A DNA stretch of 64,000 nucleotides from Flavobacterium aeripolare (lineage in GTDB: Bacteria; Bacteroidota; Bacteroidia; Flavobacteriales; Flavobacteriaceae), in assembly GCF_013294025.1 (NCBI RefSeq), contig NZ_JABSNL010000002.1, positions 248,001-312,000 of the forward strand. Direction: 5' to 3'. The position numbers and the translations under genes were made by a program. Positions 1 to 64,000 of this stretch are shown here, one piece after another (position 1 is the first letter of the stretch; the number at the start of each line of letters is the position of its first letter). Under the pieces are notes generated by a model that was given only the letters and a program-made list of their open reading frames with translations, made no database searches and was not told where the DNA came from.

Positions 1-1
1 G

Positions 2-163
2 TTGATCGACTGGAATTTAATTGAATCGAATAATAAACTGTACTTTCGAACAGTAGAAGATACCAATAAAAATGGGCAATTTGATAAAAACGATGTCTTA
101 CATTATAACTTCATCGATCTGTCTAAAGCGGGTTGGGAAGTGTCAACATACATGCCAATTTAA
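2..163 (+). CDS. C-terminal end of an unidentified protein (partial)
   Basis: An open frame enters from the left edge and ends at TAA, giving the last 53 residues of a protein. It contains the acidic stretch DTNKNGQFDKND, which resembles an EF-hand or dockerin-type calcium loop, and ends in STYMPI. Codon use is normal for the region. The family cannot be named from this fragment. The next gene is convergent and its stop codon lies 9 bases away. Confidence 0.6.
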   Translation: MIDWNLIESNNKLYFRTVEDTNKNGQFDKNDVLHYNFIDLSKAGWEVSTYMPI

Positions 164-171
164 ATAAAATA

Positions 172-873
172 CTAAATCAGGATATCACTTTCTAAATCTG
201 ATTTTTCAATATTAAAGTCAAAACCTAGTTGCTTCACTAATTGAATGACTAGGTTTTTATACCAGTTCTCTGACTTGGGGTGAATATAGATGTTCTCGAT
301 TAATTTATCGATATCAACACTAATTTTTAAGCCGTCGTTTAATGTGATTTTGTTTTCTTTTACATCTGTAATCACACGTACTTCTCTCTCATATTGAAAG
401 CTTTTTCGCTTGAATAAAAACGGAAAAAACATATCGTCAAAAGGAATGTATTCCTTCTTGTAGTCAATGTAATTTACCTCGCCTATATATTGTTTGTAGT
501 TATTTTCAAGATGTAACGATTCTTGCAATCGTCCTATGGTAGATTGAATGGCTAAACCTTCACTGTTTTGTGTGAAGATTTGCCACATGGCAAAGGATTC
601 GTATTCGTTGATATGCCAGCTGCTAATGGCCACGCGCTCACGATGGGTTTTGTAAAATTTTAAAAAATCAGGATTGTCAATAGAGAGTTTCCTGATCTCT
701 TCAAATGTGGGTTCGCTAAACGTACCTTCATATTGATCCTCAAATTTATCAGATCGTGACATAAATAGCTTTCTAGACATAAGCAGGTCTAGAAATTTTG
801 ATAGATCTAAGTATTTCCAAATAATAGTATCAGGATTTTCAGGAAGCTTTATATCGGGATTGTTCAAGTACAT
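172..873 (-). CDS. DUF2971 family protein
   Basis: A 233-residue soluble protein with no signal peptide or membrane segment. The N-terminal pattern (IIWKYLDLSKFLDLL, then LFMSRSDKFEDQYEG) and the later aromatic stretch SWHINEYESFAMWQIF are typical of DUF2971. Members of that family are often found in accessory or defence-related loci, but their biochemical role is unknown. Here it stands between a truncated gene and an ABC exporter, which gives no functional clue. The start is the ATG at 873. The family call is from pattern recognition only; no function is assigned. Confidence 0.7.
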   Translation of the reverse strand: MYLNNPDIKLPENPDTIIWKYLDLSKFLDLLMSRKLFMSRSDKFEDQYEGTFSEPTFEEIRKLSIDNPDFLKFYKTHRERVAISSWHINEYESFAMWQIFTQNSEGLAIQSTIGRLQESLHLENNYKQYIGEVNYIDYKKEYIPFDDMFFPFLFKRKSFQYEREVRVITDVKENKITLNDGLKISVDIDKLIENIYIHPKSENWYKNLVIQLVKQLGFDFNIEKSDLESDILI

Positions 874-954
874 TTCTTGGTATTTTATAATTAGTACATC
901 CTACTACTGGATTTTCTCAAAAATTTCACACTATAAAAGTACAACTGTTGTCTT

Positions 955-2781
955 TTATTCAAATGATTGTAAGGTTACTAATTTATTATAAGTGCCGTTC
1001 AATGCAATCAAAGTTTCATGTGTACCTTGCTCTACAATGCGCCCTTTTTGCATTACAATAATAGTGTCTGCTTTTTGAATCGTCGATAAACGGTGCGCAA
1101 TTACGATCGAAGTCCTATTTTGCATCATGTTTTCTAAGGCTACTTGTACAAATTTCTCACTTTCAGTGTCTAATGCCGAAGTTGCTTCATCTAAGATCAT
1201 AATAGGAGGATTTTTAAGCACCGCCCTAGCAATCGACAAACGTTGTTTTTGCCCGCCAGAAAGTTTGTTTCCGCTGTCTCCTACATTAGTGTTAATGCCG
1301 TTAGGCAAGTCTTTTACAAACTCATATGCGTTAGCAATTTTTAAAGCTTCGATAATTTCGTCATCAGTGGCATCTTGTTTTCCAAGTGCTATATTAGCTC
1401 TAATGGTATCATTAAATAGAATGCTGTCCTGAGTTACCAATCCCATTAAACCGCGTAACGATTGTAAATTAAAATCTTTTATGTTTTCTCCGTCAATAGC
1501 AATCGAGCCCTCGTTTACATCGTAGAAACGAGTAAGTAGATTAGCAATAGTACTTTTTCCACTACCTGATTGTCCTACAAGAGCAACTGTTTGTCCTTTT
1601 TTAACCTCCAGCGAAAAGTCTTTTAAAACGATTTCATCTTCATATTTAAAGTTGATATTTTTAATAGAAATAGCCGATTCAAAAGTCGTTTTCTCAATCG
1701 CATTTTCTTTTGAGGTAATAGGGTTTTGTTGGTCAAGGATTTCAAGTACTCGTTCTGCTGCAGCGTTTCCTCTTTTTACACTGTAAGAAGCTTTAGAAAT
1801 TGATTTTGCTGGAGTAAGAATGTTATACGCTAATCCCATATAGGCAATAAACGAAGCGCCATTTAATGTTTTTTCGATCAAAACCATATTTCCTCCATAC
1901 CATAACAGTATAGCAATAACCATGATTCCCATAAATTCACTAGTAGGCGAAGCTAGATTTTGTCTGTTTCCAATGCTGTTAGATAATTTAAAAAAACGCT
2001 GTGTCGAGCTAGAGAAAATAGTATTGAAATACGATTCTGAATTGTATCCTTTGACCACTTTTAGTCCGCCTAAAGTTTCTTCAATCGTAGATAAAAATAT
2101 TCCTTGCTCTTCTTGCGCTTCGGTAGATTTTCTCTTTAATTGTTTACCTATCAATGAAATAACATATCCAGAAACCGGAATAAATATAAATACAAATAAG
2201 GTTAGATCAACACTTATCGAAAGCATGGCTGCAATAGTGAAAATTATTGTCAAAGGTTCTTTTACAATTAGTTCTAATATGGATAAAAACGAAGTTTGAA
2301 CTTCGTTGACATCAGCAGAAATTCTGGCAATAACATCTCCTTTTCTTTTCTCAGAGAAGAACGCTAGTGGCAATTCAATAGTTTTTTTATACATCGCGTT
2401 ACGCATGTCTCTAAGGACACCGTTTCGAAGAAAAGTAATAAAAAACATAGCTAGGTAATCACTCAGGTTTTTTAATAAAAAGATGGTAATAATTAAACCC
2501 ACCATTACAGATAAGGTGTAGCCTACACCATACGTATCTGTGGCATGCGTAATAAAGTAGCTAATGAAATTTTCGGCATACGTTTTAATTCCTCCAAGTC
2601 CTGTATAAACGGGTTCAATGGTGTTTCTCTTTGTTTGGTCAAATAAAACCTGCATCATTGGGATCAATGACATAAACGATAGTGTGCTAAAAAGAGCATA
2701 CAGTACATTAAAAAAGATGTTTAAATACGCATACTTTTTATACGGGACAAGAAAAGAGAATATTCGTTTAAAATTATTCAT
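955..2781 (-). CDS. ABC exporter, MsbA-like lipid/multidrug flippase
   Basis: A 608-residue half-transporter with a fused membrane and ATPase domain, expected to work as a homodimer in the inner membrane. Residues 1 to about 330 hold six predicted transmembrane helices. The ATPase domain follows, with Walker A (GQSGSGKST), Q-loop (VTQDS), signature (LSGGQKQRLSIARA), Walker B (MILDEATSALD) and the switch His (IAHRLST). The arrangement and length match MsbA and related type IV exporters that flip lipid A precursors or export drugs. The substrate cannot be read from sequence. It lies downstream of a sugar-phosphate mutase, with an intervening terminator, so it probably has its own promoter. Confidence 0.9.
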   Translation of the reverse strand: MNNFKRIFSFLVPYKKYAYLNIFFNVLYALFSTLSFMSLIPMMQVLFDQTKRNTIEPVYTGLGGIKTYAENFISYFITHATDTYGVGYTLSVMVGLIITIFLLKNLSDYLAMFFITFLRNGVLRDMRNAMYKKTIELPLAFFSEKRKGDVIARISADVNEVQTSFLSILELIVKEPLTIIFTIAAMLSISVDLTLFVFIFIPVSGYVISLIGKQLKRKSTEAQEEQGIFLSTIEETLGGLKVVKGYNSESYFNTIFSSSTQRFFKLSNSIGNRQNLASPTSEFMGIMVIAILLWYGGNMVLIEKTLNGASFIAYMGLAYNILTPAKSISKASYSVKRGNAAAERVLEILDQQNPITSKENAIEKTTFESAISIKNINFKYEDEIVLKDFSLEVKKGQTVALVGQSGSGKSTIANLLTRFYDVNEGSIAIDGENIKDFNLQSLRGLMGLVTQDSILFNDTIRANIALGKQDATDDEIIEALKIANAYEFVKDLPNGINTNVGDSGNKLSGGQKQRLSIARAVLKNPPIMILDEATSALDTESEKFVQVALENMMQNRTSIVIAHRLSTIQKADTIIVMQKGRIVEQGTHETLIALNGTYNKLVTLQSFE

Positions 2782-2798
2782 TAGAATAGATATTATGA

Positions 2799-2832
2799 AG
2801 ACCCGACAATTTTCAGGAAAGTTGTCGGGTCT
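2799..2832 (-). terminator. Rho-independent terminator of the phosphohexomutase gene
   Basis: Perfect 11-bp inverted repeat AGACCCGACAA / TTGTCGGGTCT with a 12-nt loop, placed just after the stop of the minus-strand mutase gene. The following minus-strand sequence is only moderately T-rich. Confidence 0.7.
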
Positions 2833-2859
2833 GCTATTATTATAGGTGAATTAAAGTGC

Positions 2860-4587
2860 TTAATTCAATTGCATTGAAGCAATGATATTTTTTATTTTTT
2901 GGTCTAAAACAGTTTCAACTTCATTAAAGTCTCCCACAGCTTCTAATACTGCATTTACACTGATGTAGAATTTAATTTTTGGCTCTGTTCCACTGGGTCT
3001 AGCACAAATTTTAGATCCGTCCTCGGTGTAATAAATTAATACATTTGATTTAGGAATACTCATTGTAGATTCTGATCCGTCAAGTAAATTTTTAGCGATA
3101 GATGATTGGTAATCTTCAACCATAATTACACGTTGACCATTGATTTCTTTTAATGGGTTTTCACGCAAATCAATCATCATTTGAGTGATTTGTTGTAAGC
3201 CTTCCATTCCTTTTTTAGTAATCGAAATCAAATGTTCTTTATAGAATCCATTGTCAACATACAACTTGATTAGTTCTTTATAAGGAGAGCTTCCGTTTGC
3301 TTTAGCTTGAGCTGCAATTTCGCATACTAATAAAGTCGCCGCAACAGCATCTTTATCGCGCACAGCATCTCCTACCATGAAACCAAAACTTTCTTCTCCA
3401 CCACCAATGAATTCTAACTCTGGAAAATCTTTGATCATCTTAGCGATCCATTTAAATCCAGTTAAACCTACTTTGCATTCTACATCATAATTAGAAGCAA
3501 GCTCCATCATCATAGGTGTAGAAACTATAGTTGATCCTATAAATTGTTTTCCGTTGATTTTGTCTGATTTTTTCCATTGTTCCAGTAAAAATGCTGTCAT
3601 TAAAACCATAGTCTGGTTTCCGTTAAGCAAGATCATTTTACCCTCGTTATTGCGCACTGCTACTCCTAGACGATCGCAGTCAGGATCAGTTCCCACTACA
3701 ATATCAGCGTTTGTTTTCTCAGCAAGAGCAAGTGCCATAGCAAGTGCCTCTGGTTCCTCAGGATTAGGAGATTTAACAGTAGGGAAACTACCATCTGGAA
3801 TTCTTTGCTCTTCTACGATGTTTACATTTTTATAACCAGCTTGTGACAAAGTTTCAGGAATAACTGTGATTGATGTTCCATGAAGCGAAGTGAAAACAAT
3901 GTTTAAATTGTCTTTAGCTTCCTGCGGTGTATTAAAACTTGCGTTTGCAATAGATGATTTTATAAAAGCAGCATCTAAATCTTTATCGATATAATGAATC
4001 AAATCCTCGTTAGCGCCAAATTTTATTTCGCTATAATCTAAATTTTCAATAACATTGATAATTCCAGCATCTTCTGGTGGTACAATTTGTCCACCATCTT
4101 GCCAGTACACTTTGTATCCATTATATTCTGGTGGATTGTGTGATGCTGTAAGTACGATTCCGCATTGGCATCCCAAATGTTTTACTGCAAATGATAATTC
4201 TGGAGTAGGTCTTAACTCTGAAAACAAGAAAACTTCAATTCCGTTTGCCGAAAATACATCAGCAACGGTCTTAGCAAGCGTATCACTATTCTGGCGACAG
4301 TCATAAGCAATTACTGCTTTCAAAGGTTGGTTAGGAAAGCTAGTTTTTAAATAATTAGACAATCCTTGTGTGCTTTTTCCAAGCGTATATTTGTTAATGC
4401 GGTTGTTCCCAACGCCCATTACCCCGCGCATTCCGCCGGTTCCAAATTCAAGATTTTTATAAAAACTCTCCTCAAGCTCTTTTGGTGATGAGGCAATTAA
4501 TTCTTTTACTGCTGCTTGTGTAGCCGTGTCAAATGATGGTGTTAACCATTCATTTACTGCGTCTAAAATGTTTTGTTTGATATCCAT
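2860..4587 (-). CDS. Phosphoglucomutase/phosphomannomutase family protein
   Basis: Interconverts hexose 1- and 6-phosphates in the cytoplasm, feeding nucleotide-sugar and envelope polysaccharide synthesis. The 575 residues contain all alpha-D-phosphohexomutase landmarks in order: the phosphoserine loop TASHNPPEYNGYK (about 148-160), the metal-binding loop GTDPDCDRLG, the sugar-specificity loop GGGEESFGF and the phosphate-binding loop RPSGTEPKIKFY near the C-terminus. The length fits the long PGM/PMM subgroup. The exact substrate (glucose, mannose or glucosamine phosphate) cannot be decided from sequence. A glycosyltransferase gene lies upstream on the same strand. Confidence 0.93.
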   Translation of the reverse strand: MDIKQNILDAVNEWLTPSFDTATQAAVKELIASSPKELEESFYKNLEFGTGGMRGVMGVGNNRINKYTLGKSTQGLSNYLKTSFPNQPLKAVIAYDCRQNSDTLAKTVADVFSANGIEVFLFSELRPTPELSFAVKHLGCQCGIVLTASHNPPEYNGYKVYWQDGGQIVPPEDAGIINVIENLDYSEIKFGANEDLIHYIDKDLDAAFIKSSIANASFNTPQEAKDNLNIVFTSLHGTSITVIPETLSQAGYKNVNIVEEQRIPDGSFPTVKSPNPEEPEALAMALALAEKTNADIVVGTDPDCDRLGVAVRNNEGKMILLNGNQTMVLMTAFLLEQWKKSDKINGKQFIGSTIVSTPMMMELASNYDVECKVGLTGFKWIAKMIKDFPELEFIGGGEESFGFMVGDAVRDKDAVAATLLVCEIAAQAKANGSSPYKELIKLYVDNGFYKEHLISITKKGMEGLQQITQMMIDLRENPLKEINGQRVIMVEDYQSSIAKNLLDGSESTMSIPKSNVLIYYTEDGSKICARPSGTEPKIKFYISVNAVLEAVGDFNEVETVLDQKIKNIIASMQLN

Positions 4588-4706
4588 ATGTCTATTTATT
4601 ATCAGTTAATTATATTTTTTATAAGGAGCTGTTTCCTGCTATTCGCTGTATCTTTTCAACTTAAACAAGTTAAAAAGGATGCCGCTGCTATCAGGGCTAG
4701 GTAAAG

Positions 4707-5663
4707 TTACAAATTAAGTTCGCTCGAAACTTTATAACGTTCTTCGTTGTTTTTAGTACGTAATATAATTTCGCCTAGAAAACCAGCCAAAAATAATTGA
4801 GTTCCTAAAACCATTGTTGTCAATGCAATAAAAAACCAAGGATTATCTGTAACTAAGTTATAACGCATGTTATTGTACATATGGTATAGTTTAGAAACCC
4901 CAATATATCCTGCAAGTAAAAAACCTATGATGAACATTAAAGATCCCATAGCGCCAAATAAGTGCATCGGTCTTTTTCCAAAACGTGATAGAAACCAAAT
5001 AGTGATTAAGTCTAGAAAACCGTTTATAAAACGTTCCATGCCAAATTTAGTTTCACCATATTTTCTCGCTTGGTGTTGCACTACTTTTTCGCCTATTTTT
5101 CCAAAACCGGCATTCTTTGCTAAAACAGGGATGTATCGGTGCATTTCACCAGATACTTCAACATTTTTAACGACAATATTTTTATATGCTTTTAATCCAC
5201 AATTAAAGTCATTCAATTGTACTCCAGAGGTTTTTCTGGCAGCCCAGTTGAATAATTTAGAAGGCAAGTTTTTTGCTACCACAGAGTCGTAACGTTTCTT
5301 TTTCCATCCTGAAACTAAATCATAATCCTGGCTTGTAATCATATTATAAAGACCCGGAATTTCTTCAGGGCTATCTTGTAAATCGGCATCCATGGTGATG
5401 ATAACATCTCCTTGCGCTTTTGCAAAGCCAGCATGTAAAGCTTGCGATTTACCAAAGTTTCTCATGAATCTAATCCCTTTAATATGCGGGTTTTGTTTAG
5501 AAAACCCTTCGATAATAGACCATGACTTATCAGTGCTACCGTCATCAAGAAAGATAACTTCGTAACTGTAGTTGTTTGATTGCATCACCTTAATGATCCA
5601 AGTATATAATTCTTGCAAAGATTCTTCTTCGTTAAGAAGGGGAATAAGGATAGATAAATTCAT
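4707..5663 (-). CDS. Family 2 glycosyltransferase, polyprenyl-phosphate sugar transferase type
   Basis: 318 residues. The N-terminal GT-A domain has the nucleotide-binding DDGSTD motif (about 41-46) and the metal-binding DADLQD motif (about 92-97). Two hydrophobic helices near the C-terminus (about 232-255 and 272-296) anchor it in the inner membrane. This layout is that of DPM1/GtrB/ArnC-like enzymes, which load a sugar onto undecaprenyl phosphate for transfer outside the cytoplasm. The donor sugar cannot be told. The start codon is 2 bases from the stop of the DUF4199 gene upstream, so the two are co-transcribed. Confidence 0.9.
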   Translation of the reverse strand: MNLSILIPLLNEEESLQELYTWIIKVMQSNNYSYEVIFLDDGSTDKSWSIIEGFSKQNPHIKGIRFMRNFGKSQALHAGFAKAQGDVIITMDADLQDSPEEIPGLYNMITSQDYDLVSGWKKKRYDSVVAKNLPSKLFNWAARKTSGVQLNDFNCGLKAYKNIVVKNVEVSGEMHRYIPVLAKNAGFGKIGEKVVQHQARKYGETKFGMERFINGFLDLITIWFLSRFGKRPMHLFGAMGSLMFIIGFLLAGYIGVSKLYHMYNNMRYNLVTDNPWFFIALTTMVLGTQLFLAGFLGEIILRTKNNEERYKVSSELNL

Positions 5664-5665
5664 TA

Positions 5666-6199
5666 TTAATCTTGTGATGTGTTTTTTGATTTAAAAATAA
5701 GTGCCATAAGTAATCCAAAGATGCAAGCAATAAATAAATTTATAAACCCTCCTTTAAGCTGCTCAGAAATAGAAAATGGATCTGTCTTTCTTAAATTTGT
5801 AATCATCCCATTTAATGTACTAGCACTCACGCCGTATTGATTGGAAGTATCCTTTAAATATTTTATAGTAAGTTCTAATAAATTATCCGTTAATGTAGGG
5901 TCAATTACATTATATAATAATGTCTTGAATGCTATAATAATGATAATGCTTACTAAGGAGTAGATAAAAAAGGTTGTAAAAGCTTCCTTAAATGAAAGTT
6001 GGTTACTTGTTTGTTTCTTAGTTTGCATTAGCATAATGATAGAAATTATTACAAAAGCAGACAAACTTAATGATGTTACCCAGAATGAGAGAAGCAATTT
6101 ATAATCGATGGCATATACTACGGCTGTAATTAATGATAAGACAATTCCTGCCACAACACCATAAGTTGTACTGTTTCTTTTAATAATAGGACTGATCAT
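5666..6199 (-). CDS. DUF4199 membrane protein
   Basis: 177 residues with four predicted membrane helices (about 13-31, 36-57, 80-100 and 150-170) and a short soluble loop between the third and fourth. This is the usual layout of DUF4199, a family common in Bacteroidota with no known biochemical role. It is first in a two-gene unit with the downstream GT2 enzyme, an arrangement that suggests a role near undecaprenyl-linked sugar transfer; that is inference from position only. Confidence 0.75.
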   Translation of the reverse strand: MISPIIKRNSTTYGVVAGIVLSLITAVVYAIDYKLLLSFWVTSLSLSAFVIISIIMLMQTKKQTSNQLSFKEAFTTFFIYSLVSIIIIIAFKTLLYNVIDPTLTDNLLELTIKYLKDTSNQYGVSASTLNGMITNLRKTDPFSISEQLKGGFINLFIACIFGLLMALIFKSKNTSQD

Positions 6200-6298
6200 A
6201 TTTATAAGGTTTTACATTAGTGTGCAAAGATAGTAATTCCAATATATAGATAGGAAAAAAATAATTTTACTATTTTATAAAAAAAAGAAGTCAAAGAA

Positions 6299-6327
6299 TT
6301 GTTTATTGAAAAATAATTGTAAATTTG
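6299..6327 (+). promoter_or_regulatory. rpmE2 promoter
   Basis: TTG at 6299-6301, an 18-base spacer, then TAAATTTG at 6320-6327: a full match to the Bacteroidota -33/-7 consensus. Transcription should start near 6334, giving a leader of about 107 nt before rpmE2. Confidence 0.75.
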
Positions 6328-6375
6328 CAAACTCAAAATAACAGAATAAAACAAAAAGTTATAATGAATTTATAC

Positions 6376-6396
6376 CTTTCCCTTGAACAAGGAAAG
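6376..6396 (+). promoter_or_regulatory. Hairpin in the rpmE2 leader
   Basis: CTTTCCCTTG and CAAGGAAAG face each other across two bases and form a strong stem with one bulge in the 5' leader of the L31 gene. It lies inside a 16-codon upstream reading frame (6364-6414). It may take part in ribosomal-protein autoregulation; only the structure is seen. Confidence 0.45.
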
Positions 6397-6440
6397 CTTC
6401 AAAAGGAATTATAGCCAAACAAATAAAAAAGAATTACAAG

Positions 6441-6692
6441 ATGAAAAAAGGTGTACACCCAGAGAATTACAGATTAGTTGCATTTAAAGACATGTCAAAT
6501 GACGAAGTTTTTATCACTAAATCTACAGCAGATACAAAAGAAACAATTGAAGTTGATGGTGTTGAATATCCAGTTGTAAAAATGGAGATCTCAAGAACTT
6601 CTCACCCTTTTTACACAGGTAAAAACAAACTTATCGATACTGCAGGACGTATTGACAAGTTCAAAACTAAATACGCTAAACACGTTAAATAA
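6441..6692 (+). CDS. rpmE2: 50S ribosomal protein L31 type B
   Basis: Structural protein of the large ribosomal subunit. At 83 residues it has the type B length, begins [17 protein letters not shown] and carries the typical TSHPFYTGK segment. The zinc-binding cysteines of type A L31 are absent, so this form works without zinc. It has a strong own promoter, a structured leader and a terminator, so it is a single-gene transcript. Start, length and motifs are unambiguous. Confidence 0.97.
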
Positions 6693-6717
6693 TTTTAACT
6701 TGTTTTTGATTATAATA

Positions 6718-6746
6718 GAAAGCCTTCCACATCGGAAGGCTTTTTT
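6718..6746 (+). terminator. Terminator after rpmE2
   Basis: GAAAGCCTTCC, short loop, GGAAGGC followed by six T; classic intrinsic terminator 25 bases after the L31 stop codon. Confidence 0.9.
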
Positions 6747-6781
6747 ATTGCTATAATTGGAGTATTTAACAAATGAACTTC

Positions 6782-6813
6782 TTGATAATAGAAGGAAAAA
6801 CTTTGTAACTTTG
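6782..6813 (+). promoter_or_regulatory. Promoter of the GlmU-like gene
   Basis: TTG at 6782-6784, a 21-base spacer and TAACTTTG at 6806-6813. A second TAACTTTG follows at 6822-6829, but it is too close to the start codon at 6842 to leave a normal leader, so the first is preferred. Confidence 0.55.
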
Positions 6814-6841
6814 GTGCTGTATAACTTTGAAACGCTATAAA

Positions 6842-8017
6842 ATGAACTACATACTTTTTGACGGGCCTGCTCGTAATGCATTATTACCTTTTACTTTTAC
6901 ACGTCCAGTTGCTGATATCCTCATTGGTATTGTTAGTATACGTCAAAAGTGGGAAATGCACCTAGGTTCAACAACTACAACGCTTACAGAAGAATATTTA
7001 TCTGATAAATATCCTATGGTGGAGTTAGAGCAAAATGTTATGATTAATGCTTCTTTTTTGCCTACGCCAGAATTAGTTGATCTTATTTGCGATTTAGGAG
7101 ATAGGCAAGCAATTTTCAAAGGAGAAGAAGTGGTCGCTTTTTTTTCAAATGAAGAACAAGAAGAAGTAGATTTTGATGATTATGAAATTATCGAATACAC
7201 TGGAGAGTGTATCACGGTAATGAATACTTGGGATATTTTTTCGAAAAATGGTCAGGCTATCCAGCAAGATTTTGAATATATCACAGAAGATAGGCAATCG
7301 CTACCAATTCCTAAAAGTGTTAATGTAATTGCACCTGAAAATATTTTTATCGAAGAAGGAGCTAAATTAGAGTTTGTAACTTTGAATGCTTCAACGGGTC
7401 CTATATATATAGGTAAAAATGCTGAAATAATGGAAGGTTCAGTAATTAGAGGGCCGTTTTCATTAGGTGAAAGCGCTGTCGTTAAATTAGCTTCAAAAAT
7501 TTACGGACCTACAACTGTAGGTGAAAATTCAAGAGTGGGTGGAGAGGTGAATAATTCAGTATTGTTCAATAATTCAAATAAAGGGCATGATGGCTTTCTA
7601 GGAAATTCTGTTCTTGGGGAATGGTGTAATATAGGTGCAGATAGTAATAATTCGAATCTAAAAAATAATTACGAAGAAGTAAAACTATGGAGTTATGAAA
7701 CGGAAGGTTTTGCTAAAACAGGCTTACAATTTTGCGGATTAATGATGGGTGATCATAGTAAATGCGGAATCAATACTATGTTTAATACAGGAACTGTAAT
7801 TGGGGTAAGTGCAAACATCTTTGGTAGTGGCTTCCCTCGTAACTTTGTGCCTAGTTTTTCTTGGGGCGGAGCGTCTGGTTTTACGACGTATATTACTAAG
7901 AAAGCATTTCAAACCGCTAAAATCGTAATGAGTCGTAGAAACACGGAGTTTGACGATCAAGAAGCGGCAATTTTAGAGCATGTATTTGAGACAACAAAAA
8001 AATGGAGAAAAGAGTAA
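6842..8017 (+). CDS. GlmU-like sugar-nucleotide transferase with left-handed beta-helix
   Basis: The longest frame starts at a TTG (6827), but the ATG at 6842 gives the conserved N-terminus MNYILFDGPARNALLPFTFTRPVADI, so that start was chosen (391 residues). The first half is a divergent nucleotidyltransferase-like region. The second half is built of hexapeptide repeats (IYIGKNAEIMEGSVIRGP, VVKLASKIYGPTTVG) forming a left-handed beta-helix, as in acyltransferases. It fits the Bacteroidota family annotated as an alternative GlmU, a candidate for UDP-GlcNAc synthesis. Whether both activities are present is unproven: the canonical LxxGxGTRM loop of GlmU is not visible. Confidence 0.75.
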   Translation: MNYILFDGPARNALLPFTFTRPVADILIGIVSIRQKWEMHLGSTTTTLTEEYLSDKYPMVELEQNVMINASFLPTPELVDLICDLGDRQAIFKGEEVVAFFSNEEQEEVDFDDYEIIEYTGECITVMNTWDIFSKNGQAIQQDFEYITEDRQSLPIPKSVNVIAPENIFIEEGAKLEFVTLNASTGPIYIGKNAEIMEGSVIRGPFSLGESAVVKLASKIYGPTTVGENSRVGGEVNNSVLFNNSNKGHDGFLGNSVLGEWCNIGADSNNSNLKNNYEEVKLWSYETEGFAKTGLQFCGLMMGDHSKCGINTMFNTGTVIGVSANIFGSGFPRNFVPSFSWGGASGFTTYITKKAFQTAKIVMSRRNTEFDDQEAAILEHVFETTKKWRKE

Positions 8018-8326
8018 GCTCTTAATCAAAATATAGAAGTTAGATACCATTTTAAAAACTACCAGATAGCTACTATCTGGTAGTTTTTTTTAGTTAATTT
8101 CATTGTCAAATTTTAAAAACTATGTAATAATTGTTATTAAGTCTTAAAATTATCCATTTATGTTAAAAAATGCACAGTTGAGATGATTGTCTTTTTAGGG
8201 CTTTAAATCGCATTTATATCTTGCTTTGCTAGTTTATTCTCTTCATATGTTATAGTTTTATAAACAAAAAATCGAAAAGAATTGAATTTGCTGATTTTTT
8301 GATAATTATTAATTTAAAACATATTT
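8018..8326 (+). other. Intergenic region with terminator and AT-rich leader
   Basis: Holds the terminator of the GlmU-like gene and then about 230 bases of AT-rich sequence before the symporter gene. No coding frame and no clear TAnnTTTG promoter is visible, although a promoter for the symporter must lie here. Confidence 0.5.
8054..8090 (+). terminator. Terminator after the GlmU-like gene
   Basis: Inverted repeat AAAACTACCAGATAG / CTATCTGGTAGTTTT with a 3-base loop and a long T run. Confidence 0.9.
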
Positions 8327-9781
8327 ATGGAAGAGGTTATTGGGATGTTAAATGATTTAGTATGGAGTTATGCTTTAATCGTATTATGCCTAGGTTCGGG
8401 GCTCTATTTTTCTATCCGAACTCGTTTTTTACAGGTTCGACATCTTAAAGAAATGGTTCGTTTATTATTTGACGGAGAAAGTTCAGAGTCTGGTGTGTCA
8501 TCTTTTCAAGCCTTGTCAATGTCTTTAGCGGGTAGAGTAGGGACTGGTAATATTGCTGGTGTTGCAACTGCTATCGCTTTTGGTGGTCCAGGAGCTTTAT
8601 TCTGGATGTGGATCGTCGCTTTTTTTGGCGCTAGTACTGCTTTTATAGAGGCGACATTAGCTCAAATATACAAAGAGAAAGATAAAGGGTCGCTTCGTGG
8701 AGGGCCTTCGTTTTATATAGAAAAAGGATTGGGAGTAAAATGGTTTGCAACAGCTTTTGCTATTGTAGCTGTTATTGCCATGGGGGTTTTATTACCTGGG
8801 GTTCAAGCAAATTCTGTCGCAGAGGGAATAGATAATGCTTTTCAAATTGACCCTTTAATTACAGGTATAGCCTTATCAGTCATATTTGCTGCTATTGTTT
8901 TTGGAGGTGTGAAACGTATTGCCAAATTTACAGAGTTGATCGTGCCTTTTATGGCTATTGCTTATATTATCGCTGCTATTGCGATCGTTGCGATTGATTT
9001 TGATAGACTTCCTGGAATTATTTCATTAATTTTTAAAAGTGCTTTCAATATGGAAGCGGGTTTTGGTGCTGTATTTGGTTTGGCTGTAGAATGGGGTGTT
9101 AAAAGAGGTATTTATTCTAATGAGGCTGGTCAAGGATCGGCTCCTCACATTGCGGCAGCTGCAAATGTATCTCACCCTACAAAGCAAGGTCTAGTTCAAG
9201 CATTCTCTGTGTATATTGATACTATCTTAGTTTGTTCTGCAACTGGGTTCATGATTTTGATTACGGGTACTTATAATGTACAAAACCCTAATTTTGGTAA
9301 TAAGCAAGGTGCTTCTGAGTTTTTATATAGTGGTCTAGCAAGTGTTACTCCGGGTGCTGGTTACACGCAGAGTGCTATGGATACCGTTTTTCCAGGTGTT
9401 GGTTCGTACTTTGTTGCCATTGCATTATTTTTCTTTGCCTTTACAACCATATTAGCTTATTATTATATTGCTGAAACTAATGTATCTTATTTGACGAGAA
9501 AGTTTAAAACGCCTATGTTTAATTATGCGTTGCGCGCTGTGATGATTGCTGTAATGATTTATGGTAGTATCAATACGGCAAAATTGGCTTGGACGATTGG
9601 AGATATTGGAGTAGGTTTAATGGCTTGGTTTAATATTATCGCAATATTATTGTTGCAAAAACCGGCATTAGCGGCATTAAGAGATTATGAAAAACAGAAG
9701 AAAGAAGGGAAAGATCCTGTTTTTAATCCAAAAGATATAGGTGTTGATAATGCTGAAATTTGGAATGAAGAGAAAAAATAA
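8327..9781 (+). CDS. Sodium/alanine symporter (AGCS family)
   Basis: Imports alanine (or glycine) with sodium across the inner membrane. The 484 residues are strongly hydrophobic, with about ten to eleven transmembrane helices. They carry the AGCS signatures: the early GRVGTGNIAGVATAIAFGGPGA segment, GGPSFYIEKGLG, and the diagnostic SNEAGQGSAPHIAAAA. The C-terminal 35 residues are charged and cytoplasmic. Length and order match the family. It is a single-gene unit with its own terminator; neighbours give no clue on regulation. Cation or substrate preference cannot be read further. Confidence 0.93.
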   Translation: MEEVIGMLNDLVWSYALIVLCLGSGLYFSIRTRFLQVRHLKEMVRLLFDGESSESGVSSFQALSMSLAGRVGTGNIAGVATAIAFGGPGALFWMWIVAFFGASTAFIEATLAQIYKEKDKGSLRGGPSFYIEKGLGVKWFATAFAIVAVIAMGVLLPGVQANSVAEGIDNAFQIDPLITGIALSVIFAAIVFGGVKRIAKFTELIVPFMAIAYIIAAIAIVAIDFDRLPGIISLIFKSAFNMEAGFGAVFGLAVEWGVKRGIYSNEAGQGSAPHIAAAANVSHPTKQGLVQAFSVYIDTILVCSATGFMILITGTYNVQNPNFGNKQGASEFLYSGLASVTPGAGYTQSAMDTVFPGVGSYFVAIALFFFAFTTILAYYYIAETNVSYLTRKFKTPMFNYALRAVMIAVMIYGSINTAKLAWTIGDIGVGLMAWFNIIAILLLQKPALAALRDYEKQKKEGKDPVFNPKDIGVDNAEIWNEEKK

Positions 9782-9798
9782 CTACTTCTTATATACTG

Positions 9799-9842
9799 AA
9801 AAACCTCTAACAACGACAGCAATCGTTTTTAGAGGTTTTTTT
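9799..9842. terminator. Bidirectional terminator between convergent genes
   Basis: AAAAACCTCT and AGAGGTTTTTT arms around a 22-base loop lie between the convergent symporter and hydrolase genes. There is a T run in both directions. Confidence 0.75.
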
Positions 9843-9857
9843 ATAAGTAGAACTATG

Positions 9858-10349
9858 TTATAGCGCTTTAAAAAACAAATCAATCTCTTTTTTAAAAACG
9901 CTTAGCGGAATGCTGTGTTCAAGTTCTTTGAGGATACTTAAACGTAAATCTGTTGTGAAAGGCAGTAAAGCGGTAATGTGTGCAATGTTATCGCTAGCTT
10001 TTATAACATCATCTTGAGCACCTATCACAATGTGAATGGCTTTGTCGTGTTCTAATGTGCTCTCAGCAATCACTTGTGGAATATTGAGTCTATAAGGTAG
10101 TGCTGGATTAAAAAGTAGTGCCGGTGTCTGCATTAATTTCGATAAATAAAAACCTGTAAATCCGCCCATGCTACTGCCAATTATAACATCAATATTCTTG
10201 TCTTTGTATTCTTGTTGCAAAGTAGCAATCATGTTTTGATTTGCTTTGTAATCCATATCTGGAGCATAAACGGTTCCGTGAATTGCTAATAATGCTCTCT
10301 TAGGTGCGCTTAGTTTACTTTCTAAGCCGTGTAAGTATAGTATGTTCAT
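9858..10349 (-). CDS. YqiA/YcfP-like alpha/beta hydrolase
   Basis: 163 residues, the small size usual for YqiA-type esterases. It begins MNILYLHGLESKLSAPK, the HG oxyanion loop of the fold. The nucleophile elbow is GSSMGGF (Ser about residue 60), followed by an acid-loop candidate GAQDDVI and a C-terminal His in ELEHSIP. It is probably a cytoplasmic esterase or thioesterase of unknown substrate. It is a single gene, convergent with the symporter and divergent from the ABC-F gene. Confidence 0.8.
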   Translation of the reverse strand: MNILYLHGLESKLSAPKRALLAIHGTVYAPDMDYKANQNMIATLQQEYKDKNIDVIIGSSMGGFTGFYLSKLMQTPALLFNPALPYRLNIPQVIAESTLEHDKAIHIVIGAQDDVIKASDNIAHITALLPFTTDLRLSILKELEHSIPLSVFKKEIDLFFKAL

Positions 10350-10473
10350 TGCTTCATTATTTGTGATAGAAAAGTAAAGGTAGGTTGTTAGGTTTTTATT
10401 TTCGAAAAAAAAACTGCTTTAGCGATTCCTTTTAATGCTTTGATGGTGATATGCTTCAATTGCAGTATAAAAA

Positions 10474-10503
10474 TTGTCTAATTAGTGATTTAAGCTATCT
10501 TTG
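10474..10503 (+). promoter_or_regulatory. Promoter of the ABC-F gene
   Basis: TTG at 10474-10476, exactly 19 bases, then TATCTTTG at 10496-10503; a consensus Bacteroidota promoter about 60 bases before the ABC-F start. Confidence 0.8.
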
Positions 10504-10565
10504 CATTTTTAAAAATTACTTTAAGTTTGAATCTAAGGTAAGTAAATCTACAAATCAATACTATA

Positions 10566-12200
10566 ATGATTACAGTTAACGATGTTTCGGTACATTTTGG
10601 TGGTACTACGCTATTTAGCGACGTTTCATTTGCAATTAATGAAAATGATAAAATCGCCCTTATGGGTAAAAACGGAGCGGGTAAATCAACGCTTCTTAAA
10701 ATTATTGCTGGACAAAGTAAACCTTCAACAGGAAATGTATCTGCCCCAAAAGAAGCGGTTGTTGCTTATTTACCGCAGCATCTTCTTACAACTGATGGTG
10801 CGACTGTAATGGAAGAAGCGTCAAAAGCTTTTGGAGAAATTCTAGGAATGAAATTGGAGATTGACGAAATCAATGAGCAATTAACAATACGTACTGATTA
10901 TGAAAGTGATGCGTACATGAAATTGATCGAAAGAGTTTCTGACTTAAGTGAGAAGTACTACGCTGTTGAAGAAGTAAATTATGAGGCTGAGGTAGAGAAA
11001 ATACTTACAGGACTGGGTTTTGAACGTGAGGATTTTACGCGTCAAACATCGGAGTTTTCTGGAGGTTGGAGAATGCGTATTGAACTGGCCAAAATTCTAT
11101 TGCAAAAACCAGATTTGATTTTGCTAGATGAGCCTACAAATCACATGGATATTGAAAGTATTCAGTGGTTAGAGGAATTTTTAATGAATGAAGCAAAAGC
11201 AGTTGTGGTAATTTCGCACGATAGAGCTTTTGTAGATAATATAACAAACCGTACTATTGAAGTAACAATGGGACGTATTTATGATTACAAAGCTAAGTAT
11301 TCACATTACTTAGAGTTGCGTAAGGATCGTAGAATACACCAGCAAAAAGCCTACGATGAACAGCAAAGAATGATTGCTGATAATAGGACTTTTATTGACC
11401 GTTTTAAAGGTACTTTCTCTAAAACAGATGCGGTGCAATCGCGTGTTAAAATGTTGGAGAAATTAGTAATTGTCCAAGTGGATGAAGTGGATAACTCTTC
11501 TTTAAGATTGAAATTTCCGGCTGCAGCACGTTCAGGACAATATCCTGTTATTGTGAAGGATTTAGGTAAATCGTACGGTAATCACGTAGTTTTTAAAGAT
11601 GCTAATATTGTTATTGAAAGAGGTCAAAAAGTGGCTTTTGTAGGTAAAAATGGTGAGGGAAAATCTACAATGATCAAAGCGATCATGAAAGAAATTGGTA
11701 TTGATAGCGGTACTCTAGAAATAGGACATAATTCTCAAATAGGATACTTTGCTCAAAATCAAGCGTCATTATTAGATGAGAATGCTACTATTTTTGAAAC
11801 TATTGATGGAATTGCTGTTGGAGATGTGCGTACGCAAATAAAGAATATTCTAGGTGCATTTATGTTCCAAGGAGATGACATTACTAAAAAGGTTAAAGTA
11901 CTTTCAGGAGGTGAGAAAACGCGTCTAGCGATGATTAAATTATTGTTAGAGCCGGTTAACTTATTAATTCTAGATGAGCCGTCAAATCACTTAGATATGA
12001 AAACAAAGGATATTATTAAAGACGCCTTGCGTGACTTTGATGGGACTTTGATTTTAGTATCGCACGATCGTGACTTTTTAGACGGTCTGGCAACTAAAGT
12101 ATTTGAATTTGGTAACAAGCGAGTAGTAGAACATTTTGAAGATATTAGCGGGTTTCTAGCTAATAAGAAAATGGAAAACATGAGAGAGATCGAAAAATAG
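10566..12200 (+). CDS. ABC-F family ribosome-associated ATPase
   Basis: 544 residues with two ABC ATPase domains and no membrane segments, the layout of ABC-F translation factors. Domain 1 has Walker A GKNGAGKST (about 34-42), signature FSGGWRMRIELAK and Walker B LILLDEPTNHMD. Domain 2 has Walker A GKNGEGKST, signature LSGGEKTRLAMIK and Walker B LILDEPSNHLD. Between them is the charged interdomain linker (about 240-310). Such proteins bind the ribosomal E site and relieve stalled translation; some give antibiotic protection. Size and linker fit a housekeeping member rather than a specific resistance determinant, but this is not certain. Confidence 0.92.
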   Translation: MITVNDVSVHFGGTTLFSDVSFAINENDKIALMGKNGAGKSTLLKIIAGQSKPSTGNVSAPKEAVVAYLPQHLLTTDGATVMEEASKAFGEILGMKLEIDEINEQLTIRTDYESDAYMKLIERVSDLSEKYYAVEEVNYEAEVEKILTGLGFEREDFTRQTSEFSGGWRMRIELAKILLQKPDLILLDEPTNHMDIESIQWLEEFLMNEAKAVVVISHDRAFVDNITNRTIEVTMGRIYDYKAKYSHYLELRKDRRIHQQKAYDEQQRMIADNRTFIDRFKGTFSKTDAVQSRVKMLEKLVIVQVDEVDNSSLRLKFPAAARSGQYPVIVKDLGKSYGNHVVFKDANIVIERGQKVAFVGKNGEGKSTMIKAIMKEIGIDSGTLEIGHNSQIGYFAQNQASLLDENATIFETIDGIAVGDVRTQIKNILGAFMFQGDDITKKVKVLSGGEKTRLAMIKLLLEPVNLLILDEPSNHLDMKTKDIIKDALRDFDGTLILVSHDRDFLDGLATKVFEFGNKRVVEHFEDISGFLANKKMENMREIEK

Positions 12201-12221
12201 TAGTACTGCTACTGGTGTAAT

Positions 12222-12263
12222 AAATTGCCCCCAACGAGCAAGAAGCTTGTTGGGGGCAAATTT
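12222..12263. terminator. Strong terminator after the ABC-F gene
   Basis: AAATTGCCCCCAAC and GTTGGGGGCAAATTT arms around a loop that itself pairs (GAGC...GCTT). It lies between convergent genes and can serve both. Confidence 0.85.
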
Positions 12264-12276
12264 ATTTAGTGTAGAT

Positions 12277-12561
12277 TTATAATCTTATTCCAGGGGGTAA
12301 GAGTTCTTTGTACTCAGGATTCTTTTTGAAAAAAAGTACAATTTTAGGAAGTATAGGCACTACTCTAAATTTGTTTTCAATGGCAAAAGCCATTATTTTT
12401 GATAAGAATAGTGAAATCGTATCCTCATCATCATAATTCTCTGGTGCGTGAATTTTTGTTAGAAAAATTTTCTTCTCTTGTAAAGAGTATTCTACTGCAA
12501 GTAATCCAGAGGCTGTCGTTGTTTCAAATTGTCTTGCAAACGTATTGTCTTTAATTTCCAT
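12277..12561 (-). CDS. Small GNAT-like acetyltransferase (YjdJ/COG2388 type)
   Basis: 94 residues, the usual size of the minimal GNAT proteins of COG2388. The pattern ends with AFAIENKFRVVPILPKIVLFFKKNPEYKELL, where these proteins have the conserved VxPxCxY...F..K.PEY segment. The cysteine found in many members at the PxC position is replaced (PILP), so the acetyl-transfer mechanism may differ or activity may be lost. Substrate unknown. It is a single gene, convergent with the ABC-F gene. Confidence 0.75.
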   Translation of the reverse strand: MEIKDNTFARQFETTTASGLLAVEYSLQEKKIFLTKIHAPENYDDEDTISLFLSKIMAFAIENKFRVVPILPKIVLFFKKNPEYKELLPPGIRL

Positions 12562-12978
12562 GATAATAATTGTTTCCTACTGTTTTAATTAATAAGTGAG
12601 CGTTTGTAATTATAATTTGTATCAAACAATACTTTCAAAACGGCTGCTATTTTAAATTTATTTGGTCAGGAAAATTTAATCGCTTTATAGCAAATTGAGA
12701 AGGTGGCTGCTATGAAAGTCTAAAAACAGCTTGTACAATCTATAATTAATGGTACTTTCAAAGGTATCAATTTGATATTCAATATCAAATGATTTTAACG
12801 CTTCCTTTGCTAGCTGTATGCCTTTTTTAAAGTTACAGCCACGCACTACGTATTAGCGTCCTCATAATTTAATCCTAATATAATTTTACTAAGGCAGCTA
12901 GTTTCAATAAATAAAGTATTTTTATAAACAGATATTTTTTATTCTAGTTAACTTTAAAGAATTAAACGTACACAAAAA
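12562..12978. other. 417-bp intergenic region with a possible gene fragment
   Basis: No normal gene. On the minus strand a 53-codon frame (12685-12846, GTG start) reads like real protein, with GIQLAKEALKSFDIEYQI in a helical, charged pattern, but it has no recognisable family and no clear ribosome binding site. It may be the remnant of a decayed gene. The rest is AT-rich spacer containing the promoter of the next gene. Confidence 0.35.
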
Positions 12979-13653
12979 ATGAGTAAAATAGCAGTTTATT
13001 TCATGCCTGGTTTAGCAGCCAGCACAACAATTTTTGAGCGAATAGCACTTCCTGAAGAAGAGTTTGAGGTGCATCTTTTAGAATGGCAAATTCCATTGCA
13101 GCAGGAATCATTACAAGAATATGCAAAAAGAATAGCCGAAGCTATAAAACATGATTCTCCAGTATTGATAGGGGTGTCTTTTGGAGGGATTCTAGTGCAA
13201 GAAATGGCTAAGTTTATAGTAACAAGAAAGGTAATTATCATTTCGAGTGTGAGAAGCTCACTTGAGTTTCCTAAGAGGATGAAAATTGCAAAAACAACAA
13301 AAGCGTATAAGTTATTGCCAATGCGCTTGATTTTAAACATTGAAAATTTAGCAAAGTTTTCTTTTGGCGAAAAGATAAATAAAAGAATCAAGTTATACGA
13401 GAAGTTCTTATCTGTTAGGGATTTATATTACTTAGAGTGGGCTGTGGAAAAAGTGATCATGTGGGAACGTACCGTTATCGATGAGTCTGTGGTACATGTT
13501 CATGGTGATATGGACGATGTTTTTCCTATTAAAAATATAGCAAATTGCATTGTTGTAAAAGGAGGAACGCACATCATGATATTAAGTAAATACAAATGGT
13601 TAAATAGTCATTTACCAGCGATTATTTTAGGTACGTATCAAGATGGTGATTAA
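12979..13653 (+). CDS. Alpha/beta hydrolase
   Basis: 224 residues of the alpha/beta-hydrolase fold without a signal peptide. The oxyanion region is FMPGLAAS. The nucleophile elbow is GVSFGGIL (Ser about 69). The acid candidate is in HGDMDDVFPI and the catalytic His in GGTHIMI near the C-terminus, the standard order. A cytoplasmic esterase or lipase-like enzyme is likely; the substrate cannot be told. It lies about 50 bases upstream of a lytic transglycosylase gene on the same strand and may be co-transcribed with it. Confidence 0.8.
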   Translation: MSKIAVYFMPGLAASTTIFERIALPEEEFEVHLLEWQIPLQQESLQEYAKRIAEAIKHDSPVLIGVSFGGILVQEMAKFIVTRKVIIISSVRSSLEFPKRMKIAKTTKAYKLLPMRLILNIENLAKFSFGEKINKRIKLYEKFLSVRDLYYLEWAVEKVIMWERTVIDESVVHVHGDMDDVFPIKNIANCIVVKGGTHIMILSKYKWLNSHLPAIILGTYQDGD

Positions 13654-13704
13654 GAGCTAGATGCAGATGTTAGTAGCAATGTTGCTAGTGAAAACTAAAT
13701 TAAA

Positions 13705-14607
13705 ATGTGGAAAAAAATGAAAAGTATAGAGAGAATAATGTTGCTTACTGCCTTTATCTTAGTAAGTGGCTTGTTAATATTTGCGGTACCTAAGGATTCT
13801 GATAAAAAAGCGGCAGTAGAACCAGAACATTATTTTCCGACTCAGGCAAATTTTGCTGGTGAAAATACCCCTTTAAAAATTGCCGATGTTAAGGAACGAC
13901 TAGATAGAGAGTTGATTGTGAATATTAATTTACATGCTTCAACGATTTTAGCTATAAAGAGGGCAAATCGAGCGTTTCCTGTGATTGAGCCTATTTTAAA
14001 GAAAAATGGTATTCCAGATGATTTTAAATACCTCGCGGTTATAGAAAGTGGCTTAGTGAATGTAGTCTCACCCGTAGGTGCAAGAGGGGTGTGGCAGTTC
14101 ATGCCTGAAACAGCAAAAGAACGCGGTATGGAAGTAAATGATATTGTTGACGAGCGATATGATCTTGTGAAAGCTACAGAAGCAGCTTGTAGTTATTTGT
14201 TAAGCGCTAAAGCAAAGTTTGGTAGCTGGACGTTAGCGGCAGCTTCTTACAATGGCGGAATGGGTGGCGTGAATAAACAAATGGATATCCAGCAGGAGCA
14301 AAATTATTACGATTTGCTGCTTACCGAAGAGACGTCTCGATACGTCTTCAGAATACTAGCTTTAAAAGAGATTATGAAAAGCCCCGCTAAATTTGGTTTC
14401 GAAATAAATAAAGCCGAAATGTATCCGTTGATTCCAACAAGAAAAGTAGAAATAGACAGTACAATCAGTAATTTAACAGCTTTTGCTAAGGCGGAAGGAA
14501 TTAATTACAAGATTTTGAAAATTCACAATCCATGGTTGCGTGATCGAAAACTAGAAAACACGACAAATAAAAAGTATACTATTGAAATCCCTCTTAGTGG
14601 GTATTAA
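13705..14607 (+). CDS. Membrane-anchored lytic transglycosylase (SLT domain)
   Basis: Cleaves peptidoglycan glycan strands in the periplasm. The 300 residues start with a single N-terminal hydrophobic helix (about 11-27, signal anchor or signal peptide). The Slt domain follows, with catalytic Glu in VIESGL, then SPVGARGVWQFMPETAKERGM and the substrate-groove motif AAASYNGGMGGV. The C-terminal 60 residues (LIPTRKVEIDSTISNLTAFAKAEGINYKILKIHNPWLR) look like the peptide-binding region seen in MltD-like enzymes, but LysM repeats are missing, so it is a short form. It ends in its own terminator. Confidence 0.9.
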   Translation: MWKKMKSIERIMLLTAFILVSGLLIFAVPKDSDKKAAVEPEHYFPTQANFAGENTPLKIADVKERLDRELIVNINLHASTILAIKRANRAFPVIEPILKKNGIPDDFKYLAVIESGLVNVVSPVGARGVWQFMPETAKERGMEVNDIVDERYDLVKATEAACSYLLSAKAKFGSWTLAAASYNGGMGGVNKQMDIQQEQNYYDLLLTEETSRYVFRILALKEIMKSPAKFGFEINKAEMYPLIPTRKVEIDSTISNLTAFAKAEGINYKILKIHNPWLRDRKLENTTNKKYTIEIPLSGY

Positions 14608-14611
14608 AAAA

Positions 14612-14637
14612 AAAACATCCGCAATTGCGGATGTTTT
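14612..14637 (+). terminator. Terminator after the lytic transglycosylase gene
   Basis: Perfect palindromic stem AAAACATCCGCA / TGCGGATGTTTT directly after the stop codon; A and T runs on both sides make it usable by both convergent genes. Confidence 0.85.
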
Positions 14638-14662
14638 AGTATAAAATAAAATGTGAGACCAA

Positions 14663-15178
14663 TTACATTTTCTTCATTTGGTCTTTCATCATTACGATTT
14701 GCTCTTTTAGCATGCCTTGTTTGTCTAAACGTTTGGCTTCGTTTAATAAGTTAGTCGCCTCAAGTTTTCTTCTGCGTGACATTGCAACTCCTGCTAAGTT
14801 TAATTTGGCTACAGCCAAATCCATGTCCATAGATAAACCTAACTCGATTGCTTTTTTGAAAAATTTCTCTGCTTGATTGATATTTGTTTGAGAAACCATA
14901 ATACCTTGTAAGTAATTAAAGTATCCTTGTTGCTTTCTTACTAAGGCTGTTTCTGGGTTTTTAATGAAAGATAACCATTTTTGAGCACCTGGAAAATCTT
15001 GTTTTCTTAATTTTAAAAAGGCTAATAAGATGAATTCATTCTTAAAATAGAGGAAAATAGGAATCGCTGTTAATAGTAAAAGGAATATTCCGTTCCCAAT
15101 ATTGTTCTCTGTAAATTGCCAAATGCCAGTAATTGTTATAAGTCCAGCGATAATTAGTTTAATATTCTTGTGAAACAT
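14663..15178 (-). CDS. Membrane protein with TPR-like C-terminal half
   Basis: 171 residues. Two hydrophobic helices (about 7-20 and 28-50) are followed by a soluble helical part that looks like tetratricopeptide units: GYFNYLQGIMVSQTNINQAEKFFKKAIELGL and AVAKLNLAGVAMSRRRKLEATNLLNEAKRLDKQG. It is probably a scaffold on the cytoplasmic face of the inner membrane. Homologues in Flavobacteriaceae are annotated only as hypothetical or TPR proteins. It is divergent from rpmH. No specific function is assigned. Confidence 0.7.
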   Translation of the reverse strand: MFHKNIKLIIAGLITITGIWQFTENNIGNGIFLLLLTAIPIFLYFKNEFILLAFLKLRKQDFPGAQKWLSFIKNPETALVRKQQGYFNYLQGIMVSQTNINQAEKFFKKAIELGLSMDMDLAVAKLNLAGVAMSRRRKLEATNLLNEAKRLDKQGMLKEQIVMMKDQMKKM

Positions 15179-15242
15179 AGTACGTGTTTAATTAGTTTTG
15201 CAAAGATAGTAAAAGGAATTAAAAATATTTTTATAAAACTAC

Positions 15243-15272
15243 TTGCGAGAAAAAAAAGTCTTTGTATATTTG
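15243..15272 (+). promoter_or_regulatory. rpmH promoter
   Basis: TTG at 15243-15245, exactly 19 bases, TATATTTG at 15265-15272. Perfect Bacteroidota consensus; the start of transcription should fall near 15279. Confidence 0.85.
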
Positions 15273-15276
15273 CACT

Positions 15277-15305
15277 CGGTTTTAGAATAACAATTATTCA
15301 AACCG
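15277..15305 (+). promoter_or_regulatory. Hairpin at the very 5' end of the rpmH mRNA
   Basis: CGGTTT, GAATAA, a 3-base loop, then TTATTC, AAACCG: a 12-bp stem with a two-base bulge that begins at the predicted transcription start. It may stabilise the mRNA or serve as a ribosomal-protein leader. Confidence 0.5.
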
Positions 15306-15343
15306 GAAGAAGACAAATAACTAAGATTTAAAGATACAAAGCA

Positions 15344-15505
15344 ATGAGCAAAAGAACATTTCAACCATCGAAAAGAAAAAGAAGAAATAAGCACGGATTT
15401 ATGGACAGAATGGCTTCTGCGAATGGAAGAAAAGTTCTTGCTAGAAGAAGAGCTAAAGGAAGACATAAATTGACTGTTTCTTGTGACCCAAGACACAAAA
15501 AATAA
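15344..15505 (+). CDS. rpmH: 50S ribosomal protein L34
   Basis: A 53-residue ribosomal protein of the large subunit. The sequence begins [19 protein letters not shown] and continues with the invariant core [16 protein letters not shown], so the call is certain. The C-terminal extension [10 protein letters not shown] is longer than in Escherichia coli, as usual in Bacteroidota. It has its own strong promoter, a leader hairpin and a terminator. It is not next to rnpA or dnaA, unlike in many other phyla. Confidence 0.98.
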
Positions 15506-15526
15506 TGTTTGAATAAACATAAATAA

Positions 15527-15558
15527 GGCGTTACTTTTTTTAGTATCGCCTTTTTTTA
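15527..15558 (+). terminator. Terminator after rpmH
   Basis: GGCGTTACT and AGTATCGCC arms (one mismatch) followed by seven T. Confidence 0.8.
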
Positions 15559-15695
15559 TACCTTGTCGTTAAATTATTATTTTTTATAGATGCATTTCTT
15601 GATTTTTGTAACAATTAAAAAGACTATTTAATAGATTTTCAGAAGGAGAGATTCAAAGAACAACTACAACAACAACTACACATAATTATAATAAA

Positions 15696-18548
15696 ATGCC
15701 AAAAGATACCTCAATAAAATCAGTGTTAATAATAGGCTCAGGTCCTATTGTTATTGGTCAAGCTTGTGAATTTGACTACGCAGGATCACAGTCTGCACGT
15801 TCCATTCGTGAAGAAGGAATAGAAGTTATTTTAATAAACTCTAATCCAGCGACCATTATGACCGACCCATCAATGGCCGATCATATTTATTTGAAACCTT
15901 TGACAACAAAGTCAATCATTGAAATCCTTAAAGCACACCCGCAAATCGATGCAGTGCTGCCTACAATGGGAGGACAAACGGCTTTAAACTTGTGCTTAGA
16001 AGCAGAGGAAAAAGGAATCTGGAAAGATTTTGATGTAAAAATGATAGGTGTTGATGTAAATGCAATCAATATCACTGAGGATAGAGAGCAGTTCAAGCAA
16101 TTGCTTAAAAAAATAAATGTGCCATCAGCTCCTGCTGAAATTTGTACTTCTTACTTAAGAGGAAAAGAAATTGCACAAGAATATGGTTTTCCATTAGTAA
16201 TTCGTCCTTCTTTTACCCTTGGAGGAACTGGAGCTGCAATTGTATATAAAAAAGAGGATTTTGACGAACTTTTAACTAGAGGTTTAGAAGCGTCTCCTAT
16301 ACATGAGGTCTTAATTGACAAGGCTTTAATGGGCTGGAAAGAATATGAATTAGAATTGTTGAGAGATAAAAATGATAATGTTGTTATCATTTGTTCGATC
16401 GAAAATATGGACCCAATGGGAATTCATACTGGAGATTCAATCACGGTAGCTCCAGCAATGACTTTATCAGATTCTACTTTTCAAAGAATGCGTGATTATG
16501 CCATTCTAATGATGAGAAGCATTGGTAATTTTGCTGGAGGTTGTAATGTACAATTCGCAGTTTCGCCTGACGAAAAAGAAGATATTGTAGCTATCGAAAT
16601 CAATCCTCGTGTGTCTCGTTCTTCTGCATTAGCTTCAAAAGCAACAGGTTATCCTATCGCTAAGATTGCAACTAAACTAGCTTTAGGATACAATCTTGAT
16701 GAATTGCAAAACCAAATTACAAAGTCTACTTCGGCTTTATTCGAACCAACTTTGGATTATGTTATCGTGAAAATTCCTCGCTGGAACTTTGATAAATTTG
16801 AAGGTGCTGATAGAACATTAGGACTTCAAATGAAATCGGTAGGTGAGGTGATGGGAATTGGACGCTCGTTTCAAGAAGCATTGCACAAAGCAACGCAATC
16901 ATTAGAAATAAAAAGAAACGGTTTAGGTGCTGACGGAAAAGGCTACACAAACTACGAACAAATTATAGACAAATTAACGCATGCTAGTTGGGATCGTGTT
17001 TTTGTAATTTATGATGCTATCGCAATGGGAATTCCGTTGAGTCGTATTCACGAAATTACTAAAATCGATATGTGGTTCTTAAAGCAATATGAGGAGCTTT
17101 ATGTACTTGAGAAAGAAATTTCGAACTATAAAGTAGATACCTTACCTAGAGAACTACTACTTGAAGCGAAACAAAAAGGTTTTGCTGATAGACAAATCGC
17201 ACACATGATGGGATGTCTTGAAAGCGAAGTGCATACTAAACGTATGGATCTTAATGTTAATCGTGTCTTTAAATTAGTAGATACTTGTGCGGCTGAATTT
17301 AAAGCTAAGACACCTTATTACTACTCTACATTTGAAGCTGAGATTGAAAAAGCAGATGGAACTCGTTTTGTTGATAATGAAAGTGTCGTTACCGATAAAA
17401 AGAAAATTATAGTTCTTGGGTCAGGCCCAAATAGAATTGGACAAGGGATTGAGTTTGATTACTCTTGTGTGCACGGAGTACTAGCTGCAAAAGAATGCGG
17501 ATACGAAACCATCATGATCAATTGTAATCCTGAAACGGTATCTACCGACTTTGATACAGCAGATAAGTTGTATTTTGAGCCAGTTTTTTGGGAGCATATT
17601 TATGATATCATTAAACATGAAAAACCAGAAGGTGTTATTGTGCAGTTAGGTGGTCAAACAGCTTTAAAATTAGCTGAAAAACTATCTAAATACGGCATAA
17701 AAATTATAGGAACTAGCTTTGACGCTCTGGACTTAGCCGAGGATAGAGGACGTTTCTCTGACTTGCTAACAGAGCTACAAATTCCTTTCCCACAGTTTGG
17801 AATTGCAGAAACAGCAGATGAGGCTGCAGCATTAGCAGATACTTTAGATTTTCCGTTATTGATTCGTCCTTCTTATGTGTTGGGTGGTCAAGGAATGAAA
17901 ATTGTAATTAACAAGCAAGAATTAGAGGAGCACGTTGTAAATTTATTGAAAACTATTCCTGGTAATAAATTGCTATTAGACCATTATTTAGATGGTGCTA
18001 TCGAAGCTGAGGCTGATGCAATTTGTGACGGAGAAAATGTGTACATAATAGGAATCATGGAGCATATTGAGCCATGTGGAGTGCACTCTGGAGATAGTAA
18101 TGCTACATTGCCTCCTTTTAATTTAGGTGAGTTTGTAATGCAGCAAATTAAAGACCATACTAAAAAAATAGCTTTAGGTCTTAAAACAGTTGGATTAATT
18201 AACATACAGTTTGCCATCAAAGATGACACAGTGTACATTATTGAAGCAAACCCTAGAGCATCTCGTACGGTGCCTTTTATTGCAAAAGCATATGGCGAAC
18301 CTTATGTGAACTATGCTACTAAGGTTATGTTAGGACATAATAAAGTAACCGACTTTACTTTTAATCCTCAGTTGAAAGGATATGCTATCAAGCAACCTGT
18401 CTTCTCTTTTAGTAAATTCCATAATGTGAACAAAGCATTAGGGCCAGAGATGAAATCAACAGGAGAGAGTATCTTGTTTATTGATGACTTAAAAGACGAT
18501 CAGTTTTACGAGTTATACTCAAGAAGAAAAATGTATTTGAGTAAATAA
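15696..18548 (+). CDS. carB: Carbamoyl-phosphate synthase large subunit, short form
   Basis: Makes carbamoyl phosphate from bicarbonate, ATP and ammonia supplied by the small subunit, for pyrimidine and arginine synthesis. It contains two homologous ATP-grasp synthase halves: the first starts SVLIIGSGPIVIGQACEFDYAG with EINPRVSRSSALASKATGYP, and the second starts IIVLGSGPNRIGQGIEFDYSC with EANPRASRTVPF. At 950 residues it ends just after the second ATP-grasp unit (SIGES-like region STGESILF). It therefore lacks the roughly 120-residue C-terminal MGS domain that binds UMP, IMP and ornithine in Escherichia coli CarB. No carA is next to it. Confidence 0.96.
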   Translation: MPKDTSIKSVLIIGSGPIVIGQACEFDYAGSQSARSIREEGIEVILINSNPATIMTDPSMADHIYLKPLTTKSIIEILKAHPQIDAVLPTMGGQTALNLCLEAEEKGIWKDFDVKMIGVDVNAINITEDREQFKQLLKKINVPSAPAEICTSYLRGKEIAQEYGFPLVIRPSFTLGGTGAAIVYKKEDFDELLTRGLEASPIHEVLIDKALMGWKEYELELLRDKNDNVVIICSIENMDPMGIHTGDSITVAPAMTLSDSTFQRMRDYAILMMRSIGNFAGGCNVQFAVSPDEKEDIVAIEINPRVSRSSALASKATGYPIAKIATKLALGYNLDELQNQITKSTSALFEPTLDYVIVKIPRWNFDKFEGADRTLGLQMKSVGEVMGIGRSFQEALHKATQSLEIKRNGLGADGKGYTNYEQIIDKLTHASWDRVFVIYDAIAMGIPLSRIHEITKIDMWFLKQYEELYVLEKEISNYKVDTLPRELLLEAKQKGFADRQIAHMMGCLESEVHTKRMDLNVNRVFKLVDTCAAEFKAKTPYYYSTFEAEIEKADGTRFVDNESVVTDKKKIIVLGSGPNRIGQGIEFDYSCVHGVLAAKECGYETIMINCNPETVSTDFDTADKLYFEPVFWEHIYDIIKHEKPEGVIVQLGGQTALKLAEKLSKYGIKIIGTSFDALDLAEDRGRFSDLLTELQIPFPQFGIAETADEAAALADTLDFPLLIRPSYVLGGQGMKIVINKQELEEHVVNLLKTIPGNKLLLDHYLDGAIEAEADAICDGENVYIIGIMEHIEPCGVHSGDSNATLPPFNLGEFVMQQIKDHTKKIALGLKTVGLINIQFAIKDDTVYIIEANPRASRTVPFIAKAYGEPYVNYATKVMLGHNKVTDFTFNPQLKGYAIKQPVFSFSKFHNVNKALGPEMKSTGESILFIDDLKDDQFYELYSRRKMYLSK

Positions 18549-18565
18549 TTTCAAAATTAAATAGT

Positions 18566-18593
18566 AAAAAAGCCCCTATTAAGGGGCTTTTTT
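18566..18593 (+). terminator. Terminator after carB
   Basis: AAAAAGCCCCT / AGGGGCTTTTTT with a 4-base loop, 20 bases after the stop. Confidence 0.9.
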
Positions 18594-18707
18594 GTGTTTA
18601 GAAAGGAAGGAACTTATATCTAATTGTTTTCGAAAAAAAAATTGGTCAACCAATATTTCTATCAGCTAGTTTTTTACTAAATTACAAGCGGATTAAGTTA
18701 ATATGTG

Positions 18708-19877
18708 ATGATGAAAGCAATAAATCTAATATCGCTGTTGGTAACTTTAGCAGTTACTAATGCAACGGCACAAGCAATCGTCTGGAATTTAAAAAGTCTA
18801 GATCAAGCCAAGGCAAAGAACAGCCCAGAAATTCGTGTGATAATTAAAGAAGCTGAGAGCAAGTTAGATAAAACTTTAAGTACAGTCGTTGATAAAGAGC
18901 TGACTCCTTCTAGCGGAGACAAGCACGATTATATGAGTATGGGGAGATATTGGTGGCCTGACCCCAAAAAGGAGACTGGTTTACCTTATATTCGAAAGGA
19001 TGGAAAATCAAATCCAGAGATTGAAAAATTAGACCGTTATCCTCTAAGTGACTTCGCAACCAGTATTGAGTCACTCGCATTAGCCTATTATTTAACTACC
19101 AATGAGAAGTATGCTGAGAAAGCCGTCGCTAATTTAAAAGTATGGTTCATTAATGAAGATACCAAAATGAATCCAAATATGAATTATGGACAAACAATTC
19201 CAGGCATCAATAATGGTTTAGGTAGGGGAGAAGGAATATTAGATACCTACTCTTTATTCGAAATGTTAGATGCTGTGGAGATTTTGAAAAAATCAGAATC
19301 ATTTAGTTTAGAAGATCAAGAGGCGATTGAAGATTGGTTTAAATCGTATGTTAATTGGTTACAAACGTCGCCCGTAGCAGCAGATGAGCAACAAGCAACA
19401 AATAATCACGGAACTGCTTTTGATGTGCAATTAGCTCGTTATGCCATTTTTATAGGTGATCTAGACTTGGCACATAAAGTTGTCAATCAGTTTGCAGAAA
19501 ATAGATTGTTTACTCAAATTAATCCTGATGGTTCGCAACCATTAGAATTAGAGAGAACGACAGCGTTTGGTTATTCGGTGTTTAATTTGACTCATTTTCT
19601 AGATATGTCTAAAATTGCTAGCGCTCTAAAAGTTGATTTACTTAAAGCAGAATCTAAAGATGGAAGAAGTATTACTAAGGCAATCGATTTTTTGGTTCCC
19701 TATTTGAGTAAACCAAAAGCGGCATTTCCTTATCAGCAAATAAAAGACTGGGATGGCGTTAAAGAAAAATTGATTTGGCAATTGTATCGCGTAGATCAGA
19801 TGCTACCTAAGCCTCAATATCAAAAATATTATAAAGTTAAACTTAAAGCATTAAAAAGTAGCACAGCAGTATACTAA
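18708..19877 (+). CDS. Secreted alginate-lyase-family polysaccharide lyase
   Basis: Probably cleaves uronic-acid polysaccharides by beta-elimination in the periplasm. The longest frame starts at a GTG; the adjacent ATG codons at 18708 and 18711 are better starts. A signal peptide (about 1-22, ending ATAQA) precedes an alpha/alpha-barrel domain of the alginate_lyase type. Landmarks are SMGRYWWPDP, the NNHGTAFDVQLA motif with the Asn-His expected in the active site, and the RTTAFGYSVFNL tyrosine segment. Alginate itself, glucuronan or another polyuronide are all possible. There is no SusC/SusD pair or other lyase beside it, so it is not in a polysaccharide utilisation locus. Confidence 0.8.
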   Translation: MMKAINLISLLVTLAVTNATAQAIVWNLKSLDQAKAKNSPEIRVIIKEAESKLDKTLSTVVDKELTPSSGDKHDYMSMGRYWWPDPKKETGLPYIRKDGKSNPEIEKLDRYPLSDFATSIESLALAYYLTTNEKYAEKAVANLKVWFINEDTKMNPNMNYGQTIPGINNGLGRGEGILDTYSLFEMLDAVEILKKSESFSLEDQEAIEDWFKSYVNWLQTSPVAADEQQATNNHGTAFDVQLARYAIFIGDLDLAHKVVNQFAENRLFTQINPDGSQPLELERTTAFGYSVFNLTHFLDMSKIASALKVDLLKAESKDGRSITKAIDFLVPYLSKPKAAFPYQQIKDWDGVKEKLIWQLYRVDQMLPKPQYQKYYKVKLKALKSSTAVY

Positions 19878-19905
19878 CCTTCTATTTACTTGATTTATGA
19901 AGAAA

Positions 19906-19928
19906 GAAAGCCCCTCGATGGGGCTTTC
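19906..19928. terminator. Terminator between convergent lyase and peptidase genes
   Basis: GAAAGCCCC / GGGGCTTTC with a 5-base loop. Confidence 0.8.
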
Positions 19929-19953
19929 ATTTGTAAAATTAAATTGTTGCTTT

Positions 19954-21489
19954 TTATTTTAAGAGCATAATCGATCCCATGGTTTCTATACCGTCAAATA
20001 AATTTTTAAGACGGATGTTTTCGTTTTCAGCATGTTGGTTATTATCGTGATTTGCAATTGGTACTGAGATCGTTTTTGCTTTAAGTATCTGTTCAAATAA
20101 GTACAATGGCAAACTACCACCCATTGTTGGCTGTAGTACTACTTGCTCATTAGTAGTTGATTTGACAGCAGCAATTACTTTCTTAATTATAGGTAAATCC
20201 ATAGAAGTGCGTTGTGCATTTATCCCACTTTGATTTGCGATTATTTTTATAATTTTTGGATATTGTTTTCTTTCTTCGTCTGTAGGGTCACTGCTAGTAA
20301 CGTAATAGCCTTGTTTTATAATATGATCAATAACTTTTTGTTGTTGTTTTTGCCATTGATTACCTAACACTAGTCTTAAATCAAGTACAGCTGTTGCAGT
20401 AGTTGGGATTTGATTAGAAGCCATTATACCTGTGTTACCACTTTGCATACCATTAATATTTAAAGATGGTAGGTTAATTGCTTCATTTAAGGATACTCCT
20501 TTCATTTCAGGATCACCCATTCCCAGTTCCATAGTCATTTGTTTATCGACAGAGGGTACTTCTAACAACGCTGCTTTTTCTGAAGGGCTTAATGGAATGA
20601 CGTCATCATAAAATCCTTTCACAAGTACGCGTCCATTTTCATCTTTCATAGAAGCTAATAATTGTGCTAACATCATTGCAGGGTTTGGCGCCCAATTCCC
20701 ATAATGGCCACTATGCAAAGGTCTTTTAGAGCTGTAAACGGTTAGATCAAGATTTGTATCTCCACGCACACCAAAATAAATTTGTTTTTTTCCTGATTGA
20801 TGCACTGGACCGTCGCAAATAATCCATAAATCAGATTGTAAAAGAGAAGCGTTTTTTTCTAAAATTTCGTCCAGATGTGTTGATCCCTCTTCTTCTTCGC
20901 CTTCAAAGAAGAATTTGAGATTGTAACTAGGTTTTAATCCCGTTTTATTTATTGCATCATAAGCATTTAAAATAGCATCAACTCCTGCCTTATCATCAGA
21001 GGCACTTCGAGCATAAATTCTCCAGTTGTTATTGTATTTTCCGTCTTCAGGGAAAGGGATGTTTACGCCATTTTTATCGATAGCTCCTGTGTAAAGTTGA
21101 GGCGTAAACGGACTTAAAGCTTCATTCCATTGTTTTGGATTTACCGGCTGTCCGTCATAATGAGCATAAAAAATTAGTGTCTGTTTAGCGCCTGGCACTA
21201 TTACTTCTCCATAAACTGCAGGAGTAGCATTTTTAGTTTTCCCTTCGAGAAGTTGGACGTTTTTAATGCCTTTTTTTGTCATCATTTCCATGATGAAATT
21301 AGCGTTTTCACGCAAGCTTGAAGGATTCTCTGCAACATTTGGGATCCTCAAGAAAGTAGTAAACTCGTTTATTATTTCTTTTGCGTTTTGCTGATTTTGT
21401 TTTTTAATTTTTAAACTTTCAGAGGATTGTGCGCTAAGTAGCTGTGTTGCTAAAATAGAAAGAACAATAATTGGGGTGAATTTTTTCAT
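19954..21489 (-). CDS. Secreted M20 family metallopeptidase
   Basis: 511 residues with an N-terminal signal peptide (about 1-20, ending LLSAQ). The di-zinc amidohydrolase fold of M20/M25/M40 is shown by FYAHYDGQP (metal His and Asp), SASDDKAGVDA (bridging Asp), FFEGEEEEGS (catalytic Glu and metal Glu), ICDGP and the late metal His in NHDNNQHAENE. The dimerisation insert sits in the middle. It probably releases amino acids from dipeptides or acylated amino acids in the periplasm. It is a single gene; the specific substrate is unknown. Confidence 0.9.
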   Translation of the reverse strand: MKKFTPIIVLSILATQLLSAQSSESLKIKKQNQQNAKEIINEFTTFLRIPNVAENPSSLRENANFIMEMMTKKGIKNVQLLEGKTKNATPAVYGEVIVPGAKQTLIFYAHYDGQPVNPKQWNEALSPFTPQLYTGAIDKNGVNIPFPEDGKYNNNWRIYARSASDDKAGVDAILNAYDAINKTGLKPSYNLKFFFEGEEEEGSTHLDEILEKNASLLQSDLWIICDGPVHQSGKKQIYFGVRGDTNLDLTVYSSKRPLHSGHYGNWAPNPAMMLAQLLASMKDENGRVLVKGFYDDVIPLSPSEKAALLEVPSVDKQMTMELGMGDPEMKGVSLNEAINLPSLNINGMQSGNTGIMASNQIPTTATAVLDLRLVLGNQWQKQQQKVIDHIIKQGYYVTSSDPTDEERKQYPKIIKIIANQSGINAQRTSMDLPIIKKVIAAVKSTTNEQVVLQPTMGGSLPLYLFEQILKAKTISVPIANHDNNQHAENENIRLKNLFDGIETMGSIMLLK

Positions 21490-21545
21490 AGCGGTTTTTT
21501 AGTGCCACTAATTTAATGAAAAAATGTATTGATTGAGCTATGTTA

Positions 21546-22019
21546 TTATTCCTCAATCAGTTCAATAGGGAAACGGCCAGCAACTAAGTTGAGTTCAATG
21601 TTGTGTTCTAAATAGGCTTTTAAACCTGCAAGCACTAGAGTAAAGCCTTCTGTAGTATCTCTTATTTGTGAGCATAGTTCTTCGACAGTACCTATAATTC
21701 CATTAAAGGTGATGGTAACAAATGTTTTATTGTTTACCAATTCATTGAATTCCCATTCGACAATATTTTGTTCATTCTCACCCCATTGAATTACGATTGA
21801 TTCATTGTCTTTAATAGATAGCACCTTTACAGTCACTACGTGATTCCCGTACATTTCCCAAGTCCAATCGATAGTTTTCCCTTCTTCTAATGATCCAGTT
21901 GCTTTTGTGAACCAAAAATGTGTAGTGATTTCTGGATTTATGAAGGCTTTAAATACTGTTGCAATTGGTTTATTTATTAGCATAGCAGCTTCTGCGTAAG
22001 TAGCGTTTTCTATATTCAT
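21546..22019 (-). CDS. SRPBCC (AHSA1-like) protein
   Basis: The longest frame starts upstream at 22067, but the ATG at 22019 begins the conserved domain directly (MNIENATYAEAAMLINKP) and is preferred (157 residues). It has the START/Bet v1-like fold typical of AHSA1 proteins: IATVFKAFINPEITTHFWFTKATG at the N-terminus and the helix TTEGFTLVLAGLKAYLEH at the C-terminus. Such proteins bind hydrophobic ligands or act as co-chaperone-like factors; no ligand can be named. It is 56 bases from the M20 peptidase start on the same strand. Confidence 0.82.
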   Translation of the reverse strand: MNIENATYAEAAMLINKPIATVFKAFINPEITTHFWFTKATGSLEEGKTIDWTWEMYGNHVVTVKVLSIKDNESIVIQWGENEQNIVEWEFNELVNNKTFVTITFNGIIGTVEELCSQIRDTTEGFTLVLAGLKAYLEHNIELNLVAGRFPIELIEE

Positions 22020-22169
22020 TCTGTTTTTTAGGTACTTTAAATAATTGTGATGTGCCACTATTTTCAAAGTGGTTGTAATCTTATGACTTCGTTAAACATT
22101 AAATTTCGTCCACTTTACTAAACTACTTATATTCATACAGCATTAGTACGCGATTTATCGTGCCTTATT

Positions 22170-22185
22170 CGCTTTCGCGAAAGCG
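22170..22185. repeat. 16-bp perfect palindrome CGCTTTCGCGAAAGCG
   Basis: A GC-rich perfect palindrome in an AT-rich spacer between the SRPBCC and DUF808 genes, without a T run. It looks like a dispersed palindrome or binding site rather than a terminator. Confidence 0.5.
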
Positions 22186-22250
22186 TTGATAATTTAATTC
22201 AAATACTATTTAAGTCTTTTCTTTAAGTGGAAATTGTACGTATTGGAATC

Positions 22251-23132
22251 TTATTCTGCGGTGGCTTGATCAGACTTTTTAGTAAACAATTTTTTCAAAG
22301 GTGTGACAATAGCAAATGCAATAACTCCGCCTATAATACCTAATGTGAACTCTTTCAACATATCTGGCCAACTCGTCATCATGTGATGCACCGCTTCAAT
22401 TTTATGAGAGAAAATACCTCCTGCAACAAGTAGTAATGCAATAGTACCTACAAAGGCTAATATCTTTATAACCTTAGGTAAGGCCTTTATTAAAAGTTCT
22501 CCTGTTGTTTGAACAATTTTACTTTTTGTCTTTTTTAATACACGCCCAAAATCGTCCATTCTTACAATTAAAGCTACCACACCATAAACTCCCACAGTAG
22601 CAAGAAGGGCGATGAAACTTACAACGATAATCTGATTTAAGATAGATTCACCTTCAACGGTTCCCAACGCAATAATTACAATTTCGATCGAAAGAATAAA
22701 ATCAGTTACTATAGCCGATTTGATTTTGTCTTTTTCTACTAATAAAATAGCTGCTTCACTCAATGAAACTGTTTCAATGACTTTTTCAGGGTCATGGTGC
22801 GGAAAAAAGTATTCGTATATCTTTTCAATTCCTTCGTAGGCTAAGTATACAGCTCCTAAAATTAAAATGATCGAAATCACAGCTGGGACAAAAGCACTTA
22901 ATAAAAAGGCGAAGGGGAGAATGATTAATTTGTTTAATAGGGATCCTTTTGTGATTGCCCATAGTACAGGAATTTCTCGTGAGGATACAAAACCAGAAGC
23001 TTTCTCGGCGTTTACAGCCAAATCATCTCCTAAAATTCCAGCTGTTTTTTTAGTAGCAATTTTGCTTAAAACAGCCACATCATCCATAAGTGCTGCGATA
23101 TCATCTAAAAGGGCAAAAAATCCTGAAGCCAT
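22251..23132 (-). CDS. DUF808 family membrane protein (YedI-like)
   Basis: 293 residues starting MASGFFALLDDIAALMDDVAVLSKIATKKTAGILGDDLAVNA, the diagnostic DUF808 N-terminus. Six or more hydrophobic helices follow (for example 75-105, 160-190, 225-245, 268-285). It is an inner-membrane protein of unknown function that is widespread in bacteria. It is a single gene with no operon partners. Confidence 0.9.
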   Translation of the reverse strand: MASGFFALLDDIAALMDDVAVLSKIATKKTAGILGDDLAVNAEKASGFVSSREIPVLWAITKGSLLNKLIILPFAFLLSAFVPAVISIILILGAVYLAYEGIEKIYEYFFPHHDPEKVIETVSLSEAAILLVEKDKIKSAIVTDFILSIEIVIIALGTVEGESILNQIIVVSFIALLATVGVYGVVALIVRMDDFGRVLKKTKSKIVQTTGELLIKALPKVIKILAFVGTIALLLVAGGIFSHKIEAVHHMMTSWPDMLKEFTLGIIGGVIAFAIVTPLKKLFTKKSDQATAE

Positions 23133-23245
23133 GTGTTGTATAATTTGTTAATTAATGTAGGTGCAATAAACTACTTTTTAAGGATAATAAAGTTATTTAA
23201 TTATCAAAATAGTTTGTAATTTTTAAGATTTATATTACTCGAAAA

Positions 23246-23929
23246 TCAATAAAACTTAGCCATTTCAGCCAGTTCTTTTCTCCCTAAATCAGGAACCCAG
23301 CAATCAGCTGCAGGATATCCTACAGGGATTAGTAAAAACGGTTTCTCATTTTCAGGGCGTTCTAAGAGCTTGCTTAAAAAGTTCATCGGACTTGGCGTGT
23401 GTGTTAAAGAAACTAACCCTGCGTTGTGTATTGCAGCAAGTAGAAATCCACTGGCTAAACCTACGCTCTCTTGAACATAATAATTATTTTTTTTCTTGCC
23501 ATCTGGACCAAATTCGTATATCCTTCTAAAAACGACTATTAGGTAAGGAGCGATCTCAAGAAAAGGCTTCTTCCAGTCAGTACCTAATGGTTTAAGGTCA
23601 TCTAACCATTCGCTTGACATTCTGCTTTCATAGCTTTCATACTCTTCCTCTTCAGCAGCAATTCTGATCTGTTTTTTGATTTCTGGATTTTCGATCACAC
23701 AAAAAGTCCATGGTTGTTTGTGCGCTCCAGATGGTGCCGTTGATGCTGTTTTTAAGATATTTTCGATTAAAGCTCTTGGAACTGCTCGATCTGAAAATTC
23801 TCTCACTGATCTTCTCGTATCCATTTTTTCATAAAATGATTGAGATAGTGTTACTGCTTCGGCATCTGGAAGAACTGGTTTTTCATGTTTTATATAAGGA
23901 AAACCGTCGATTAATTTTGTTTCAGGCAT
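23246..23929 (-). CDS. Nitroreductase-fold flavoprotein, iodotyrosine-deiodinase-like
   Basis: 227 residues of the FMN-dependent nitroreductase fold: RRSVREFSDRAVP for phosphate binding and TASTAPSGAHKQPWTF. It also has the lid seen in iodotyrosine deiodinases: EEEEYESYESRM gives the Glu-x3-Tyr pair and TDWKKPFL the Lys, which in IYD enzymes hold the amino-acid zwitterion. The C-terminus GYPAADCWVPDLGRK is also IYD-like. A reductive halotyrosine dehalogenase is therefore likelier than a general nitroreductase or BluB. This is inference from motifs; activity is untested. Confidence 0.8.
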   Translation of the reverse strand: MPETKLIDGFPYIKHEKPVLPDAEAVTLSQSFYEKMDTRRSVREFSDRAVPRALIENILKTASTAPSGAHKQPWTFCVIENPEIKKQIRIAAEEEEYESYESRMSSEWLDDLKPLGTDWKKPFLEIAPYLIVVFRRIYEFGPDGKKKNNYYVQESVGLASGFLLAAIHNAGLVSLTHTPSPMNFLSKLLERPENEKPFLLIPVGYPAADCWVPDLGRKELAEMAKFY

Positions 23930-24135
23930 TTAAGTACTTTTTATAATTTCAAATATAGCCATATTATCGGATTTTCAAAAGTGGCCTACTTAATAGTATG
24001 CGTAGCAGTGGCGTTCAAACTACCATTTTAAGAATCATTTCAAGAGATTTTTGCTATCTAAAACGACCATTAGAACTCGCTTGAGAATTTATTACGCATT
24101 TTTGTCTAACTTTACTCCGTAATTAAGGAACTAAT

Positions 24136-25098
24136 ATGGCATCACTAGACGGAATAAATAAAAAAGCAGTTGCTGATAGAAATTCAGGATTTGGAACAAA
24201 TTCGAGTAGTTATGGGGGGCGCTTCATCAATAAAACCGGAAAGGCAAATGTTGAAAAGATAGGAATGCATGCTTTTCATAGAATAAGTTGGTACCATACC
24301 ATGATTGATATGCCTCGATGGCGCTTTTTAGGAATTATACTGCTTTTTTATATTACCATCAATTTTATTTTTGCCAGTATCTATTATAGTATAGGAATGG
24401 AACATCTTGACGGTATTGCTTCTTCAGATAGTGATATAGTACAATTTGGCCAAGCTTACTTTTTTAGCGCTCAAACATTTACTACGGTAGGATATGGACA
24501 CATAAGTCCAACAGGATTTTTAACTAGTGCGCTTTCAGCTGCCGAAGCCTTGATGGGATTGTTAAGTTTTGCCATTGCGACAGGACTATTTTTTGGGCGT
24601 TTTAGCAAGCCTACGGCATTTTTAAAATTTTCTCATAATGGGATTATTGCTCCTTATGGTGATGGTACTGCTTTTATGATGCGTTTGTCTCCTTTTAAAA
24701 ACACTAATTTTACTGATGCCGAAGCGCAAATGACTCTGGGAATGACGGTGATGGAAAATGGAGTTCAAGCCAATAAGTTTTACCAACTCGATCTTGAACT
24801 TGAGAAAATTTCAACACTTACCTTAAGTTGGACTTTAGTACATCCCATTACAGAGAACAGTCCATTGTATCAGTTTACCGAAAGTGATTTTAAAGAAATA
24901 CACGGTGAAATTCTAGTTTTCATTAAAACATTTGATGATATGTTTAGTACCACTGTAGCTGCGCGCTCTTCCTATACTTTTGATGAGGTTGTGTATGGGG
25001 CTAAATTTGTACCTATGTACACCCGAAGCACAGACAACTCTAAAACTGTTCTTAATCTTGATAAATTAAATGAATTTCAAAAGCTTAGTTTAACCTAA
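24136..25098 (+). CDS. Inward-rectifier-type potassium channel (KirBac-like)
   Basis: 320 residues. Two membrane helices (about 56-80 and 132-155) flank a pore helix and the selectivity filter TVGYGHISP. A roughly 150-residue cytoplasmic beta-domain follows (FSHNGIIAPYGDGTAFMMRLSPFKNTNFTDAEAQMTL), as in KirBac channels. It would work as a tetramer in the inner membrane and set potassium flux or membrane potential. It lies immediately upstream of the CarH-like regulator on the same strand but ends before that gene's promoter, so co-regulation is unproven. Confidence 0.88.
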   Translation: MASLDGINKKAVADRNSGFGTNSSSYGGRFINKTGKANVEKIGMHAFHRISWYHTMIDMPRWRFLGIILLFYITINFIFASIYYSIGMEHLDGIASSDSDIVQFGQAYFFSAQTFTTVGYGHISPTGFLTSALSAAEALMGLLSFAIATGLFFGRFSKPTAFLKFSHNGIIAPYGDGTAFMMRLSPFKNTNFTDAEAQMTLGMTVMENGVQANKFYQLDLELEKISTLTLSWTLVHPITENSPLYQFTESDFKEIHGEILVFIKTFDDMFSTTVAARSSYTFDEVVYGAKFVPMYTRSTDNSKTVLNLDKLNEFQKLSLT

Positions 25099-25144
25099 TC
25101 AAATATTTTTTTAATTAAACAGCCTTTTATAGCATAATTTCGTT

Positions 25145-25160
25145 TACATTTGTTTATCAA
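25145..25160 (+). promoter_or_regulatory. Promoter -7 element with overlapping operator of the CarH-like gene
   Basis: TACATTTG (25145-25152) matches the Bacteroidota -7 element, and TTGTTTATCAA (25150-25160) overlaps it. The same dyad type recurs at the crtI promoter and at 36.4 kb, suggesting autoregulation by the CarH-like protein. Confidence 0.55.
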
Positions 25161-25170
25161 ATATTCGAAA

Positions 25171-26070
25171 ATGATAAACAATATAAAAAACGTTTTTAGC
25201 ATAAAGGATTTAGAAAATCTTTCTGGTATAAAGGCGCATACCATCCGAATCTGGGAAAAGAGATACAATGTATTGGAGCCTATGCGAACCGATACTAATA
25301 TTCGTTTGTACGACTTAGCGAGCTTGCAAAAACTTTTGAATATTACTTTACTTCATGAATATGGCTATAAAATCTCCAAAATAGCTGCATATAAAGAGGA
25401 GGATATCCCTCTTTTAGTAAAACAAATTACCTCTTCAAAGACAGCTAAAAATCATGCAATCAGTGCTTTTAAAATGGCAATGATGAACTTTGATCAGGAG
25501 CTGTTTTTTAACACATATGACTGGTTGATTGCTGAGAAATCTTTCAAGGAGATTTTTCACCAAGTGTTTATTCCATTAATGAATGAGCTTGGTGTACTCT
25601 GGCAAACAGATACAATTTCACCAGCTCACGAGCATTTCATGAGTTATTTGATTAAGCTAAAACTAGTTGTGAACATTGAGAAACTGCAAACACAAGCGCC
25701 AACTCGTTTAGAGCGTGTTTTTGTACTGTCGTTACCTATGAACGAAATTCACGAATTAGGCTTAATGTATATTAATTATGAAATACTTTTAAAAGGGTAC
25801 AAAGTAATTTACCTTGGCGAGAGCATGCCAATAGAAAACTTAAAAGATCTCAAGAAACACTTTAATGCGATTACTTTTGTCTCGTACCTAACAGTGCAGC
25901 CTGATCGTAATGCGGTTGATGAATTTGTAGCGCAAATGTCTGATACATTGCTAGATGAGCATACGCAGTTATGGTATATTGGTCGAATGATCGAATTTAT
26001 AAATAAAGAAATAGTTCATGAAAACGTGAGTACATTCAATTCTATCACAGAATTAGTGAATGAACTGTAA
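25171..26070 (+). CDS. MerR-type, B12-binding light-responsive regulator (CarH/LitR-like)
   Basis: The ATG at 25171 gives the N-terminus MINNIKNVFSIKDLENLSGIK (299 residues); an upstream TTG is rejected because it lies inside the promoter. Residues about 8-75 form a MerR winged helix (HTIRIWEKRYNVLEP). A helical bundle carries W144-x9-E154-H155, the CarH adenosylcobalamin-capping signature. The Rossmann-type B12 domain has E192-x-H194-xx-G197, supplying the lower axial His. All residues for an AdoCbl photoreceptor are present. In the dark such proteins repress carotenoid genes as tetramers, and light breaks the Co-C bond and releases DNA. It is followed directly by crtI. Confidence 0.9.
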   Translation: MINNIKNVFSIKDLENLSGIKAHTIRIWEKRYNVLEPMRTDTNIRLYDLASLQKLLNITLLHEYGYKISKIAAYKEEDIPLLVKQITSSKTAKNHAISAFKMAMMNFDQELFFNTYDWLIAEKSFKEIFHQVFIPLMNELGVLWQTDTISPAHEHFMSYLIKLKLVVNIEKLQTQAPTRLERVFVLSLPMNEIHELGLMYINYEILLKGYKVIYLGESMPIENLKDLKKHFNAITFVSYLTVQPDRNAVDEFVAQMSDTLLDEHTQLWYIGRMIEFINKEIVHENVSTFNSITELVNEL

Positions 26071-26074
26071 TGTT

Positions 26075-26106
26075 TTGTTTAAACAATTTGTATATTTGCT
26101 AAACAA
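26075..26106 (+). promoter_or_regulatory. crtI promoter with two operator-like dyads
   Basis: TATATTTG (26091-26098) is flanked by a perfect 12-bp palindrome TTGTTTAAACAA (26075-26086) and TTGCTAAACAA (26096-26106), 21 bases apart, on one DNA face. The start codon follows at 26107, leaving almost no leader. Confidence 0.65.
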
Positions 26107-27567
26107 ATGAAAAAGAAAATTACAATTATAGGTTCTGGATTCTCAGCTTTGGCTGCGGCATCTTATTTAGCGAAAAGCGGACATGATGTTTCCGTTTTCG
26201 AAAAGAACGATTCAATAGGTGGTCGCGCTAGACAATTAAAAAGTGATGGATTTACTTTTGACATGGGACCAAGTTGGTACTGGATGCCAGATGTGTTTGA
26301 TCGTTTTTTTGCTGATTTTGGAAAAAAAACTAGCGATTATTACGAGTTGGTAAAACTTTCTCCGGCGTATCGCGTATATTATGGTGTTGACGATTTTATT
26401 GCCATCGCTGATAATTTACCAGAAATCGAGGCCACGTTTGAAAAGATTGAAAAAGGCAGCGGTAAGATATTGCACGATTTCATGATGGAAGCGCAAAGCA
26501 ATTATAATATAGCTATTAAAGATTTAGTATATCGTCCAGGAGTTTCCCCGCTAGAGTTAGTAACGGTGGAGACTGCTAAAAAGGTAGGGCAGTTTTTTAG
26601 TAATATTAGTAAAGACATTCGCAAGAAATTTAAAAATGAGCAGTTAATTCAAATTTTAGAATTTCCGGTATTGTTTTTAGGAGCGAAGCCTTCTGATACG
26701 CCTTCGTTTTATAGTTTTATGAATTACGCTGATTTTGGACTAGGAACTTGGCATCCTAAAACGGGAATGTTTGATGTTGTTAGAGCTATGGAAAGTCTTG
26801 CAAGAGAGTTGGGAGTAAAATTCCAAGTCAATGCTAGTATTGATAAAATTATTGTCGAAAATAAAACAGCAAAAGCAGTTGTTGTAAACGGAAAAAGAAT
26901 TGATTCGGATATTGTATTGAGCGGTGCTGATTATCACCACACAGAAACTTTATTAGATGAAGAACACAGAGCATACTCTGAAAAATATTGGGAAAGTAGG
27001 GTGTTTGCACCATCTTCACTGTTGTTTTATGTAGGTTTTGATAAAAAAGTGGAAAACATATCGCATCATGCCTTGTTTTTTGATGTTGATTTTCAGCAAC
27101 ATGCTAAGGATATTTATGACGAACCTAGATGGCCTAAAGAACCATTATTTTATGCAAATTTTCCATCGTTAACAGATAAAACTGCCGCACCCGAGGGAAT
27201 GGAATCAGGGTTTTTCTTAGTGCCATTAGCACCAGGAATTACTGATACAGAAGCATTAAGAGAAGAGTACTTTGATAAAATAATCTCTCGTTTTGAAAAT
27301 TTAACACAGCAAAGTGTTAGAAAAAATATTATATTTAAACGTTCCTTTTGCAAGAATGATTTCGTTACAGAATACAATTCTTATAAAGGAAATGCCTACG
27401 GAATGGCAAACACACTTTTTCAAACGGCTTTTTTAAGGCCAAAACTTAAAAGTAAAAAAGTAGAAAATTTATTTTTTACAGGACAATTAACCGTGCCAGG
27501 ACCAGGTGTTCCTCCGGCTTTAATATCTGGGAAATTAGTTTCAGATTTAATAAATAAGCAATCTTAG
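26107..27567 (+). CDS. crtI: Phytoene desaturase
   Basis: FAD-dependent membrane-associated enzyme that converts phytoene to lycopene. The 486 residues start with the dinucleotide-binding fold ITIIGSGFSALAAASYLAKSGHDVSVFEKN. SIGGRARQLKSDGFTFDMGPSWY follows. The C-terminus has the carotenoid-desaturase signature FFTGQLTVPGPGVPPALISGKLVSDLI. It starts the crtI-crtB unit, with a 10-base gap to crtB. The promoter carries the putative CarH operators, so light induction is expected. Confidence 0.95.
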   Translation: MKKKITIIGSGFSALAAASYLAKSGHDVSVFEKNDSIGGRARQLKSDGFTFDMGPSWYWMPDVFDRFFADFGKKTSDYYELVKLSPAYRVYYGVDDFIAIADNLPEIEATFEKIEKGSGKILHDFMMEAQSNYNIAIKDLVYRPGVSPLELVTVETAKKVGQFFSNISKDIRKKFKNEQLIQILEFPVLFLGAKPSDTPSFYSFMNYADFGLGTWHPKTGMFDVVRAMESLARELGVKFQVNASIDKIIVENKTAKAVVVNGKRIDSDIVLSGADYHHTETLLDEEHRAYSEKYWESRVFAPSSLLFYVGFDKKVENISHHALFFDVDFQQHAKDIYDEPRWPKEPLFYANFPSLTDKTAAPEGMESGFFLVPLAPGITDTEALREEYFDKIISRFENLTQQSVRKNIIFKRSFCKNDFVTEYNSYKGNAYGMANTLFQTAFLRPKLKSKKVENLFFTGQLTVPGPGVPPALISGKLVSDLINKQS

Positions 27568-27577
27568 AACAATAATT

Positions 27578-28420
27578 ATGAAGCAATTATTTGACGATGT
27601 ATCTTTTAAGTGTAGTAAATTAGTAACAAAAAACTACAGTACGTCTTTTTCTTCTGCAGTGTACATGCTTTCACCAAGCATTAGAGACGCTATATACAGT
27701 ATTTACGGCTTCGTTCGTTTTGCTGATGAGATTGTAGATACTTTTCACGGATATGATAAAGAAGAGTTAATAAATGATTTCGAGAAAGAATATTATAAAG
27801 CCTATAAATCAGGTATTAGTTTGAATCCTATTTTGAACTCTTTTCAATTTACGGTTAAGCAAAATAATATCACTGATGATCTTATTCAAGCTTTTTTAAA
27901 AAGTATGAAATTAGATTTAGTTAAGTCTGACTATAACAGTAAAGAGGAATATGACGACTATATTTATGGTTCTGCAGATGTAGTAGGTCTAATGTGTTTG
28001 AAAGTATTTGTTAAGGGAGATAATGCCCGATACGAACAGTTAAAAGGAGAAGCGATGCGATTGGGTTCTGCTTTTCAAAAAGTGAATTTCTTAAGAGATT
28101 TAAAAGATGATAATCTTGTTTTAAATAGAAATTATTTTCCTGGAGTAGACTTAAATTCTTTTGATGAAAAAGCAAAAGCGCAAATCATTGCCGAAATTGA
28201 AGAAGACTTTAAAGTTGCCTATGAAGGGATTAAAAAATTACCAATAGAAGCAAAATTTGGGGTCTACACTGCTTATGTTTATTACAAGAAATTATTAAAA
28301 AAATTAGCAAAAACGCCTTGTCACGAGATAGGGAATGCTAGAATTAGAGTATCTAACTATACCAAAGCCGGATTACTTGCTCAATCATTTGTAACGTACA
28401 AATTGAGGCTAGTACAGTAA
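27578..28420 (+). CDS. crtB: Phytoene synthase
   Basis: Condenses two geranylgeranyl diphosphates to phytoene, the first committed step of carotenoid synthesis. The 280 residues contain the first aspartate-rich motif in FVRFADEIVDTFH and the second in FQKVNFLRDLKDDNLVLNRNYFP, both required for magnesium-diphosphate binding. The length is typical of Bacteroidota CrtB. It is tightly linked to crtI upstream and crtZ downstream (gap 42 bases). Confidence 0.95.
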   Translation: MKQLFDDVSFKCSKLVTKNYSTSFSSAVYMLSPSIRDAIYSIYGFVRFADEIVDTFHGYDKEELINDFEKEYYKAYKSGISLNPILNSFQFTVKQNNITDDLIQAFLKSMKLDLVKSDYNSKEEYDDYIYGSADVVGLMCLKVFVKGDNARYEQLKGEAMRLGSAFQKVNFLRDLKDDNLVLNRNYFPGVDLNSFDEKAKAQIIAEIEEDFKVAYEGIKKLPIEAKFGVYTAYVYYKKLLKKLAKTPCHEIGNARIRVSNYTKAGLLAQSFVTYKLRLVQ

Positions 28421-28462
28421 TCAAAACCACAATAACGGATTAAAAATATTAAATAAAATTCA

Positions 28463-28903
28463 ATGATCTCTTTTTTAATTTTCATCAGCGTTTTCTTAGT
28501 TATGGAATGTGTAAGTTGGCTTACTCACAAATATATTATGCACGGTTTAATGTGGTATTTTCATGAAGACCATCACCAACCTAAATACGCACACCCTTTT
28601 GAGCGAAATGATATTTTCTTTGTCATTTTTGCGATTCCTAGCATGGTGCTCTTTTACTATGGTGTACAAGGTGGAATGAATTATTTGTTCTTCATAGGTC
28701 TAGGAATTACCGCTTACGGTTTTTGCTATTTCATGATTCACGATGTATTAATTCATCAGCGTTTTAAATGGTTTAAGAACACAAAAAACAAATACTTAGT
28801 AGGTCTTAGAAAGGCCCACAAAGTGCACCACAAGCATTTAGGTAAGGAACACGGAGAGTGTTTCGGGATGTTATTTGTACCTTTTAAATACTATAAGATA
28901 TAA
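28463..28903 (+). CDS. crtZ: Beta-carotene hydroxylase
   Basis: Adds hydroxyl groups to the beta-ionone rings, giving zeaxanthin, the yellow pigment common in Flavobacteriaceae. The 146 residues belong to the fatty acid hydroxylase superfamily with the di-iron histidine motifs HKYIMH, HEDHHQ, HDVLIH and HKVHHKH. Several membrane helices are present. The substrate requires a lycopene cyclase, for which no gene is present in this window. Confidence 0.95.
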   Translation: MISFLIFISVFLVMECVSWLTHKYIMHGLMWYFHEDHHQPKYAHPFERNDIFFVIFAIPSMVLFYYGVQGGMNYLFFIGLGITAYGFCYFMIHDVLIHQRFKWFKNTKNKYLVGLRKAHKVHHKHLGKEHGECFGMLFVPFKYYKI

Positions 28904-28910
28904 CAGTATT

Positions 28911-29020
28911 AGGGCGTGACTCTTCTCGATAAAAATCTAGAAGAGTCGGGCTTTACGGCTTTATCTCTACGTCCCTAAATAAAAGGGACTACGAGGATAC
29001 CGCCTGCAATCCCTCACGCA
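28911..29020 (+). repeat. Structured intergenic repeat, family 2
   Basis: About 110 bases running from AGGGCGTGACTCTTCT through GAGTCGGGCTTTACGGC and GTCCCT...AGGGAC to AATCCCTCACGCA. Two hairpins are clear: GACTCTTCT / AGAAGAGTC and GTCCCT / AGGGAC. It resembles a dispersed GGGCGT...TCGGGCTTT...ATCCCTNACGC element that I recall from Flavobacterium genomes. Only one copy is present here, so repetition cannot be shown from the window. Confidence 0.5.
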
Positions 29021-29061
29021 GTAAATTCTGCGAGAAAATCTCATTTTTAAAGAACAATACC

Positions 29062-29523
29062 ATGAAACTTTATAAAAAAGAATCAGTGCAGTATGTAAAT
29101 GCTAGCCTAGAAGAATGTTGGGCTTTTTTCTCTAGTCCAAAAAATTTACAAAAAATTACTCCGGGTGATATGGGTTTCCAAATCACTGATTTTGATGGAA
29201 AAGACATGTATGCAGGACAAATAATCCAATACAAAGTCTCGCCATTGGCAGGAGTTAAAATATCGTGGGTAACAGAGATTACTCAAGTAAAAGACAAAGC
29301 TCATTTTATAGATGAACAACGTTTTGGACCCTACGCTTTCTGGCACCACAAGCATTTTTTTGAGGCTACTCCACAAGGTGTTAAAATGACAGACGTGGTG
29401 CACTATGGCTTACCATTAGGTTTTTTAGGACGTATCATGAATAGTTTAATAGTAGAAGGGAAGTTAAACGAAATATTCGCTCACAGAGAAAAAATGGTTG
29501 ACAAACTTTTTAACGGGAAATAA
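29062..29523 (+). CDS. SRPBCC family protein in the carotenoid/photolyase cluster
   Basis: 153 residues with the Bet v1-like ligand-binding fold: VNASLEECWAFFSSPKNLQKITPGDMGFQIT at the N-terminus and a long C-terminal helix (LIVEGKLNEIFAHREKMVDKLF). It resembles the cyclase/dehydrase-like SRPBCC proteins that often accompany light-responsive clusters; the ligand is unknown. The photolyase ATG comes 2 bases after its stop, so both are translated from one message. Confidence 0.8.
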   Translation: MKLYKKESVQYVNASLEECWAFFSSPKNLQKITPGDMGFQITDFDGKDMYAGQIIQYKVSPLAGVKISWVTEITQVKDKAHFIDEQRFGPYAFWHHKHFFEATPQGVKMTDVVHYGLPLGFLGRIMNSLIVEGKLNEIFAHREKMVDKLFNGK

Positions 29524-29525
29524 TT

Positions 29526-30821
29526 ATGAGTAAACAAAAAGTTGTTTTTTTTTGGTTTCGTCGTGATTTGCGATTAGAAGATAACGTGGGACTTTTTCAT
29601 GCATTGGAGAGTGATTATCCAGTGATTCCATTGTTTATATTTGATACCGCAATTTTAGAAAGCTTGGCTAAAAATGACGCTCGTGTTACTTTTATACATC
29701 AAACGCTAGAAAAGATTAACGCTGATTTAAATGCGTTTAATAGTGCTCTTTTAGTCAAAAATGGTGAGACGTTAGCAGTCTGGAAAGCGCTCTTTGAAGC
29801 GTATGATATTCAATCTATATTCTTTAATAAAGATTACGAGCCCTATGCTATAAAGAGAGACCTAGCAATTGCTGATTTTGCTTTGAAAAATAATGTTGCG
29901 GTTAGTGCCTTCAAGGATCAAGTTATATTTGAAGAACTCGAAATCACAAAAGCAGATGGTTTACCTTATACCATTTATACTCCTTTTAAAAACAAATGGC
30001 TAGATAAATTCAAGCAAATAGGGACTTTTCCTGATTACAGTGAAGAGAAGCAATTTTCTAACTTCTATCCATCTAATTTTGAATTTCCCACTCTTGAAGC
30101 AATCGGATTTACAGAGAGTACGATACAAGTTAAACCGCATAATTTAACTAAAATCTCAAATTACGACGAAACAAGAGATTTTCCAGCTTTAGATAGTACG
30201 TCTTATCTTTCTCCTCATTTGCGTTTTGGAACTGTTAGCACACGTAAATTAGTTACTTGGGCTAATAAAAAGAACGCTGTTTTTTTAAGTGAATTGATAT
30301 GGAGGGAATTTTTTATGCAAATTCTCTTTAATTTCCCTAAAGTGATGACTAATAACTTTAAGTCGGCTTACGATGGAATAGAATGGCGCAATAACGAAGA
30401 AGAATTTAAAAAGTGGTGTAAGGGTGAGACTGGTTATCCTATGGTGGATGCCGGAATGCGACAATTAAATGAAACGGGATACATGCACAATAGAGTGCGC
30501 ATGGTTGTTGCAAGTTTTCTATGCAAACATCTTTTAATTCAGTGGCAATGGGGAGAGGCTTACTTTGCTGAAAAATTATTGGATTATGATTTGTCTGCAA
30601 ACGTGGGGAACTGGCAGTGGGCTGCAGGTACTGGTTGTGATGCGGCGCCCTATTTTAGAGTGTTTAATCCCGAAATTCAATTGAAAAAATTTGATGGAAA
30701 GGGTGTGTATATTCGTCAATGGATCGCAGAATTTGATTTGGGTTATGGTCAACCTATGGTAGAACATGCTATGGCCCGTGACCGAGCTATTAGCACCTAT
30801 AAAGCAGGAATTTTAAAATAG
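29526..30821 (+). CDS. Deoxyribodipyrimidine photolyase
   Basis: Repairs UV-induced pyrimidine dimers using blue light. At 431 residues it has the N-terminal antenna domain (VVFFWFRRDLRLEDNVGLFHAL) and the C-terminal FAD domain. The FAD and DNA motifs are WREFFMQILFNFP, GYPMVDAGMRQL, HNRVRMVVASFLCKHLL and the diagnostic ANVGNWQWAAGTGCDAAPYFRVFNP, which matches class I CPD photolyases. The Trp positions of the electron-transfer chain appear to be kept. It is the last gene of the plus-strand light cluster. The FolE gene of the facing operon could supply a pterin antenna cofactor. Confidence 0.94.
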   Translation: MSKQKVVFFWFRRDLRLEDNVGLFHALESDYPVIPLFIFDTAILESLAKNDARVTFIHQTLEKINADLNAFNSALLVKNGETLAVWKALFEAYDIQSIFFNKDYEPYAIKRDLAIADFALKNNVAVSAFKDQVIFEELEITKADGLPYTIYTPFKNKWLDKFKQIGTFPDYSEEKQFSNFYPSNFEFPTLEAIGFTESTIQVKPHNLTKISNYDETRDFPALDSTSYLSPHLRFGTVSTRKLVTWANKKNAVFLSELIWREFFMQILFNFPKVMTNNFKSAYDGIEWRNNEEEFKKWCKGETGYPMVDAGMRQLNETGYMHNRVRMVVASFLCKHLLIQWQWGEAYFAEKLLDYDLSANVGNWQWAAGTGCDAAPYFRVFNPEIQLKKFDGKGVYIRQWIAEFDLGYGQPMVEHAMARDRAISTYKAGILK

Positions 30822-31323
30822 AAATATAAAAATCCAATAATTTTTAAAGGAACAAACCATTAAAGAGTAAGAAAAGTTAAGATTAAAAGCTTAATATTCT
30901 TGTTTTTTAATGGTTTTATTGTTTTGGTGGTAATCTTGTCAATTATTGAGACATTTAGGAAGGTGGTTTGCATATTGAATGTCTCTCAATTTCTTTACAG
31001 TTTAATTGGTTTTTGAGTTGATGCTTTTAATACTAAGGCATGAAGAAAAGTAAATAGTGCATACTGAATGTGGTATAATTACTTATTGATTTACTATTTT
31101 GATTTCGCTTTTTTCTATTACTAAGTAGTGACAAAATATACTTCATGCGGATATTATAAACTTGATGGCTTTGTTTTCTTTTTCTGAAACGATATATAAA
31201 TATAAGACTAGATATCTTGCGAACCATAAACTCATAGCCCAGATAGTAGCGGCATCCTTTTCTTTTTTATTTAAAAAAGTAAAAGATATAGCGGATAGCT
31301 GGATTAAGCTCCTTGAAAAAGCA
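30822..31323. other. 502-bp intergenic region between convergent genes
   Basis: Contains no convincing gene. An imperfect inverted repeat, ATTGAGACATT (30945-30955) against AATGTCTCTCAAT (30978-30990), may end the photolyase transcript. A family 1 structured repeat occupies the right part. The remaining sequence is AT-rich with only short frames. Confidence 0.5.
31236..31313 (+). repeat. Structured intergenic repeat, family 1, copy A
   Basis: Starts AGCCCAGATAGTAGCGGCAT and ends GATATAGCGGATAGCTGG...GCTCCT, with an inner hairpin of T and A runs. The same flanks recur at 42158-42256. It lies 10 bases beyond the stop of the minus-strand SDR gene, between convergent genes, and so may also act as a terminator or processed 3' end. 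Confidence 0.75.
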
Positions 31324-32742
31324 CTATTTGATCAATTTCTTTAACATTCCTTCAAATATAAATCCGTGGAAAGGTAAAACAGCATACCAATATAATTTCC
31401 CCCAAACACCGCGGGGCTTGAAAGTCGCTGATTGATACAGTGTATTTCCTATAATTTTGAACTCAAGCCATGCCTCTCCAGGGAGTTTCATTTCGGCAAA
31501 GAGAATTAGTTTCCCCTCTTCTTTATTGGCATATAAAACGCGCCAGAAATCTAAGGCATCGCCAGCATGAATTTCATGTTTGTTTGTTCGCCCTCTTCGG
31601 GAACCCACACCGCCGTACAATTTATCAATAAAACCGCGTAAATCCCACAACCAATCACCATAATACCATCCGGTTTCACCACCTATGGACCAAATTTGGT
31701 TGATAGTATAGTCCTTGTCAATGATTTCTTTATGTCTACGGTCAAAAAAACAATCTTTTTCAGGTACATTAAGATAAGTAGAGATGTTGGTTTTAAAGCG
31801 TCCGCTAACTAAGGAGTCTTTCCAGCTTGATACCACATTATTGGCTTCAATTTTGATCAATGCTTTTGATAATGCCTCTTCATAAGGCATTGGTTTTACA
31901 TGGAGTAAATCATTAATTCGGGTGTCATTGCAAACTACTTCTACCTTCATGCTACTCACTAAAGCCGAGGCTAGCTTGTATGAAGTTGAGGTAACAAAGT
32001 AAAGCCAGTAGGAGGAGAGTTTAGGCGTCATTACGGGAACCGTAAAAATCCAACGTTTTAATTTTTTAGCTTTGGCGAAAGCCAATAACATTTCCTTATA
32101 GGTTAGAATATCTGGCCCACCAATATCAAAACTCTGGTTATAAGTTGAGGGATTCAATAAAGATTTTGATAAAAATTCCAGAACATCGCTAATGGCAATA
32201 GGTTGGCACCTTGTGTTGAGCCATTTTGGAGTAATCATTATAGGCAACTTGTTGATCAAGTCCCTAATAATTTCAAAAGAAGCACTACCTGAACCTACAA
32301 TTATTCCTGCTCGTAACGTAGTCATTGCATACGTTCCTGTGGTCAAAATTTCTTCGACTTTTTTTCGTGAGGATAAATGTTTTGAAAGTGAGTTGTCATT
32401 TATTATTCCGCTGAGGTAAATAACTTGTTGTGCTTTTGTCTGGTTGATTCTTGAGACAAAATTTTCTGCCGAAGTTTTTTCTAATTGATCATAGTTATCA
32501 GCTGAGCTAGACATAGAATGTATAAGATAGTAAACAGCGTCTATATCAACAGGTATGGTATTTAGCGTTTCTTTTTTTAAAAAGTCGACCTCCACTACGG
32601 TGATCTTATCCTTATATTGTATTGGAACAAAAAAACGATTGATATCTCTCACGCAACAAACTATATCGTGACCTTGTGCTATTAAAATAGGTAAAAGTCG
32701 TTTCCCGATATAACCTGTTGCGCCTGTTAAGAGAATTTTCAT
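31324..32742 (-). CDS. Atypical SDR with DUF2867 domain
   Basis: 472 residues. An N-terminal NAD(P)-binding Rossmann domain (MKILLTGATGYIGKRLLPILIAQGHDIVCCVRD; VYYLIHSMSSS in the active-site region) is followed by a DUF2867 C-terminal half with GGETGWYYGDWLWDLRGFIDKLYGGVGSRRGR and FKPRGVWGKLYWYAVLPFHGFIFEGM. This fusion is regularly found in light-responsive LitR/CarH clusters. Its substrate is unknown; membrane lipid or pigment modification is a guess. It is the last gene of the minus-strand operon. Confidence 0.85.
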   Translation of the reverse strand: MKILLTGATGYIGKRLLPILIAQGHDIVCCVRDINRFFVPIQYKDKITVVEVDFLKKETLNTIPVDIDAVYYLIHSMSSSADNYDQLEKTSAENFVSRINQTKAQQVIYLSGIINDNSLSKHLSSRKKVEEILTTGTYAMTTLRAGIIVGSGSASFEIIRDLINKLPIMITPKWLNTRCQPIAISDVLEFLSKSLLNPSTYNQSFDIGGPDILTYKEMLLAFAKAKKLKRWIFTVPVMTPKLSSYWLYFVTSTSYKLASALVSSMKVEVVCNDTRINDLLHVKPMPYEEALSKALIKIEANNVVSSWKDSLVSGRFKTNISTYLNVPEKDCFFDRRHKEIIDKDYTINQIWSIGGETGWYYGDWLWDLRGFIDKLYGGVGSRRGRTNKHEIHAGDALDFWRVLYANKEEGKLILFAEMKLPGEAWLEFKIIGNTLYQSATFKPRGVWGKLYWYAVLPFHGFIFEGMLKKLIK

Positions 32743-32755
32743 ATTATTATTTTGT

Positions 32756-33355
32756 TTAGCTCAATTTGTTTGAAATCAAACTGATGAATTCTTTTCTGGT
32801 TTTATTTTTTTCGAATGCACCTGTAAAAGAAGAAGTTGTTGTAAATGAATTTTGCTTTTCAATACCACGCATTTGCATGCACATGTGTTGTGCTTCTATA
32901 ACCACAGCTACTCCTAGTGGTTGTAGTGCTTCCTCAATACAATCTTTGATTTGGTCAGTTAATCTTTCTTGTACCTGCATTCTACGTGCATAAGCATCTA
33001 CAATTCGAGGAATTTTACTTAAACCTACTATTTTACCATTTGGAATATAGGCAACATGTGCTTTTCCAAAAAACGGTAGCATGTGGTGCTCACACATAGA
33101 ATAGACTTCAATATTTTTTACTACAATCATTTGACTATGATCTTCAGTAAACAAAGCTGATTTTAATATCTCTAAAGGATCTAGATCATAACCGTGCGTT
33201 AAAAACTGCATTGCTTTAGCCGCTCTTTCTGGTGTTTTTTCTAATCCTTCTCTAGTTACGTCTTCGCCTATGCCTGTAATTATTTTTCTATAGTTGTCAG
33301 CAATTGCTGTGGTTGCCTCAGTATTATATAATTCTTTTTTTTCGTAATTTTTCAT
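32756..33355 (-). CDS. folE: GTP cyclohydrolase I
   Basis: Converts GTP to dihydroneopterin triphosphate, the first step to folates and other pterins. The 199 residues hold the zinc-binding and active-site segments [31 protein letters not shown] and the [10 protein letters not shown] region, ending with [23 protein letters not shown]. The key Cys and His residues are intact. Its place in the light-responsive operon suggests a dedicated supply of reduced pterin for the photolyase, as in other LitR-type clusters. It may be the only folE in the genome or a second copy; the window cannot decide. Confidence 0.95.
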
Positions 33356-33393
33356 GGTTGTGATTCACTTTTTAAAGTGGTGGTATATATTGG

Positions 33394-34077
33394 TTATATT
33401 TTGAATGATACAATTCCGTAATCCATTTCAAATACTTGTCCTGAAATTGATTTTGCTTTATCTGAGATTAAAAAATCAGCCATATCAGCCACTTCACTAG
33501 CTTGTAAATAGCCTTTCATAGGGTGTCGTTCCACCATGTTTTCTTTCATGCGATCGTTGCGTAATATTCCTGCGGATAATGTAGTATCTGTAATAGTAGG
33601 GGCAATGGCATTGATGCGTACAGTGCTTGCTAACTCAGCTCCTAATGACTTTACTAATCCTTCCACTCCAGCTTTTGCAGTAGCGATACTAGCATGAAAT
33701 GGCATTCCTAACTTGGCAGCCACTGTACTAAAAAGTACAATAGAAGGATTGTTACCCTTCTTCAAAGTAACTAAATATTTTTGAATAACTTTTACTGCGC
33801 CAATAACATTAATTTCAAAATCATTTCTAAAATCATCTATACTTAAACTACCTATAGGTTTTAAATTAATAGAACCAGGGCAGTAGATGATCGTGTCAAT
33901 AGCTGCTAATTCAGGTAATGCGTCTTCTAACACATTCAATGAGAAATGTGTTAGGTTAGCGTGTGTAATCTCAGGGGCATTTCTACTAATATTGTAGATT
34001 TTATTATGTTCTAACTGCTGTAATAAAATAGCATTTCCTATTCCCTTACTACCGCCTATAATTAAAATGTTTTTCAT
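33394..34077 (-). CDS. Short-chain dehydrogenase/reductase
   Basis: 227 residues of the classical SDR fold. The N-terminus has GGSKGIGNAILLQQ for the nucleotide. Where most SDRs have a Tyr-x3-Lys active site, this one reads PFHASIATAKAGVEGL: the usual Tyr is replaced by Ser or His-Ala-Ser, with Lys kept (AKAG). That substitution may mean altered or lost oxidoreductase activity. The C-terminal SGQVFEMDYG is typical. It belongs to the light-cluster operon; homologues occur in CarH/LitR regulons. Substrate unknown. Confidence 0.82.
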   Translation of the reverse strand: MKNILIIGGSKGIGNAILLQQLEHNKIYNISRNAPEITHANLTHFSLNVLEDALPELAAIDTIIYCPGSINLKPIGSLSIDDFRNDFEINVIGAVKVIQKYLVTLKKGNNPSIVLFSTVAAKLGMPFHASIATAKAGVEGLVKSLGAELASTVRINAIAPTITDTTLSAGILRNDRMKENMVERHPMKGYLQASEVADMADFLISDKAKSISGQVFEMDYGIVSFKI

Positions 34078-34087
34078 AATTTTAGTA

Positions 34088-34366
34088 TTATCTCTTCGAA
34101 ATCTTATTGTTATTTATTTGTCTTTGACGGCTACATTTAAAACGGCCCTTGTCAAATTCACGTAATTTTTCATGCTTTGTTTTACGGCCCTGAACTCGTG
34201 CTCTCCACATTCTAAAACTAGAAGGCTTCATCTCTAGACGCATTAAATCAATAACTTCTTGTTCTTTTAAGCCAAATTGCAGGTGGATAGCTTCAAATGT
34301 GGTACGGTCCTCCCATGCCATTTCAATAATTCGGTCTTTTTCTAAATCAGTTAATTCTGGTCTCAT
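34088..34366 (-). CDS. TIGR03643/DUF2805 family protein
   Basis: 92 residues, basic, with the family pattern MRPELTDLEKDRIIEMAWEDRTTFEAIHLQFGLKEQEVIDLMRLEMKPSSFRMWRARVQGR. The segment DRTTFEAIHLQFGLKEQEVIDLMR looks like a helix-turn-helix, so nucleic-acid binding is possible. The family is known mostly from light-response clusters containing photolyase, folE and an SDR, and has no established function. Its stop side is 10 bases from the SDR and its start overlaps the ABC1 kinase stop by 4 bases, showing translational coupling. Confidence 0.85.
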   Translation of the reverse strand: MRPELTDLEKDRIIEMAWEDRTTFEAIHLQFGLKEQEVIDLMRLEMKPSSFRMWRARVQGRKTKHEKLREFDKGRFKCSRQRQINNNKISKR

Positions 34367-35667
34367 GCTTGGTATTTTGTATATTGATTGACAACAATTT
34401 TAGCCTTTAAATCAAACATTAAATTATATAGTCCAAAGAAGGTTCTGTTCATATAAATAAAATGTTTTGATCCTCGGTTACCGTTCATCTTTTTAAGATT
34501 AGTATCATTAGCAAATCGTTCTCCTAATTTTGCGATATTATCAAAGAATGTTTCATTAGCAAAATCAAATGTTTCTTCCTGAAATGGCATTGTAAATAGC
34601 GACAGTAGATCAAAGAACATTTGAGTAAAATAGGTTACTTCCTGCGGAGTATCATCGGCTCTTAATATTTCTAATTCGAATAATTTAGCACTAAACGCTT
34701 TTGGGTCGTTGATTACCTTTTCATCGATTAATTCGAAATAAGGAATGTAGAATTCATTTGGGATTGTTTTCATACAACCAAAATCCAGTGCAACCAATTC
34801 GTTTTTATCGCTTACCAAGAAGTTTCCTGGGTGCGGATCAGCATGAACTTTCTTTAAAATATGGATTTGGTACATGTAAAAGTCCCAAAGTGCTTGCCCT
34901 AATTTGTTAGCAATAATAGGGTCCGTATTTTTAAATTCGGATAAATGTACACCAGTCATCCAGTCCATTGTTATGATCTTCTCAGAGGAGTACTCTGGGT
35001 AATAATTAGGGAAAGTCAGATTTTCAATTTGGTTACATGCGGCAACCACAGCTTGACTTTGCTCTAATTCTAAAATGTAATTAGTTTCTTCGATTAACTT
35101 ATCTTCAACTTCTTTAAAATATTTGTCTGAATCCTTTCCTTGAAGGTTGAACATGCGAATTGCAATAGGTTTAACCAAAGCCAAATCAGATGAAATACTA
35201 TTAGCGACACCAGGATACTGAATTTTTACAGCTAATTTTTTTCCGTTTTTAACCGCTAGGTGCACTTGACCAATACTTGCTGCGTTTATAGAGGTAGCAT
35301 CAAATTCATCAAAGATTTCGTAAGGTGTTTTCCCTAGATTAGACTTGAATGTTTTTAAAACCAGAGGAGCAGACAAAGGCGGTACTGAAAACTGAGATAA
35401 TGAAAACTTCTCCACATACGCTTGTGGTAAAAAGTTTTTGTCCATGCTTAACATCTGTGCCACTTTTAGGGCGCTTCCTTTTAGGCTTTTTAAACCATCA
35501 TATATGTCTTCGGCGTTGTCTTCATTTAATTTGTCACGAGTTAAATCGCTATTTACAATCTTTTCTCCGTAATATTTTAGGTAATTGACACCAACTTTTG
35601 CACCAGTTTGCACTAGTTTAGTTGCTCTTTCAATTTTTGAGGTAGGTATATAGTCTATTGTTTTCAT
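34363..35667 (-). CDS. ABC1/UbiB-like protein kinase-like protein
   Basis: 434 residues of the ABC1 (ADCK/COQ8/UbiB) atypical kinase family. The N-terminal family motif reads LKVAQMLSMD where most members have KxGQ, that is Ala for Gly. The kinase core follows: invariant Lys in KKLAVKIQYPGV, catalytic HADPHPGNFLV and metal-binding LDFGCM. No C-terminal membrane helix is obvious, unlike UbiB of quinone synthesis. In the light-response operon it probably supports lipid or pigment metabolism rather than ubiquinone, which Bacteroidota lack. Overlaps its neighbours on both sides. Confidence 0.87.
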   Translation of the reverse strand: MKTIDYIPTSKIERATKLVQTGAKVGVNYLKYYGEKIVNSDLTRDKLNEDNAEDIYDGLKSLKGSALKVAQMLSMDKNFLPQAYVEKFSLSQFSVPPLSAPLVLKTFKSNLGKTPYEIFDEFDATSINAASIGQVHLAVKNGKKLAVKIQYPGVANSISSDLALVKPIAIRMFNLQGKDSDKYFKEVEDKLIEETNYILELEQSQAVVAACNQIENLTFPNYYPEYSSEKIITMDWMTGVHLSEFKNTDPIIANKLGQALWDFYMYQIHILKKVHADPHPGNFLVSDKNELVALDFGCMKTIPNEFYIPYFELIDEKVINDPKAFSAKLFELEILRADDTPQEVTYFTQMFFDLLSLFTMPFQEETFDFANETFFDNIAKLGERFANDTNLKKMNGNRGSKHFIYMNRTFFGLYNLMFDLKAKIVVNQYTKYQA

Positions 35668-36326
35668 TATCTATTTTGTATTTTTTCTTTGAACATGAAT
35701 TTTCCAAAATCAATTAAACTATCGATTGGAGCAATATTCATTAATTCAAAACTTAGTTTTACAGATTTTTCGATATAAATATCAGTTTTTTCAAATGCAG
35801 CTGAATCGTCTTCAAGCCAAAATTTCATAGTCATCAAGAACTGAATCCACGAACTTTCTTGCAATGCTTTCTCCTGCATTTTTTGAAGTTTCTCCTGTTT
35901 AATGCGGTATTCATCTGAGATTATAGAAGTAACGTAATCTAAAAATGCCATTCGCAAACTTGAAAGCTGTTTTAAGTTTTTCAATTGGTTCTTATCTGCT
36001 GTTAAACTTTGTGATACGTAACTTCTGTTTGCAGTTAGTAGTTCAAAAAAGGTGAAATAAAAACTAAGCATCTTGCTCTTCATATCATAACCCGGGTAAT
36101 TAGGGTCTAGGTGCAACATGGCAACTGTCTTCTCTAAAAATATTTTGAAAATTTCTTTTTCAATACTTTCCATCGTTCCAAAAAAGCTGTAGAATTCTGC
36201 TTCACTAAAATTATTCTCTTTAGCAAATAGGTATACTGATTTTGGTTTCGCATGGTGTTCCAAAGTATATTCCATATAAAGTGAAACTATTTTATCTCTT
36301 GTGATTTGCATTTTCTTAATAGCCAT
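35667..36326 (-). CDS. TetR-like regulator
   Basis: The longest frame begins at 36395, but that would start within the promoter; the ATG at 36326 (MAIKKMQITRDKIVSLYMEY) is preferred, giving 219 residues. The first 55 residues resemble a TetR helix-turn-helix (VYLFAKENNFSEAEFYSFFGTMESIEKEIFKIFL); the remainder is an all-helical ligand domain. It begins the minus-strand light operon and shares its last base with the ABC1 kinase start. Ligand and target are unknown; it may regulate its own operon in addition to the CarH-like protein. Confidence 0.75.
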   Translation of the reverse strand: MAIKKMQITRDKIVSLYMEYTLEHHAKPKSVYLFAKENNFSEAEFYSFFGTMESIEKEIFKIFLEKTVAMLHLDPNYPGYDMKSKMLSFYFTFFELLTANRSYVSQSLTADKNQLKNLKQLSSLRMAFLDYVTSIISDEYRIKQEKLQKMQEKALQESSWIQFLMTMKFWLEDDSAAFEKTDIYIEKSVKLSFELMNIAPIDSLIDFGKFMFKEKIQNR

Positions 36327-36363
36327 TTGTCGTGTTTTTAAATGAGAGTATAAAGATAACAAA

Positions 36364-36423
36364 TTGTTTAACAATAATACGTTAAAGTTAAACAAAATTA
36401 ATTGTATATTTGTTTAAGCTCAA
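36364..36423. promoter_or_regulatory. Divergent promoter region with three CarH-type operator candidates
   Basis: Plus strand: TATATTTG at 36405-36412 for the TIGR01777 gene. Minus strand: TAATTTTG (36400-36393) with TTG 20 bases away (36423-36421) for the tetR operon. Dyads or half-sites TTGTTTAACAA (36364-36374), AAGTTAAACAA (36385-36395) and TTGTTTAAGCT (36410-36420) overlap both promoters. They match the sites at the CarH-like gene and at crtI. Confidence 0.6.
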
Positions 36424-36434
36424 ATGATACACAG

Positions 36435-37343
36435 ATGAAAAAAAATGTTTTAATTACCGGAGGTACAGGTTTTGTAGGTAGTAATCTAACTGAAATGTTA
36501 GTGGCTAATGGTTTTAGCGTGTCTATCTTGAGTAGAAGCAAGCGCGCCAATAAAAAAGACGTGTCCTATTATATATGGGATGTAGAAAAACAGACTATTG
36601 ATGAAGCCGCTGTAAACAACGCTGATTACATCATTCATCTAGCGGGCGAGAATATTGCTGGAGCAAGATGGACTAAAAAGCGAAAAGAAGCGATTGTAGA
36701 CAGCAGAGAAAATTCTATTAAAGTAATCCACAAGGTACTTATAAAGCAAAATCACAAACTGCATGCTTTTATATCAGCATCAGCTACAGGAATATATGGT
36801 GCTATAAATGGAGAGGCGATTTGTAAAGAAACTACGCCTCCTGCAGCTGACTTTTTAGGCAGAACCTGCCAGATATGGGAGGCAGCCGTTGATACGATTG
36901 GCAAATTGGGAATACGTACCGTTAAAGTTCGTACCGGCTTAGTTTTAGGGAAGGGAGAAGGCTTGATCAAAAAGTTGAAACCCATTTTTAAATACCGCTT
37001 GGGAGCGCCATTAGGATCAGGAAAGCAGTATATGCCTTGGATTTATATAGATGATTTGTGCGCAATCTACCTTAAAGCAATTGTAGATGATAGTTTGCAT
37101 GGGCCTTATAATGCCGCAGTAGAAGACGAAACTAATAATATCGCATTTTCAAAAACCTTTGCAGCGGTATACGGTTACAAAATGTGGTTGCCACATGTAC
37201 CAGCTGCAATTATAAAATTAGGGATGGGACAAATGTCAAAAATCGTATTAACAGGTCGAAGAGTGTCTTCAGAAAAAATTAGAAAAACGGGTTTCAAATT
37301 CAAAATAACCGATATAGAAGAAGCTTTGAGAAAAGTGATTTAA
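36435..37343 (+). CDS. TIGR01777 family epimerase-like SDR
   Basis: The ATG at 36435 begins the conserved domain (MKKNVLITGGTGFVGSNLTEML), so it is preferred over the longer frame (302 residues). Features are the Rossmann loop GGTGFVGS, IIHLAGENIAGARWTKKRKEAIVDSR, the active-site region SASATGIYG and the DUF1731 C-terminal helix (GRRVSSEKIRKTGFKFKITDIEEALRKV). It belongs to the extended SDR family close to YfcH; the substrate is unknown. It is divergent from the tetR operon and shares its regulatory region, so it is a likely member of the light regulon. Confidence 0.88.
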   Translation: MKKNVLITGGTGFVGSNLTEMLVANGFSVSILSRSKRANKKDVSYYIWDVEKQTIDEAAVNNADYIIHLAGENIAGARWTKKRKEAIVDSRENSIKVIHKVLIKQNHKLHAFISASATGIYGAINGEAICKETTPPAADFLGRTCQIWEAAVDTIGKLGIRTVKVRTGLVLGKGEGLIKKLKPIFKYRLGAPLGSGKQYMPWIYIDDLCAIYLKAIVDDSLHGPYNAAVEDETNNIAFSKTFAAVYGYKMWLPHVPAAIIKLGMGQMSKIVLTGRRVSSEKIRKTGFKFKITDIEEALRKVI

Positions 37344-37348
37344 TACGT

Positions 37349-37888
37349 TTAATTTAATGTCGCTACAACAGCGACATTTACTTTTTTTGAAATTTTACTA
37401 CGCACCATAAACGGAATTGTAATATTAAAATCATCAGTATTGAGAGAAAAATTAGCTTTTAAGTAAACGCCCGCACTTGATTTAGCGATAGACGCAGGTA
37501 ACCGAATTTTTTTAGTCTTACCATGAATGTTGATTTTTCCTCTAATCCAATATTCCTTTGCAGTAGTTGCAATTTCGTTTTTATCGAAATTCTCAATAAT
37601 ACCTTTAAAAACGGCTTTTGGATAGCGCTTGCTCTCTAAATAATTTTCATTAAAGTGCTCCTGCATTAAACTCCTTTCAAACTGAAAGTCGGTTATGAAA
37701 GCGGTAAAGTAAATTTGGCTGCGAGAAACGTTGATGGTACACAATACATTATCGTTTTCTGCAGTCACAGCTTCAAAAAAAGCTACGGAAGCTTCAAAGG
37801 ATATATGTCCTTTAGAAGTACTTAGCCTGTCTTGAGCTTGTAGTGACCCAGAAAGTAAAAGGGCGAGTAAAAGTAGTTTTTTTATCAT
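37349..37888 (-). CDS. Secreted YceI-like protein
   Basis: 179 residues with a signal peptide (about 1-18, ending LQAQ). The remainder shows the YceI lipocalin-like beta-barrel pattern: KGHISFEASVAFFEAVTAEN, FERSLMQEHFNENYLESKRYPKAVFKG and IHGKTKKIRLPASI. YceI proteins bind isoprenoid-type ligands in the periplasm in studied cases, so a role in polyprenoid or pigment handling is possible. The stop codon is 5 bases from the stop of the convergent TIGR01777 gene and its 3' end doubles as that gene's terminator. Confidence 0.85.
   Translation of the reverse strand: MIKKLLLLALLLSGSLQAQDRLSTSKGHISFEASVAFFEAVTAENDNVLCTINVSRSQIYFTAFITDFQFERSLMQEHFNENYLESKRYPKAVFKGIIENFDKNEIATTAKEYWIRGKINIHGKTKKIRLPASIAKSSAGVYLKANFSLNTDDFNITIPFMVRSKISKKVNVAVVATLN
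37356..37378 (+). terminator. Terminator of the TIGR01777 gene, inside the YceI coding end
   Basis: AATGTCGCT / AGCGACATT with a 5-base loop and a T run after it. It lies within the last codons of the convergent YceI-like gene. Confidence 0.75.
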
Positions 37889-38013
37889 AACTTTTTATTT
37901 GTGGCTTCTCTTAAAGTTACGAAAATTTTAGTGATTTAGTGGTGTTCTATAGCGACTATTTTTAATTCAAGTTAGGTAAAGTAATTCAGGTTTTTATGCT
38001 GGCAAAAAAGCTT

Positions 38014-38562
38014 TTATCCTAGTTCTATTCTTACATTGTATTTTTCTAGATTGGCTAATGCTTCAATAGAGCTGTAGTTAAAATTCTCTTCATGACGGTC
38101 TTTCTCTTTTTTCAACGAAATTTGTTTCAGGCAATTGGTAAAACGGCGTACCTCTTGTAAATTAGAAAGTACCAAGCCTGGAACACGTGCATTTGAGCCA
38201 TCCTTATCCTTAGAGACCATCGTGAAGTAAGACGAATTGCAGTGCTTGATATGTCCGGTTTGAATATTCTCTGCTTCAACTCTAATCCCAATAATCATAG
38301 AGCTTTTACCCACATAGTTTACACTAGCTTTCATCGTAACTAACTCTCCCACTTCAATAGGTTTTAAAAAATTGACAGTATCTACTGATGCTGTAACGCA
38401 GTAATTACCACAAAATTTTGAAGCACAAGCAAACGCAATTTGATCTAATAATGACAAAATATAACCACCGTGAATTTTTCCACTAAAGTTAGTGTGTGAC
38501 GGCAGCATCAATTCAGAGATGCTAATGTCTGAGCAGGCAACAGTTTTAAAGGTATTGTTCAT
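38014..38562 (-). CDS. Acyl-CoA thioesterase (hotdog fold)
   Basis: Hydrolyses acyl-CoA to free fatty acid and CoA in the cytoplasm. Of 182 residues, the first 130 are a hotdog domain of the YciA/BACH type: MLPSHTNFSGKIHGGYILSLLDQIAFACASKFCGNYCVTASVDTVNFLKPI with the usual GG-x5-D catalytic helix. The 50-residue C-terminal extension is charged and helical. The downstream small membrane gene's stop codon lies 2 bases upstream of it on the same message. Confidence 0.9.
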   Translation of the reverse strand: MNNTFKTVACSDISISELMLPSHTNFSGKIHGGYILSLLDQIAFACASKFCGNYCVTASVDTVNFLKPIEVGELVTMKASVNYVGKSSMIIGIRVEAENIQTGHIKHCNSSYFTMVSKDKDGSNARVPGLVLSNLQEVRRFTNCLKQISLKKEKDRHEENFNYSSIEALANLEKYNVRIELG

Positions 38563-38564
38563 AG

Positions 38565-38930
38565 TTAATTGAATTTTAAAGGTGAATTTTCTTTTCGCAC
38601 AGCGGTAATATAGTATTTTGTGTCACCCCACCATGGAAACGTTCTATAACGCTCAATATAACTTAATTTTACATACTGACCCTCCATTTCTTTTAAATCA
38701 GTGATCACTTGCTTGTCTTTATCAAGTACTGAGAACGAAAAAATTTGTGATCCAGATAACCCTTGACTGATTTCGCCTTCCCAGGTTTTAAAGAGCATTC
38801 CTTTATGACTAATTTTGATAAGATGGCCTGATCGTGTTCCTTCGCTATAAGTGGCATAATAGGTTACTGTAAAATAGCCTATGATGGAAAGGAGGAATAG
38901 TGCGGTAATAATTCCAATTATTTTTTTCAT
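38565..38930 (-). CDS. Conserved membrane-anchored protein of unknown function
   Basis: 121 residues: an N-terminal hydrophobic segment (about 4-25) as signal anchor, then a small beta-rich periplasmic domain with conserved features YSEGTRSGHLIKISHKGMLFKTWEGEI and SYIERYRTFPWWGDTKYYI. Homologues in Flavobacteriaceae sometimes carry the label 6-phosphogluconate dehydrogenase; nothing in this sequence supports that enzyme (wrong size, no Rossmann fold). It sits between rmuC and the thioesterase gene in one minus-strand unit. Confidence 0.8.
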   Translation of the reverse strand: MKKIIGIITALFLLSIIGYFTVTYYATYSEGTRSGHLIKISHKGMLFKTWEGEISQGLSGSQIFSFSVLDKDKQVITDLKEMEGQYVKLSYIERYRTFPWWGDTKYYITAVRKENSPLKFN

Positions 38931-38940
38931 GATTTTTGGT

Positions 38941-40311
38941 TTAAATTTGGTTTTGGTTTGTTTCTTCTGCTCGTAGCAATACTTTTTCAGGGAGTGCTTT
39001 TTTAGCTTTAGCCCCCATCTTTTTTAATTTTTCAACACTAGTAATTAGGTTTCCTTTTCCCTCCACTAGTTTGTTCATCGCGCTACTATATTCTGATTTG
39101 CTTTCATCTATTTTTTTTCCTATTCGCAATAAGTCGGCTACAAAACCTTCAAATTTATCGTATAAAGCGCCTGCTTGTCTCGCAATTTCATAAGCGTTTT
39201 CCTGTTGCTTTTGGTTGGTCCACATACTGTCTATGGTGCGCAAAGTAGCTAGTAGGGTAGCGGGAGTTACAATGACAATGTTTTTTTCAAATGCACTGTT
39301 GTACAAACTATTGTCTTGGCTTAAAGCCAAAGCAAAAGCAGGTTCGATAGGAATGAATAGCAATACAAAATCAGGACTTTCGATTTGATATAAATCGTGG
39401 TAATTTTTAGTGCTTAGCTGTTCTACGTGGCGTCGTATAGATAACAGATGTTCTTTGAGATACGTAATTTTGAGCGCTTCGTCTTCTTCATTGCTAAATT
39501 TTTCATAGGCAGTCAAGGATACCTTAGAATCTACAATCATCTTTTTACCATCGGGTAGATTGATCACCACATCAGGATAGACGCGATTGCCCTCTGCAGT
39601 AGTAAATGCTTGCTGTACATGATATTCTCGATCTTTTTCTAAGCCTGATTTTTCGAGTACACGTTCAAGAATCAGTTCGCCCCAGTTGCCTTGCATTTTA
39701 CTATCGCCCTTTAATGCCTTAGTCAAGTTGATGGTTTCCTTGCTCATTTGCAAGTTCATTTCTTGAAGACCTACTATTTGTTGGCGTAGAGCGGCATGAT
39801 AATCAATGCTTTCTTTATGGGTGTCTTCTACTTTTTTTTCGAATAATTGAATTTTGTCTTGCAAAGGAGATAGAATATTTTTCATATTTTCTCTATTCTG
39901 CTCAGTGAATTTTGTCGACTTTTCTTCCAGGATTCTGTTCGCTAGATTCTCAAATTCTTTGCTGAATTTTTGCTGCAGCTGTTCGACCTCTTCACGCTGT
40001 TCCTTATTGCGCTCCCATAAATTATCAAAGTCAGCTTCTTTCTTAGAGAGATGCATTGCATAGCTGTCTTTCTCGTCGCGCATGCTTTCCTTTTCGGTAT
40101 TAGCAAGTTTTATTTTATTCTCAAACAGTATTTTATCATTAATGTGCTGCTCCTTCATGTCTTGAATAGCATTATTTAAGGCAAGAAATTTTTCCTGAAG
40201 GCTGGTTTGTTCCAACTTAGATCTTGTCGAACCAATTAATTTTCCAAGGAAGATTCCTATGACTAGCGCAATAATAAATACGATTAGAAAGGAAGGTAAA
40301 AGGGTAGGCAT
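38941..40311 (-). CDS. rmuC: DNA recombination protein RmuC
   Basis: 456 residues. One N-terminal membrane helix (about 8-26) is followed by a long coiled coil (about 35-200) and the RmuC nuclease-like domain, with MQGNWGELILERVLEKSGLEKDREYHVQ, VVINLPDGKKMIVDSKVSLTAYEKF and FVLLFIPIEPAFALALSQD. Residues D and K of the PD-(D/E)xK-like core (VIVDSKVS) are present. It limits inversions at short repeats in Escherichia coli; the exact reaction is not settled. First gene of a three-gene minus-strand unit. Confidence 0.94.
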   Translation of the reverse strand: MPTLLPSFLIVFIIALVIGIFLGKLIGSTRSKLEQTSLQEKFLALNNAIQDMKEQHINDKILFENKIKLANTEKESMRDEKDSYAMHLSKKEADFDNLWERNKEQREEVEQLQQKFSKEFENLANRILEEKSTKFTEQNRENMKNILSPLQDKIQLFEKKVEDTHKESIDYHAALRQQIVGLQEMNLQMSKETINLTKALKGDSKMQGNWGELILERVLEKSGLEKDREYHVQQAFTTAEGNRVYPDVVINLPDGKKMIVDSKVSLTAYEKFSNEEDEALKITYLKEHLLSIRRHVEQLSTKNYHDLYQIESPDFVLLFIPIEPAFALALSQDNSLYNSAFEKNIVIVTPATLLATLRTIDSMWTNQKQQENAYEIARQAGALYDKFEGFVADLLRIGKKIDESKSEYSSAMNKLVEGKGNLITSVEKLKKMGAKAKKALPEKVLLRAEETNQNQI

Positions 40312-40430
40312 TGTGATTTATTTAATTTGAAAGTAAAAATAGCAATAATATAAATGGCTAACATAGGAAACAATTAAAAACTATAAACAACCTAATTAGA
40401 ACTGCTGAAGGTACGGTGTGAGTAATAAAA

Positions 40431-40466
40431 AAAGTTGGTTACTCTATATAATGAGTAACCAACTTT
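40431..40466 (-). terminator. Terminator after the hydrophilic small protein gene
   Basis: Perfect 14-bp stem AAAGTTGGTTACTC / GAGTAACCAACTTT with an 8-base loop and a T-rich minus-strand tail. Confidence 0.85.
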
Positions 40467-40523
40467 CCACTTTAAAACACCACTTTTAATGTGGTAACGA
40501 AGCGTTATTAGCGCAACGCATGT

Positions 40524-40898
40524 CTATTTGTCGTCTTCGTCTAAATTCATGTTTCCTCTATCAATATGATTTTCAGGATGAGATGCAGGGTATCGTTTTG
40601 CAGTAATATCTGAGTTTAGATCTTCGTTTTCTACTGTTTTCATCGCCTCTTTTTCTGTGTTCACGCCACGGCTCAAGCTTTCATTCTCATTCCATGTGCG
40701 ATCTTCTTCAGGAATTAAAGCTGCTGATCCATCTGCATTGCGAGCACGATCTACTACTTTTTCTTTTCCGTCTTCGTCAATTTCTAATTCTTTGTTTAGC
40801 ATTGGGTTTTCTGAAGGCTTGTTTTTACCTACATTTTCTCCACTAAATCCTTCGTTTTGCTGTTGTTTATTATCTTGATTTGATTGCTTATTTTCCAT
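40524..40898 (-). CDS. Highly charged, probably disordered small protein
   Basis: 124 residues with almost no hydrophobic positions: an N-terminal Gln/Asn/Lys-rich stretch (MENKQSNQDNKQQQNEGFSG) and an acidic remainder with RYPASHPENHIDRGNMNLDEDDK at the end. No signal peptide, domain or catalytic motif is seen. The composition suggests an intrinsically disordered, stress-type protein, but that is inference. It has its own terminator and a 140-base gap from rmuC. Confidence 0.7.
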   Translation of the reverse strand: MENKQSNQDNKQQQNEGFSGENVGKNKPSENPMLNKELEIDEDGKEKVVDRARNADGSAALIPEEDRTWNENESLSRGVNTEKEAMKTVENEDLNSDITAKRYPASHPENHIDRGNMNLDEDDK

Positions 40899-41108
40899 GA
40901 TGTGTTTTTATTTTAAAATTACTTATATACAAGCTGTTAGCTGTTATGCTTTATTGTTTAAAGGTTATAAGACTTTATTCTAACAAGTTGTGCACGTATT
41001 ACTGGTATTTATAATACGCTTTAATTTTTTGTATTCGAATGCGAAGTAGATTTTGTTGCTGTAAAAACAACGTTATCTTTGCAGTTCAAGTAAATCAAGC
41101 TTTTACAA

Positions 41109-41699
41109 ATGGCACATTCTCATTTTATCCTGCACAAACCTTATGGCTATTTGAGTCAGTTCATTTATGAGTTGAAACGAAAGAAAAAATTATTAGGCGA
41201 ACTCCATGATTTTCCTGAAGGTACTATGGCAATAGGAAGACTTGATGAAGACTCTGAAGGGCTATTGCTACTGACCACAGATGGCAAAATGAGCGAGATA
41301 ATACGCTCTAAAAAAGTAGAAAAAGAATATTACGTTCAAGTAGATGGCGTGATGACTGAGGAAGCAATTGCTAGAATAAAAGAAGGAGTCGAAATAGGTT
41401 TTGATGGCGGGAAATACATTACTAAAAAATGTGAAGCAAGGTTGGTTCAAGAAGTCCCCGATTTTGGACAAAGAGCAAAAAAAATTCGTGATGAACGTCA
41501 CGGACCCACATCTTGGGCTGCTATAACCGTTAATGAAGGTAAATTTAGGCAGGTACGTAAAATGACGGCTGCTGTTGGTTTTCCCACTTTACGCTTAGTG
41601 CGTGTGCGTGTAGGGAATGTTTTTTTAAACGATTTAAAAGCTGGTGAGGTAATTCAAGTAGCTGACTTTGATGCTTCTAATAATAATTCAATCAAATAA
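41109..41699 (+). CDS. rRNA pseudouridine synthase, RluE/RsuA family
   Basis: 196 residues without an S4 domain, the short RluE-like form. The catalytic Asp is in AIGRLDEDSEGLLLLTTDG; HFILHKPYGYLSQF opens the fold, and FRQVRKMTAAVGFPTLRLVRVRVG is the conserved C-terminal block. In Escherichia coli RluE modifies 23S rRNA U2457; the same target is likely but not shown. The trmL start is 2 bases after its stop, so the two RNA-modification genes form an operon. Confidence 0.92.
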   Translation: MAHSHFILHKPYGYLSQFIYELKRKKKLLGELHDFPEGTMAIGRLDEDSEGLLLLTTDGKMSEIIRSKKVEKEYYVQVDGVMTEEAIARIKEGVEIGFDGGKYITKKCEARLVQEVPDFGQRAKKIRDERHGPTSWAAITVNEGKFRQVRKMTAAVGFPTLRLVRVRVGNVFLNDLKAGEVIQVADFDASNNNSIK

Positions 41700-41701
41700 A
41701 G

Positions 41702-42154
41702 ATGTTAAATATAGTATTAGTCGAGCCGGAGATTCCTAATAATACAGGAAATATAGGGCGTTTGTGCGTGGGTACCGAAAGCAGGTTGCACCTCGTACAC
41801 CCTTTTGGGTTTGTAATAAATGATAAAAATTTAAAAAGATCTGGCTTGGATTACTGGGTACACCTTGACGTTACCGAATACCAGAACGTAGCTGAATGGA
41901 AAGCACAAATTACCGATTTATCCCGTGTTTTCTTAATGAGCTCACATGCTGAAAAGTCTTATCTAGAGATTAATTTTCAAGATGGTGACTGGTTGGTTTT
42001 TGGTAAAGAAAGCAAAGGATTAAGTGATGAGGTATTAGCACAATTTCAAAATCACTTGAAAATTCCAATGTCTACTAATATCAGGAGTTTTAATATTGCA
42101 AACTCAGTAGCTTTTGTAATTGGGGAGGCAAAACGCCAAATAGGACTACAATAG
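41702..42154 (+). CDS. trmL: tRNA (cytidine/uridine-34-2'-O)-methyltransferase
   Basis: 150 residues of the SPOUT class. It methylates the wobble ribose of tRNA-Leu isoacceptors in Escherichia coli. Motifs: VLVEPEIPNNTGNIGRLCVGTESRLHLVHPFGF at the N-terminus, DWLVFGKESKGL in the middle, and the knot segment IPMSTNIRSFNIANSVAFVIGEA at the C-terminus that binds S-adenosylmethionine. The length is standard. It follows the pseudouridine synthase gene in one transcript. Confidence 0.94.
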   Translation: MLNIVLVEPEIPNNTGNIGRLCVGTESRLHLVHPFGFVINDKNLKRSGLDYWVHLDVTEYQNVAEWKAQITDLSRVFLMSSHAEKSYLEINFQDGDWLVFGKESKGLSDEVLAQFQNHLKIPMSTNIRSFNIANSVAFVIGEAKRQIGLQ

Positions 42155-42157
42155 TTT

Positions 42158-42256
42158 AGCCCAGATAGCAGCGGCATCCCTCAATAGTATAAAACAAGGC
42201 ATTTTTGCCGTAGCTTTTATTATTGAGGATATAGCGTATAGCTGGAACATGCTCCT
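42158..42256 (+). repeat. Structured intergenic repeat, family 1, copy B
   Basis: Starts AGCCCAGATAGCAGCGGCAT and ends GATATAGCGTATAGCTGG...GCTCCT, matching copy A at 31236-31313 in both flanks. The middle differs and holds CAAGGCATTTTTGCCG-type pairing. It again sits between convergent genes, 3 bases after the trmL stop. Confidence 0.75.
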
Positions 42257-42265
42257 AATAATACT

Positions 42266-43045
42266 TTAGCTAATGATGAATTTCCCTTTTTGACTATCAA
42301 ACTGAATGTTTTCATCATTAAATAGTCGGTTAAAACTTCCGTTTTCTATAAAATTGCAAGGTATATCTTGTGTGATTGATTCCGGAGTCATTAAAATCAT
42401 CTCGTCGCTTAATTGTATCGCCATATCGATATCGTGTGTAGAGAACAAGATGCATTTATTGGTTTCTTGTGTTAGCTTTTTAAGTAACTTAAACAAGGCT
42501 ACTTTATGAAATAAATCAAGATGAGTTGTAGGTTCGTCTAGCACAATTATAGGGCAATCTTGAGCCAGCGCTCTAGCTACAAGAACTTTTTGTAGCTGCC
42601 CGTCACTAATTTCGTAATGTTTTTTATCGGCTAGATGGGTGATTTGACTACGCTCCATCGCTTCATTTATTTTTTCAATGTCCGTCTCACTGAGTTTCCC
42701 AATCCAGTTTGTGTACGGTTGTCTACCTAGTGCAACCAACTCAAATACCGTTAGATTGCTAGGAGGTAAGCGCTCAGTTAAAACCACGCTGAGGTGCAAG
42801 GCGAGCGCTGCGGGAGTCATTTTATGTAGGTCTTCACCATTGATTTGTACTGTTCCTTGCAAAGGTTTTTGGATTCCGGTTAGTGTTTTTAGCAATGTTG
42901 ATTTTCCTATTCCATTTGCACCTATCAAAGCCGTCAGTTTGCCAGCGCCTAAATTTAAATTTAGATTTGCCGCAATGATGTTTTCACTTTTCTTGGTCTT
43001 GTAACCAATACTTAAATTTGAAGTGCTTAAAATAGTAGAGTCCAT
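42266..43045 (-). CDS. btuD: ABC transporter ATPase, vitamin B12 importer
   Basis: 259 residues of the FecE/BtuD ATPase family: Walker A GANGIGKST, Q-loop LTERLPPSNLTVFELVALGRQPYTNW, signature ISDGQLQKVLVARALAQ (ISDGQ in place of LSGGQ, an atypical form) and Walker B IIVLDEPTTHLD. It energises the type II importer made with BtuC and BtuF. Assignment to cobalamin rather than iron-siderophore rests on the neighbouring cobalamin riboswitch and BtuB/BtuG-like genes. Confidence 0.85.
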   Translation of the reverse strand: MDSTILSTSNLSIGYKTKKSENIIAANLNLNLGAGKLTALIGANGIGKSTLLKTLTGIQKPLQGTVQINGEDLHKMTPAALALHLSVVLTERLPPSNLTVFELVALGRQPYTNWIGKLSETDIEKINEAMERSQITHLADKKHYEISDGQLQKVLVARALAQDCPIIVLDEPTTHLDLFHKVALFKLLKKLTQETNKCILFSTHDIDMAIQLSDEMILMTPESITQDIPCNFIENGSFNRLFNDENIQFDSQKGKFIIS

Positions 43046-43078
43046 TTGCTGGTTTTTAATTGAAAGTGTGTTGTCGCA

Positions 43079-44110
43079 TTATCCCATCATTTTTTTCTTT
43101 CGAACAAGCAGCCAAATCACAATTGGTGCACCAAATAGCGAAGTTACAGCATTTATAGGTAGGCTGAAATCTTTTCCTGGTACCTGAGAAATGCTATCAC
43201 AAATGAGCATTATAATCGCACCAAAAAGAAGCGTGCTCCAGAACAATACTTTGTGATTGCTAGTTTGAAAAACAAGCTTAGCAATGTGCGGTACGGCTAG
43301 TCCTATAAAGGCGATAGGTCCAGCAAACGCAGTGATACTTCCTGCCATGACACTGGTAGCAAGTATAATGAGTAGTCGTGATTTTTTGTAATTGAGTCCC
43401 ATACTCTTAGCATAATTTTCTCCTAGTAGTAAGGCGTTTAGGGACTTTATACTCACAAGACTTAGTGTTAATCCAATTAAAACAGCGATAAAAAGTACTG
43501 TAATGGCGGTCCAAGATAAATTGCCGAGACTTCCTAAAGACCAAAAGGTGAATTTTTGCAATTCCTCAGCAGTGCTAAAGTAGGTTAGCGTGTTTACCAC
43601 GGCGCTGGTTAAACTACCAAACATTAAACCTACGATTAAGATTGCCATGGTATCTTTTAAGCGGTAGGAAACGGCTAATACTGCTAGTAAAACAAGGAAA
43701 CTACCCAAGCTAGAGGCCAATACAATCCCGTAAGAAGATAGTAAAAAAGCACTTATTGATGCTGGTAAAATAGAAGCTCCTAAAATAATAGTAGCAACGC
43801 CTAAACTAGCTCCAGAGCTTAGTCCTAAAACATAAGGTCCCGCTAGTGGGTTTCTAAACAATGTTTGCATTAATAAACCACTTGTAGCAAGTCCCATTCC
43901 TACTAAAACGGCTGTAATTGCTTTAGGTAATCTGTAATTGAGGATAATGTACTGCCACGATTCTTTACTTGCCACAGCTCCCGTTAAGCTCTTAAAAACA
44001 TCCTTTAAGGGAATGGAAATAGAACCCAAGCTAATGTTAACAATAAACAATGCAAAAGCAGCTATTATTAAAGTGGTAAAAAGAATACTATTGCGTTTAT
44101 TAGCGTCCAA
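43079..44110 (-). CDS. btuC: FecCD-type ABC permease, vitamin B12 importer
   Basis: 343 residues, with eight to ten predicted membrane helices. Diagnostic family segments are YRLPKAITAVLVGMGLATSGLLMQTLFRNPLAGPYVLGLSSGASLG and GPIAFIGLAVPHIAKL (ATPase-contact loop). It forms the channel dimer of a type II importer. Its start follows the btuF stop by 1 base and btuD follows after 33 bases, so the three form one operon. Confidence 0.88.
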   Translation of the reverse strand: MDANKRNSILFTTLIIAAFALFIVNISLGSISIPLKDVFKSLTGAVASKESWQYIILNYRLPKAITAVLVGMGLATSGLLMQTLFRNPLAGPYVLGLSSGASLGVATIILGASILPASISAFLLSSYGIVLASSLGSFLVLLAVLAVSYRLKDTMAILIVGLMFGSLTSAVVNTLTYFSTAEELQKFTFWSLGSLGNLSWTAITVLFIAVLIGLTLSLVSIKSLNALLLGENYAKSMGLNYKKSRLLIILATSVMAGSITAFAGPIAFIGLAVPHIAKLVFQTSNHKVLFWSTLLFGAIIMLICDSISQVPGKDFSLPINAVTSLFGAPIVIWLLVRKKKMMG

Positions 44111-44111
44111 A

Positions 44112-45254
44112 TTAATGTAATTGTTGGTAAAAATGAGTAGTGTAATCAGGTAGTAATTCGGGATGAATAATTTTAATCAAATCCTTTAAAACCCAGTCAG
44201 GTCGGGTAGGAGACCATTCGAAAAAAACAATTCCTCCCTTTGCTCCTTTATTTATGGCATAAGAATATACTTTTTTGTTTTTAAAGGCATCAAATTCTTT
44301 GTAATGCGGGTTGCTATCTGCAAGTTGTTTCATAGAAGAAAAGTCTCCAGGTGCGATCCAGTAAGTTGCTTTTTGTGCTTTTTCTAAAACTACTTCAAAT
44401 GGCAATGGCAAACCACCAGTTCCTTTAGTATCACTCCACAAATAATTAGCTTTTGCATCTTTTAAAAATAGTGAAGCCCAACTTTCTCCTTGTGGTACGT
44501 ACCATTGATCTTGGTACATCGCGCCTGACATTACCGTGGGCTTATTGGTTACTTTCTCGACTAGGCTAATCGCTTGCTTGTATTCTTTTTCGATTTCTTT
44601 AAAGCTGCTGTTTGCTTTATCATCTAATCCGTAAAGTGCTCCAAAAAATTTGATCCATTCAGCTTTACCTAGTGGAGATTGTTCTGTCCAGTCTCCGTTA
44701 AAAAGCACTTTGAGTCCGCTTTTTTGTAAAATATCTAGCGACGGATTGCTGTTATTCAGTCCAAAACCTACGATAACATCAGGAGCAATATCAATAAGTA
44801 CTTCGGTGTTTAGGTTTTCGTTTTTACCCACTTCACGTACTTTACCAGCGTCGATGTTTTTTCTGGTTTTTTCTGAGGAAATATAGTCAGTATTTGGAAA
44901 ACCAATCAAGCTATTCTCAACGCCTAAAATTTCTAAAGAAGGGATGTGTGTCGTGGAGGTAACCACAATAGATTTAATAGGGATGTTTACAGCAGTGTAT
45001 TGTTTTAAGCTATCTGGAACAATGGTGTTTTTCTCTTTAAGAATATAAGTAAAAGCCTTTGTAGCACTGGGCCAAGGTTGTGTCACTTTTACTATTGAAA
45101 AGCCATCGTATTTATAGATTTCGAATCCTTTAGCGTATTGAATTTGGTTCTTTACAGCGTTGTTTTTCAACTGTTCAGAGGCATCTTGGTTTTTGCATCC
45201 AAAGACCATACATAACATTAAAAGCAAACTTAAAAGCGAGGTGTTCCATTTCAT
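44112..45254 (-). CDS. btuF: Periplasmic substrate-binding lipoprotein, vitamin B12 importer
   Basis: 380 residues. A lipoprotein signal (VFGC, Cys about 20) without following acidic residues suggests an inner-membrane anchor in the periplasm. The type III binding fold is shown by SIVVTSTTHIPSLEILGVENSLIGFPNTDYI, DIAPDVIVGFG and the C-terminal lobe VYSYAINKGAKGGIVFFEWSPTRPDWVLKDLIKIIHPEL. It captures substrate delivered by the outer-membrane receptor. Similar proteins bind siderophores; B12 is preferred here because the divergent gene is under a cobalamin riboswitch. Confidence 0.85.
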   Translation of the reverse strand: MKWNTSLLSLLLMLCMVFGCKNQDASEQLKNNAVKNQIQYAKGFEIYKYDGFSIVKVTQPWPSATKAFTYILKEKNTIVPDSLKQYTAVNIPIKSIVVTSTTHIPSLEILGVENSLIGFPNTDYISSEKTRKNIDAGKVREVGKNENLNTEVLIDIAPDVIVGFGLNNSNPSLDILQKSGLKVLFNGDWTEQSPLGKAEWIKFFGALYGLDDKANSSFKEIEKEYKQAISLVEKVTNKPTVMSGAMYQDQWYVPQGESWASLFLKDAKANYLWSDTKGTGGLPLPFEVVLEKAQKATYWIAPGDFSSMKQLADSNPHYKEFDAFKNKKVYSYAINKGAKGGIVFFEWSPTRPDWVLKDLIKIIHPELLPDYTTHFYQQLH

Positions 45255-45276
45255 ACAAATAGCATTTTTGATTTCA

Positions 45277-45308
45277 CAAAGGTATATTTAATCCTTTTTA
45301 AAAATCAA
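45277..45308 (-). promoter_or_regulatory. btuF promoter
   Basis: On the minus strand TTG (45308-45306), 21 bases, TACCTTTG (45284-45277). The predicted start leaves only about 15 bases of leader, too short for a riboswitch, so this operon is not controlled by the neighbouring cobalamin riboswitch. Confidence 0.6.
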
Positions 45309-45336
45309 ATTTAATTTTTTATTCGAATGTTAAACC

Positions 45337-45344
45337 TATATTTG
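45337..45344 (+). promoter_or_regulatory. btuB promoter -7 element
   Basis: TATATTTG upstream of the riboswitch; no good TTG is seen at the expected distance. Confidence 0.55.
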
Positions 45345-45350
45345 CACCCG

Positions 45351-45569
45351 AATTAAGGTTGTGATTTAACTTTTTTAGAATCACATTAAAAGGGAATTAG
45401 GTTCAAGACCTAAGCTGTTCCCGCAACTGTAAGCTACTATGCTTGTTGTTAACTACAAAACCACTGAGCCAACTGAAATTTTCGGTTTCTTGGGAAGGTA
45501 AACAACAAGACGCAAGCCAGGAGACCTGCCTTTTTTCTTAACAAATATCGTGCTTTCGGGAAAAAAGGC
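45351..45569 (+). promoter_or_regulatory. Cobalamin riboswitch
   Basis: The aptamer runs from about 45351 to the B12 box, with GCAACTGTAAGC near 45424 and the hallmark GACGCAAGCCAGGAGACCTGCC region ending at 45530 (longest quoted block AAGCCAGGAGACCTGCC). A perfect 10-bp stem, GCCTTTTTTC (45528-45537) with GAAAAAAGGC (45560-45569), overlaps the end of the B12 box and lies just before the btuB ribosome binding region. It can serve as the expression platform that responds to cobalamin. Expected effect: bound cobalamin lowers btuB expression. Confidence 0.95.
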
Positions 45570-45578
45570 TCAGAAATT

Positions 45579-47414
45579 ATGACTATAAAAAAACATATTT
45601 TATTCAGTTTGCTATTCTTGTGTCAATTTGCATTGGCGCAAAATGATTCTATTAATCAATTAGAAGAAGTAATTGTATCTGATAAGCAGTTAAAAGGAAC
45701 TTCAAACACGCAATCAGTACAGCGACTAAGTGATACAATTATAAGTAGAAACCAATCTTCCTTAACGTCGCTTTTAAATTACAACACAGTTATTTTCTTT
45801 AAAGAAAATGGTTTGGGTATGGTCTCGTCTCCTTCATTTAGAGGAACTACCGCGCAGCAAACTGTTGTAGTGTGGAACGGAATCAATATTAACTCACAAT
45901 TGCTAGGTCAAACAGATTTTAATACGGTAGCTACTCGTGCATATAATTCTATTGATGTAAAAGCAGGAGGAGGTAGTATCATGTATGGTAGTGGTGCCAT
46001 AGGAGGTACAATTCACTTAAACAATGATTTGAAATTCTCAAATACCTTTAAAAGTGATCTGCAAGTGTACTACGGTGATTTTAATACGCTGAGCGCTGTT
46101 TATGGTATCACGGCTGCTACAGATAAAATTAGCGTTGATGCTAGTTATAGTCGCAATAGCTCTGATAATGATTTTAAATTTGTTGGTCGCAATGGTCGTA
46201 ATGCTAACGGACAGTTTTATAATAACACATTGAATGTTGCTTTTGGTTATAAAATCAATGACCAAAATAGTATCAAGTTTTATAGTGAAGTATATGATGG
46301 AGAACGCCATTTTTCGATCACATCTCCTAATGCAACACGTACAAAATATCAAGATTTTAATACTCGTAATTTAATCACCTGGAGTAGTAAATTCAGCAAT
46401 TTTGCTACTGATTTACGTTTGGCGTATATCACAGAGCATTATAATTATTTTGAAGATACCACTGGTGATGGGTTTACTGGTGGTGGTGTTAAAAGTTTTA
46501 TTGCTAAATACAATGTCGATTATATTTTTTCTAAAAATAGTATGGCAACAGCAATTATAGATTACACAAAGAACAATGGTGAGGGAGACGGAATTGGTGC
46601 AAGCACACGCCAAATAGGAGGTGTAAGTTTATTTTATAAATACAATGTAAGTGACCGCTGGAATACTGAGGCTAGCATTCGAAAAGAAATCTCAGATGTG
46701 TATAAAAGTCCGGTACTGTTCTCTGTAGGGTCAAAATATATTTTCACAGAGGTGTACCAACTAAAATTGAATTTCTCAAGAAATTATCGCATCCCAACAT
46801 TCAATGACTTGTATTGGGCGGGTAGTGGAAACAAAGATTTGAAACCAGAAAATGCGTATCAATTAGAGGTTGGAAATAATTTTAGATTTAAAAATTTGCG
46901 TTTTTCGGTAACAGCATACGGATCTAAAATTGATGACATGATTCGCTGGTTGCCTACAAACGCAGGTAATTGGTCCCCTATAAATACAGATAAGGTAACA
47001 ATTTATGGCGCTGAGGTACTGCTAGGTTGGACTAAAAAACTGAACAACCACTATTTTGATTTAAGCGGAACGTATGCCTATACTTCTTCTAAAGATGAGC
47101 GCACAAATAAGCAATTATTTTATGTTCCTTATCACAAACTAACGGGATCTTTGTCTCACAATTACAAGAAATTTGCAAGCTATTATCAGTTGCTGTATAC
47201 AGGTGAAGTATTTACCACTTCAGATAATAATCCAAAAAATATTCTAGAAGGATTTATGGTGTCTAATATAGGAGCCGACTATAATTTTAGTAAAAACAAC
47301 ACTTTCAAAGTGGGCGTTAAAGTAGCTAATTTATGGAACAAAGAATACCAATCGCTGCCAAGCCGATACATGCCTGGTCGAAACTTTACAATTTATTTAA
47401 ACCTTAATTATTAA
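45579..47414 (+). CDS. btuB: TonB-dependent outer-membrane receptor for vitamin B12
   Basis: 611 residues. A signal peptide (about 1-20, ending LALAQ) is followed by a TonB-box-like segment EEVIVSDK, the plug domain (NQSSLTSLLNYNTVIFFKENGLGMVSSPSFRGTTAQQTVVVWNGIN) and a 22-strand-type barrel ending NFTIYLNLNY with a terminal aromatic residue. It brings cobalamin into the periplasm using TonB energy. The cobalamin riboswitch directly upstream makes the substrate assignment strong. The BtuG-like lipoprotein gene starts 3 bases after its stop. Confidence 0.93.
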   Translation: MTIKKHILFSLLFLCQFALAQNDSINQLEEVIVSDKQLKGTSNTQSVQRLSDTIISRNQSSLTSLLNYNTVIFFKENGLGMVSSPSFRGTTAQQTVVVWNGININSQLLGQTDFNTVATRAYNSIDVKAGGGSIMYGSGAIGGTIHLNNDLKFSNTFKSDLQVYYGDFNTLSAVYGITAATDKISVDASYSRNSSDNDFKFVGRNGRNANGQFYNNTLNVAFGYKINDQNSIKFYSEVYDGERHFSITSPNATRTKYQDFNTRNLITWSSKFSNFATDLRLAYITEHYNYFEDTTGDGFTGGGVKSFIAKYNVDYIFSKNSMATAIIDYTKNNGEGDGIGASTRQIGGVSLFYKYNVSDRWNTEASIRKEISDVYKSPVLFSVGSKYIFTEVYQLKLNFSRNYRIPTFNDLYWAGSGNKDLKPENAYQLEVGNNFRFKNLRFSVTAYGSKIDDMIRWLPTNAGNWSPINTDKVTIYGAEVLLGWTKKLNNHYFDLSGTYAYTSSKDERTNKQLFYVPYHKLTGSLSHNYKKFASYYQLLYTGEVFTTSDNNPKNILEGFMVSNIGADYNFSKNNTFKVGVKVANLWNKEYQSLPSRYMPGRNFTIYLNLNY

Positions 47415-47417
47415 AAC

Positions 47418-48446
47418 ATGAAATTAAAAAAACTTTATTTAGGACTTGCCGCTTTTGCCCTTGTATTTAGCTCTTGTACAAACGATGACGATAGTGCAGT
47501 AGAACGCACGGGTACTTATGATAATGGGGTCTTCATTTTGAACGAAGGAAACTTTGGTACCCCTAATGCTTCAATTTCTTTTTTATCGAATGATTTGACT
47601 ACTTTTCAAAATTCGATTTTTGCAATAATGAACCCTAATGAAACTTTAGGAGATGTAGCGCAGTCAATGTCATTTTTTAATGATAAAGCATTTATTGTGG
47701 TTAATAATTCTAATGAAGTAAGAGTTGTAGATCGTTATACTTTAGAAAATATTACTACTATTACTGCTAACTTAAAAAACCCTCGTTATAGTGTAGTTTA
47801 TAAAGGATTGTTATATGTTACAAATGCAATTTCTAAAGCTGTGACTGTTTATAACGCTTCAACGTATACTTATGTAAGAACTATTGCAGTAGGTAAAACG
47901 GCTGAACGTATTATTGAAGCAAACGGTAAACTATATGTAATGAATGGTGGTTATGGTGAAGGAAATGAAGTGTCAGTTATTGATGTAACTACTGGTAAGG
48001 TTGCTAAAGTAATCACAGTAGAAGAAGGAATTAATTCAATCGAAGCTAGCAATGGTAGTGTTTATGTATTATGTGGAAATGATACTAAAAGTAAATTATT
48101 CAAGATCAACACTACAACAGATGTTGCTACATCATTTGAAACTACTACTTTGACAAATTCTGTCAAGATGGATATCGATGGTTCTAAAATTTATTATACG
48201 AGCGGAACAGGTGTTTATGTCATGGATTTAACAGCAACTACCTTTACAGAAACTCCTTTATTTGATGTTACAGCAAATAGCTGGTCGGCATTATATGGTT
48301 TTGCTGCAATCGATGGCCAAATTTATACAGCTGATTCTGCAGGATTTATCAACGATGGTAAAGTGGTAGTTTACTCAACTACTGGAGCAGTTTTGAAAAC
48401 GGTTACTGTAGGTATGGGACCAAATGGTTTTTATGCTAATAACTAA
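47418..48446 (+). CDS. BtuG-like surface beta-propeller lipoprotein
   Basis: 342 residues. The lipoprotein signal ends FSSC (Cys 20) followed by TNDDD, an acidic tag of the type that directs Bacteroidota lipoproteins to the cell surface. The remainder is built of YncE/DUF5074-like propeller blades, for example TGTYDNGVFILNEGNFG, VRVVDRYTLENITTI, VTVYNASTYTYVRTI and VSVIDVTTGKVAKVI. BtuG of Bacteroides is such a propeller and passes B12 to BtuB with very high affinity. The position right after btuB under the same riboswitch supports the same role here; sequence identity to BtuG was not tested. Confidence 0.82.
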   Translation: MKLKKLYLGLAAFALVFSSCTNDDDSAVERTGTYDNGVFILNEGNFGTPNASISFLSNDLTTFQNSIFAIMNPNETLGDVAQSMSFFNDKAFIVVNNSNEVRVVDRYTLENITTITANLKNPRYSVVYKGLLYVTNAISKAVTVYNASTYTYVRTIAVGKTAERIIEANGKLYVMNGGYGEGNEVSVIDVTTGKVAKVITVEEGINSIEASNGSVYVLCGNDTKSKLFKINTTTDVATSFETTTLTNSVKMDIDGSKIYYTSGTGVYVMDLTATTFTETPLFDVTANSWSALYGFAAIDGQIYTADSAGFINDGKVVVYSTTGAVLKTVTVGMGPNGFYANN

Positions 48447-48507
48447 TAAACAGGTTCATAGTCCTGTTTCTGTTCTTTGAAAGTGGTATTTCTAAAGGAT
48501 AATTGAA

Positions 48508-48535
48508 AAGCCAGTGAAAATCTTCACTGGCTTTC
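48508..48535 (+). terminator. Terminator after the btuB operon
   Basis: AAAGCCAGTGAA / TTCACTGGCTTT with a 4-base loop. Confidence 0.85.
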
Positions 48536-48559
48536 TTTGTTGCTTTAAATAGTTGTGTC

Positions 48560-50008
48560 TTACAATGCTTTTAGTAATCCTTCTGGAGCTTTGTCTATAA
48601 ACATTTGGTTTTGACCATTCATAGTTTTAGTATCCTTAAAGTATATTGCTGCTTTCTCATTATTAGGAGCGCTAGTTCTAGCTGTAGATCCTCCTGTTAT
48701 AACATTGATGGTCGCTTTTAAGAAAGGTTCTTCTTTGTCCCCAAGTACACCTAGATTTGACGCTGTTTCACTAATTGCAATGTTTGGTAATAAGCCACTT
48801 GTGTACTCTCCAAAACCAGCTGCATTCACAAGTCTTAAAACTAGAGGTTGCATAGCATAACGGTGATTTGGGTTAATGTTTGTTTTGCCAAAAGTAGGAC
48901 TGTCATATATAGTTACAGATCCAACATTTTTACCCACTGTTGTACCCCCTATTTGTACTACGTTCACGAAAGGTTTTAAACCATTAATCACTAACTCACT
49001 CGCAGAAGCAGTATTTGGTGATGTTAATATGTATACCTTATTTAGGTTCAAGCTATTGATTGTAGTTTTGTCAATTTTGTCTGTAAAATAGTTGTTAAGT
49101 TGCTCTGGGTTATTCGATTTAAAATAGTCGTTAAGTTTTGCATTCCACTCTTGCTTGGCAAAAATCTTTCCTTTACCCTCTCCATAAATCATACTAGCTA
49201 ATCGTGTAGCTGTCAATATAGATCCACCGCCATTGTATCTTAGATCCAATACAAAATCAGTTACTTGCGCACTTTTAAATTCCCCAAAAGCGTCATTTAA
49301 TTCAAGATCGTATTCATTAAAAAAACCATTATACATTAAGTAGCCTATTTTATGAGTGCCAACAGTTAATACCTTTTTAATAAAAATAGGATTTTCAGCG
49401 ACAACAGCCTTTGTTAACGTAATTGATTTTCCGTTTGGAGTTACTACCCCGTCATTATAATCAGCTAGATTTAACGTGTACGTATCATTCGATAATAAAG
49501 AAGTGTAATTACTCACATTTAATTGTGTGCCATTGATGCCATAAAAAACAGTTCCGCGTGTTACATTTTTTGCAGCAGCATCAGAGTTAGGTAAAATATA
49601 ACGTACATAGCCATAGATATCTTCACTATTTTTTGCTATGTAGGCTAATTGAAAGTCTAAACCGTTGTTTTTTGTGATTCCGCCTAGTGCGCCTTCAAGA
49701 TCGCGGTAATCGTCAACGATCCAGCTAAATCTATCAATAGATTTGTCAACACGTAGTGCATTAAACAAGTTCTCTGGTTCTGAATATCCTTGTAAGAACG
49801 CATCTAGTCCAGCTTGATTAGCAAAGCGGTCATCGGCTAAATTAGGTACATCTGCTTGCCATAAATAATATTGATTCATGCCTTTCCAGATAAAGTCTTG
49901 TACTTCTAGGTCAGTAGTTTTGATAACGTCATCATTATCATCTTGACAACTTTGAAGCAATAGTCCGCTTAAAAGAAATAGTATGGTAAATTTGTAGGTA
50001 TTTTTCAT
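48560..50008 (-). CDS. S41 family C-terminal-processing-type peptidase, lipoprotein
   Basis: 482 residues. The lipoprotein signal (LLQSC, Cys about 21) is followed by QDDNDD, so it is probably surface exposed. The N-terminal helical S41 part (DLEVQDFIWKGMNQYYLWQADVP), a PDZ-like region (ITKNNGLDFQLAYI...VFYGINGTQL) and the tail-specific protease core follow. In the core, VTDFVLDLRYNGGGSI and SPNTASASELVINGL contain the catalytic Ser, with Lys expected in the following strand (GTTVGKNVGS). It degrades or trims exported proteins; targets are unknown. Confidence 0.9.
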   Translation of the reverse strand: MKNTYKFTILFLLSGLLLQSCQDDNDDVIKTTDLEVQDFIWKGMNQYYLWQADVPNLADDRFANQAGLDAFLQGYSEPENLFNALRVDKSIDRFSWIVDDYRDLEGALGGITKNNGLDFQLAYIAKNSEDIYGYVRYILPNSDAAAKNVTRGTVFYGINGTQLNVSNYTSLLSNDTYTLNLADYNDGVVTPNGKSITLTKAVVAENPIFIKKVLTVGTHKIGYLMYNGFFNEYDLELNDAFGEFKSAQVTDFVLDLRYNGGGSILTATRLASMIYGEGKGKIFAKQEWNAKLNDYFKSNNPEQLNNYFTDKIDKTTINSLNLNKVYILTSPNTASASELVINGLKPFVNVVQIGGTTVGKNVGSVTIYDSPTFGKTNINPNHRYAMQPLVLRLVNAAGFGEYTSGLLPNIAISETASNLGVLGDKEEPFLKATINVITGGSTARTSAPNNEKAAIYFKDTKTMNGQNQMFIDKAPEGLLKAL

Positions 50009-50090
50009 AGGTGGTATTTTATAACTATAGTAACGTAAAAATAGGTTGTTTAGTTTTTACAGTTATCACGAATTATTAAAATAATTATAA

Positions 50091-50123
50091 ATTTGTTACC
50101 TATTTGTTACCTATTTGTTATTA
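50091..50123. repeat. Tandem 11-bp repeat ATTTGTTACCT
   Basis: Two perfect copies and a partial third lie between the divergent S41 peptidase and small lipoprotein genes. Helical-turn spacing suggests a regulator-binding array. Confidence 0.55.
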
Positions 50124-50214
50124 GTAGGGGAAAAGTAAGCTGATACTTCTGTAAGTGGTGGCATGGCCTATCTAGTATGTTTTTTATTTTAAATTATAGC
50201 ACGTATTATTTTAG

Positions 50215-50222
50215 TAGCTTTG
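50215..50222 (+). promoter_or_regulatory. Promoter -7 element of the small lipoprotein gene
   Basis: TAGCTTTG, 25 bases before the start codon; no convincing TTG upstream. Confidence 0.45.
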
Positions 50223-50246
50223 TTTCGATAAATAATCAGTTAATTT

Positions 50247-50519
50247 ATGAATTGCAGCACACTATATACTAAGAGACTATTTACGTTAGCCACTGTAGTG
50301 CTCACGCTTGCTTTATGCTGTGGTGTTGCTGGTTGCAACAAAGAAAAAACAAGGGCAGAGAAAGATTTAGGAACCTGTCAAACTCCTGAGGAAGCATTAC
50401 AAGAAACCAAGCAGGCCTTAGGGTTACTGTCTACTAATATCAACACTGGCATAGAAAGTGTATTGTATATAAACGAATATGAGAAATCAAAGAATATAAT
50501 TTTTAAAACAACTAAATAA
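50247..50519 (+). CDS. Small lipoprotein of unknown function
   Basis: 90 residues. A long signal sequence ends in the lipobox VAGC (Cys about 30), followed by NKEKTRAEKDLGTCQTPEEALQETKQALGLLSTNINTGIESVLYI, a mostly helical mature part of 60 residues. Homologues are often found next to DUF4252 genes; the pair here is separated by only 6 bases, so they are co-transcribed and probably act together at the envelope. The function is unknown. Confidence 0.7.
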   Translation: MNCSTLYTKRLFTLATVVLTLALCCGVAGCNKEKTRAEKDLGTCQTPEEALQETKQALGLLSTNINTGIESVLYINEYEKSKNIIFKTTK

Positions 50520-50525
50520 ATAAAA

Positions 50526-51050
50526 ATGAAAAAGTATATAGTGTTATTTACCGTTCTATTATATAGTGGTAGTTTTTTTGCACAAGCTAATTTTGATAAG
50601 TATAATGATCAAGATGATATTAAAACTGTAGTGGTTAATAAAAAAATGTTTGACTTGATGAGCAAGGTTAAAGTTGATGCTAGTGATGTCGAAACTCAAA
50701 AATACATGGCTTTGATTAAAAAGTTAGACAATTTAAAGGTATATACTACAACTAGCAATAAGAGAACGCAAGACATGAAAGCTACGGCAGATAAATATGT
50801 TAGTAGCGCGGGATTAGAAGAGTTGATGCTAGTAAATCAAAATGGAAAAAACGTAAAAATATCTGTCAAATCAGGTGCAGGTACATCGATAAATGAATTA
50901 TTGATGTTTATTGATGGTACAGATAGTAGTGAAGAAACTGTTTTAATGTCTTTGACTGGTAATTTCAATTTAAACGAACTCTCAGTCCTTACAGATAAAA
51001 TTAAGATACCTGGTGGTCTTGATCTAAAAAATGTGAGCAAAGCAAAATAA
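50526..51050 (+). CDS. DUF4252 secreted protein
   Basis: 174 residues with a signal peptide (about 1-19, ending FFAQA). The mature part has the DUF4252 pattern: KYNDQDDIKTVVVNKKMFDLMSKV, LDNLKVYTTTSNK and LVNQNGKNVKISVKSGAGTSINELLMFIDGTDSSEETVLMSLTGNFNLNEL. The family is restricted mostly to Bacteroidota and has no known biochemical role. It follows the small lipoprotein gene and ends in a terminator. Confidence 0.85.
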   Translation: MKKYIVLFTVLLYSGSFFAQANFDKYNDQDDIKTVVVNKKMFDLMSKVKVDASDVETQKYMALIKKLDNLKVYTTTSNKRTQDMKATADKYVSSAGLEELMLVNQNGKNVKISVKSGAGTSINELLMFIDGTDSSEETVLMSLTGNFNLNELSVLTDKIKIPGGLDLKNVSKAK

Positions 51051-51076
51051 TGATTAGCAAATAATGTTATTTAATC

Positions 51077-51107
51077 AACCCGACTTTCAATGAGAGTCGG
51101 GTTTTTT
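51077..51107 (+). terminator. Terminator after the DUF4252 gene
   Basis: AACCCGACT / AGTCGGGTT with a 9-base loop and six T. Confidence 0.88.
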
Positions 51108-51402
51108 ATGGGGTTTATTTTTAGCATCACAATTTTAAAGCGGTTGTATTTCTTTTACATTAAAAAAGATTGGGGTACTAGTAAAAAAATTGGCGTTTTA
51201 TAGTCGAATGGTAGCTATACTACGGCTATTTTGACTAAGATATAGCTTTATTAATCGGATAAATAATTATTGAAAATGTGCTTTTGTAGTAAATTCTTAC
51301 GAATACTGATAGAGCTGTAAAATATTTTTGTTTGCTTAGTATTAGGAATCAGTTAGTTGGTTTTTAAAGCAAAAAAAACGAATAATTATTTGGAAAAAGT
51401 AG
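51108..51402. other. Gene-free spacer upstream of tRNA-Asp
   Basis: About 300 AT-rich bases with no coding frame or recognisable structure; the tRNA-Asp promoter begins at its right edge. Confidence 0.5.
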
Positions 51403-51432
51403 TTGTGATATCCGACTTCTGTTGTATCTTTG
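51403..51432 (+). promoter_or_regulatory. tRNA-Asp promoter
   Basis: TTG (51403-51405), 19 bases, TATCTTTG (51425-51432): perfect consensus, about 20 bases before the tRNA. Confidence 0.8.
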
Positions 51433-51451
51433 CCACCGCAATAGAGCAGTG

Positions 51452-51525
51452 GGTCTGGTAGTTCAGTTGGTTAGAATACCTGCCTGTCACGCAGGGGGTC
51501 GCGGGTTCGAGTCCCGTCCAGACCG
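51452..51525 (+). tRNA. tRNA-Asp (anticodon GTC)
   Basis: 74 nt folding into a full cloverleaf. Acceptor arms are GGTCTGG / CCAGACC with discriminator G, the anticodon GTC is at 51486-51488, and the T-loop is GGTTCGAGTCC. CCA is not encoded. A terminator follows. Confidence 0.97.
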
Positions 51526-51536
51526 CAATATTGGGG

Positions 51537-51569
51537 AAGCCTTTCAGAAATGAAAGGCTTTTTTTTTGT
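51537..51569 (+). terminator. Terminator after tRNA-Asp
   Basis: AAGCCTTTCA / TGAAAGGCTT with a GAAA loop and a long T run. Confidence 0.9.
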
Positions 51570-51721
51570 GCCTTGTTTTTTTAGAAAATTCCATCATTAG
51601 TCTGTTATGGTGTTTAGAAAAGTTCGTGTAAAGCATTGTTGGGTTTATTTGCTTTTTTAAGATCTTTAAGATTGATACTAATGAAGGAATCGTAATTGCT
51701 ACTGCATAAATCAGTTTATAT

Positions 51722-51964
51722 ATGAGACATTTTATACTTGTCATTTCGTTGTGCGCTTGGTCAGCCTTGGGTGGTTTTCCTGGCTTTCAAATTGGTTATT
51801 CAGTAAAAAGTGTTGATGTTTATATTTGTGTCAGTAAAACAGCTTCTAAATACCATTATTCTGAGTCGTGCAATGGATTGAACCGTTGTTCGCACAAAAT
51901 TGAAAAAGTTAGTGTAGCTGAGGCTAGAAATAGAGGTTACAGTCTTTGTGGTTTTGAAGATTGA
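51722..51964 (+). CDS. Small secreted protein with conserved Cys/His motif
   Basis: 80 residues. A signal peptide (about 1-18) is followed by a compact module: VDVYICVSKTASKYHYSESCNGLNRCSHKIEKVSVAEARNRGYSLCGFED. The spacing YH-x4-C-x2-L-x2-C-SH...VS-x2-EA-x4-Y-x2-C is typical of small Bacteroidota proteins with a putative metal-binding, Ada-like mini domain. Three cysteines and two histidines could hold one metal ion; this is inference. It is alone between tRNA-Asp and the tRNA-Lys operon. Confidence 0.65.
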   Translation: MRHFILVISLCAWSALGGFPGFQIGYSVKSVDVYICVSKTASKYHYSESCNGLNRCSHKIEKVSVAEARNRGYSLCGFED

Positions 51965-52225
51965 TGTTTAGCGCGTGCTTGACATTGGCGTTGCTCTTCA
52001 GCTTGTTCTATTGTCTAGGGTGATTCTGTTTTACTAGCGTTTTTAAGTTTAAAACGTGTTCACTAAGGAGCGATTCTATCATTGAGGTATTTCGATCTCG
52101 CTGGTCTTGAGTTGAGGTCTGCTGAGCTGTTTGTGGTAATTCTAGGTGTGTTCTTCTATTGAGAATTTCTAGGATTTTTTAGCTATTCCTTTCTTGTGCT
52201 TTATTGTTTTCTTTGGCTTTAAGCC
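51965..52225. other. Gene-free spacer
   Basis: About 260 bases with no coding frame. It ends in a palindrome TTGGCTTTAAGCCAA (52213-52227) beside the terminator of the tRNA operon. Confidence 0.5.
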
Positions 52226-52260
52226 AAAAAAAAATGGCTAAGTAAAATACTTAACCATTT
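52226..52260 (-). terminator. Original terminator of the tRNA operon
   Basis: On the minus strand AAATGGTTAAGTA / TACTTAGCCATTT (one mismatch) followed by nine T, starting 3 bases after the 3' end of tRNA-Lys. Confidence 0.85.
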
Positions 52261-52262
52261 TG

Positions 52263-52335
52263 TGACCCGACTGGGGCTCGAACCCAGGACCCCATCATTA
52301 AAAGTGATGTGCTCTACCAACTGAGCTATCGAGTC
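52263..52335 (-). tRNA. tRNA-Lys (anticodon TTT), distal copy cut off from its operon
   Basis: 73 nt; acceptor GACTCGA / TCGGGTC, anticodon TTT, discriminator A. It is identical in sequence to the copies at 58916, 59196 and 59306. The inserted element now separates it from the operon promoter at 59.4 kb; no strong promoter is seen directly upstream. Confidence 0.96.
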
Positions 52336-52395
52336 ATTATGTATTGCTAAAAAAGGATACTTGGTGTTTTCCTTCTTGTAATTTAATTTTATTCT

Positions 52396-52412
52396 TTTGT
52401 GACCACGGTGGG
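52396..52412. repeat. attL core: 17 bp of the tRNA-Leu 3' end
   Basis: TTTGTGACCACGGTGGG is identical to 59065-59081, which spans the 3' end of tRNA-Leu. The match stops abruptly (G here, A there). It marks the left junction of the integrated element. Confidence 0.85.
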
Positions 52413-52526
52413 GACAAAACCCGTGTATTTATGTGAATTTACTTATAGCTTAAAATTATTAAACTATTGATTATTAGTGTTTTGGTAAAATAAGCAAGTA
52501 CGAATAAATGCACATAAATACATAAT

Positions 52527-52548
52527 ATGTAAAACAAATGTAAAACAA
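52527..52548. repeat. Left arm-type repeat: ATGTAAAACAA in tandem
   Basis: Two perfect, abutting copies of the 11-mer. The same 22 bp recur in the same orientation at 59012-59033 near the right end, so these are likely integrase arm-binding sites. The junction also spells TACATTTG on the minus strand. Confidence 0.75.
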
Positions 52549-52563
52549 GATTGATTTAATGCT

Positions 52564-52571
52564 TATCTTTG
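52564..52571 (+). promoter_or_regulatory. Integrase promoter -7 element
   Basis: TATCTTTG, 16 bases before the integrase start; no well-spaced TTG upstream, so expression may need an activator. Confidence 0.5.
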
Positions 52572-52587
52572 TATTAAAATCAACTGT

Positions 52588-53898
52588 ATGAAAATTAGGT
52601 ACGAAATCCGAAGCAAAAGCGATCCTGTTAATATTTATATTTCACTTTCCGCTGGACGTGGCAAAGCATTTAAGAGAAAGACGGGTAAAACAATTTATCT
52701 TGAATTTTGGGACGATGTAAAAGGGCTTCCTAAAGGTAAGACTGATGAAATTAAAAATCTTAAAACTGATCTTGAAAAATTAAGAATTGCAGTTAATGAA
52801 AGATTTGATAAAGATGAACCTGCAGGAATTGAAATTACAGCCGACTGGCTGCAGGACCAAGTAAATTTTTATTTTGGAAAATCTGAGATAGTAGAATTAG
52901 ATATTTTGACTACCTACATTCAAAAGTATATTGATGAAGCACCCTACAAAAAGAATGCAAAAAAAGAATTAGGATTAAGCAAAGGGCGCATTCAAAATTT
53001 AAAGCTTTTTAAAAATACAGTTTTAAAGTATGAAGAAGAAAAGTTAAAAGGTAAAAGCGTAGTATTGAAAGAGATTAATTTAAAATTTCTTGAAAATTAT
53101 AAAATGTGGATGTTTGGCAAAGGTTATTCGACAAATTACGTCGGTAAAAACATTGCTAATTTTAGAACTATTTGCCGAGATGCTGGAAAAAATGATTTTG
53201 AAATTTCCACACAAGTCAAAAGCTTTGAGGGAATTTCAGAGAGCCGAGAACCTGAGGACATAATTACATTAAATGAAGACGAACAGGAGGCAATCAAAAA
53301 AGCGGAACTGTTCCGAGAGGCTTTAATTAATGCACGCAAATTTTTATTATTAGGTTGTTTAATCGGGCAGCGTGCAGGCGATTTGCTGAACATTACTAAG
53401 AAAAATATAAAAGAGATTGGAGGCGTAAAAATCATTGAATTAAAGCAGCAAAAAACGGGTAAACTAGTTGCAGTTCCTTTACTTCCTGAGGCGTTGGAAA
53501 TTATCAAAGATGGTTTACCTTATAAAATATCTTTGTCCCGTTTCAATGAATACATTAAAGACGTTTGCAAAGCGGCTGGAATTGATGGACCAACAAAGGC
53601 AAGGATCAAACAAACTAAAGGAACACCGCATACAAAAGATATATTCCCAAAATGGCAGGTTATTAGTTCGCACGTTTGCCGCAGGAGCTTTGCAACTAAT
53701 TTTTACGGACGCATTCCAACGCCCGTATTAATGAACATAACCGCCCACGGAACAGAAAGGATGTTTTTATCTTATATCGGTAAAACTACATACGATAACG
53801 CATTTCAAATGGTGGAGTACTTCAATAAATTAGCACCAAAAGTAAAAGAAAGTCCAGCAATGGAAGTAATAAGAAATACAGGATCAAATGAAAAATAG
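52588..53898 (+). CDS. Tyrosine recombinase (element integrase)
   Basis: 436 residues. The N-terminus is an arm-binding domain (MKIRYEIRSKSDPVNIYI, KTIYLEFWDD), then a SAM-like core-binding domain (about 100-210), then the catalytic domain. The catalytic residues are visible as R262 (GQRAGDLL), Lys about 290, H362-xx-R365 (SSHVCRRSF), H387 (AHGT) and the nucleophile Y396 (LSYIG). It belongs to the Bacteroidota integrase group of transposons and islands. It should recombine the 17-bp tRNA-Leu core. Its last 11 bases overlap the next gene's start. Confidence 0.95.
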   Translation: MKIRYEIRSKSDPVNIYISLSAGRGKAFKRKTGKTIYLEFWDDVKGLPKGKTDEIKNLKTDLEKLRIAVNERFDKDEPAGIEITADWLQDQVNFYFGKSEIVELDILTTYIQKYIDEAPYKKNAKKELGLSKGRIQNLKLFKNTVLKYEEEKLKGKSVVLKEINLKFLENYKMWMFGKGYSTNYVGKNIANFRTICRDAGKNDFEISTQVKSFEGISESREPEDIITLNEDEQEAIKKAELFREALINARKFLLLGCLIGQRAGDLLNITKKNIKEIGGVKIIELKQQKTGKLVAVPLLPEALEIIKDGLPYKISLSRFNEYIKDVCKAAGIDGPTKARIKQTKGTPHTKDIFPKWQVISSHVCRRSFATNFYGRIPTPVLMNITAHGTERMFLSYIGKTTYDNAFQMVEYFNKLAPKVKESPAMEVIRNTGSNEK

Positions 53899-54562
53899 CA
53901 ATACTGTAAAGTTAACAATTAGACAGAACCAAATGACAGCAGCACAAAAAAAAGACCAGCAATACCAAGCGGACTTTATCGAGTTTGGATATAAAAACCC
54001 GTCTGCAACTGAATTAAATTATCTTGAAATTAAAATAAAGCTTTTAACAAAGGTTGTTAATGAATGCGAGGAAACAGCGGATTTTGATTTTTTAGGCGAG
54101 GAGCTGGACGGTATGGAGCTTGTTAACGGTAATTTGATCACTACCAAAACGGGGACGGCTTCCGATTGGTTTTTTTGGAAAAGTGAATTAGATTTTTTAA
54201 AAGAAAAGCAGGACCAACTTTTAAACCCAACGCCGCTAGTAATTGAGAAAAAAGATAATTTAAAGAAAGACTATAAAACAGATGTTTGGTTTTTAGCGGG
54301 CGTGCAGCTTGCCAATGGTAAAGCCTACCAATTAAGAAAAGATAAATTGAGTTTTAGAGATATTGCGGTAAAATTAGGTTTTAAAAGCAGCGACGGCGTT
54401 TATTTTTCAGAGTCAATTGGTAATAGTTCAAAAGGGGCTAAAAATATCTTTGAATACTTCGAAAGACTTAAAATAATAATCGATTATTGTAATGATAAAA
54501 GTATTGCAATAGATGATAGATTTATGAAAGAATGTACTGAAAAGTACCCAAATGAATTTTGA
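53888..54562 (+). CDS. Element protein of unknown function
   Basis: 224 residues, soluble. The first half is charged and helical (MTAAQKKDQQYQADFIEFGYKNPSATELNYLEIKIKLLTKVV); the second half contains DVWFLAGVQLANGKAYQLRKDKLSFRDIAVKLGFKSSDGVYFSESIG, where LSFRDIAVKLGF looks like a helix-turn-helix. It overlaps the integrase end by 11 bases, so translation is probably coupled. Proteins of this size regularly follow integrases in Bacteroidota islands; a DNA-binding or recombination-accessory role is inference. Confidence 0.75.
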   Translation: MKNSNTVKLTIRQNQMTAAQKKDQQYQADFIEFGYKNPSATELNYLEIKIKLLTKVVNECEETADFDFLGEELDGMELVNGNLITTKTGTASDWFFWKSELDFLKEKQDQLLNPTPLVIEKKDNLKKDYKTDVWFLAGVQLANGKAYQLRKDKLSFRDIAVKLGFKSSDGVYFSESIGNSSKGAKNIFEYFERLKIIIDYCNDKSIAIDDRFMKECTEKYPNEF

Positions 54563-54583
54563 TACTGAGTTGATACAGTATCA
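54560..54583. promoter_or_regulatory. Operator-like inverted repeat upstream of the excisionase gene
   Basis: TGATACTG (54560-54567) and CAGTATCA (54576-54583) form a perfect 8-bp inverted repeat with an 8-base spacer; the inner GATACAGTATC is itself a dyad. It lies about 60 bases before the HTH gene and fits a switch controlling excision and replication genes. Confidence 0.55.
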
Positions 54584-54642
54584 CAAAACAGTAACATTCA
54601 TGTAGTTGCACCTTTGCCAATATACTTTAAATATTGACAATT

Positions 54643-54912
54643 ATGGACGCACAAATTTTATTCCAAGGCTGTACATTCCAGCAACTAGCAGAGGCGACAG
54701 CCGCAATTCTTAGCGGTGCAACTCAACCAGCAAACACAACAACCGAAGCGGAACTTATAACCCGTGAAGAAGTTTGCAAATTGCTAAATTTCAACAAAAC
54801 TACATTACACAAACATACCAAATCGGGACGGTTAAAATCGTACGGTATCGGGGCACGAGTGCTATATAAACGATCCGAAGTTTTGGCGAGTGTTACGCCT
54901 TTAAAAAGATAA
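54643..54912 (+). CDS. Excisionase-like helix-turn-helix protein
   Basis: The ATG at 54643 is preferred to a TTG nine bases upstream (89 residues). The C-terminal half is an HTH_17/MerR-like DNA-binding domain: LITREEVCKLLNFNKTTLHKHTKSGRLKSYGIGARVLYKRSEVLASV. This is the standard excisionase form in Bacteroidota mobile elements. The N-terminal part (FQGCTFQQLAEATAAIL) is helical. The primase-like gene starts 4 bases after its stop, so both are co-expressed. Confidence 0.85.
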   Translation: MDAQILFQGCTFQQLAEATAAILSGATQPANTTTEAELITREEVCKLLNFNKTTLHKHTKSGRLKSYGIGARVLYKRSEVLASVTPLKR

Positions 54913-54916
54913 GGCT

Positions 54917-57151
54917 ATGGACAGCGCAATTGCCCACAACCTCAGCACCAAATATAAAGATACTTTTGACCCTAAACAAATCATTTTAAAGTCTTTACCT
55001 AATGTAAAATCTAATCGAGATAAGGCAACAAATATATCTTTGTTTGATATGGTTAACGGCTTCAAAGATGAAGCAAAAAGAAAACCGTTTGACAATTTAA
55101 GAAGCTTAACCGACCCAGTAAAAAAAGCTAATTTAAAGACTACAAAATTTAAAGCTTATTCAATTAGTATTGATGTTAACGATCAATTAACGGCTTTACT
55201 AACTTTAGATATTGACCACATAAAAGAAACCTACAATAAAACACCGCAGGAAGTCATACAGCTTATTTGTAAATATTACCCTGTTTTAATTGGCTCAACG
55301 TCAATAGGTGGCGACGGGGCATTTATTATTATGAGGTACAATTTAGATAATGACCTAAAAGCCGTCTTTGACTATATCGAGAGTGATTTAGAATTTACTT
55401 TAGGTATTAAGCTTGATGATCTTAAAGATGTTGCACGTCTTCGAATAGATACTTTTGATGAAAACACATATATCAATTGGAATGCTGGAGTGTATAACGA
55501 ATTTGTGCAGGAGGTAGAACCCGAACCAGTTGTAAAACAAATAGATAATTTTGATCTAGCTGGAAATACACCCGCACAGGCTTTTAATAATGATCCTAAA
55601 AGTATTGAGGTTATTAACGAACTTTTAGAGCAACAAGGCTACACAATCACAGCGGGCAAAACTCCCGCTTTATTTGAGTATCAAAGACCAGGAGGCAAAT
55701 TAAGAAGTATGGTTTGCTTCAACAACGAGGGTATTTTTAAATTCCAAGTCTTTAGCTCGAATACGGGACTTTTAAAAGATGTTTATAACTGTTACGAACT
55801 ATACAAGGAATTAGCAGGATTAACGGATTATGAAGCATCAAAACGGCTTAGTGTTCTAAATTTTGGCAAATTCATTGAAAGTAATAAAAACCTATTTCCT
55901 ATTGATGTTTTCCCGCCACGTTTTAGAGATTATGCAAACGATCTGAAACAAACGGTAAATTATCCAATTGATTACACGGGAACCGCTATGTTAGCAGCCA
56001 CCGCCACCGCAGCAGGCGCAAATTTAAAAGTAATTGTAAAAAGCGGCTGGATTGAGCAAGGTTCTATATTTTGTTGCCTACTTGGTAACGCTGGAGCAAA
56101 TAAGACGCACCCAATTAATACAATTTTTGCACCAATTAAAGCAATTGACAAGGATAGGCACGACAACTATAAATTTGAATATGATATTTATGCGAGCTAT
56201 GATAAACTATCTAAAAAAGATAAAGAAGCGCTTGACAACGTTTTTGCACCAACTTTAGAAAAAAGTATTTTAAGCAATTTTACAACTGAGATACTTTTTA
56301 AAAGACTATCTGAAAATCCGAGAGGTTGCACGGTTGTAAGTGATGAATTAATAAGCTTTTTGGAGGGAATGAATAATTATAGCAAAAGCGATCAGATAGG
56401 CTTTTATTTATCTGTTTGGAGCAACCAAAGCACGACAGTTGACCGTGTTGGTAATGCAATACCGTTATTTATTTCAAACCCTTATTTGTCAATTATTGGA
56501 GGGCTGCAGCCTAGAGCGTTAAACAAGGCATTCCCGCCCGATAAATTAAATAATGGGTTCTTTCAAAGATTTTTATTTGCGTACCCTGACGACGCTAAAA
56601 AAGAGCCTCTGAATGATAACGTAGCTAATGCGCATTTAGCGCAAAAGTATGAAGCTTTTATTAATGGTCTATTTAAAATTGATGAGCCAAAGACGTTAAC
56701 CTTTAGCCCAGCGGCAAAGACTTATTTTTATGAATGGCAGTCTAACAATTGCGACCAGGTAAACGAGCATCAAAACAGCATCAAAGGGGAAATTTTAAGC
56801 AAATACGACAACCATTTTATAAGGCTGGCTCTATTAGTGCAAATTATGACCGATAGCAGCAACGACCAAATAGAAATTGAAGCCGTCCACGCTGCAAAGG
56901 CATTATGTGATTATTACTTGAATTGCGCTTTTAAGGTTCTTGCAAAGATTCAGAATAAAGAAAGTTATCTTTTATCATTACCGCAGGACAAACAGCAGTT
57001 ATTTAATGGACTGGATCAACAGTTTACCACAGCCGAAGCAATTGCAGCGGGTGCGAGTTTGGAAATGATTGAACGAACTGTAAAAAACTATCTGACCGAT
57101 AGCAGCCTATTTAAGAAAGTCAAACACGGAATTTATCTTAAATGCCAATAA
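54917..57151 (+). CDS. DUF3987 protein with primase-like N-terminus (element replication)
   Basis: 744 residues. The N-terminal region (about 60-200) resembles the BT4734/VirE-type domain, with an acidic LLTLDIDHIKE strand and STSIGGDGAFIIMRY, comparable to the DxD and G-rich motifs of primases. Residues about 320-700 are DUF3987: the P-loop is GNAGANKT (390-397) with Asn where Gly is usual, and the Walker B is CTVVSDEL (about 471-478). A helicase/primase that starts element replication is likely. It is followed at once by a candidate iteron origin. The altered P-loop could weaken ATP binding. Confidence 0.82.
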   Translation: MDSAIAHNLSTKYKDTFDPKQIILKSLPNVKSNRDKATNISLFDMVNGFKDEAKRKPFDNLRSLTDPVKKANLKTTKFKAYSISIDVNDQLTALLTLDIDHIKETYNKTPQEVIQLICKYYPVLIGSTSIGGDGAFIIMRYNLDNDLKAVFDYIESDLEFTLGIKLDDLKDVARLRIDTFDENTYINWNAGVYNEFVQEVEPEPVVKQIDNFDLAGNTPAQAFNNDPKSIEVINELLEQQGYTITAGKTPALFEYQRPGGKLRSMVCFNNEGIFKFQVFSSNTGLLKDVYNCYELYKELAGLTDYEASKRLSVLNFGKFIESNKNLFPIDVFPPRFRDYANDLKQTVNYPIDYTGTAMLAATATAAGANLKVIVKSGWIEQGSIFCCLLGNAGANKTHPINTIFAPIKAIDKDRHDNYKFEYDIYASYDKLSKKDKEALDNVFAPTLEKSILSNFTTEILFKRLSENPRGCTVVSDELISFLEGMNNYSKSDQIGFYLSVWSNQSTTVDRVGNAIPLFISNPYLSIIGGLQPRALNKAFPPDKLNNGFFQRFLFAYPDDAKKEPLNDNVANAHLAQKYEAFINGLFKIDEPKTLTFSPAAKTYFYEWQSNNCDQVNEHQNSIKGEILSKYDNHFIRLALLVQIMTDSSNDQIEIEAVHAAKALCDYYLNCAFKVLAKIQNKESYLLSLPQDKQQLFNGLDQQFTTAEAIAAGASLEMIERTVKNYLTDSSLFKKVKHGIYLKCQ

Positions 57152-57345
57152 TGCACATAATGAAAGAAGTGCAAAGTGTATATATAAAATGCAAAAATGT
57201 AAATTTTTACTATAAGTATTTTTAAAATATATAACTATCTAATTATTAAGTAGTTATATGATATTAGTAAAATGAAAAGATAATTTATATAAAATCTTAT
57301 TTACACGCTTGCACTTTGCATTACTTGCATTTTGTGCACTTTGAA
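57152..57345. other. Candidate replication origin of the element
   Basis: An AT-rich core of about 100 bases is flanked by clustered TGCA-containing iterons: GTGCAAAGTGTA (57170-57181) on the left and, on the minus strand of 57301-57345, a run of ATGCAAGTA, ATGCAAAG and TGCAAG units; GTGCAAAGTG-type words face each other. There is no coding frame. Confidence 0.5.
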
Positions 57346-57411
57346 AAAATTAATAACAGCAGTTACCCCAAAAGGCTTAAACTAGAGTAGGGAATTTAAA
57401 ACACAAACACA

Positions 57412-57675
57412 ATGAACAATTTAAAACAAACTTTGATTAACGACATTTTAGCTTTAAACGATAAAAAGCACAACAGTACAATTTTTATAGCTTTTACACC
57501 ACCGACAAGGCAGCAGCTAGATAAATTAACGGTGCAGCAGTTGGAAGCCTTAAAAAAGGACTTGACCGACGCCCTTAATAAAAAGGATTTAGAGAGCAGG
57601 CAAAAGCAGTACAGCCAATTAAACGGACAGGTGCAAGGCTTTAAGAATAATAATAAAGGATTTACAATTGTCTAA
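57412..57675 (+). CDS. Small element protein of unknown function
   Basis: 87 residues. A helical middle (PPTRQQLDKLTVQQLEALKKDLTDALNKKDLESRQKQYSQLNG) with a regular leucine spacing suggests a short coiled coil or oligomerisation region. No known domain was recognised. It is the first gene after the putative origin and leads a four-gene unit. Confidence 0.65.
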   Translation: MNNLKQTLINDILALNDKKHNSTIFIAFTPPTRQQLDKLTVQQLEALKKDLTDALNKKDLESRQKQYSQLNGQVQGFKNNNKGFTIV

Positions 57676-57697
57676 AAGTAGAACTAAGTAGAATATT

Positions 57698-57997
57698 ATG
57701 AAAAGAACAAAGACAGGCGGTCGAGCCGCCAACACACCCAATAAAGTAAACGGACAAGCTAAAGAGTTAATTCGGAGCGTCGTAGATGCTGAAATTGCAA
57801 GGATTCCCGCATTACTAGATAAATTAAAACCCAAAGACCGTTTGGACGTAGTGATTAAGTTAATGAGCTTTGTAGTTCCCAAGCAAACGAAAATCGAAAT
57901 TGATATTGAAGAAAAGCGTTTCACGCCTTTAATTATCAACATTCAAGCACCGCCCGAACCTTTAAAACTAAACCTGTATGAAGACATTAAAAATTAA
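57698..57997 (+). CDS. Small element protein resembling phage small-terminase-like proteins
   Basis: 99 residues. It starts MKRTKTGGRAANTPNKVN; the TGGR...TPNK opening followed by AEIARIPALLDKLKPKDRLDVVIKLMSFVVPKQTKIEIDIEE is the pattern of short Bacteroidota phage and island proteins compared with small terminase or packaging-associated proteins. The N-terminus is basic and may bind DNA. The resemblance is weak, and no large terminase is in the element. Its 3' end overlaps the next gene by 20 bases. Confidence 0.65.
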   Translation: MKRTKTGGRAANTPNKVNGQAKELIRSVVDAEIARIPALLDKLKPKDRLDVVIKLMSFVVPKQTKIEIDIEEKRFTPLIINIQAPPEPLKLNLYEDIKN

Positions 57998-58325
57998 TAA
58001 CCTTAATGATTTAGAGGCTTTTATTTCAGATGAAGCCCTAAACAAAGAACATCGTTTCGATGTGTTTAATGAAGCCTTAAAAGATTTTAGTTTTTATGTC
58101 GTAATTGTGAAAGATGAAAATCAAAATCAAATTGTTGACCATCAAAATAAGTTGGTTGAGAATATGAAGCGGCTAATTAATGAAATTCGCACGAACCCCA
58201 CAAAAAACAATTATACAGGCTTTACGGTAATTTATAAAGAAGACTTGACAAGATTAACAACCGATGAACTTATTGCAAGAGCAAAAGCATTTCAACAAAC
58301 AAAACAATTAACAATTAAAAACTAA
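57978..58325 (+). CDS. Element protein of unknown function
   Basis: 115 residues, soluble, mixed alpha/beta: LKINNLNDLEAFISDEALNKEHRFDVFNEALKDFSFYVVIVKDENQNQIVDHQN and a helical C-terminus with DELIARAKAFQQTKQLTIKN. No domain was recognised. It overlaps the upstream gene by 20 bases and the next gene begins 4 bases after it, so these genes are made together. Confidence 0.6.
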   Translation: MKTLKINNLNDLEAFISDEALNKEHRFDVFNEALKDFSFYVVIVKDENQNQIVDHQNKLVENMKRLINEIRTNPTKNNYTGFTVIYKEDLTRLTTDELIARAKAFQQTKQLTIKN

Positions 58326-58329
58326 AATT

Positions 58330-58857
58330 ATGAAAAAATATATTTTATCAGAAAATACCAAAGTAGCAAACGAATTAATTCAGACCGAGAAAACGAAAAT
58401 CGCTGCAGCGCAAAAATTCCTATCATTAATCAAACCTTTAGGATTTGACGGCTTCACGAGCTGGAGCGAGATAGAAGATACTTTAAAACAAGTTTATCCA
58501 AAAGCAACTTTATTATTCAACATTCAAGCGCAAGGAATTGAGCAGGAGTACAACGAGGCTAAAGAACACTATTCCCGCTTCGGTTCGTTTTATCGCTTCG
58601 AACCTTTTACGGAGGAGGAGCAGCAGGAAATTACAGAAAATGTAAAAGTTTATACAACTAGCGAGGCACAAAATGAGGTTTATGGGATTGTACACCGTGT
58701 TGTTGATGATCTGAACCGATTAAAGGAATTAGGTTTGGATTTGAATGTTAACGGCATTCACGAGATGCACCGCTTATTTGCTGGACATAATCGAGACAAG
58801 CCCGCAGTAAGAGTTAATACACGTGAATTAGCCGATTACATTAAAAGGATCAAATAA
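58330..58857 (+). CDS. Element protein of unknown function
   Basis: 175 residues, soluble and mostly helical: NELIQTEKTKIAAAQKFLSLIKPLGFDGFTSWSEIEDTLKQVYP near the start and VHRVVDDLNRLKELGLDLNVNGIHEMHRLFAGHNRDKPAVRVNTRELADYIKRIK at the end. No catalytic motif or known family was recognised. It is the last protein gene of the element, ends just before the bidirectional terminator, and could be cargo. Confidence 0.6.
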   Translation: MKKYILSENTKVANELIQTEKTKIAAAQKFLSLIKPLGFDGFTSWSEIEDTLKQVYPKATLLFNIQAQGIEQEYNEAKEHYSRFGSFYRFEPFTEEEQQEITENVKVYTTSEAQNEVYGIVHRVVDDLNRLKELGLDLNVNGIHEMHRLFAGHNRDKPAVRVNTRELADYIKRIK

Positions 58858-58874
58858 AGATATCTTATTTAACG

Positions 58875-58908
58875 CAAAAAACCGCCCTATTATTGGAGCG
58901 GTTTTTTT
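58875..58908. terminator. Bidirectional terminator of the element and of the rebuilt tRNA operon
   Basis: AAAAAACCGCC / GGAGCGGTTTTTTT with a T run both ways. It ends the plus-strand element genes and, 8 bases beyond the element tRNA-Lys, the minus-strand tRNA operon. Confidence 0.85.
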
Positions 58909-58915
58909 ATGCTTG

Positions 58916-58988
58916 TGACCCGACTGGGGCTCGAACCCAGGACCCCATCATTAAAAGTGATGTGCTCTACCAACTGAGCTATCGAGTC
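58916..58988 (-). tRNA. tRNA-Lys (anticodon TTT), element-borne copy
   Basis: 73 nt, identical to the three other tRNA-Lys genes. It lies inside the element, 80 bases from tRNA-Leu, and takes the place that the distal tRNA-Lys held before insertion. It also shares the ATTAT bases directly 5' of the gene with the distal copy at 52263. Confidence 0.95.
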
Positions 58989-59011
58989 ATTATTTTAATA
59001 AAAATTTCAAG

Positions 59012-59033
59012 ATGTAAAACAAATGTAAAACAA
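59012..59033. repeat. Right arm-type repeat: ATGTAAAACAA in tandem
   Basis: Same 22 bp and same orientation as 52527-52548, between the element tRNA-Lys and the right attachment core. Confidence 0.75.
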
Positions 59034-59064
59034 TACAGCTGTAACTACTTGATAATCAACAGTA

Positions 59065-59081
59065 TTTGTGACCACGGTGGG
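59065..59081. repeat. attR core inside the tRNA-Leu 3' end
   Basis: TTTGTGACCACGGTGGG, identical to 52396-52412. It covers the flank, discriminator, 3' acceptor strand and the first bases of the T-stem, so tRNA-Leu stays intact after integration. Confidence 0.85.
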
Positions 59082-59151
59082 ATTTGAACCCACACGCCCT
59101 TGCGAGCACCACCCCCTCAAGATGGCAAGTCTACCGTTTCTCCACGTGGCC
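59069..59151 (-). tRNA. tRNA-Leu (anticodon GAG)
   Basis: 83 nt class II tRNA. Acceptor arms are GGCCACG / CGTGGTC with discriminator A, the anticodon stem CCATC / GGTGG encloses TTGAGGG (anticodon GAG), and a long variable arm is present. Its 3' end is the integration target. Confidence 0.95.
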
Positions 59152-59195
59152 GTGAAAATAAAATGGTCAAGTAGTTGATACTCGACCATTATTTG

Positions 59196-59268
59196 TGACC
59201 CGACTGGGGCTCGAACCCAGGACCCCATCATTAAAAGTGATGTGCTCTACCAACTGAGCTATCGAGTC
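59196..59268 (-). tRNA. tRNA-Lys (anticodon TTT), operon copy 2
   Basis: 73 nt, identical to the other copies; second gene of the minus-strand operon. Confidence 0.96.
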
Positions 59269-59305
59269 TTGCTTTCAAGTAAATTATGTGTTTGATCACT
59301 ATTTG

Positions 59306-59378
59306 TGACCCGACTGGGGCTCGAACCCAGGACCCCATCATTAAAAGTGATGTGCTCTACCAACTGAGCTATCGAGTC
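59306..59378 (-). tRNA. tRNA-Lys (anticodon TTT), operon copy 1
   Basis: 73 nt, first gene of the minus-strand tRNA operon, about 27 bases after the promoter. Confidence 0.96.
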
Positions 59379-59404
59379 ATAATTTCTTTGCTTGAATGCG
59401 GGTG

Positions 59405-59436
59405 CAAATATAAGGACTTTATTTGATGTTTTCCAA
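59405..59436 (-). promoter_or_regulatory. Promoter of the tRNA operon
   Basis: On the minus strand TTG (59436-59434), 21 bases, TATATTTG (59412-59405). Confidence 0.75.
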
Positions 59437-59506
59437 AGTTTTTTGCTTTAAATTTGTCTTTTTTTATCAATTAATTATAACGGTCTAACTTATAGCTATT
59501 TATTAT

Positions 59507-60025
59507 ATGAATAAAATTGTGTTATTAGGATACATGGGGTGCGGAAAGTCTACAATCGCAAAAAGTTTGTCTCAAAAAAAACAAATACCCTTTGTGGATT
59601 TAGATGAATATATAGAGAACAAGGCTAAATTATCAGTAAAAGATATCTTTGAGCAATTGGGCGAAATCAAATTTAGAAGGATGGAGCACGAATCACTTGT
59701 TGAATTATTGCAGTCTAAAGAGGAATTAATTATTGGGCTAGGAGGAGGGACGCCGTGTTATGCTAATAATCATTTACTATTAGCTGAAGAAGGTGTGACT
59801 TCGATTTATTTAAAAGCTTCTATCGCTACGCTATTTAATAGACTGTCTCCTAATAAAAGCAAAAGACCCCTTATCGCTACCATGAATGATGAGCAGATGA
59901 AGGAGTTTATTGCAATGCATCTTTTTGAGAGAAGCTATTTTTATAACCAAGCCAAACATGTTGTATCAGTAGATGATAAAACAGTTGCAGACACAGTTAA
60001 TGATATCGAGAATGTTCTAGCTTAA
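59507..60025 (+). CDS. aroK: Shikimate kinase
   Basis: Phosphorylates shikimate with ATP in aromatic amino acid synthesis. The 172 residues have the Walker A loop GYMGCGKST at the N-terminus, the shikimate-binding FVDLDEYIE and FRRMEHESL, the glycine motif GLGGGTPCY and the lid KSKRPLIA. All are in standard order and length. Its 3' end overlaps the convergent phosphoribosyltransferase gene by 9 bases. Confidence 0.95.
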   Translation: MNKIVLLGYMGCGKSTIAKSLSQKKQIPFVDLDEYIENKAKLSVKDIFEQLGEIKFRRMEHESLVELLQSKEELIIGLGGGTPCYANNHLLLAEEGVTSIYLKASIATLFNRLSPNKSKRPLIATMNDEQMKEFIAMHLFERSYFYNQAKHVVSVDDKTVADTVNDIENVLA

Positions 60026-60517
60026 ATAAGCGTAATTTTGATCGTTTTCGTCAAAAACCACTTGTACATGTTCAAGTAACGATGTAGAAAGGGAAATCCC
60101 CTTGAAATCAGCTTTTACAGGGTATTTCTTGTGGTTGCGATCTACTAAGACGGCTGTTTTAAATTTCTTTAATGGTACGTCTAGAAAATGGCGTACTGTA
60201 TATATAAGTGTGGTTCCTGAATTTAATACATCATCAATCAAGATTAATCCTTTATTTGCATACGCTTCCTTTGTGATAGAAGTGGTGATTGGATTTTCAG
60301 GATGTGTTTTATCAATCGATACTTTGCATAGTAGTACTTCGAGTGATGATATTTTTTTTAACTCTGCAGCTATTTTTTCGGCAAAAATATATCCGTTTAC
60401 CGCAATTCCTGCTAGAACGACTTCTTCTTCATTTACAAAGGTTTCGTAAATTTGGTAAGCAATTCTGGTAATTTTATGCTCGATTTCTTGATGCGTCAAT
60501 ATAATATTCTTGCTCAT
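60017..60517 (-). CDS. PRPP-dependent phosphoribosyltransferase
   Basis: 166 residues of the type I phosphoribosyltransferase fold. The PRPP loop is GLILIDDVLNSGTTLIYTVRHFLD (acidic pair DD followed by NSGTT), and an early VVLAGIAVNGYIFAEKIAAEL gives the pyrophosphate loop. Size and pattern fit PyrR-like or hypoxanthine-type enzymes, so it acts in pyrimidine regulation or purine salvage; sequence alone does not decide. It lies upstream of nothing obvious in nucleotide synthesis. It is convergent and overlapping with aroK. Confidence 0.88.
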   Translation of the reverse strand: MSKNIILTHQEIEHKITRIAYQIYETFVNEEEVVLAGIAVNGYIFAEKIAAELKKISSLEVLLCKVSIDKTHPENPITTSITKEAYANKGLILIDDVLNSGTTLIYTVRHFLDVPLKKFKTAVLVDRNHKKYPVKADFKGISLSTSLLEHVQVVFDENDQNYAYLS

Positions 60518-60546
60518 GTGTTGCTTATTTAGCGATTGCTATTGAT

Positions 60547-60939
60547 TTATTCTACTTCGTCTTCGTCAGAATGTATTTCGTTTCCAAATTCGTCAATGTC
60601 CCTACGGTCTTTTTTGGTAGGTCTTCCGGTTCCGTTTTTGCGATAATGTTCCTTGGATAGTTTTAATAATTCTAAGTGTTGGTACGCTTCTGCTGGCGTC
60701 TCGTTTTTTCGATACATATCCACCAGTTTCGCACCTACACGGTTGTCAGGAATATCTAAGACGGTTATTATTTGGGTGATTTGGTCTTTTCTAAAGGTGA
60801 TTTTATCAGTAGGAAAAACCTCTTTAGAAGGCTTTGCTACATGTCCGTTTACTGTGACGTGATTTTTCTTGCAGGCCTCAGTAACCATGTTTCTAGTTTT
60901 GTAATATCGGACACACCATAAAAATTTATCTATTCGCAT
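60547..60939 (-). CDS. S4-domain RNA-binding protein (Hsp15-like)
   Basis: The ATG at 60939 begins MRIDKFLWCVRYYKTRNMVTEACKKNHVTVNGHVAKPSKEV, the S4 RNA-binding domain, and is preferred to the longer frame (130 residues). The C-terminal 50 residues are basic then acidic (ending HSDEDEVE). Hsp15-type proteins bind the 50S subunit carrying stalled nascent chains and help recycle it. It is likely in one transcript with the phosphoribosyltransferase gene 29 bases downstream. Confidence 0.9.
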   Translation of the reverse strand: MRIDKFLWCVRYYKTRNMVTEACKKNHVTVNGHVAKPSKEVFPTDKITFRKDQITQIITVLDIPDNRVGAKLVDMYRKNETPAEAYQHLELLKLSKEHYRKNGTGRPTKKDRRDIDEFGNEIHSDEDEVE

Positions 60940-60970
60940 AAAAAATATAAAATCAGAGTTAAATAGTTTA

Positions 60971-60978
60971 CAAAAATA
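60971..60978 (-). promoter_or_regulatory. Candidate -7 element for the S4-protein gene
   Basis: TATTTTTG on the minus strand, 32 bases before the chosen start; a TTG at the right distance is not clear. Confidence 0.4.
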
Positions 60979-61017
60979 AATCAATATTGTATCTTGCGCA
61001 CTTAAAAATCAGCTATA

Positions 61018-61983
61018 ATGAACAAATTTAAGTATTATTTTATTTTATCAATTACAACACTCTCTTTATTTTCATGTTCGAAAAGTGATGATACGATAGA
61101 ATTGACTCCTCCAAGAGAATACAGTGTACAATATCCTACAGATCTTACTGATATTGAAGAATACTTGACTTCTAATTATATCACTGTAACTAATCATCCT
61201 GGTTTTACTGATGATCAAGATGTTACAATCACTAAAATACCAACAGGAGGTACACAGCCTTCTATAATGTCTTATTTAAATAAAAGTACGTTTCCTAAAT
61301 TATTGGTTAGAGAGGTAAAGCTACACGACTTAACCTATAAATTGTATTATCTGGCTTTAAGAGAAGGTGCTGGAGATAGACCTACTAATGTTGATGCTGT
61401 ATTAACATCTTACAAGGGAGTGTATTTAAGTAGAGTAACAGGAACAGATGCTGTGTCTACTTTAACAACGACAGATTTTGAAGAACAAATTTTCCCTCAA
61501 AGTACACTTAGCTTGTACACAGCAATTAGAGGATGGAAAGAAGTTTTTCCACAATTTAGGATAGGTACTTCAAAAGGTAATGCAGATGGAACAGTCTCGT
61601 ATAATGACTTTGGTGCAGGAATGATATTTATTCCTTCGGGATTAGCTTATTTTTCACAATCTACAGGTATAATTCCGTCTTATGCTCCGTTAGTGTTTAG
61701 CTTTAAATTGTATGGTCTTGTAAGGTCCGATCTAGAAATAAAAAATGTTGGAGTGAACATATTTTCAGATCCTGATGGTGTGCTTTCTTACTTAGAAGAT
61801 ATTGATGGAGATGGTTATTTATGGAGAGCAGATGAGCTGCCTACAGATGCTGTTAATCCAGATGACTCTGATGGAGATGGTGTTCCAGACTTTTTAGATG
61901 TTGATGATGATGGCGACGGATTCACAACTAAAGCAGAGCTTGCTGCGGGAACTAATTACCTTGATAAAAACAGTCATCCTTAA
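61018..61983 (+). CDS. FKBP-type prolyl isomerase lipoprotein with calcium repeats
   Basis: 321 residues. The lipoprotein signal ends LFSC (Cys 20) with SKSDD after it, an acidic tag suggesting surface exposure. A divergent FKBP fold follows (about 60-245), with DAVLTSYKGVYLSRVTGTDAVSTL, RGWKEVFPQFRIGTSKGNADGTVSYNDFGAGMIFIPSGLAY and PLVFSFKLYGL. The C-terminus is a thrombospondin type 3-like calcium region: DIDGDGYLWRADELP, DDSDGDGVPDFLDVDDDGDGF. It probably folds exported proteins; related lipoproteins belong to gliding and secretion systems, but no gld gene is nearby. Confidence 0.85.
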   Translation: MNKFKYYFILSITTLSLFSCSKSDDTIELTPPREYSVQYPTDLTDIEEYLTSNYITVTNHPGFTDDQDVTITKIPTGGTQPSIMSYLNKSTFPKLLVREVKLHDLTYKLYYLALREGAGDRPTNVDAVLTSYKGVYLSRVTGTDAVSTLTTTDFEEQIFPQSTLSLYTAIRGWKEVFPQFRIGTSKGNADGTVSYNDFGAGMIFIPSGLAYFSQSTGIIPSYAPLVFSFKLYGLVRSDLEIKNVGVNIFSDPDGVLSYLEDIDGDGYLWRADELPTDAVNPDDSDGDGVPDFLDVDDDGDGFTTKAELAAGTNYLDKNSHP

Positions 61984-62005
61984 TACTGAATTTGTTATGC
62001 TATAT

Positions 62006-62037
62006 AAAAATCTCATTTCGATCGAAATGAGATTTTT
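62006..62037. terminator. Terminator after the FKBP gene
   Basis: Perfect palindrome with 16-bp arms around CGATCG (AAAAATCTCATTTCGA and its complement), followed by T. Confidence 0.85.
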
Positions 62038-62226
62038 TTTGTTCTATCAATTATTGGTACTTCCCAATGTTTAGTTATACTTTTTGTATGCTAGAAAATG
62101 CTATTTCAAATACAATAATTTAAAGTAATCTTTGGTTGTCGATATAGAGTACGGTAGATACGCTATGTTTATTCACTACTTATAGATCCTTTTATTACAG
62201 TGGTGCTTTTCAATATAGCCATTAAA

Positions 62227-62257
62227 AAAGCCGCTAAATCATTGATTTAGCGGCTTT
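62227..62257 (-). terminator. Terminator after the transketolase genes
   Basis: AAAGCCGCTAAATCA / TGATTTAGCGGCTTT, nearly loop-less perfect stem with a T run on the minus strand. Confidence 0.88.
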
Positions 62258-62279
62258 GTGTTTAGATATTGAAGTTTTG

Positions 62280-63233
62280 TTATTTTCTTGCAACTACTTT
62301 TTCAGCAGCAGCAACAATTGCTTCATTGTTCAATTTGTATTTGTCCATTAATTGAGCAGGAGTTCCTGATTCTCCAAAGCTATCATTAACCGCTACAAAC
62401 TCTTGTGGAGCAGGAGTGTTTAATGCTAATACTCTAGCAACGCTTTCTCCTAGACCACCAAGTATATTGTGTTCTTCGGCAGTAACTACACATTTAGTCT
62501 TAGCTAGTGATTTTAGAATTGCTTCTTCATCAAGAGGTTTAATTGTGTGAATATTGATAACCTCAGCAGAGATTCCCTTAGCTTCTAATGCTTCTGCAGC
62601 AATAAGTGCTTCCCATACTAAGTGTCCTGTAGCGATGATAGTAACATCTTTACCTTCACTCAATAGGATTGCTTTTCCTATTACAAACGGCTCATCAGCT
62701 GGCATGAAGTTAGGCACAACTGGACGTCCAAAACGCAAGTAAGCAGGACCATGGTGATCAGCAAGTGCTAATGTAGCTGCTTTAGTTTGATTGTAGTCAC
62801 AAGTGTTGATTACAGTCATTCCAGGCAACATTTTCATTAACCCAATGTCTTCTAAGATTTGGTGTGTAGCACCATCTTCTCCTAATGTTAACCCTGCGTG
62901 TGATGCACAAATTTTAACGTTTTTGTCAGAGTAAGCAACTGATTGACGTATTTGGTCGTATACTCTTCCTGTAGAAAAGTTAGCAAATGTTCCTGTAAAA
63001 GGAATTTTACCACCAATAGTTAATCCTGCAGCGATTCCAATCATGTTTGCCTCAGCAATACCAATTTGGAAAAAACGCTCTGGGTGATTTTTTTTAAAAT
63101 CATCAAACTTTAATGAACCAATTAAATCAGCACATAAGGCAACAACTTTTTCGTTTTTTTGACCTAATTCAGTCATTCCCGCTCCAAAACCTGAACGAGT
63201 ATCTTTACTTCCTGTATTTGTATATTTTTTCAT
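62280..63233 (-). CDS. Transketolase, C-terminal subunit
   Basis: 317 residues: the pyrimidine-binding and C-terminal domains of a split transketolase, which works with the upstream N-terminal subunit. Visible are [29 protein letters not shown], the thiamine-diphosphate Glu region [53 protein letters not shown] and the C-terminal [37 protein letters not shown]. It moves two-carbon units in the non-oxidative pentose phosphate pathway. Split transketolases are common in Bacteroidota. Confidence 0.94.
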
Positions 63234-63318
63234 TTTTTTAAATTCAAAGATTTAAAAATTTAATAATTGAAAGATTTTGAGTGGTAATTCAAAATTTGCA
63301 ATTCAAAATTTAAAATTA

Positions 63319-63999
63319 TTAATAGTCGCCTAAAGTTGATTGATTTTGACCCAATGCATTTTCTAATTGTGCATCATTTGGTGCTTTACCATGCCAAGCA
63401 TGTGTGTGCATCATGAAGTCAACTCCGTTACCCATTTCAGTATGTAATAATACACAAACTGGTTTTCCTTTTCCTGTTCTAGATTTAGCGTCATTCATAC
63501 CTGCTAAAATAGCCTCTAGGTTATTTCCTTCTTTGATATCAATAACATCCCAGTCAAAAGCTTCAAACTTAGCACGGATACTTCCCATTGCTAATACTTC
63601 ATCAGTAGTACCATCAATTTGTTTTCCGTTAAGATCGACAGTTGCAATTAAGTTGTCTACTTTTTTAGCAGAGGCATACATAATTGCTTCCCAGTTTTGA
63701 CCTTCTTGCAATTCACCATCACCGTGAAGTGTGTAAATTAAATGGTTGTCATTATTTAATTTTTTTGCTTGAGCAGCACCAATAGCTACAGATAATCCTT
63801 GACCTAGTGAACCAGATGCGATTCTAACTCCAGGTAAATTATCGTGAGTTGTTGGGTGGCCTTGTAATCTCGTGTTGATTAAACGAAAAGTAGCTAATTC
63901 TGAAACTGGAAAATACCCACTTCTTGCAAGGACGCTATAGAATACAGGAGAAATATGTCCGTTTGATAGGAAGAATAAATCTTCTCCTATTCCGTCCAT
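63319..63999 (-). CDS. Transketolase, N-terminal subunit (partial)
   Basis: The gene runs off the right edge; the visible 226 residues start internally at MDGIGEDLFFLSNGHISP, so about 50 N-terminal residues are missing. The thiamine-diphosphate and magnesium motif is complete: LHGDGELQEGQNWEAIMYASAKKVDNLIATVDLN. Other signatures are TRLQGHPTTHDNLPGVRIASGSLGQGLSVAIGAA and HTHAWHGKAPND. It pairs with the C-terminal subunit encoded 85 bases downstream; the AT-rich spacer between them has no terminator, so they are one operon. Confidence 0.93.
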   Translation of the reverse strand: MDGIGEDLFFLSNGHISPVFYSVLARSGYFPVSELATFRLINTRLQGHPTTHDNLPGVRIASGSLGQGLSVAIGAAQAKKLNNDNHLIYTLHGDGELQEGQNWEAIMYASAKKVDNLIATVDLNGKQIDGTTDEVLAMGSIRAKFEAFDWDVIDIKEGNNLEAILAGMNDAKSRTGKGKPVCVLLHTEMGNGVDFMMHTHAWHGKAPNDAQLENALGQNQSTLGDY

Positions 64000-64000
64000 A

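Follow-up and report, generated by a model that had tools for sequence, protein, structure and literature searches.

The 64,000-nucleotide stretch of Flavobacterium aeripolare DNA analysed here (referred to as the window) contains a tRNA operon and, inserted in the 3' end of the tRNA-Leu(GAG) gene of this operon, a 6.67-kb tyrosine-integrase element (about 52399-59067). The features of the operon and the element are listed below in the direction of operon transcription; TAnnTTTG is presumed to be the promoter -7 motif, following the Bacteroidota promoter consensus.

59405..59412, minus strand: -7 motif TAnnTTTG (TATATTTG, then CACCC) of the likely operon promoter (motif test)
59305..59378, minus strand: host tRNA-Lys(UUU) 1 (ARAGORN, Rfam)
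59195..59268, minus strand: host tRNA-Lys(UUU) 2 (ARAGORN, Rfam)
59162..59190, minus strand: terminator-like hairpin between the second tRNA-Lys (Lys2) and tRNA-Leu (-14.9 kcal/mol, z -6.6)
59068..59151, minus strand: host tRNA-Leu(GAG), the target gene, intact after integration (complete according to ARAGORN and Rfam)
59065..59081, minus strand: attR core, 17 bp, TTTGTGACCACGGTGGG (plus-strand reading)
58989..59067, minus strand: element right end, containing the arm-type repeat 59012-59033
58915..58988, minus strand: element-borne tRNA-Lys(UUU) (ARAGORN, Rfam; start at 58915 or 58916)
58877..58906, minus strand: hairpin and U run 3' of the element-borne tRNA-Lys (folding)
58330..58857, plus strand: element ORF, 175 aa, without family match
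57978..58325, plus strand: element ORF, 115 aa, weak matches only, to PHROGs of unknown function
57698..57997, plus strand: element ORF, 99 aa, without family match
57412..57675, plus strand: element ORF, 87 aa, weak matches only
54917..57151, plus strand: DUF3987 primase/helicase-like protein (DUF3987, E 2e-50; DNA helicase PHROG, E 9e-42)
54643..54912, plus strand: HTH_17 excisionase-like protein
53888..54562, plus strand: element ORF, 224 aa, without family match
52588..53898, plus strand: tyrosine integrase
52527..52548, plus strand: left arm-type repeat, identical to 59012-59033
52396..52412, minus strand: attL core, a copy of the tRNA-Leu 3' end
52336..52398, minus strand: original Leu-Lys spacer, 63 bp (53/63 bases identical in the relative locus L168)
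52262..52335, minus strand: original operon-distal tRNA-Lys, now cut off (ARAGORN, Rfam)
52231..52261, minus strand: original operon terminator

The core sequence, GTGACCACGGTGGG, is the 3' end of tRNA-Leu and is present in two copies, at 59068 and at 52399. The second copy precedes the start of the integrase gene by 189 bp, and the identity between the two sites extends to 17 bp if the TTT before the core is counted. A 22-bp arm repeat (ATGTAAAACAAATGTAAAACAA) was identified at both element ends (52527-52548 and 59012-59033). The related element of F. xanthum (L126), the integrase of which is 86% identical, has a right end of the same kind but without tRNA-Lys: beside tRNA-Leu, it shares the arm repeat with the window and, deeper inside the element, also AAGCATAAAAAAACC, followed by a terminator-like stem. 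Between the repeat and AAGCATAAAAAAACC, L126 has 56 bp of AT-rich DNA, whereas the window has 23 bp plus the tRNA-Lys gene (counted by eye). From these comparisons, the segment 58989-59067 is element DNA, which places the tRNA-Lys gene within the element. Among the eight element proteins, no relaxase was recognised by Pfam, PHROGs, or NCBIfam, three of the eight having no family match and two more only weak ones. PADLOC returned no match for six element proteins, no solved structure matched the integrase sequence at E <= 0.01, and no integrase relatives were found in the viral contigs searched.

When 398 genomes of the genus were searched with a sequence pattern, a relative, G223, was detected in which the end of the operon resembles the attL side of the window. 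The gene order at this locus (L168) is aroK, Lys, Lys, Leu, 63 bp, Lys, terminator, tRNA-Asp, and a DUF4252 gene, i.e. that of the window minus the element, and the aroK and DUF4252 proteins are 86 and 83% identical to those of the window, respectively. After removal of the element from the window in silico, 1102 of 1275 aligned columns agree with L168. The L168 spacer aligns with the attL-side spacer at 53/63 bases (score 43; the highest of 300 shuffles reached 16.5), and its alignment with the element right end (58989-59067) is at chance level (score 1.0; 300 shuffles gave a mean of -3.0 and a highest value of 6.5). No integrase of the window element's family was found in G223 (best match, 29% identity). 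An earlier reading of the window, made from the sequence alone and referred to here as the sequence-only reading, had predicted three tRNA-Lys and one tRNA-Leu at element-free loci and four tRNA-Lys where the element is present; G223 contains three tRNA-Lys(UUU) genes and the window genome four. That reading had also named the arrangement that would contradict it, a tRNA-Lys with the 59012-59064 sequence beside tRNA-Leu in an element-free relative, and G223 does not have this arrangement.

The element boundary at tRNA-Leu is backed by three sequence-based tests (core copies, arm repeats together with L126, and the empty site of G223) and holds in all of them, and the anatomy of the element, including its tRNA-Lys, is near certain. 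As direct repeats, the two tRNA-Lys copies extend over 81 bp, which could be taken to mean that tRNA-Lys was the target, that the true boundary lies there, and that the second copy is a target duplication. However, right-end arm repeats lie between the proximal copy and tRNA-Leu, the element-free G223 lacks the 58989-59067 sequence, and the core copy at 52399 is that of tRNA-Leu. The same tRNA-Leu core serves ten nearer integrase relatives with both ends in view (nine by the att test; L137 from the presence of two cores). A target duplication at tRNA-Lys is rejected on the empty site and the arm repeats, and this alternative is given a negligible probability.

The element-borne tRNA-Lys(UUU) is identical to the three host copies and is located 79 bp behind tRNA-Leu in operon orientation, between the terminator of the element and its arm-site right end. 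The ARAGORN and Rfam calls, the arm repeats, the core copies, and the empty site agree with the claim of the sequence-only reading that the gene at 58916 is inside the element and directly behind tRNA-Leu in operon orientation. The terminator that it had placed 8 bases past the gene was likewise recovered, as a hairpin and then a U run beginning 8 nt past tRNA-Lys (58906-58877; -16.7 kcal/mol, z -3.9). T runs are present on both strands at 58877-58906, and the hairpin may also be the terminator of the last element gene. Upstream of the gene, TACATTTG is found inside the right arm repeat, 39 bp away and without a TTG at the usual distance; no convincing promoter of its own is apparent, a weak one at TACATTTG being possible. 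The 81-bp repeat formed with the distal tRNA-Lys encloses nearly the whole element and reaches 5 nt upstream of the gene. Homologous recombination between the two tRNA-Lys copies would delete the integrase and leave Leu, Lys, and the terminator together with a 79-bp scar, a route of loss that would be independent of the integrase.

In the window genome, four matches to the tRNA-Lys(UUU) core were found (up to three mismatches allowed), all at this locus, and ARAGORN called no other lysine anticodon in 30 loci covering 52 tRNA matches (22 matches having no locus of their own). The sequence of the distal tRNA-Lys is still perfect, meaning either that the insertion is recent or that the gene is still in use. 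As the sequence-only reading had claimed, this gene (52263) is now about 6.7 kb from the operon promoter, with the element lying between it and tRNA-Leu and G223 providing the corresponding empty site. The further claim that it has no good promoter can be compared with the genus. Among 59 aroK-side loci surveyed (a 60th, L088, was too short and was left out), one has no tRNA-Leu and 25 have a tRNA-Lys behind tRNA-Leu; the other 33 of the 58 loci with tRNA-Leu show none in the stretch taken, so that a tRNA-Lys in this position is dispensable in the genus. The promoter motif was counted in the 25 loci and in 10 further loci (L168-L177). TAnnTTTGCACCC is present 29-33 bp before tRNA-Lys in all 19 loci in which this gene is located 125 bp to 6.2 kb behind tRNA-Leu, and in none of the 16 in which it is located 15-67 bp behind, one of which (L068) has a bare TAnnTTTG. 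tRNA-Lys thus seems to acquire its own promoter wherever it is uncoupled from tRNA-Leu. The 63-bp spacer of the distal tRNA-Lys in the window lacks TAnnTTTG, the nearest occurrence being about 207 bp upstream, in the left arm repeat. By this motif test, the distal gene is without the motif that all 19 far-placed genes carry, in accordance with the claim, and is therefore regarded as a gene of the coupled class that is now disconnected. Judged by its spacing of 79 bp, the element-borne tRNA-Lys is in the coupled position.

A tRNA-Lys 66-96 bp behind tRNA-Leu was found by pattern search in 4 of 398 genomes, including the window genome. Two of the other three, G325 (67 bp) and G264, have tRNA-Lys behind tRNA-Leu and no distant second copy in loci of roughly 3 kb, and in the third, G072, tRNA-Leu alone was called. 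A first pattern search had matched 13 of the 398 genomes, the match in the window being the attL side; a forced A in the pattern missed the 79-bp case of the window. Both searches use exact words and miss variants and spacers of <21 bp (four loci: L046, L050, L054, and L063). Remnants of related elements were considered as an explanation for displaced tRNA-Lys genes elsewhere. The integrase HMM, run against ORFs of 150 aa or more, matched 3 of 70 loci (L074, L075, and L170); because none of the loci with tRNA-Lys displaced by 0.8-6.2 kb is among these, the displacements are not explained by this integrase type.

Several loci show other arrangements. Downstream of tRNA-Leu, L050 (G004) and L054 (G175) contain three tRNA-Lys genes at intervals of about 205 bp, separated by decayed tRNA-Leu-like copies; these arrays look like an amplified Leu-Lys unit in which the Leu copies are decaying. 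In L052 (G187), the first operon is followed after about 4 kb by a second Lys-Leu pair (oriented locus, around 4438-4637), and the HMM found no integrase at this locus. In L075 (G019), the tRNA-Leu site is occupied by a different element, which is about 12 kb long (oriented locus, 421-12622). Its integrase, encoded next to the tRNA, is a distant relative (26% identity), and the opposite end carries an exact copy of the core.

In 67 of 69 loci, including that of the window, the spacer between Lys2 and tRNA-Leu has a folding energy below -8 kcal/mol; the sequence-only reading makes no mention of a hairpin here. In most loci, the conserved hairpin is formed by GGTCGAGTA...TACTTGACC and is followed by a U run, leaving little room for a promoter before tRNA-Leu, and the same hairpin precedes tRNA-Leu in the element-free G223. 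tRNA-Leu(GAG) and everything behind it may be made solely by read-through, or the hairpin may serve processing. Such a terminator-like hairpin may limit the benefit of an operon repair, as the repaired part may be only weakly transcribed.

Integrases matching that of the window at E <= 1e-60 were found in 60 of 398 genomes, including the window genome, and a family-wide search at E <= 1e-100 gave 2 of 397 genomes, the window genome and G060. Besides the integrase of the window, 62 matches were obtained, 60 of which were examined (G395:C181, a fragment, and G332 were left out). Elements were counted as resolved when each end matched the 3' end of a tRNA in an att test, which detects tRNA targets only; 27 of the 60 were resolved in this sense. 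The remaining 33 include L137 (both cores, no called tRNA), and tRNA genes were found within the stretch taken in two of them, L191 (Leu and Gly) and L198 (Leu), and in none of the other 31. The resolved elements target tRNA-Leu(GAG) (9), tRNA-Arg(UCG) (2), and tRNA-Leu with other anticodons (16); the two tRNA-Arg(UCG) users belong to the 11 resolved nearer relatives and use this gene instead of tRNA-Leu(GAG). The 16 resolved distant relatives (L185-L215; integrase identity 34-38%) target tRNA-Leu with the anticodons UAA, UAG, and CAA, and their integrase genes are about 240-290 bp from attL, while the nearer group uses Leu-GAG or Arg-UCG.

The window element fits a Flavobacterium tRNA-Leu(GAG) family, a grouping made here from an integrase identity of about 60% or more, a core about 200 bp upstream of the integrase gene, an HTH protein, and insertion in tRNA-Leu(GAG). 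Its relatives in F. xanthum (L126, 86%), LC2016-13 (L127, 79%), and others share the core, the arm repeats at both ends, the integrase, and the HTH protein, and where the target tRNA-Leu(GAG) is in view it lies beside aroK, as in the window; DUF3987 was found in only 3 of 12 compared elements. The window element differs from the resolved members in that these have no carried tRNA and, in the flank, no tRNA behind attL. Among all 27 resolved relatives, no tRNA is present between the integrase and the target, and none was found behind attL in flanks of about 1.2-1.9 kb (0.58 kb in L127, 0.09 kb in L141, and 0.31 kb in L211). As far as the flanks were seen, the target in these relatives, with no tRNA behind the insertion, looks like the last gene of its unit. 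The window element is thus the only one of 28 resolved elements that cuts off a downstream tRNA, within the flanks seen, and also the only one that carries a tRNA. If the two properties were independent, their coincidence would have a chance of 1/28, which, for one event, is suggestive.

Elements that target tRNA genes are usually mild in their effects because the target is restored. At the locus analysed here, insertion at the 3' end of tRNA-Leu(GAG) left this gene intact and separated it from the tRNA-Lys that closed the operon. In the explanation that we favour, an ancestor of this copy acquired a tRNA-Lys, probably from a Leu-Lys operon such as that of the window. Transcription past tRNA-Leu would then yield tRNA-Leu and the tRNA-Lys of the element and stop at the hairpin of the element, so that the operon would give the same ordered products as before the insertion. 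Since the element's tRNA-Lys has no convincing promoter, its expression would depend on the element being located behind an active tRNA unit. The gene would have been retained because, with it present, disconnection of the distal tRNA-Lys is no longer costly. Taken as a whole, from the insertion through the re-created order to this reason for retention, the explanation is somewhat more probable than its negation. Its general form would be a self-compensation at the level of the operon, in which an element restores its target, adds a promoterless copy of the next gene and a terminator, is expressed in this part only when integrated, and has been favoured by selection because it makes a non-terminal tRNA gene less costly as an attachment site; this we consider a real possibility that falls a little short of probable. 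Repair of the operon by the carried tRNA-Lys is plausible from the arrangement of the genes in this single case. The two proximal host tRNA-Lys copies before tRNA-Leu stay connected, and, given these two, a third connected copy may be of little importance.

A neutral capture, in which a duplication happened to copy the tRNA-Lys beside the attachment site into the element end and the copy is not under selection for any role, accounts for several of these observations. Short matches flank the gene (ATAAT before and AA after it), and a gene that adjoins the site may simply be easier to capture, the co-occurrence with a cut-off tRNA-Lys then following from its position. Only 1 of the 28 resolved elements has a carried tRNA, the copied stretch of 81 bp barely exceeds the gene, the corresponding place in L126 is occupied by 56 bp of AT-rich DNA instead of 23 bp and the tRNA, and 33 of 58 loci do without a tRNA-Lys behind tRNA-Leu. 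Against it, the tRNA-Lys is a complete gene that does not differ from the host copies, and it lies in operon orientation with a terminator-like hairpin directly after it. On balance, neutral capture is a substantial possibility, though not the expected one. As for the route of acquisition, aberrant excision was considered and set aside: the routes worked out place tRNA-Lys on the integrase side or together with the host spacer, and not behind the right arm. A local duplication is left as the origin for this reason, which is a guess.

The carried tRNA-Lys might instead serve the element itself, in translating its AAA-rich genes or in replacing tRNA-Lys(UUU) destroyed by an anticodon nuclease. 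PrrC cuts tRNA-Lys(UUU), and such a role has been proposed for phage tRNAs in the excerpted text of PMC10865867. However, the gene is identical to that of the host, so that a nuclease should cut both products alike, and it has no convincing promoter and lies behind a host unit; this possibility is very unlikely. The favoured explanation of operon repair corresponds in part to the insertion strategy limiting the cost to the host that the sequence-only reading had proposed: the tRNA-Lys is borne by the element, the order Lys-Lys-Leu-Lys-terminator is re-created, and the distal tRNA-Lys is cut off, but an evolved strategy does not follow from one case with no counterpart in the 27 resolved relatives.

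The sequence-only reading knew of no described case of this kind. The general idea is in print as tRNA-dependent lysogeny, described for mycobacteriophage Fionnbharth and others, in which the tRNA of the integrated phage is required for survival of the lysogen (PMC10865867, in excerpt); the form involving an operon neighbour was not found, and no description of an element carrying the operon neighbour of its target was obtained from titles and the beginnings of abstracts in the open-licence literature. In both systems, a tyrosine integrase acts at an attB overlapping a host tRNA gene (on sequence evidence in the window), and the carried tRNA, tRNA-Lys(UUU) there too according to the same excerpt, makes up, or in the window would make up, for a function disturbed by the insertion. 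In tRNA-dependent lysogeny, as the excerpt presents it, the target tRNA is destroyed and replaced by the carried one, whereas in the window the target tRNA-Leu(GAG) is intact and the carried tRNA-Lys matches the disconnected neighbour. The window element departs in this way from two defining features of tRNA-dependent lysogeny: it restores the target, and the isotype that it carries is not that of the target. A promoter has been demonstrated for the phage tRNA, which is not closely related in sequence to the host tRNA (PMC10865867, in excerpt), while the gene carried in the window does not differ from the host's, lacks a convincing promoter, and is accompanied by two other connected copies. 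A remark in the consulted part of a report on Sinorhizobium prophages is related to tRNA-dependent lysogeny (PMC11476347).

Among integrative mobilizable elements of Bacteroidota, those of the NBU1 type, which are mobilised by a conjugative helper, resemble the window element in their tyrosine integrase and their insertion at a tRNA-Leu 3' end, but NBU1 encodes a MobP relaxase, no counterpart of which was recognised in the window element by Pfam, PHROGs, or NCBIfam, and the excerpt describing it mentions no element-borne tRNA (PMC5704250). Extracts of two further reports describe a Riemerella island with an NBU1-like integrase domain adjoining tRNA-Arg (PMC6764341) and ICEPni1, which adjoins a tRNA operon, with no mention in that extract of a carried operon tRNA (PMC7466150).

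The window presents a case of what can happen when a target tRNA gene is not the last gene of its unit, and it offers a direct way of testing if attachment sites are restricted by the polar damage that insertion does to tRNA operons. It also shows that a mobile element can be the carrier of an additional tRNA gene next to a tRNA operon. If the proposed explanation is true, tRNA-dependent integration would extend from the target gene to its neighbours.
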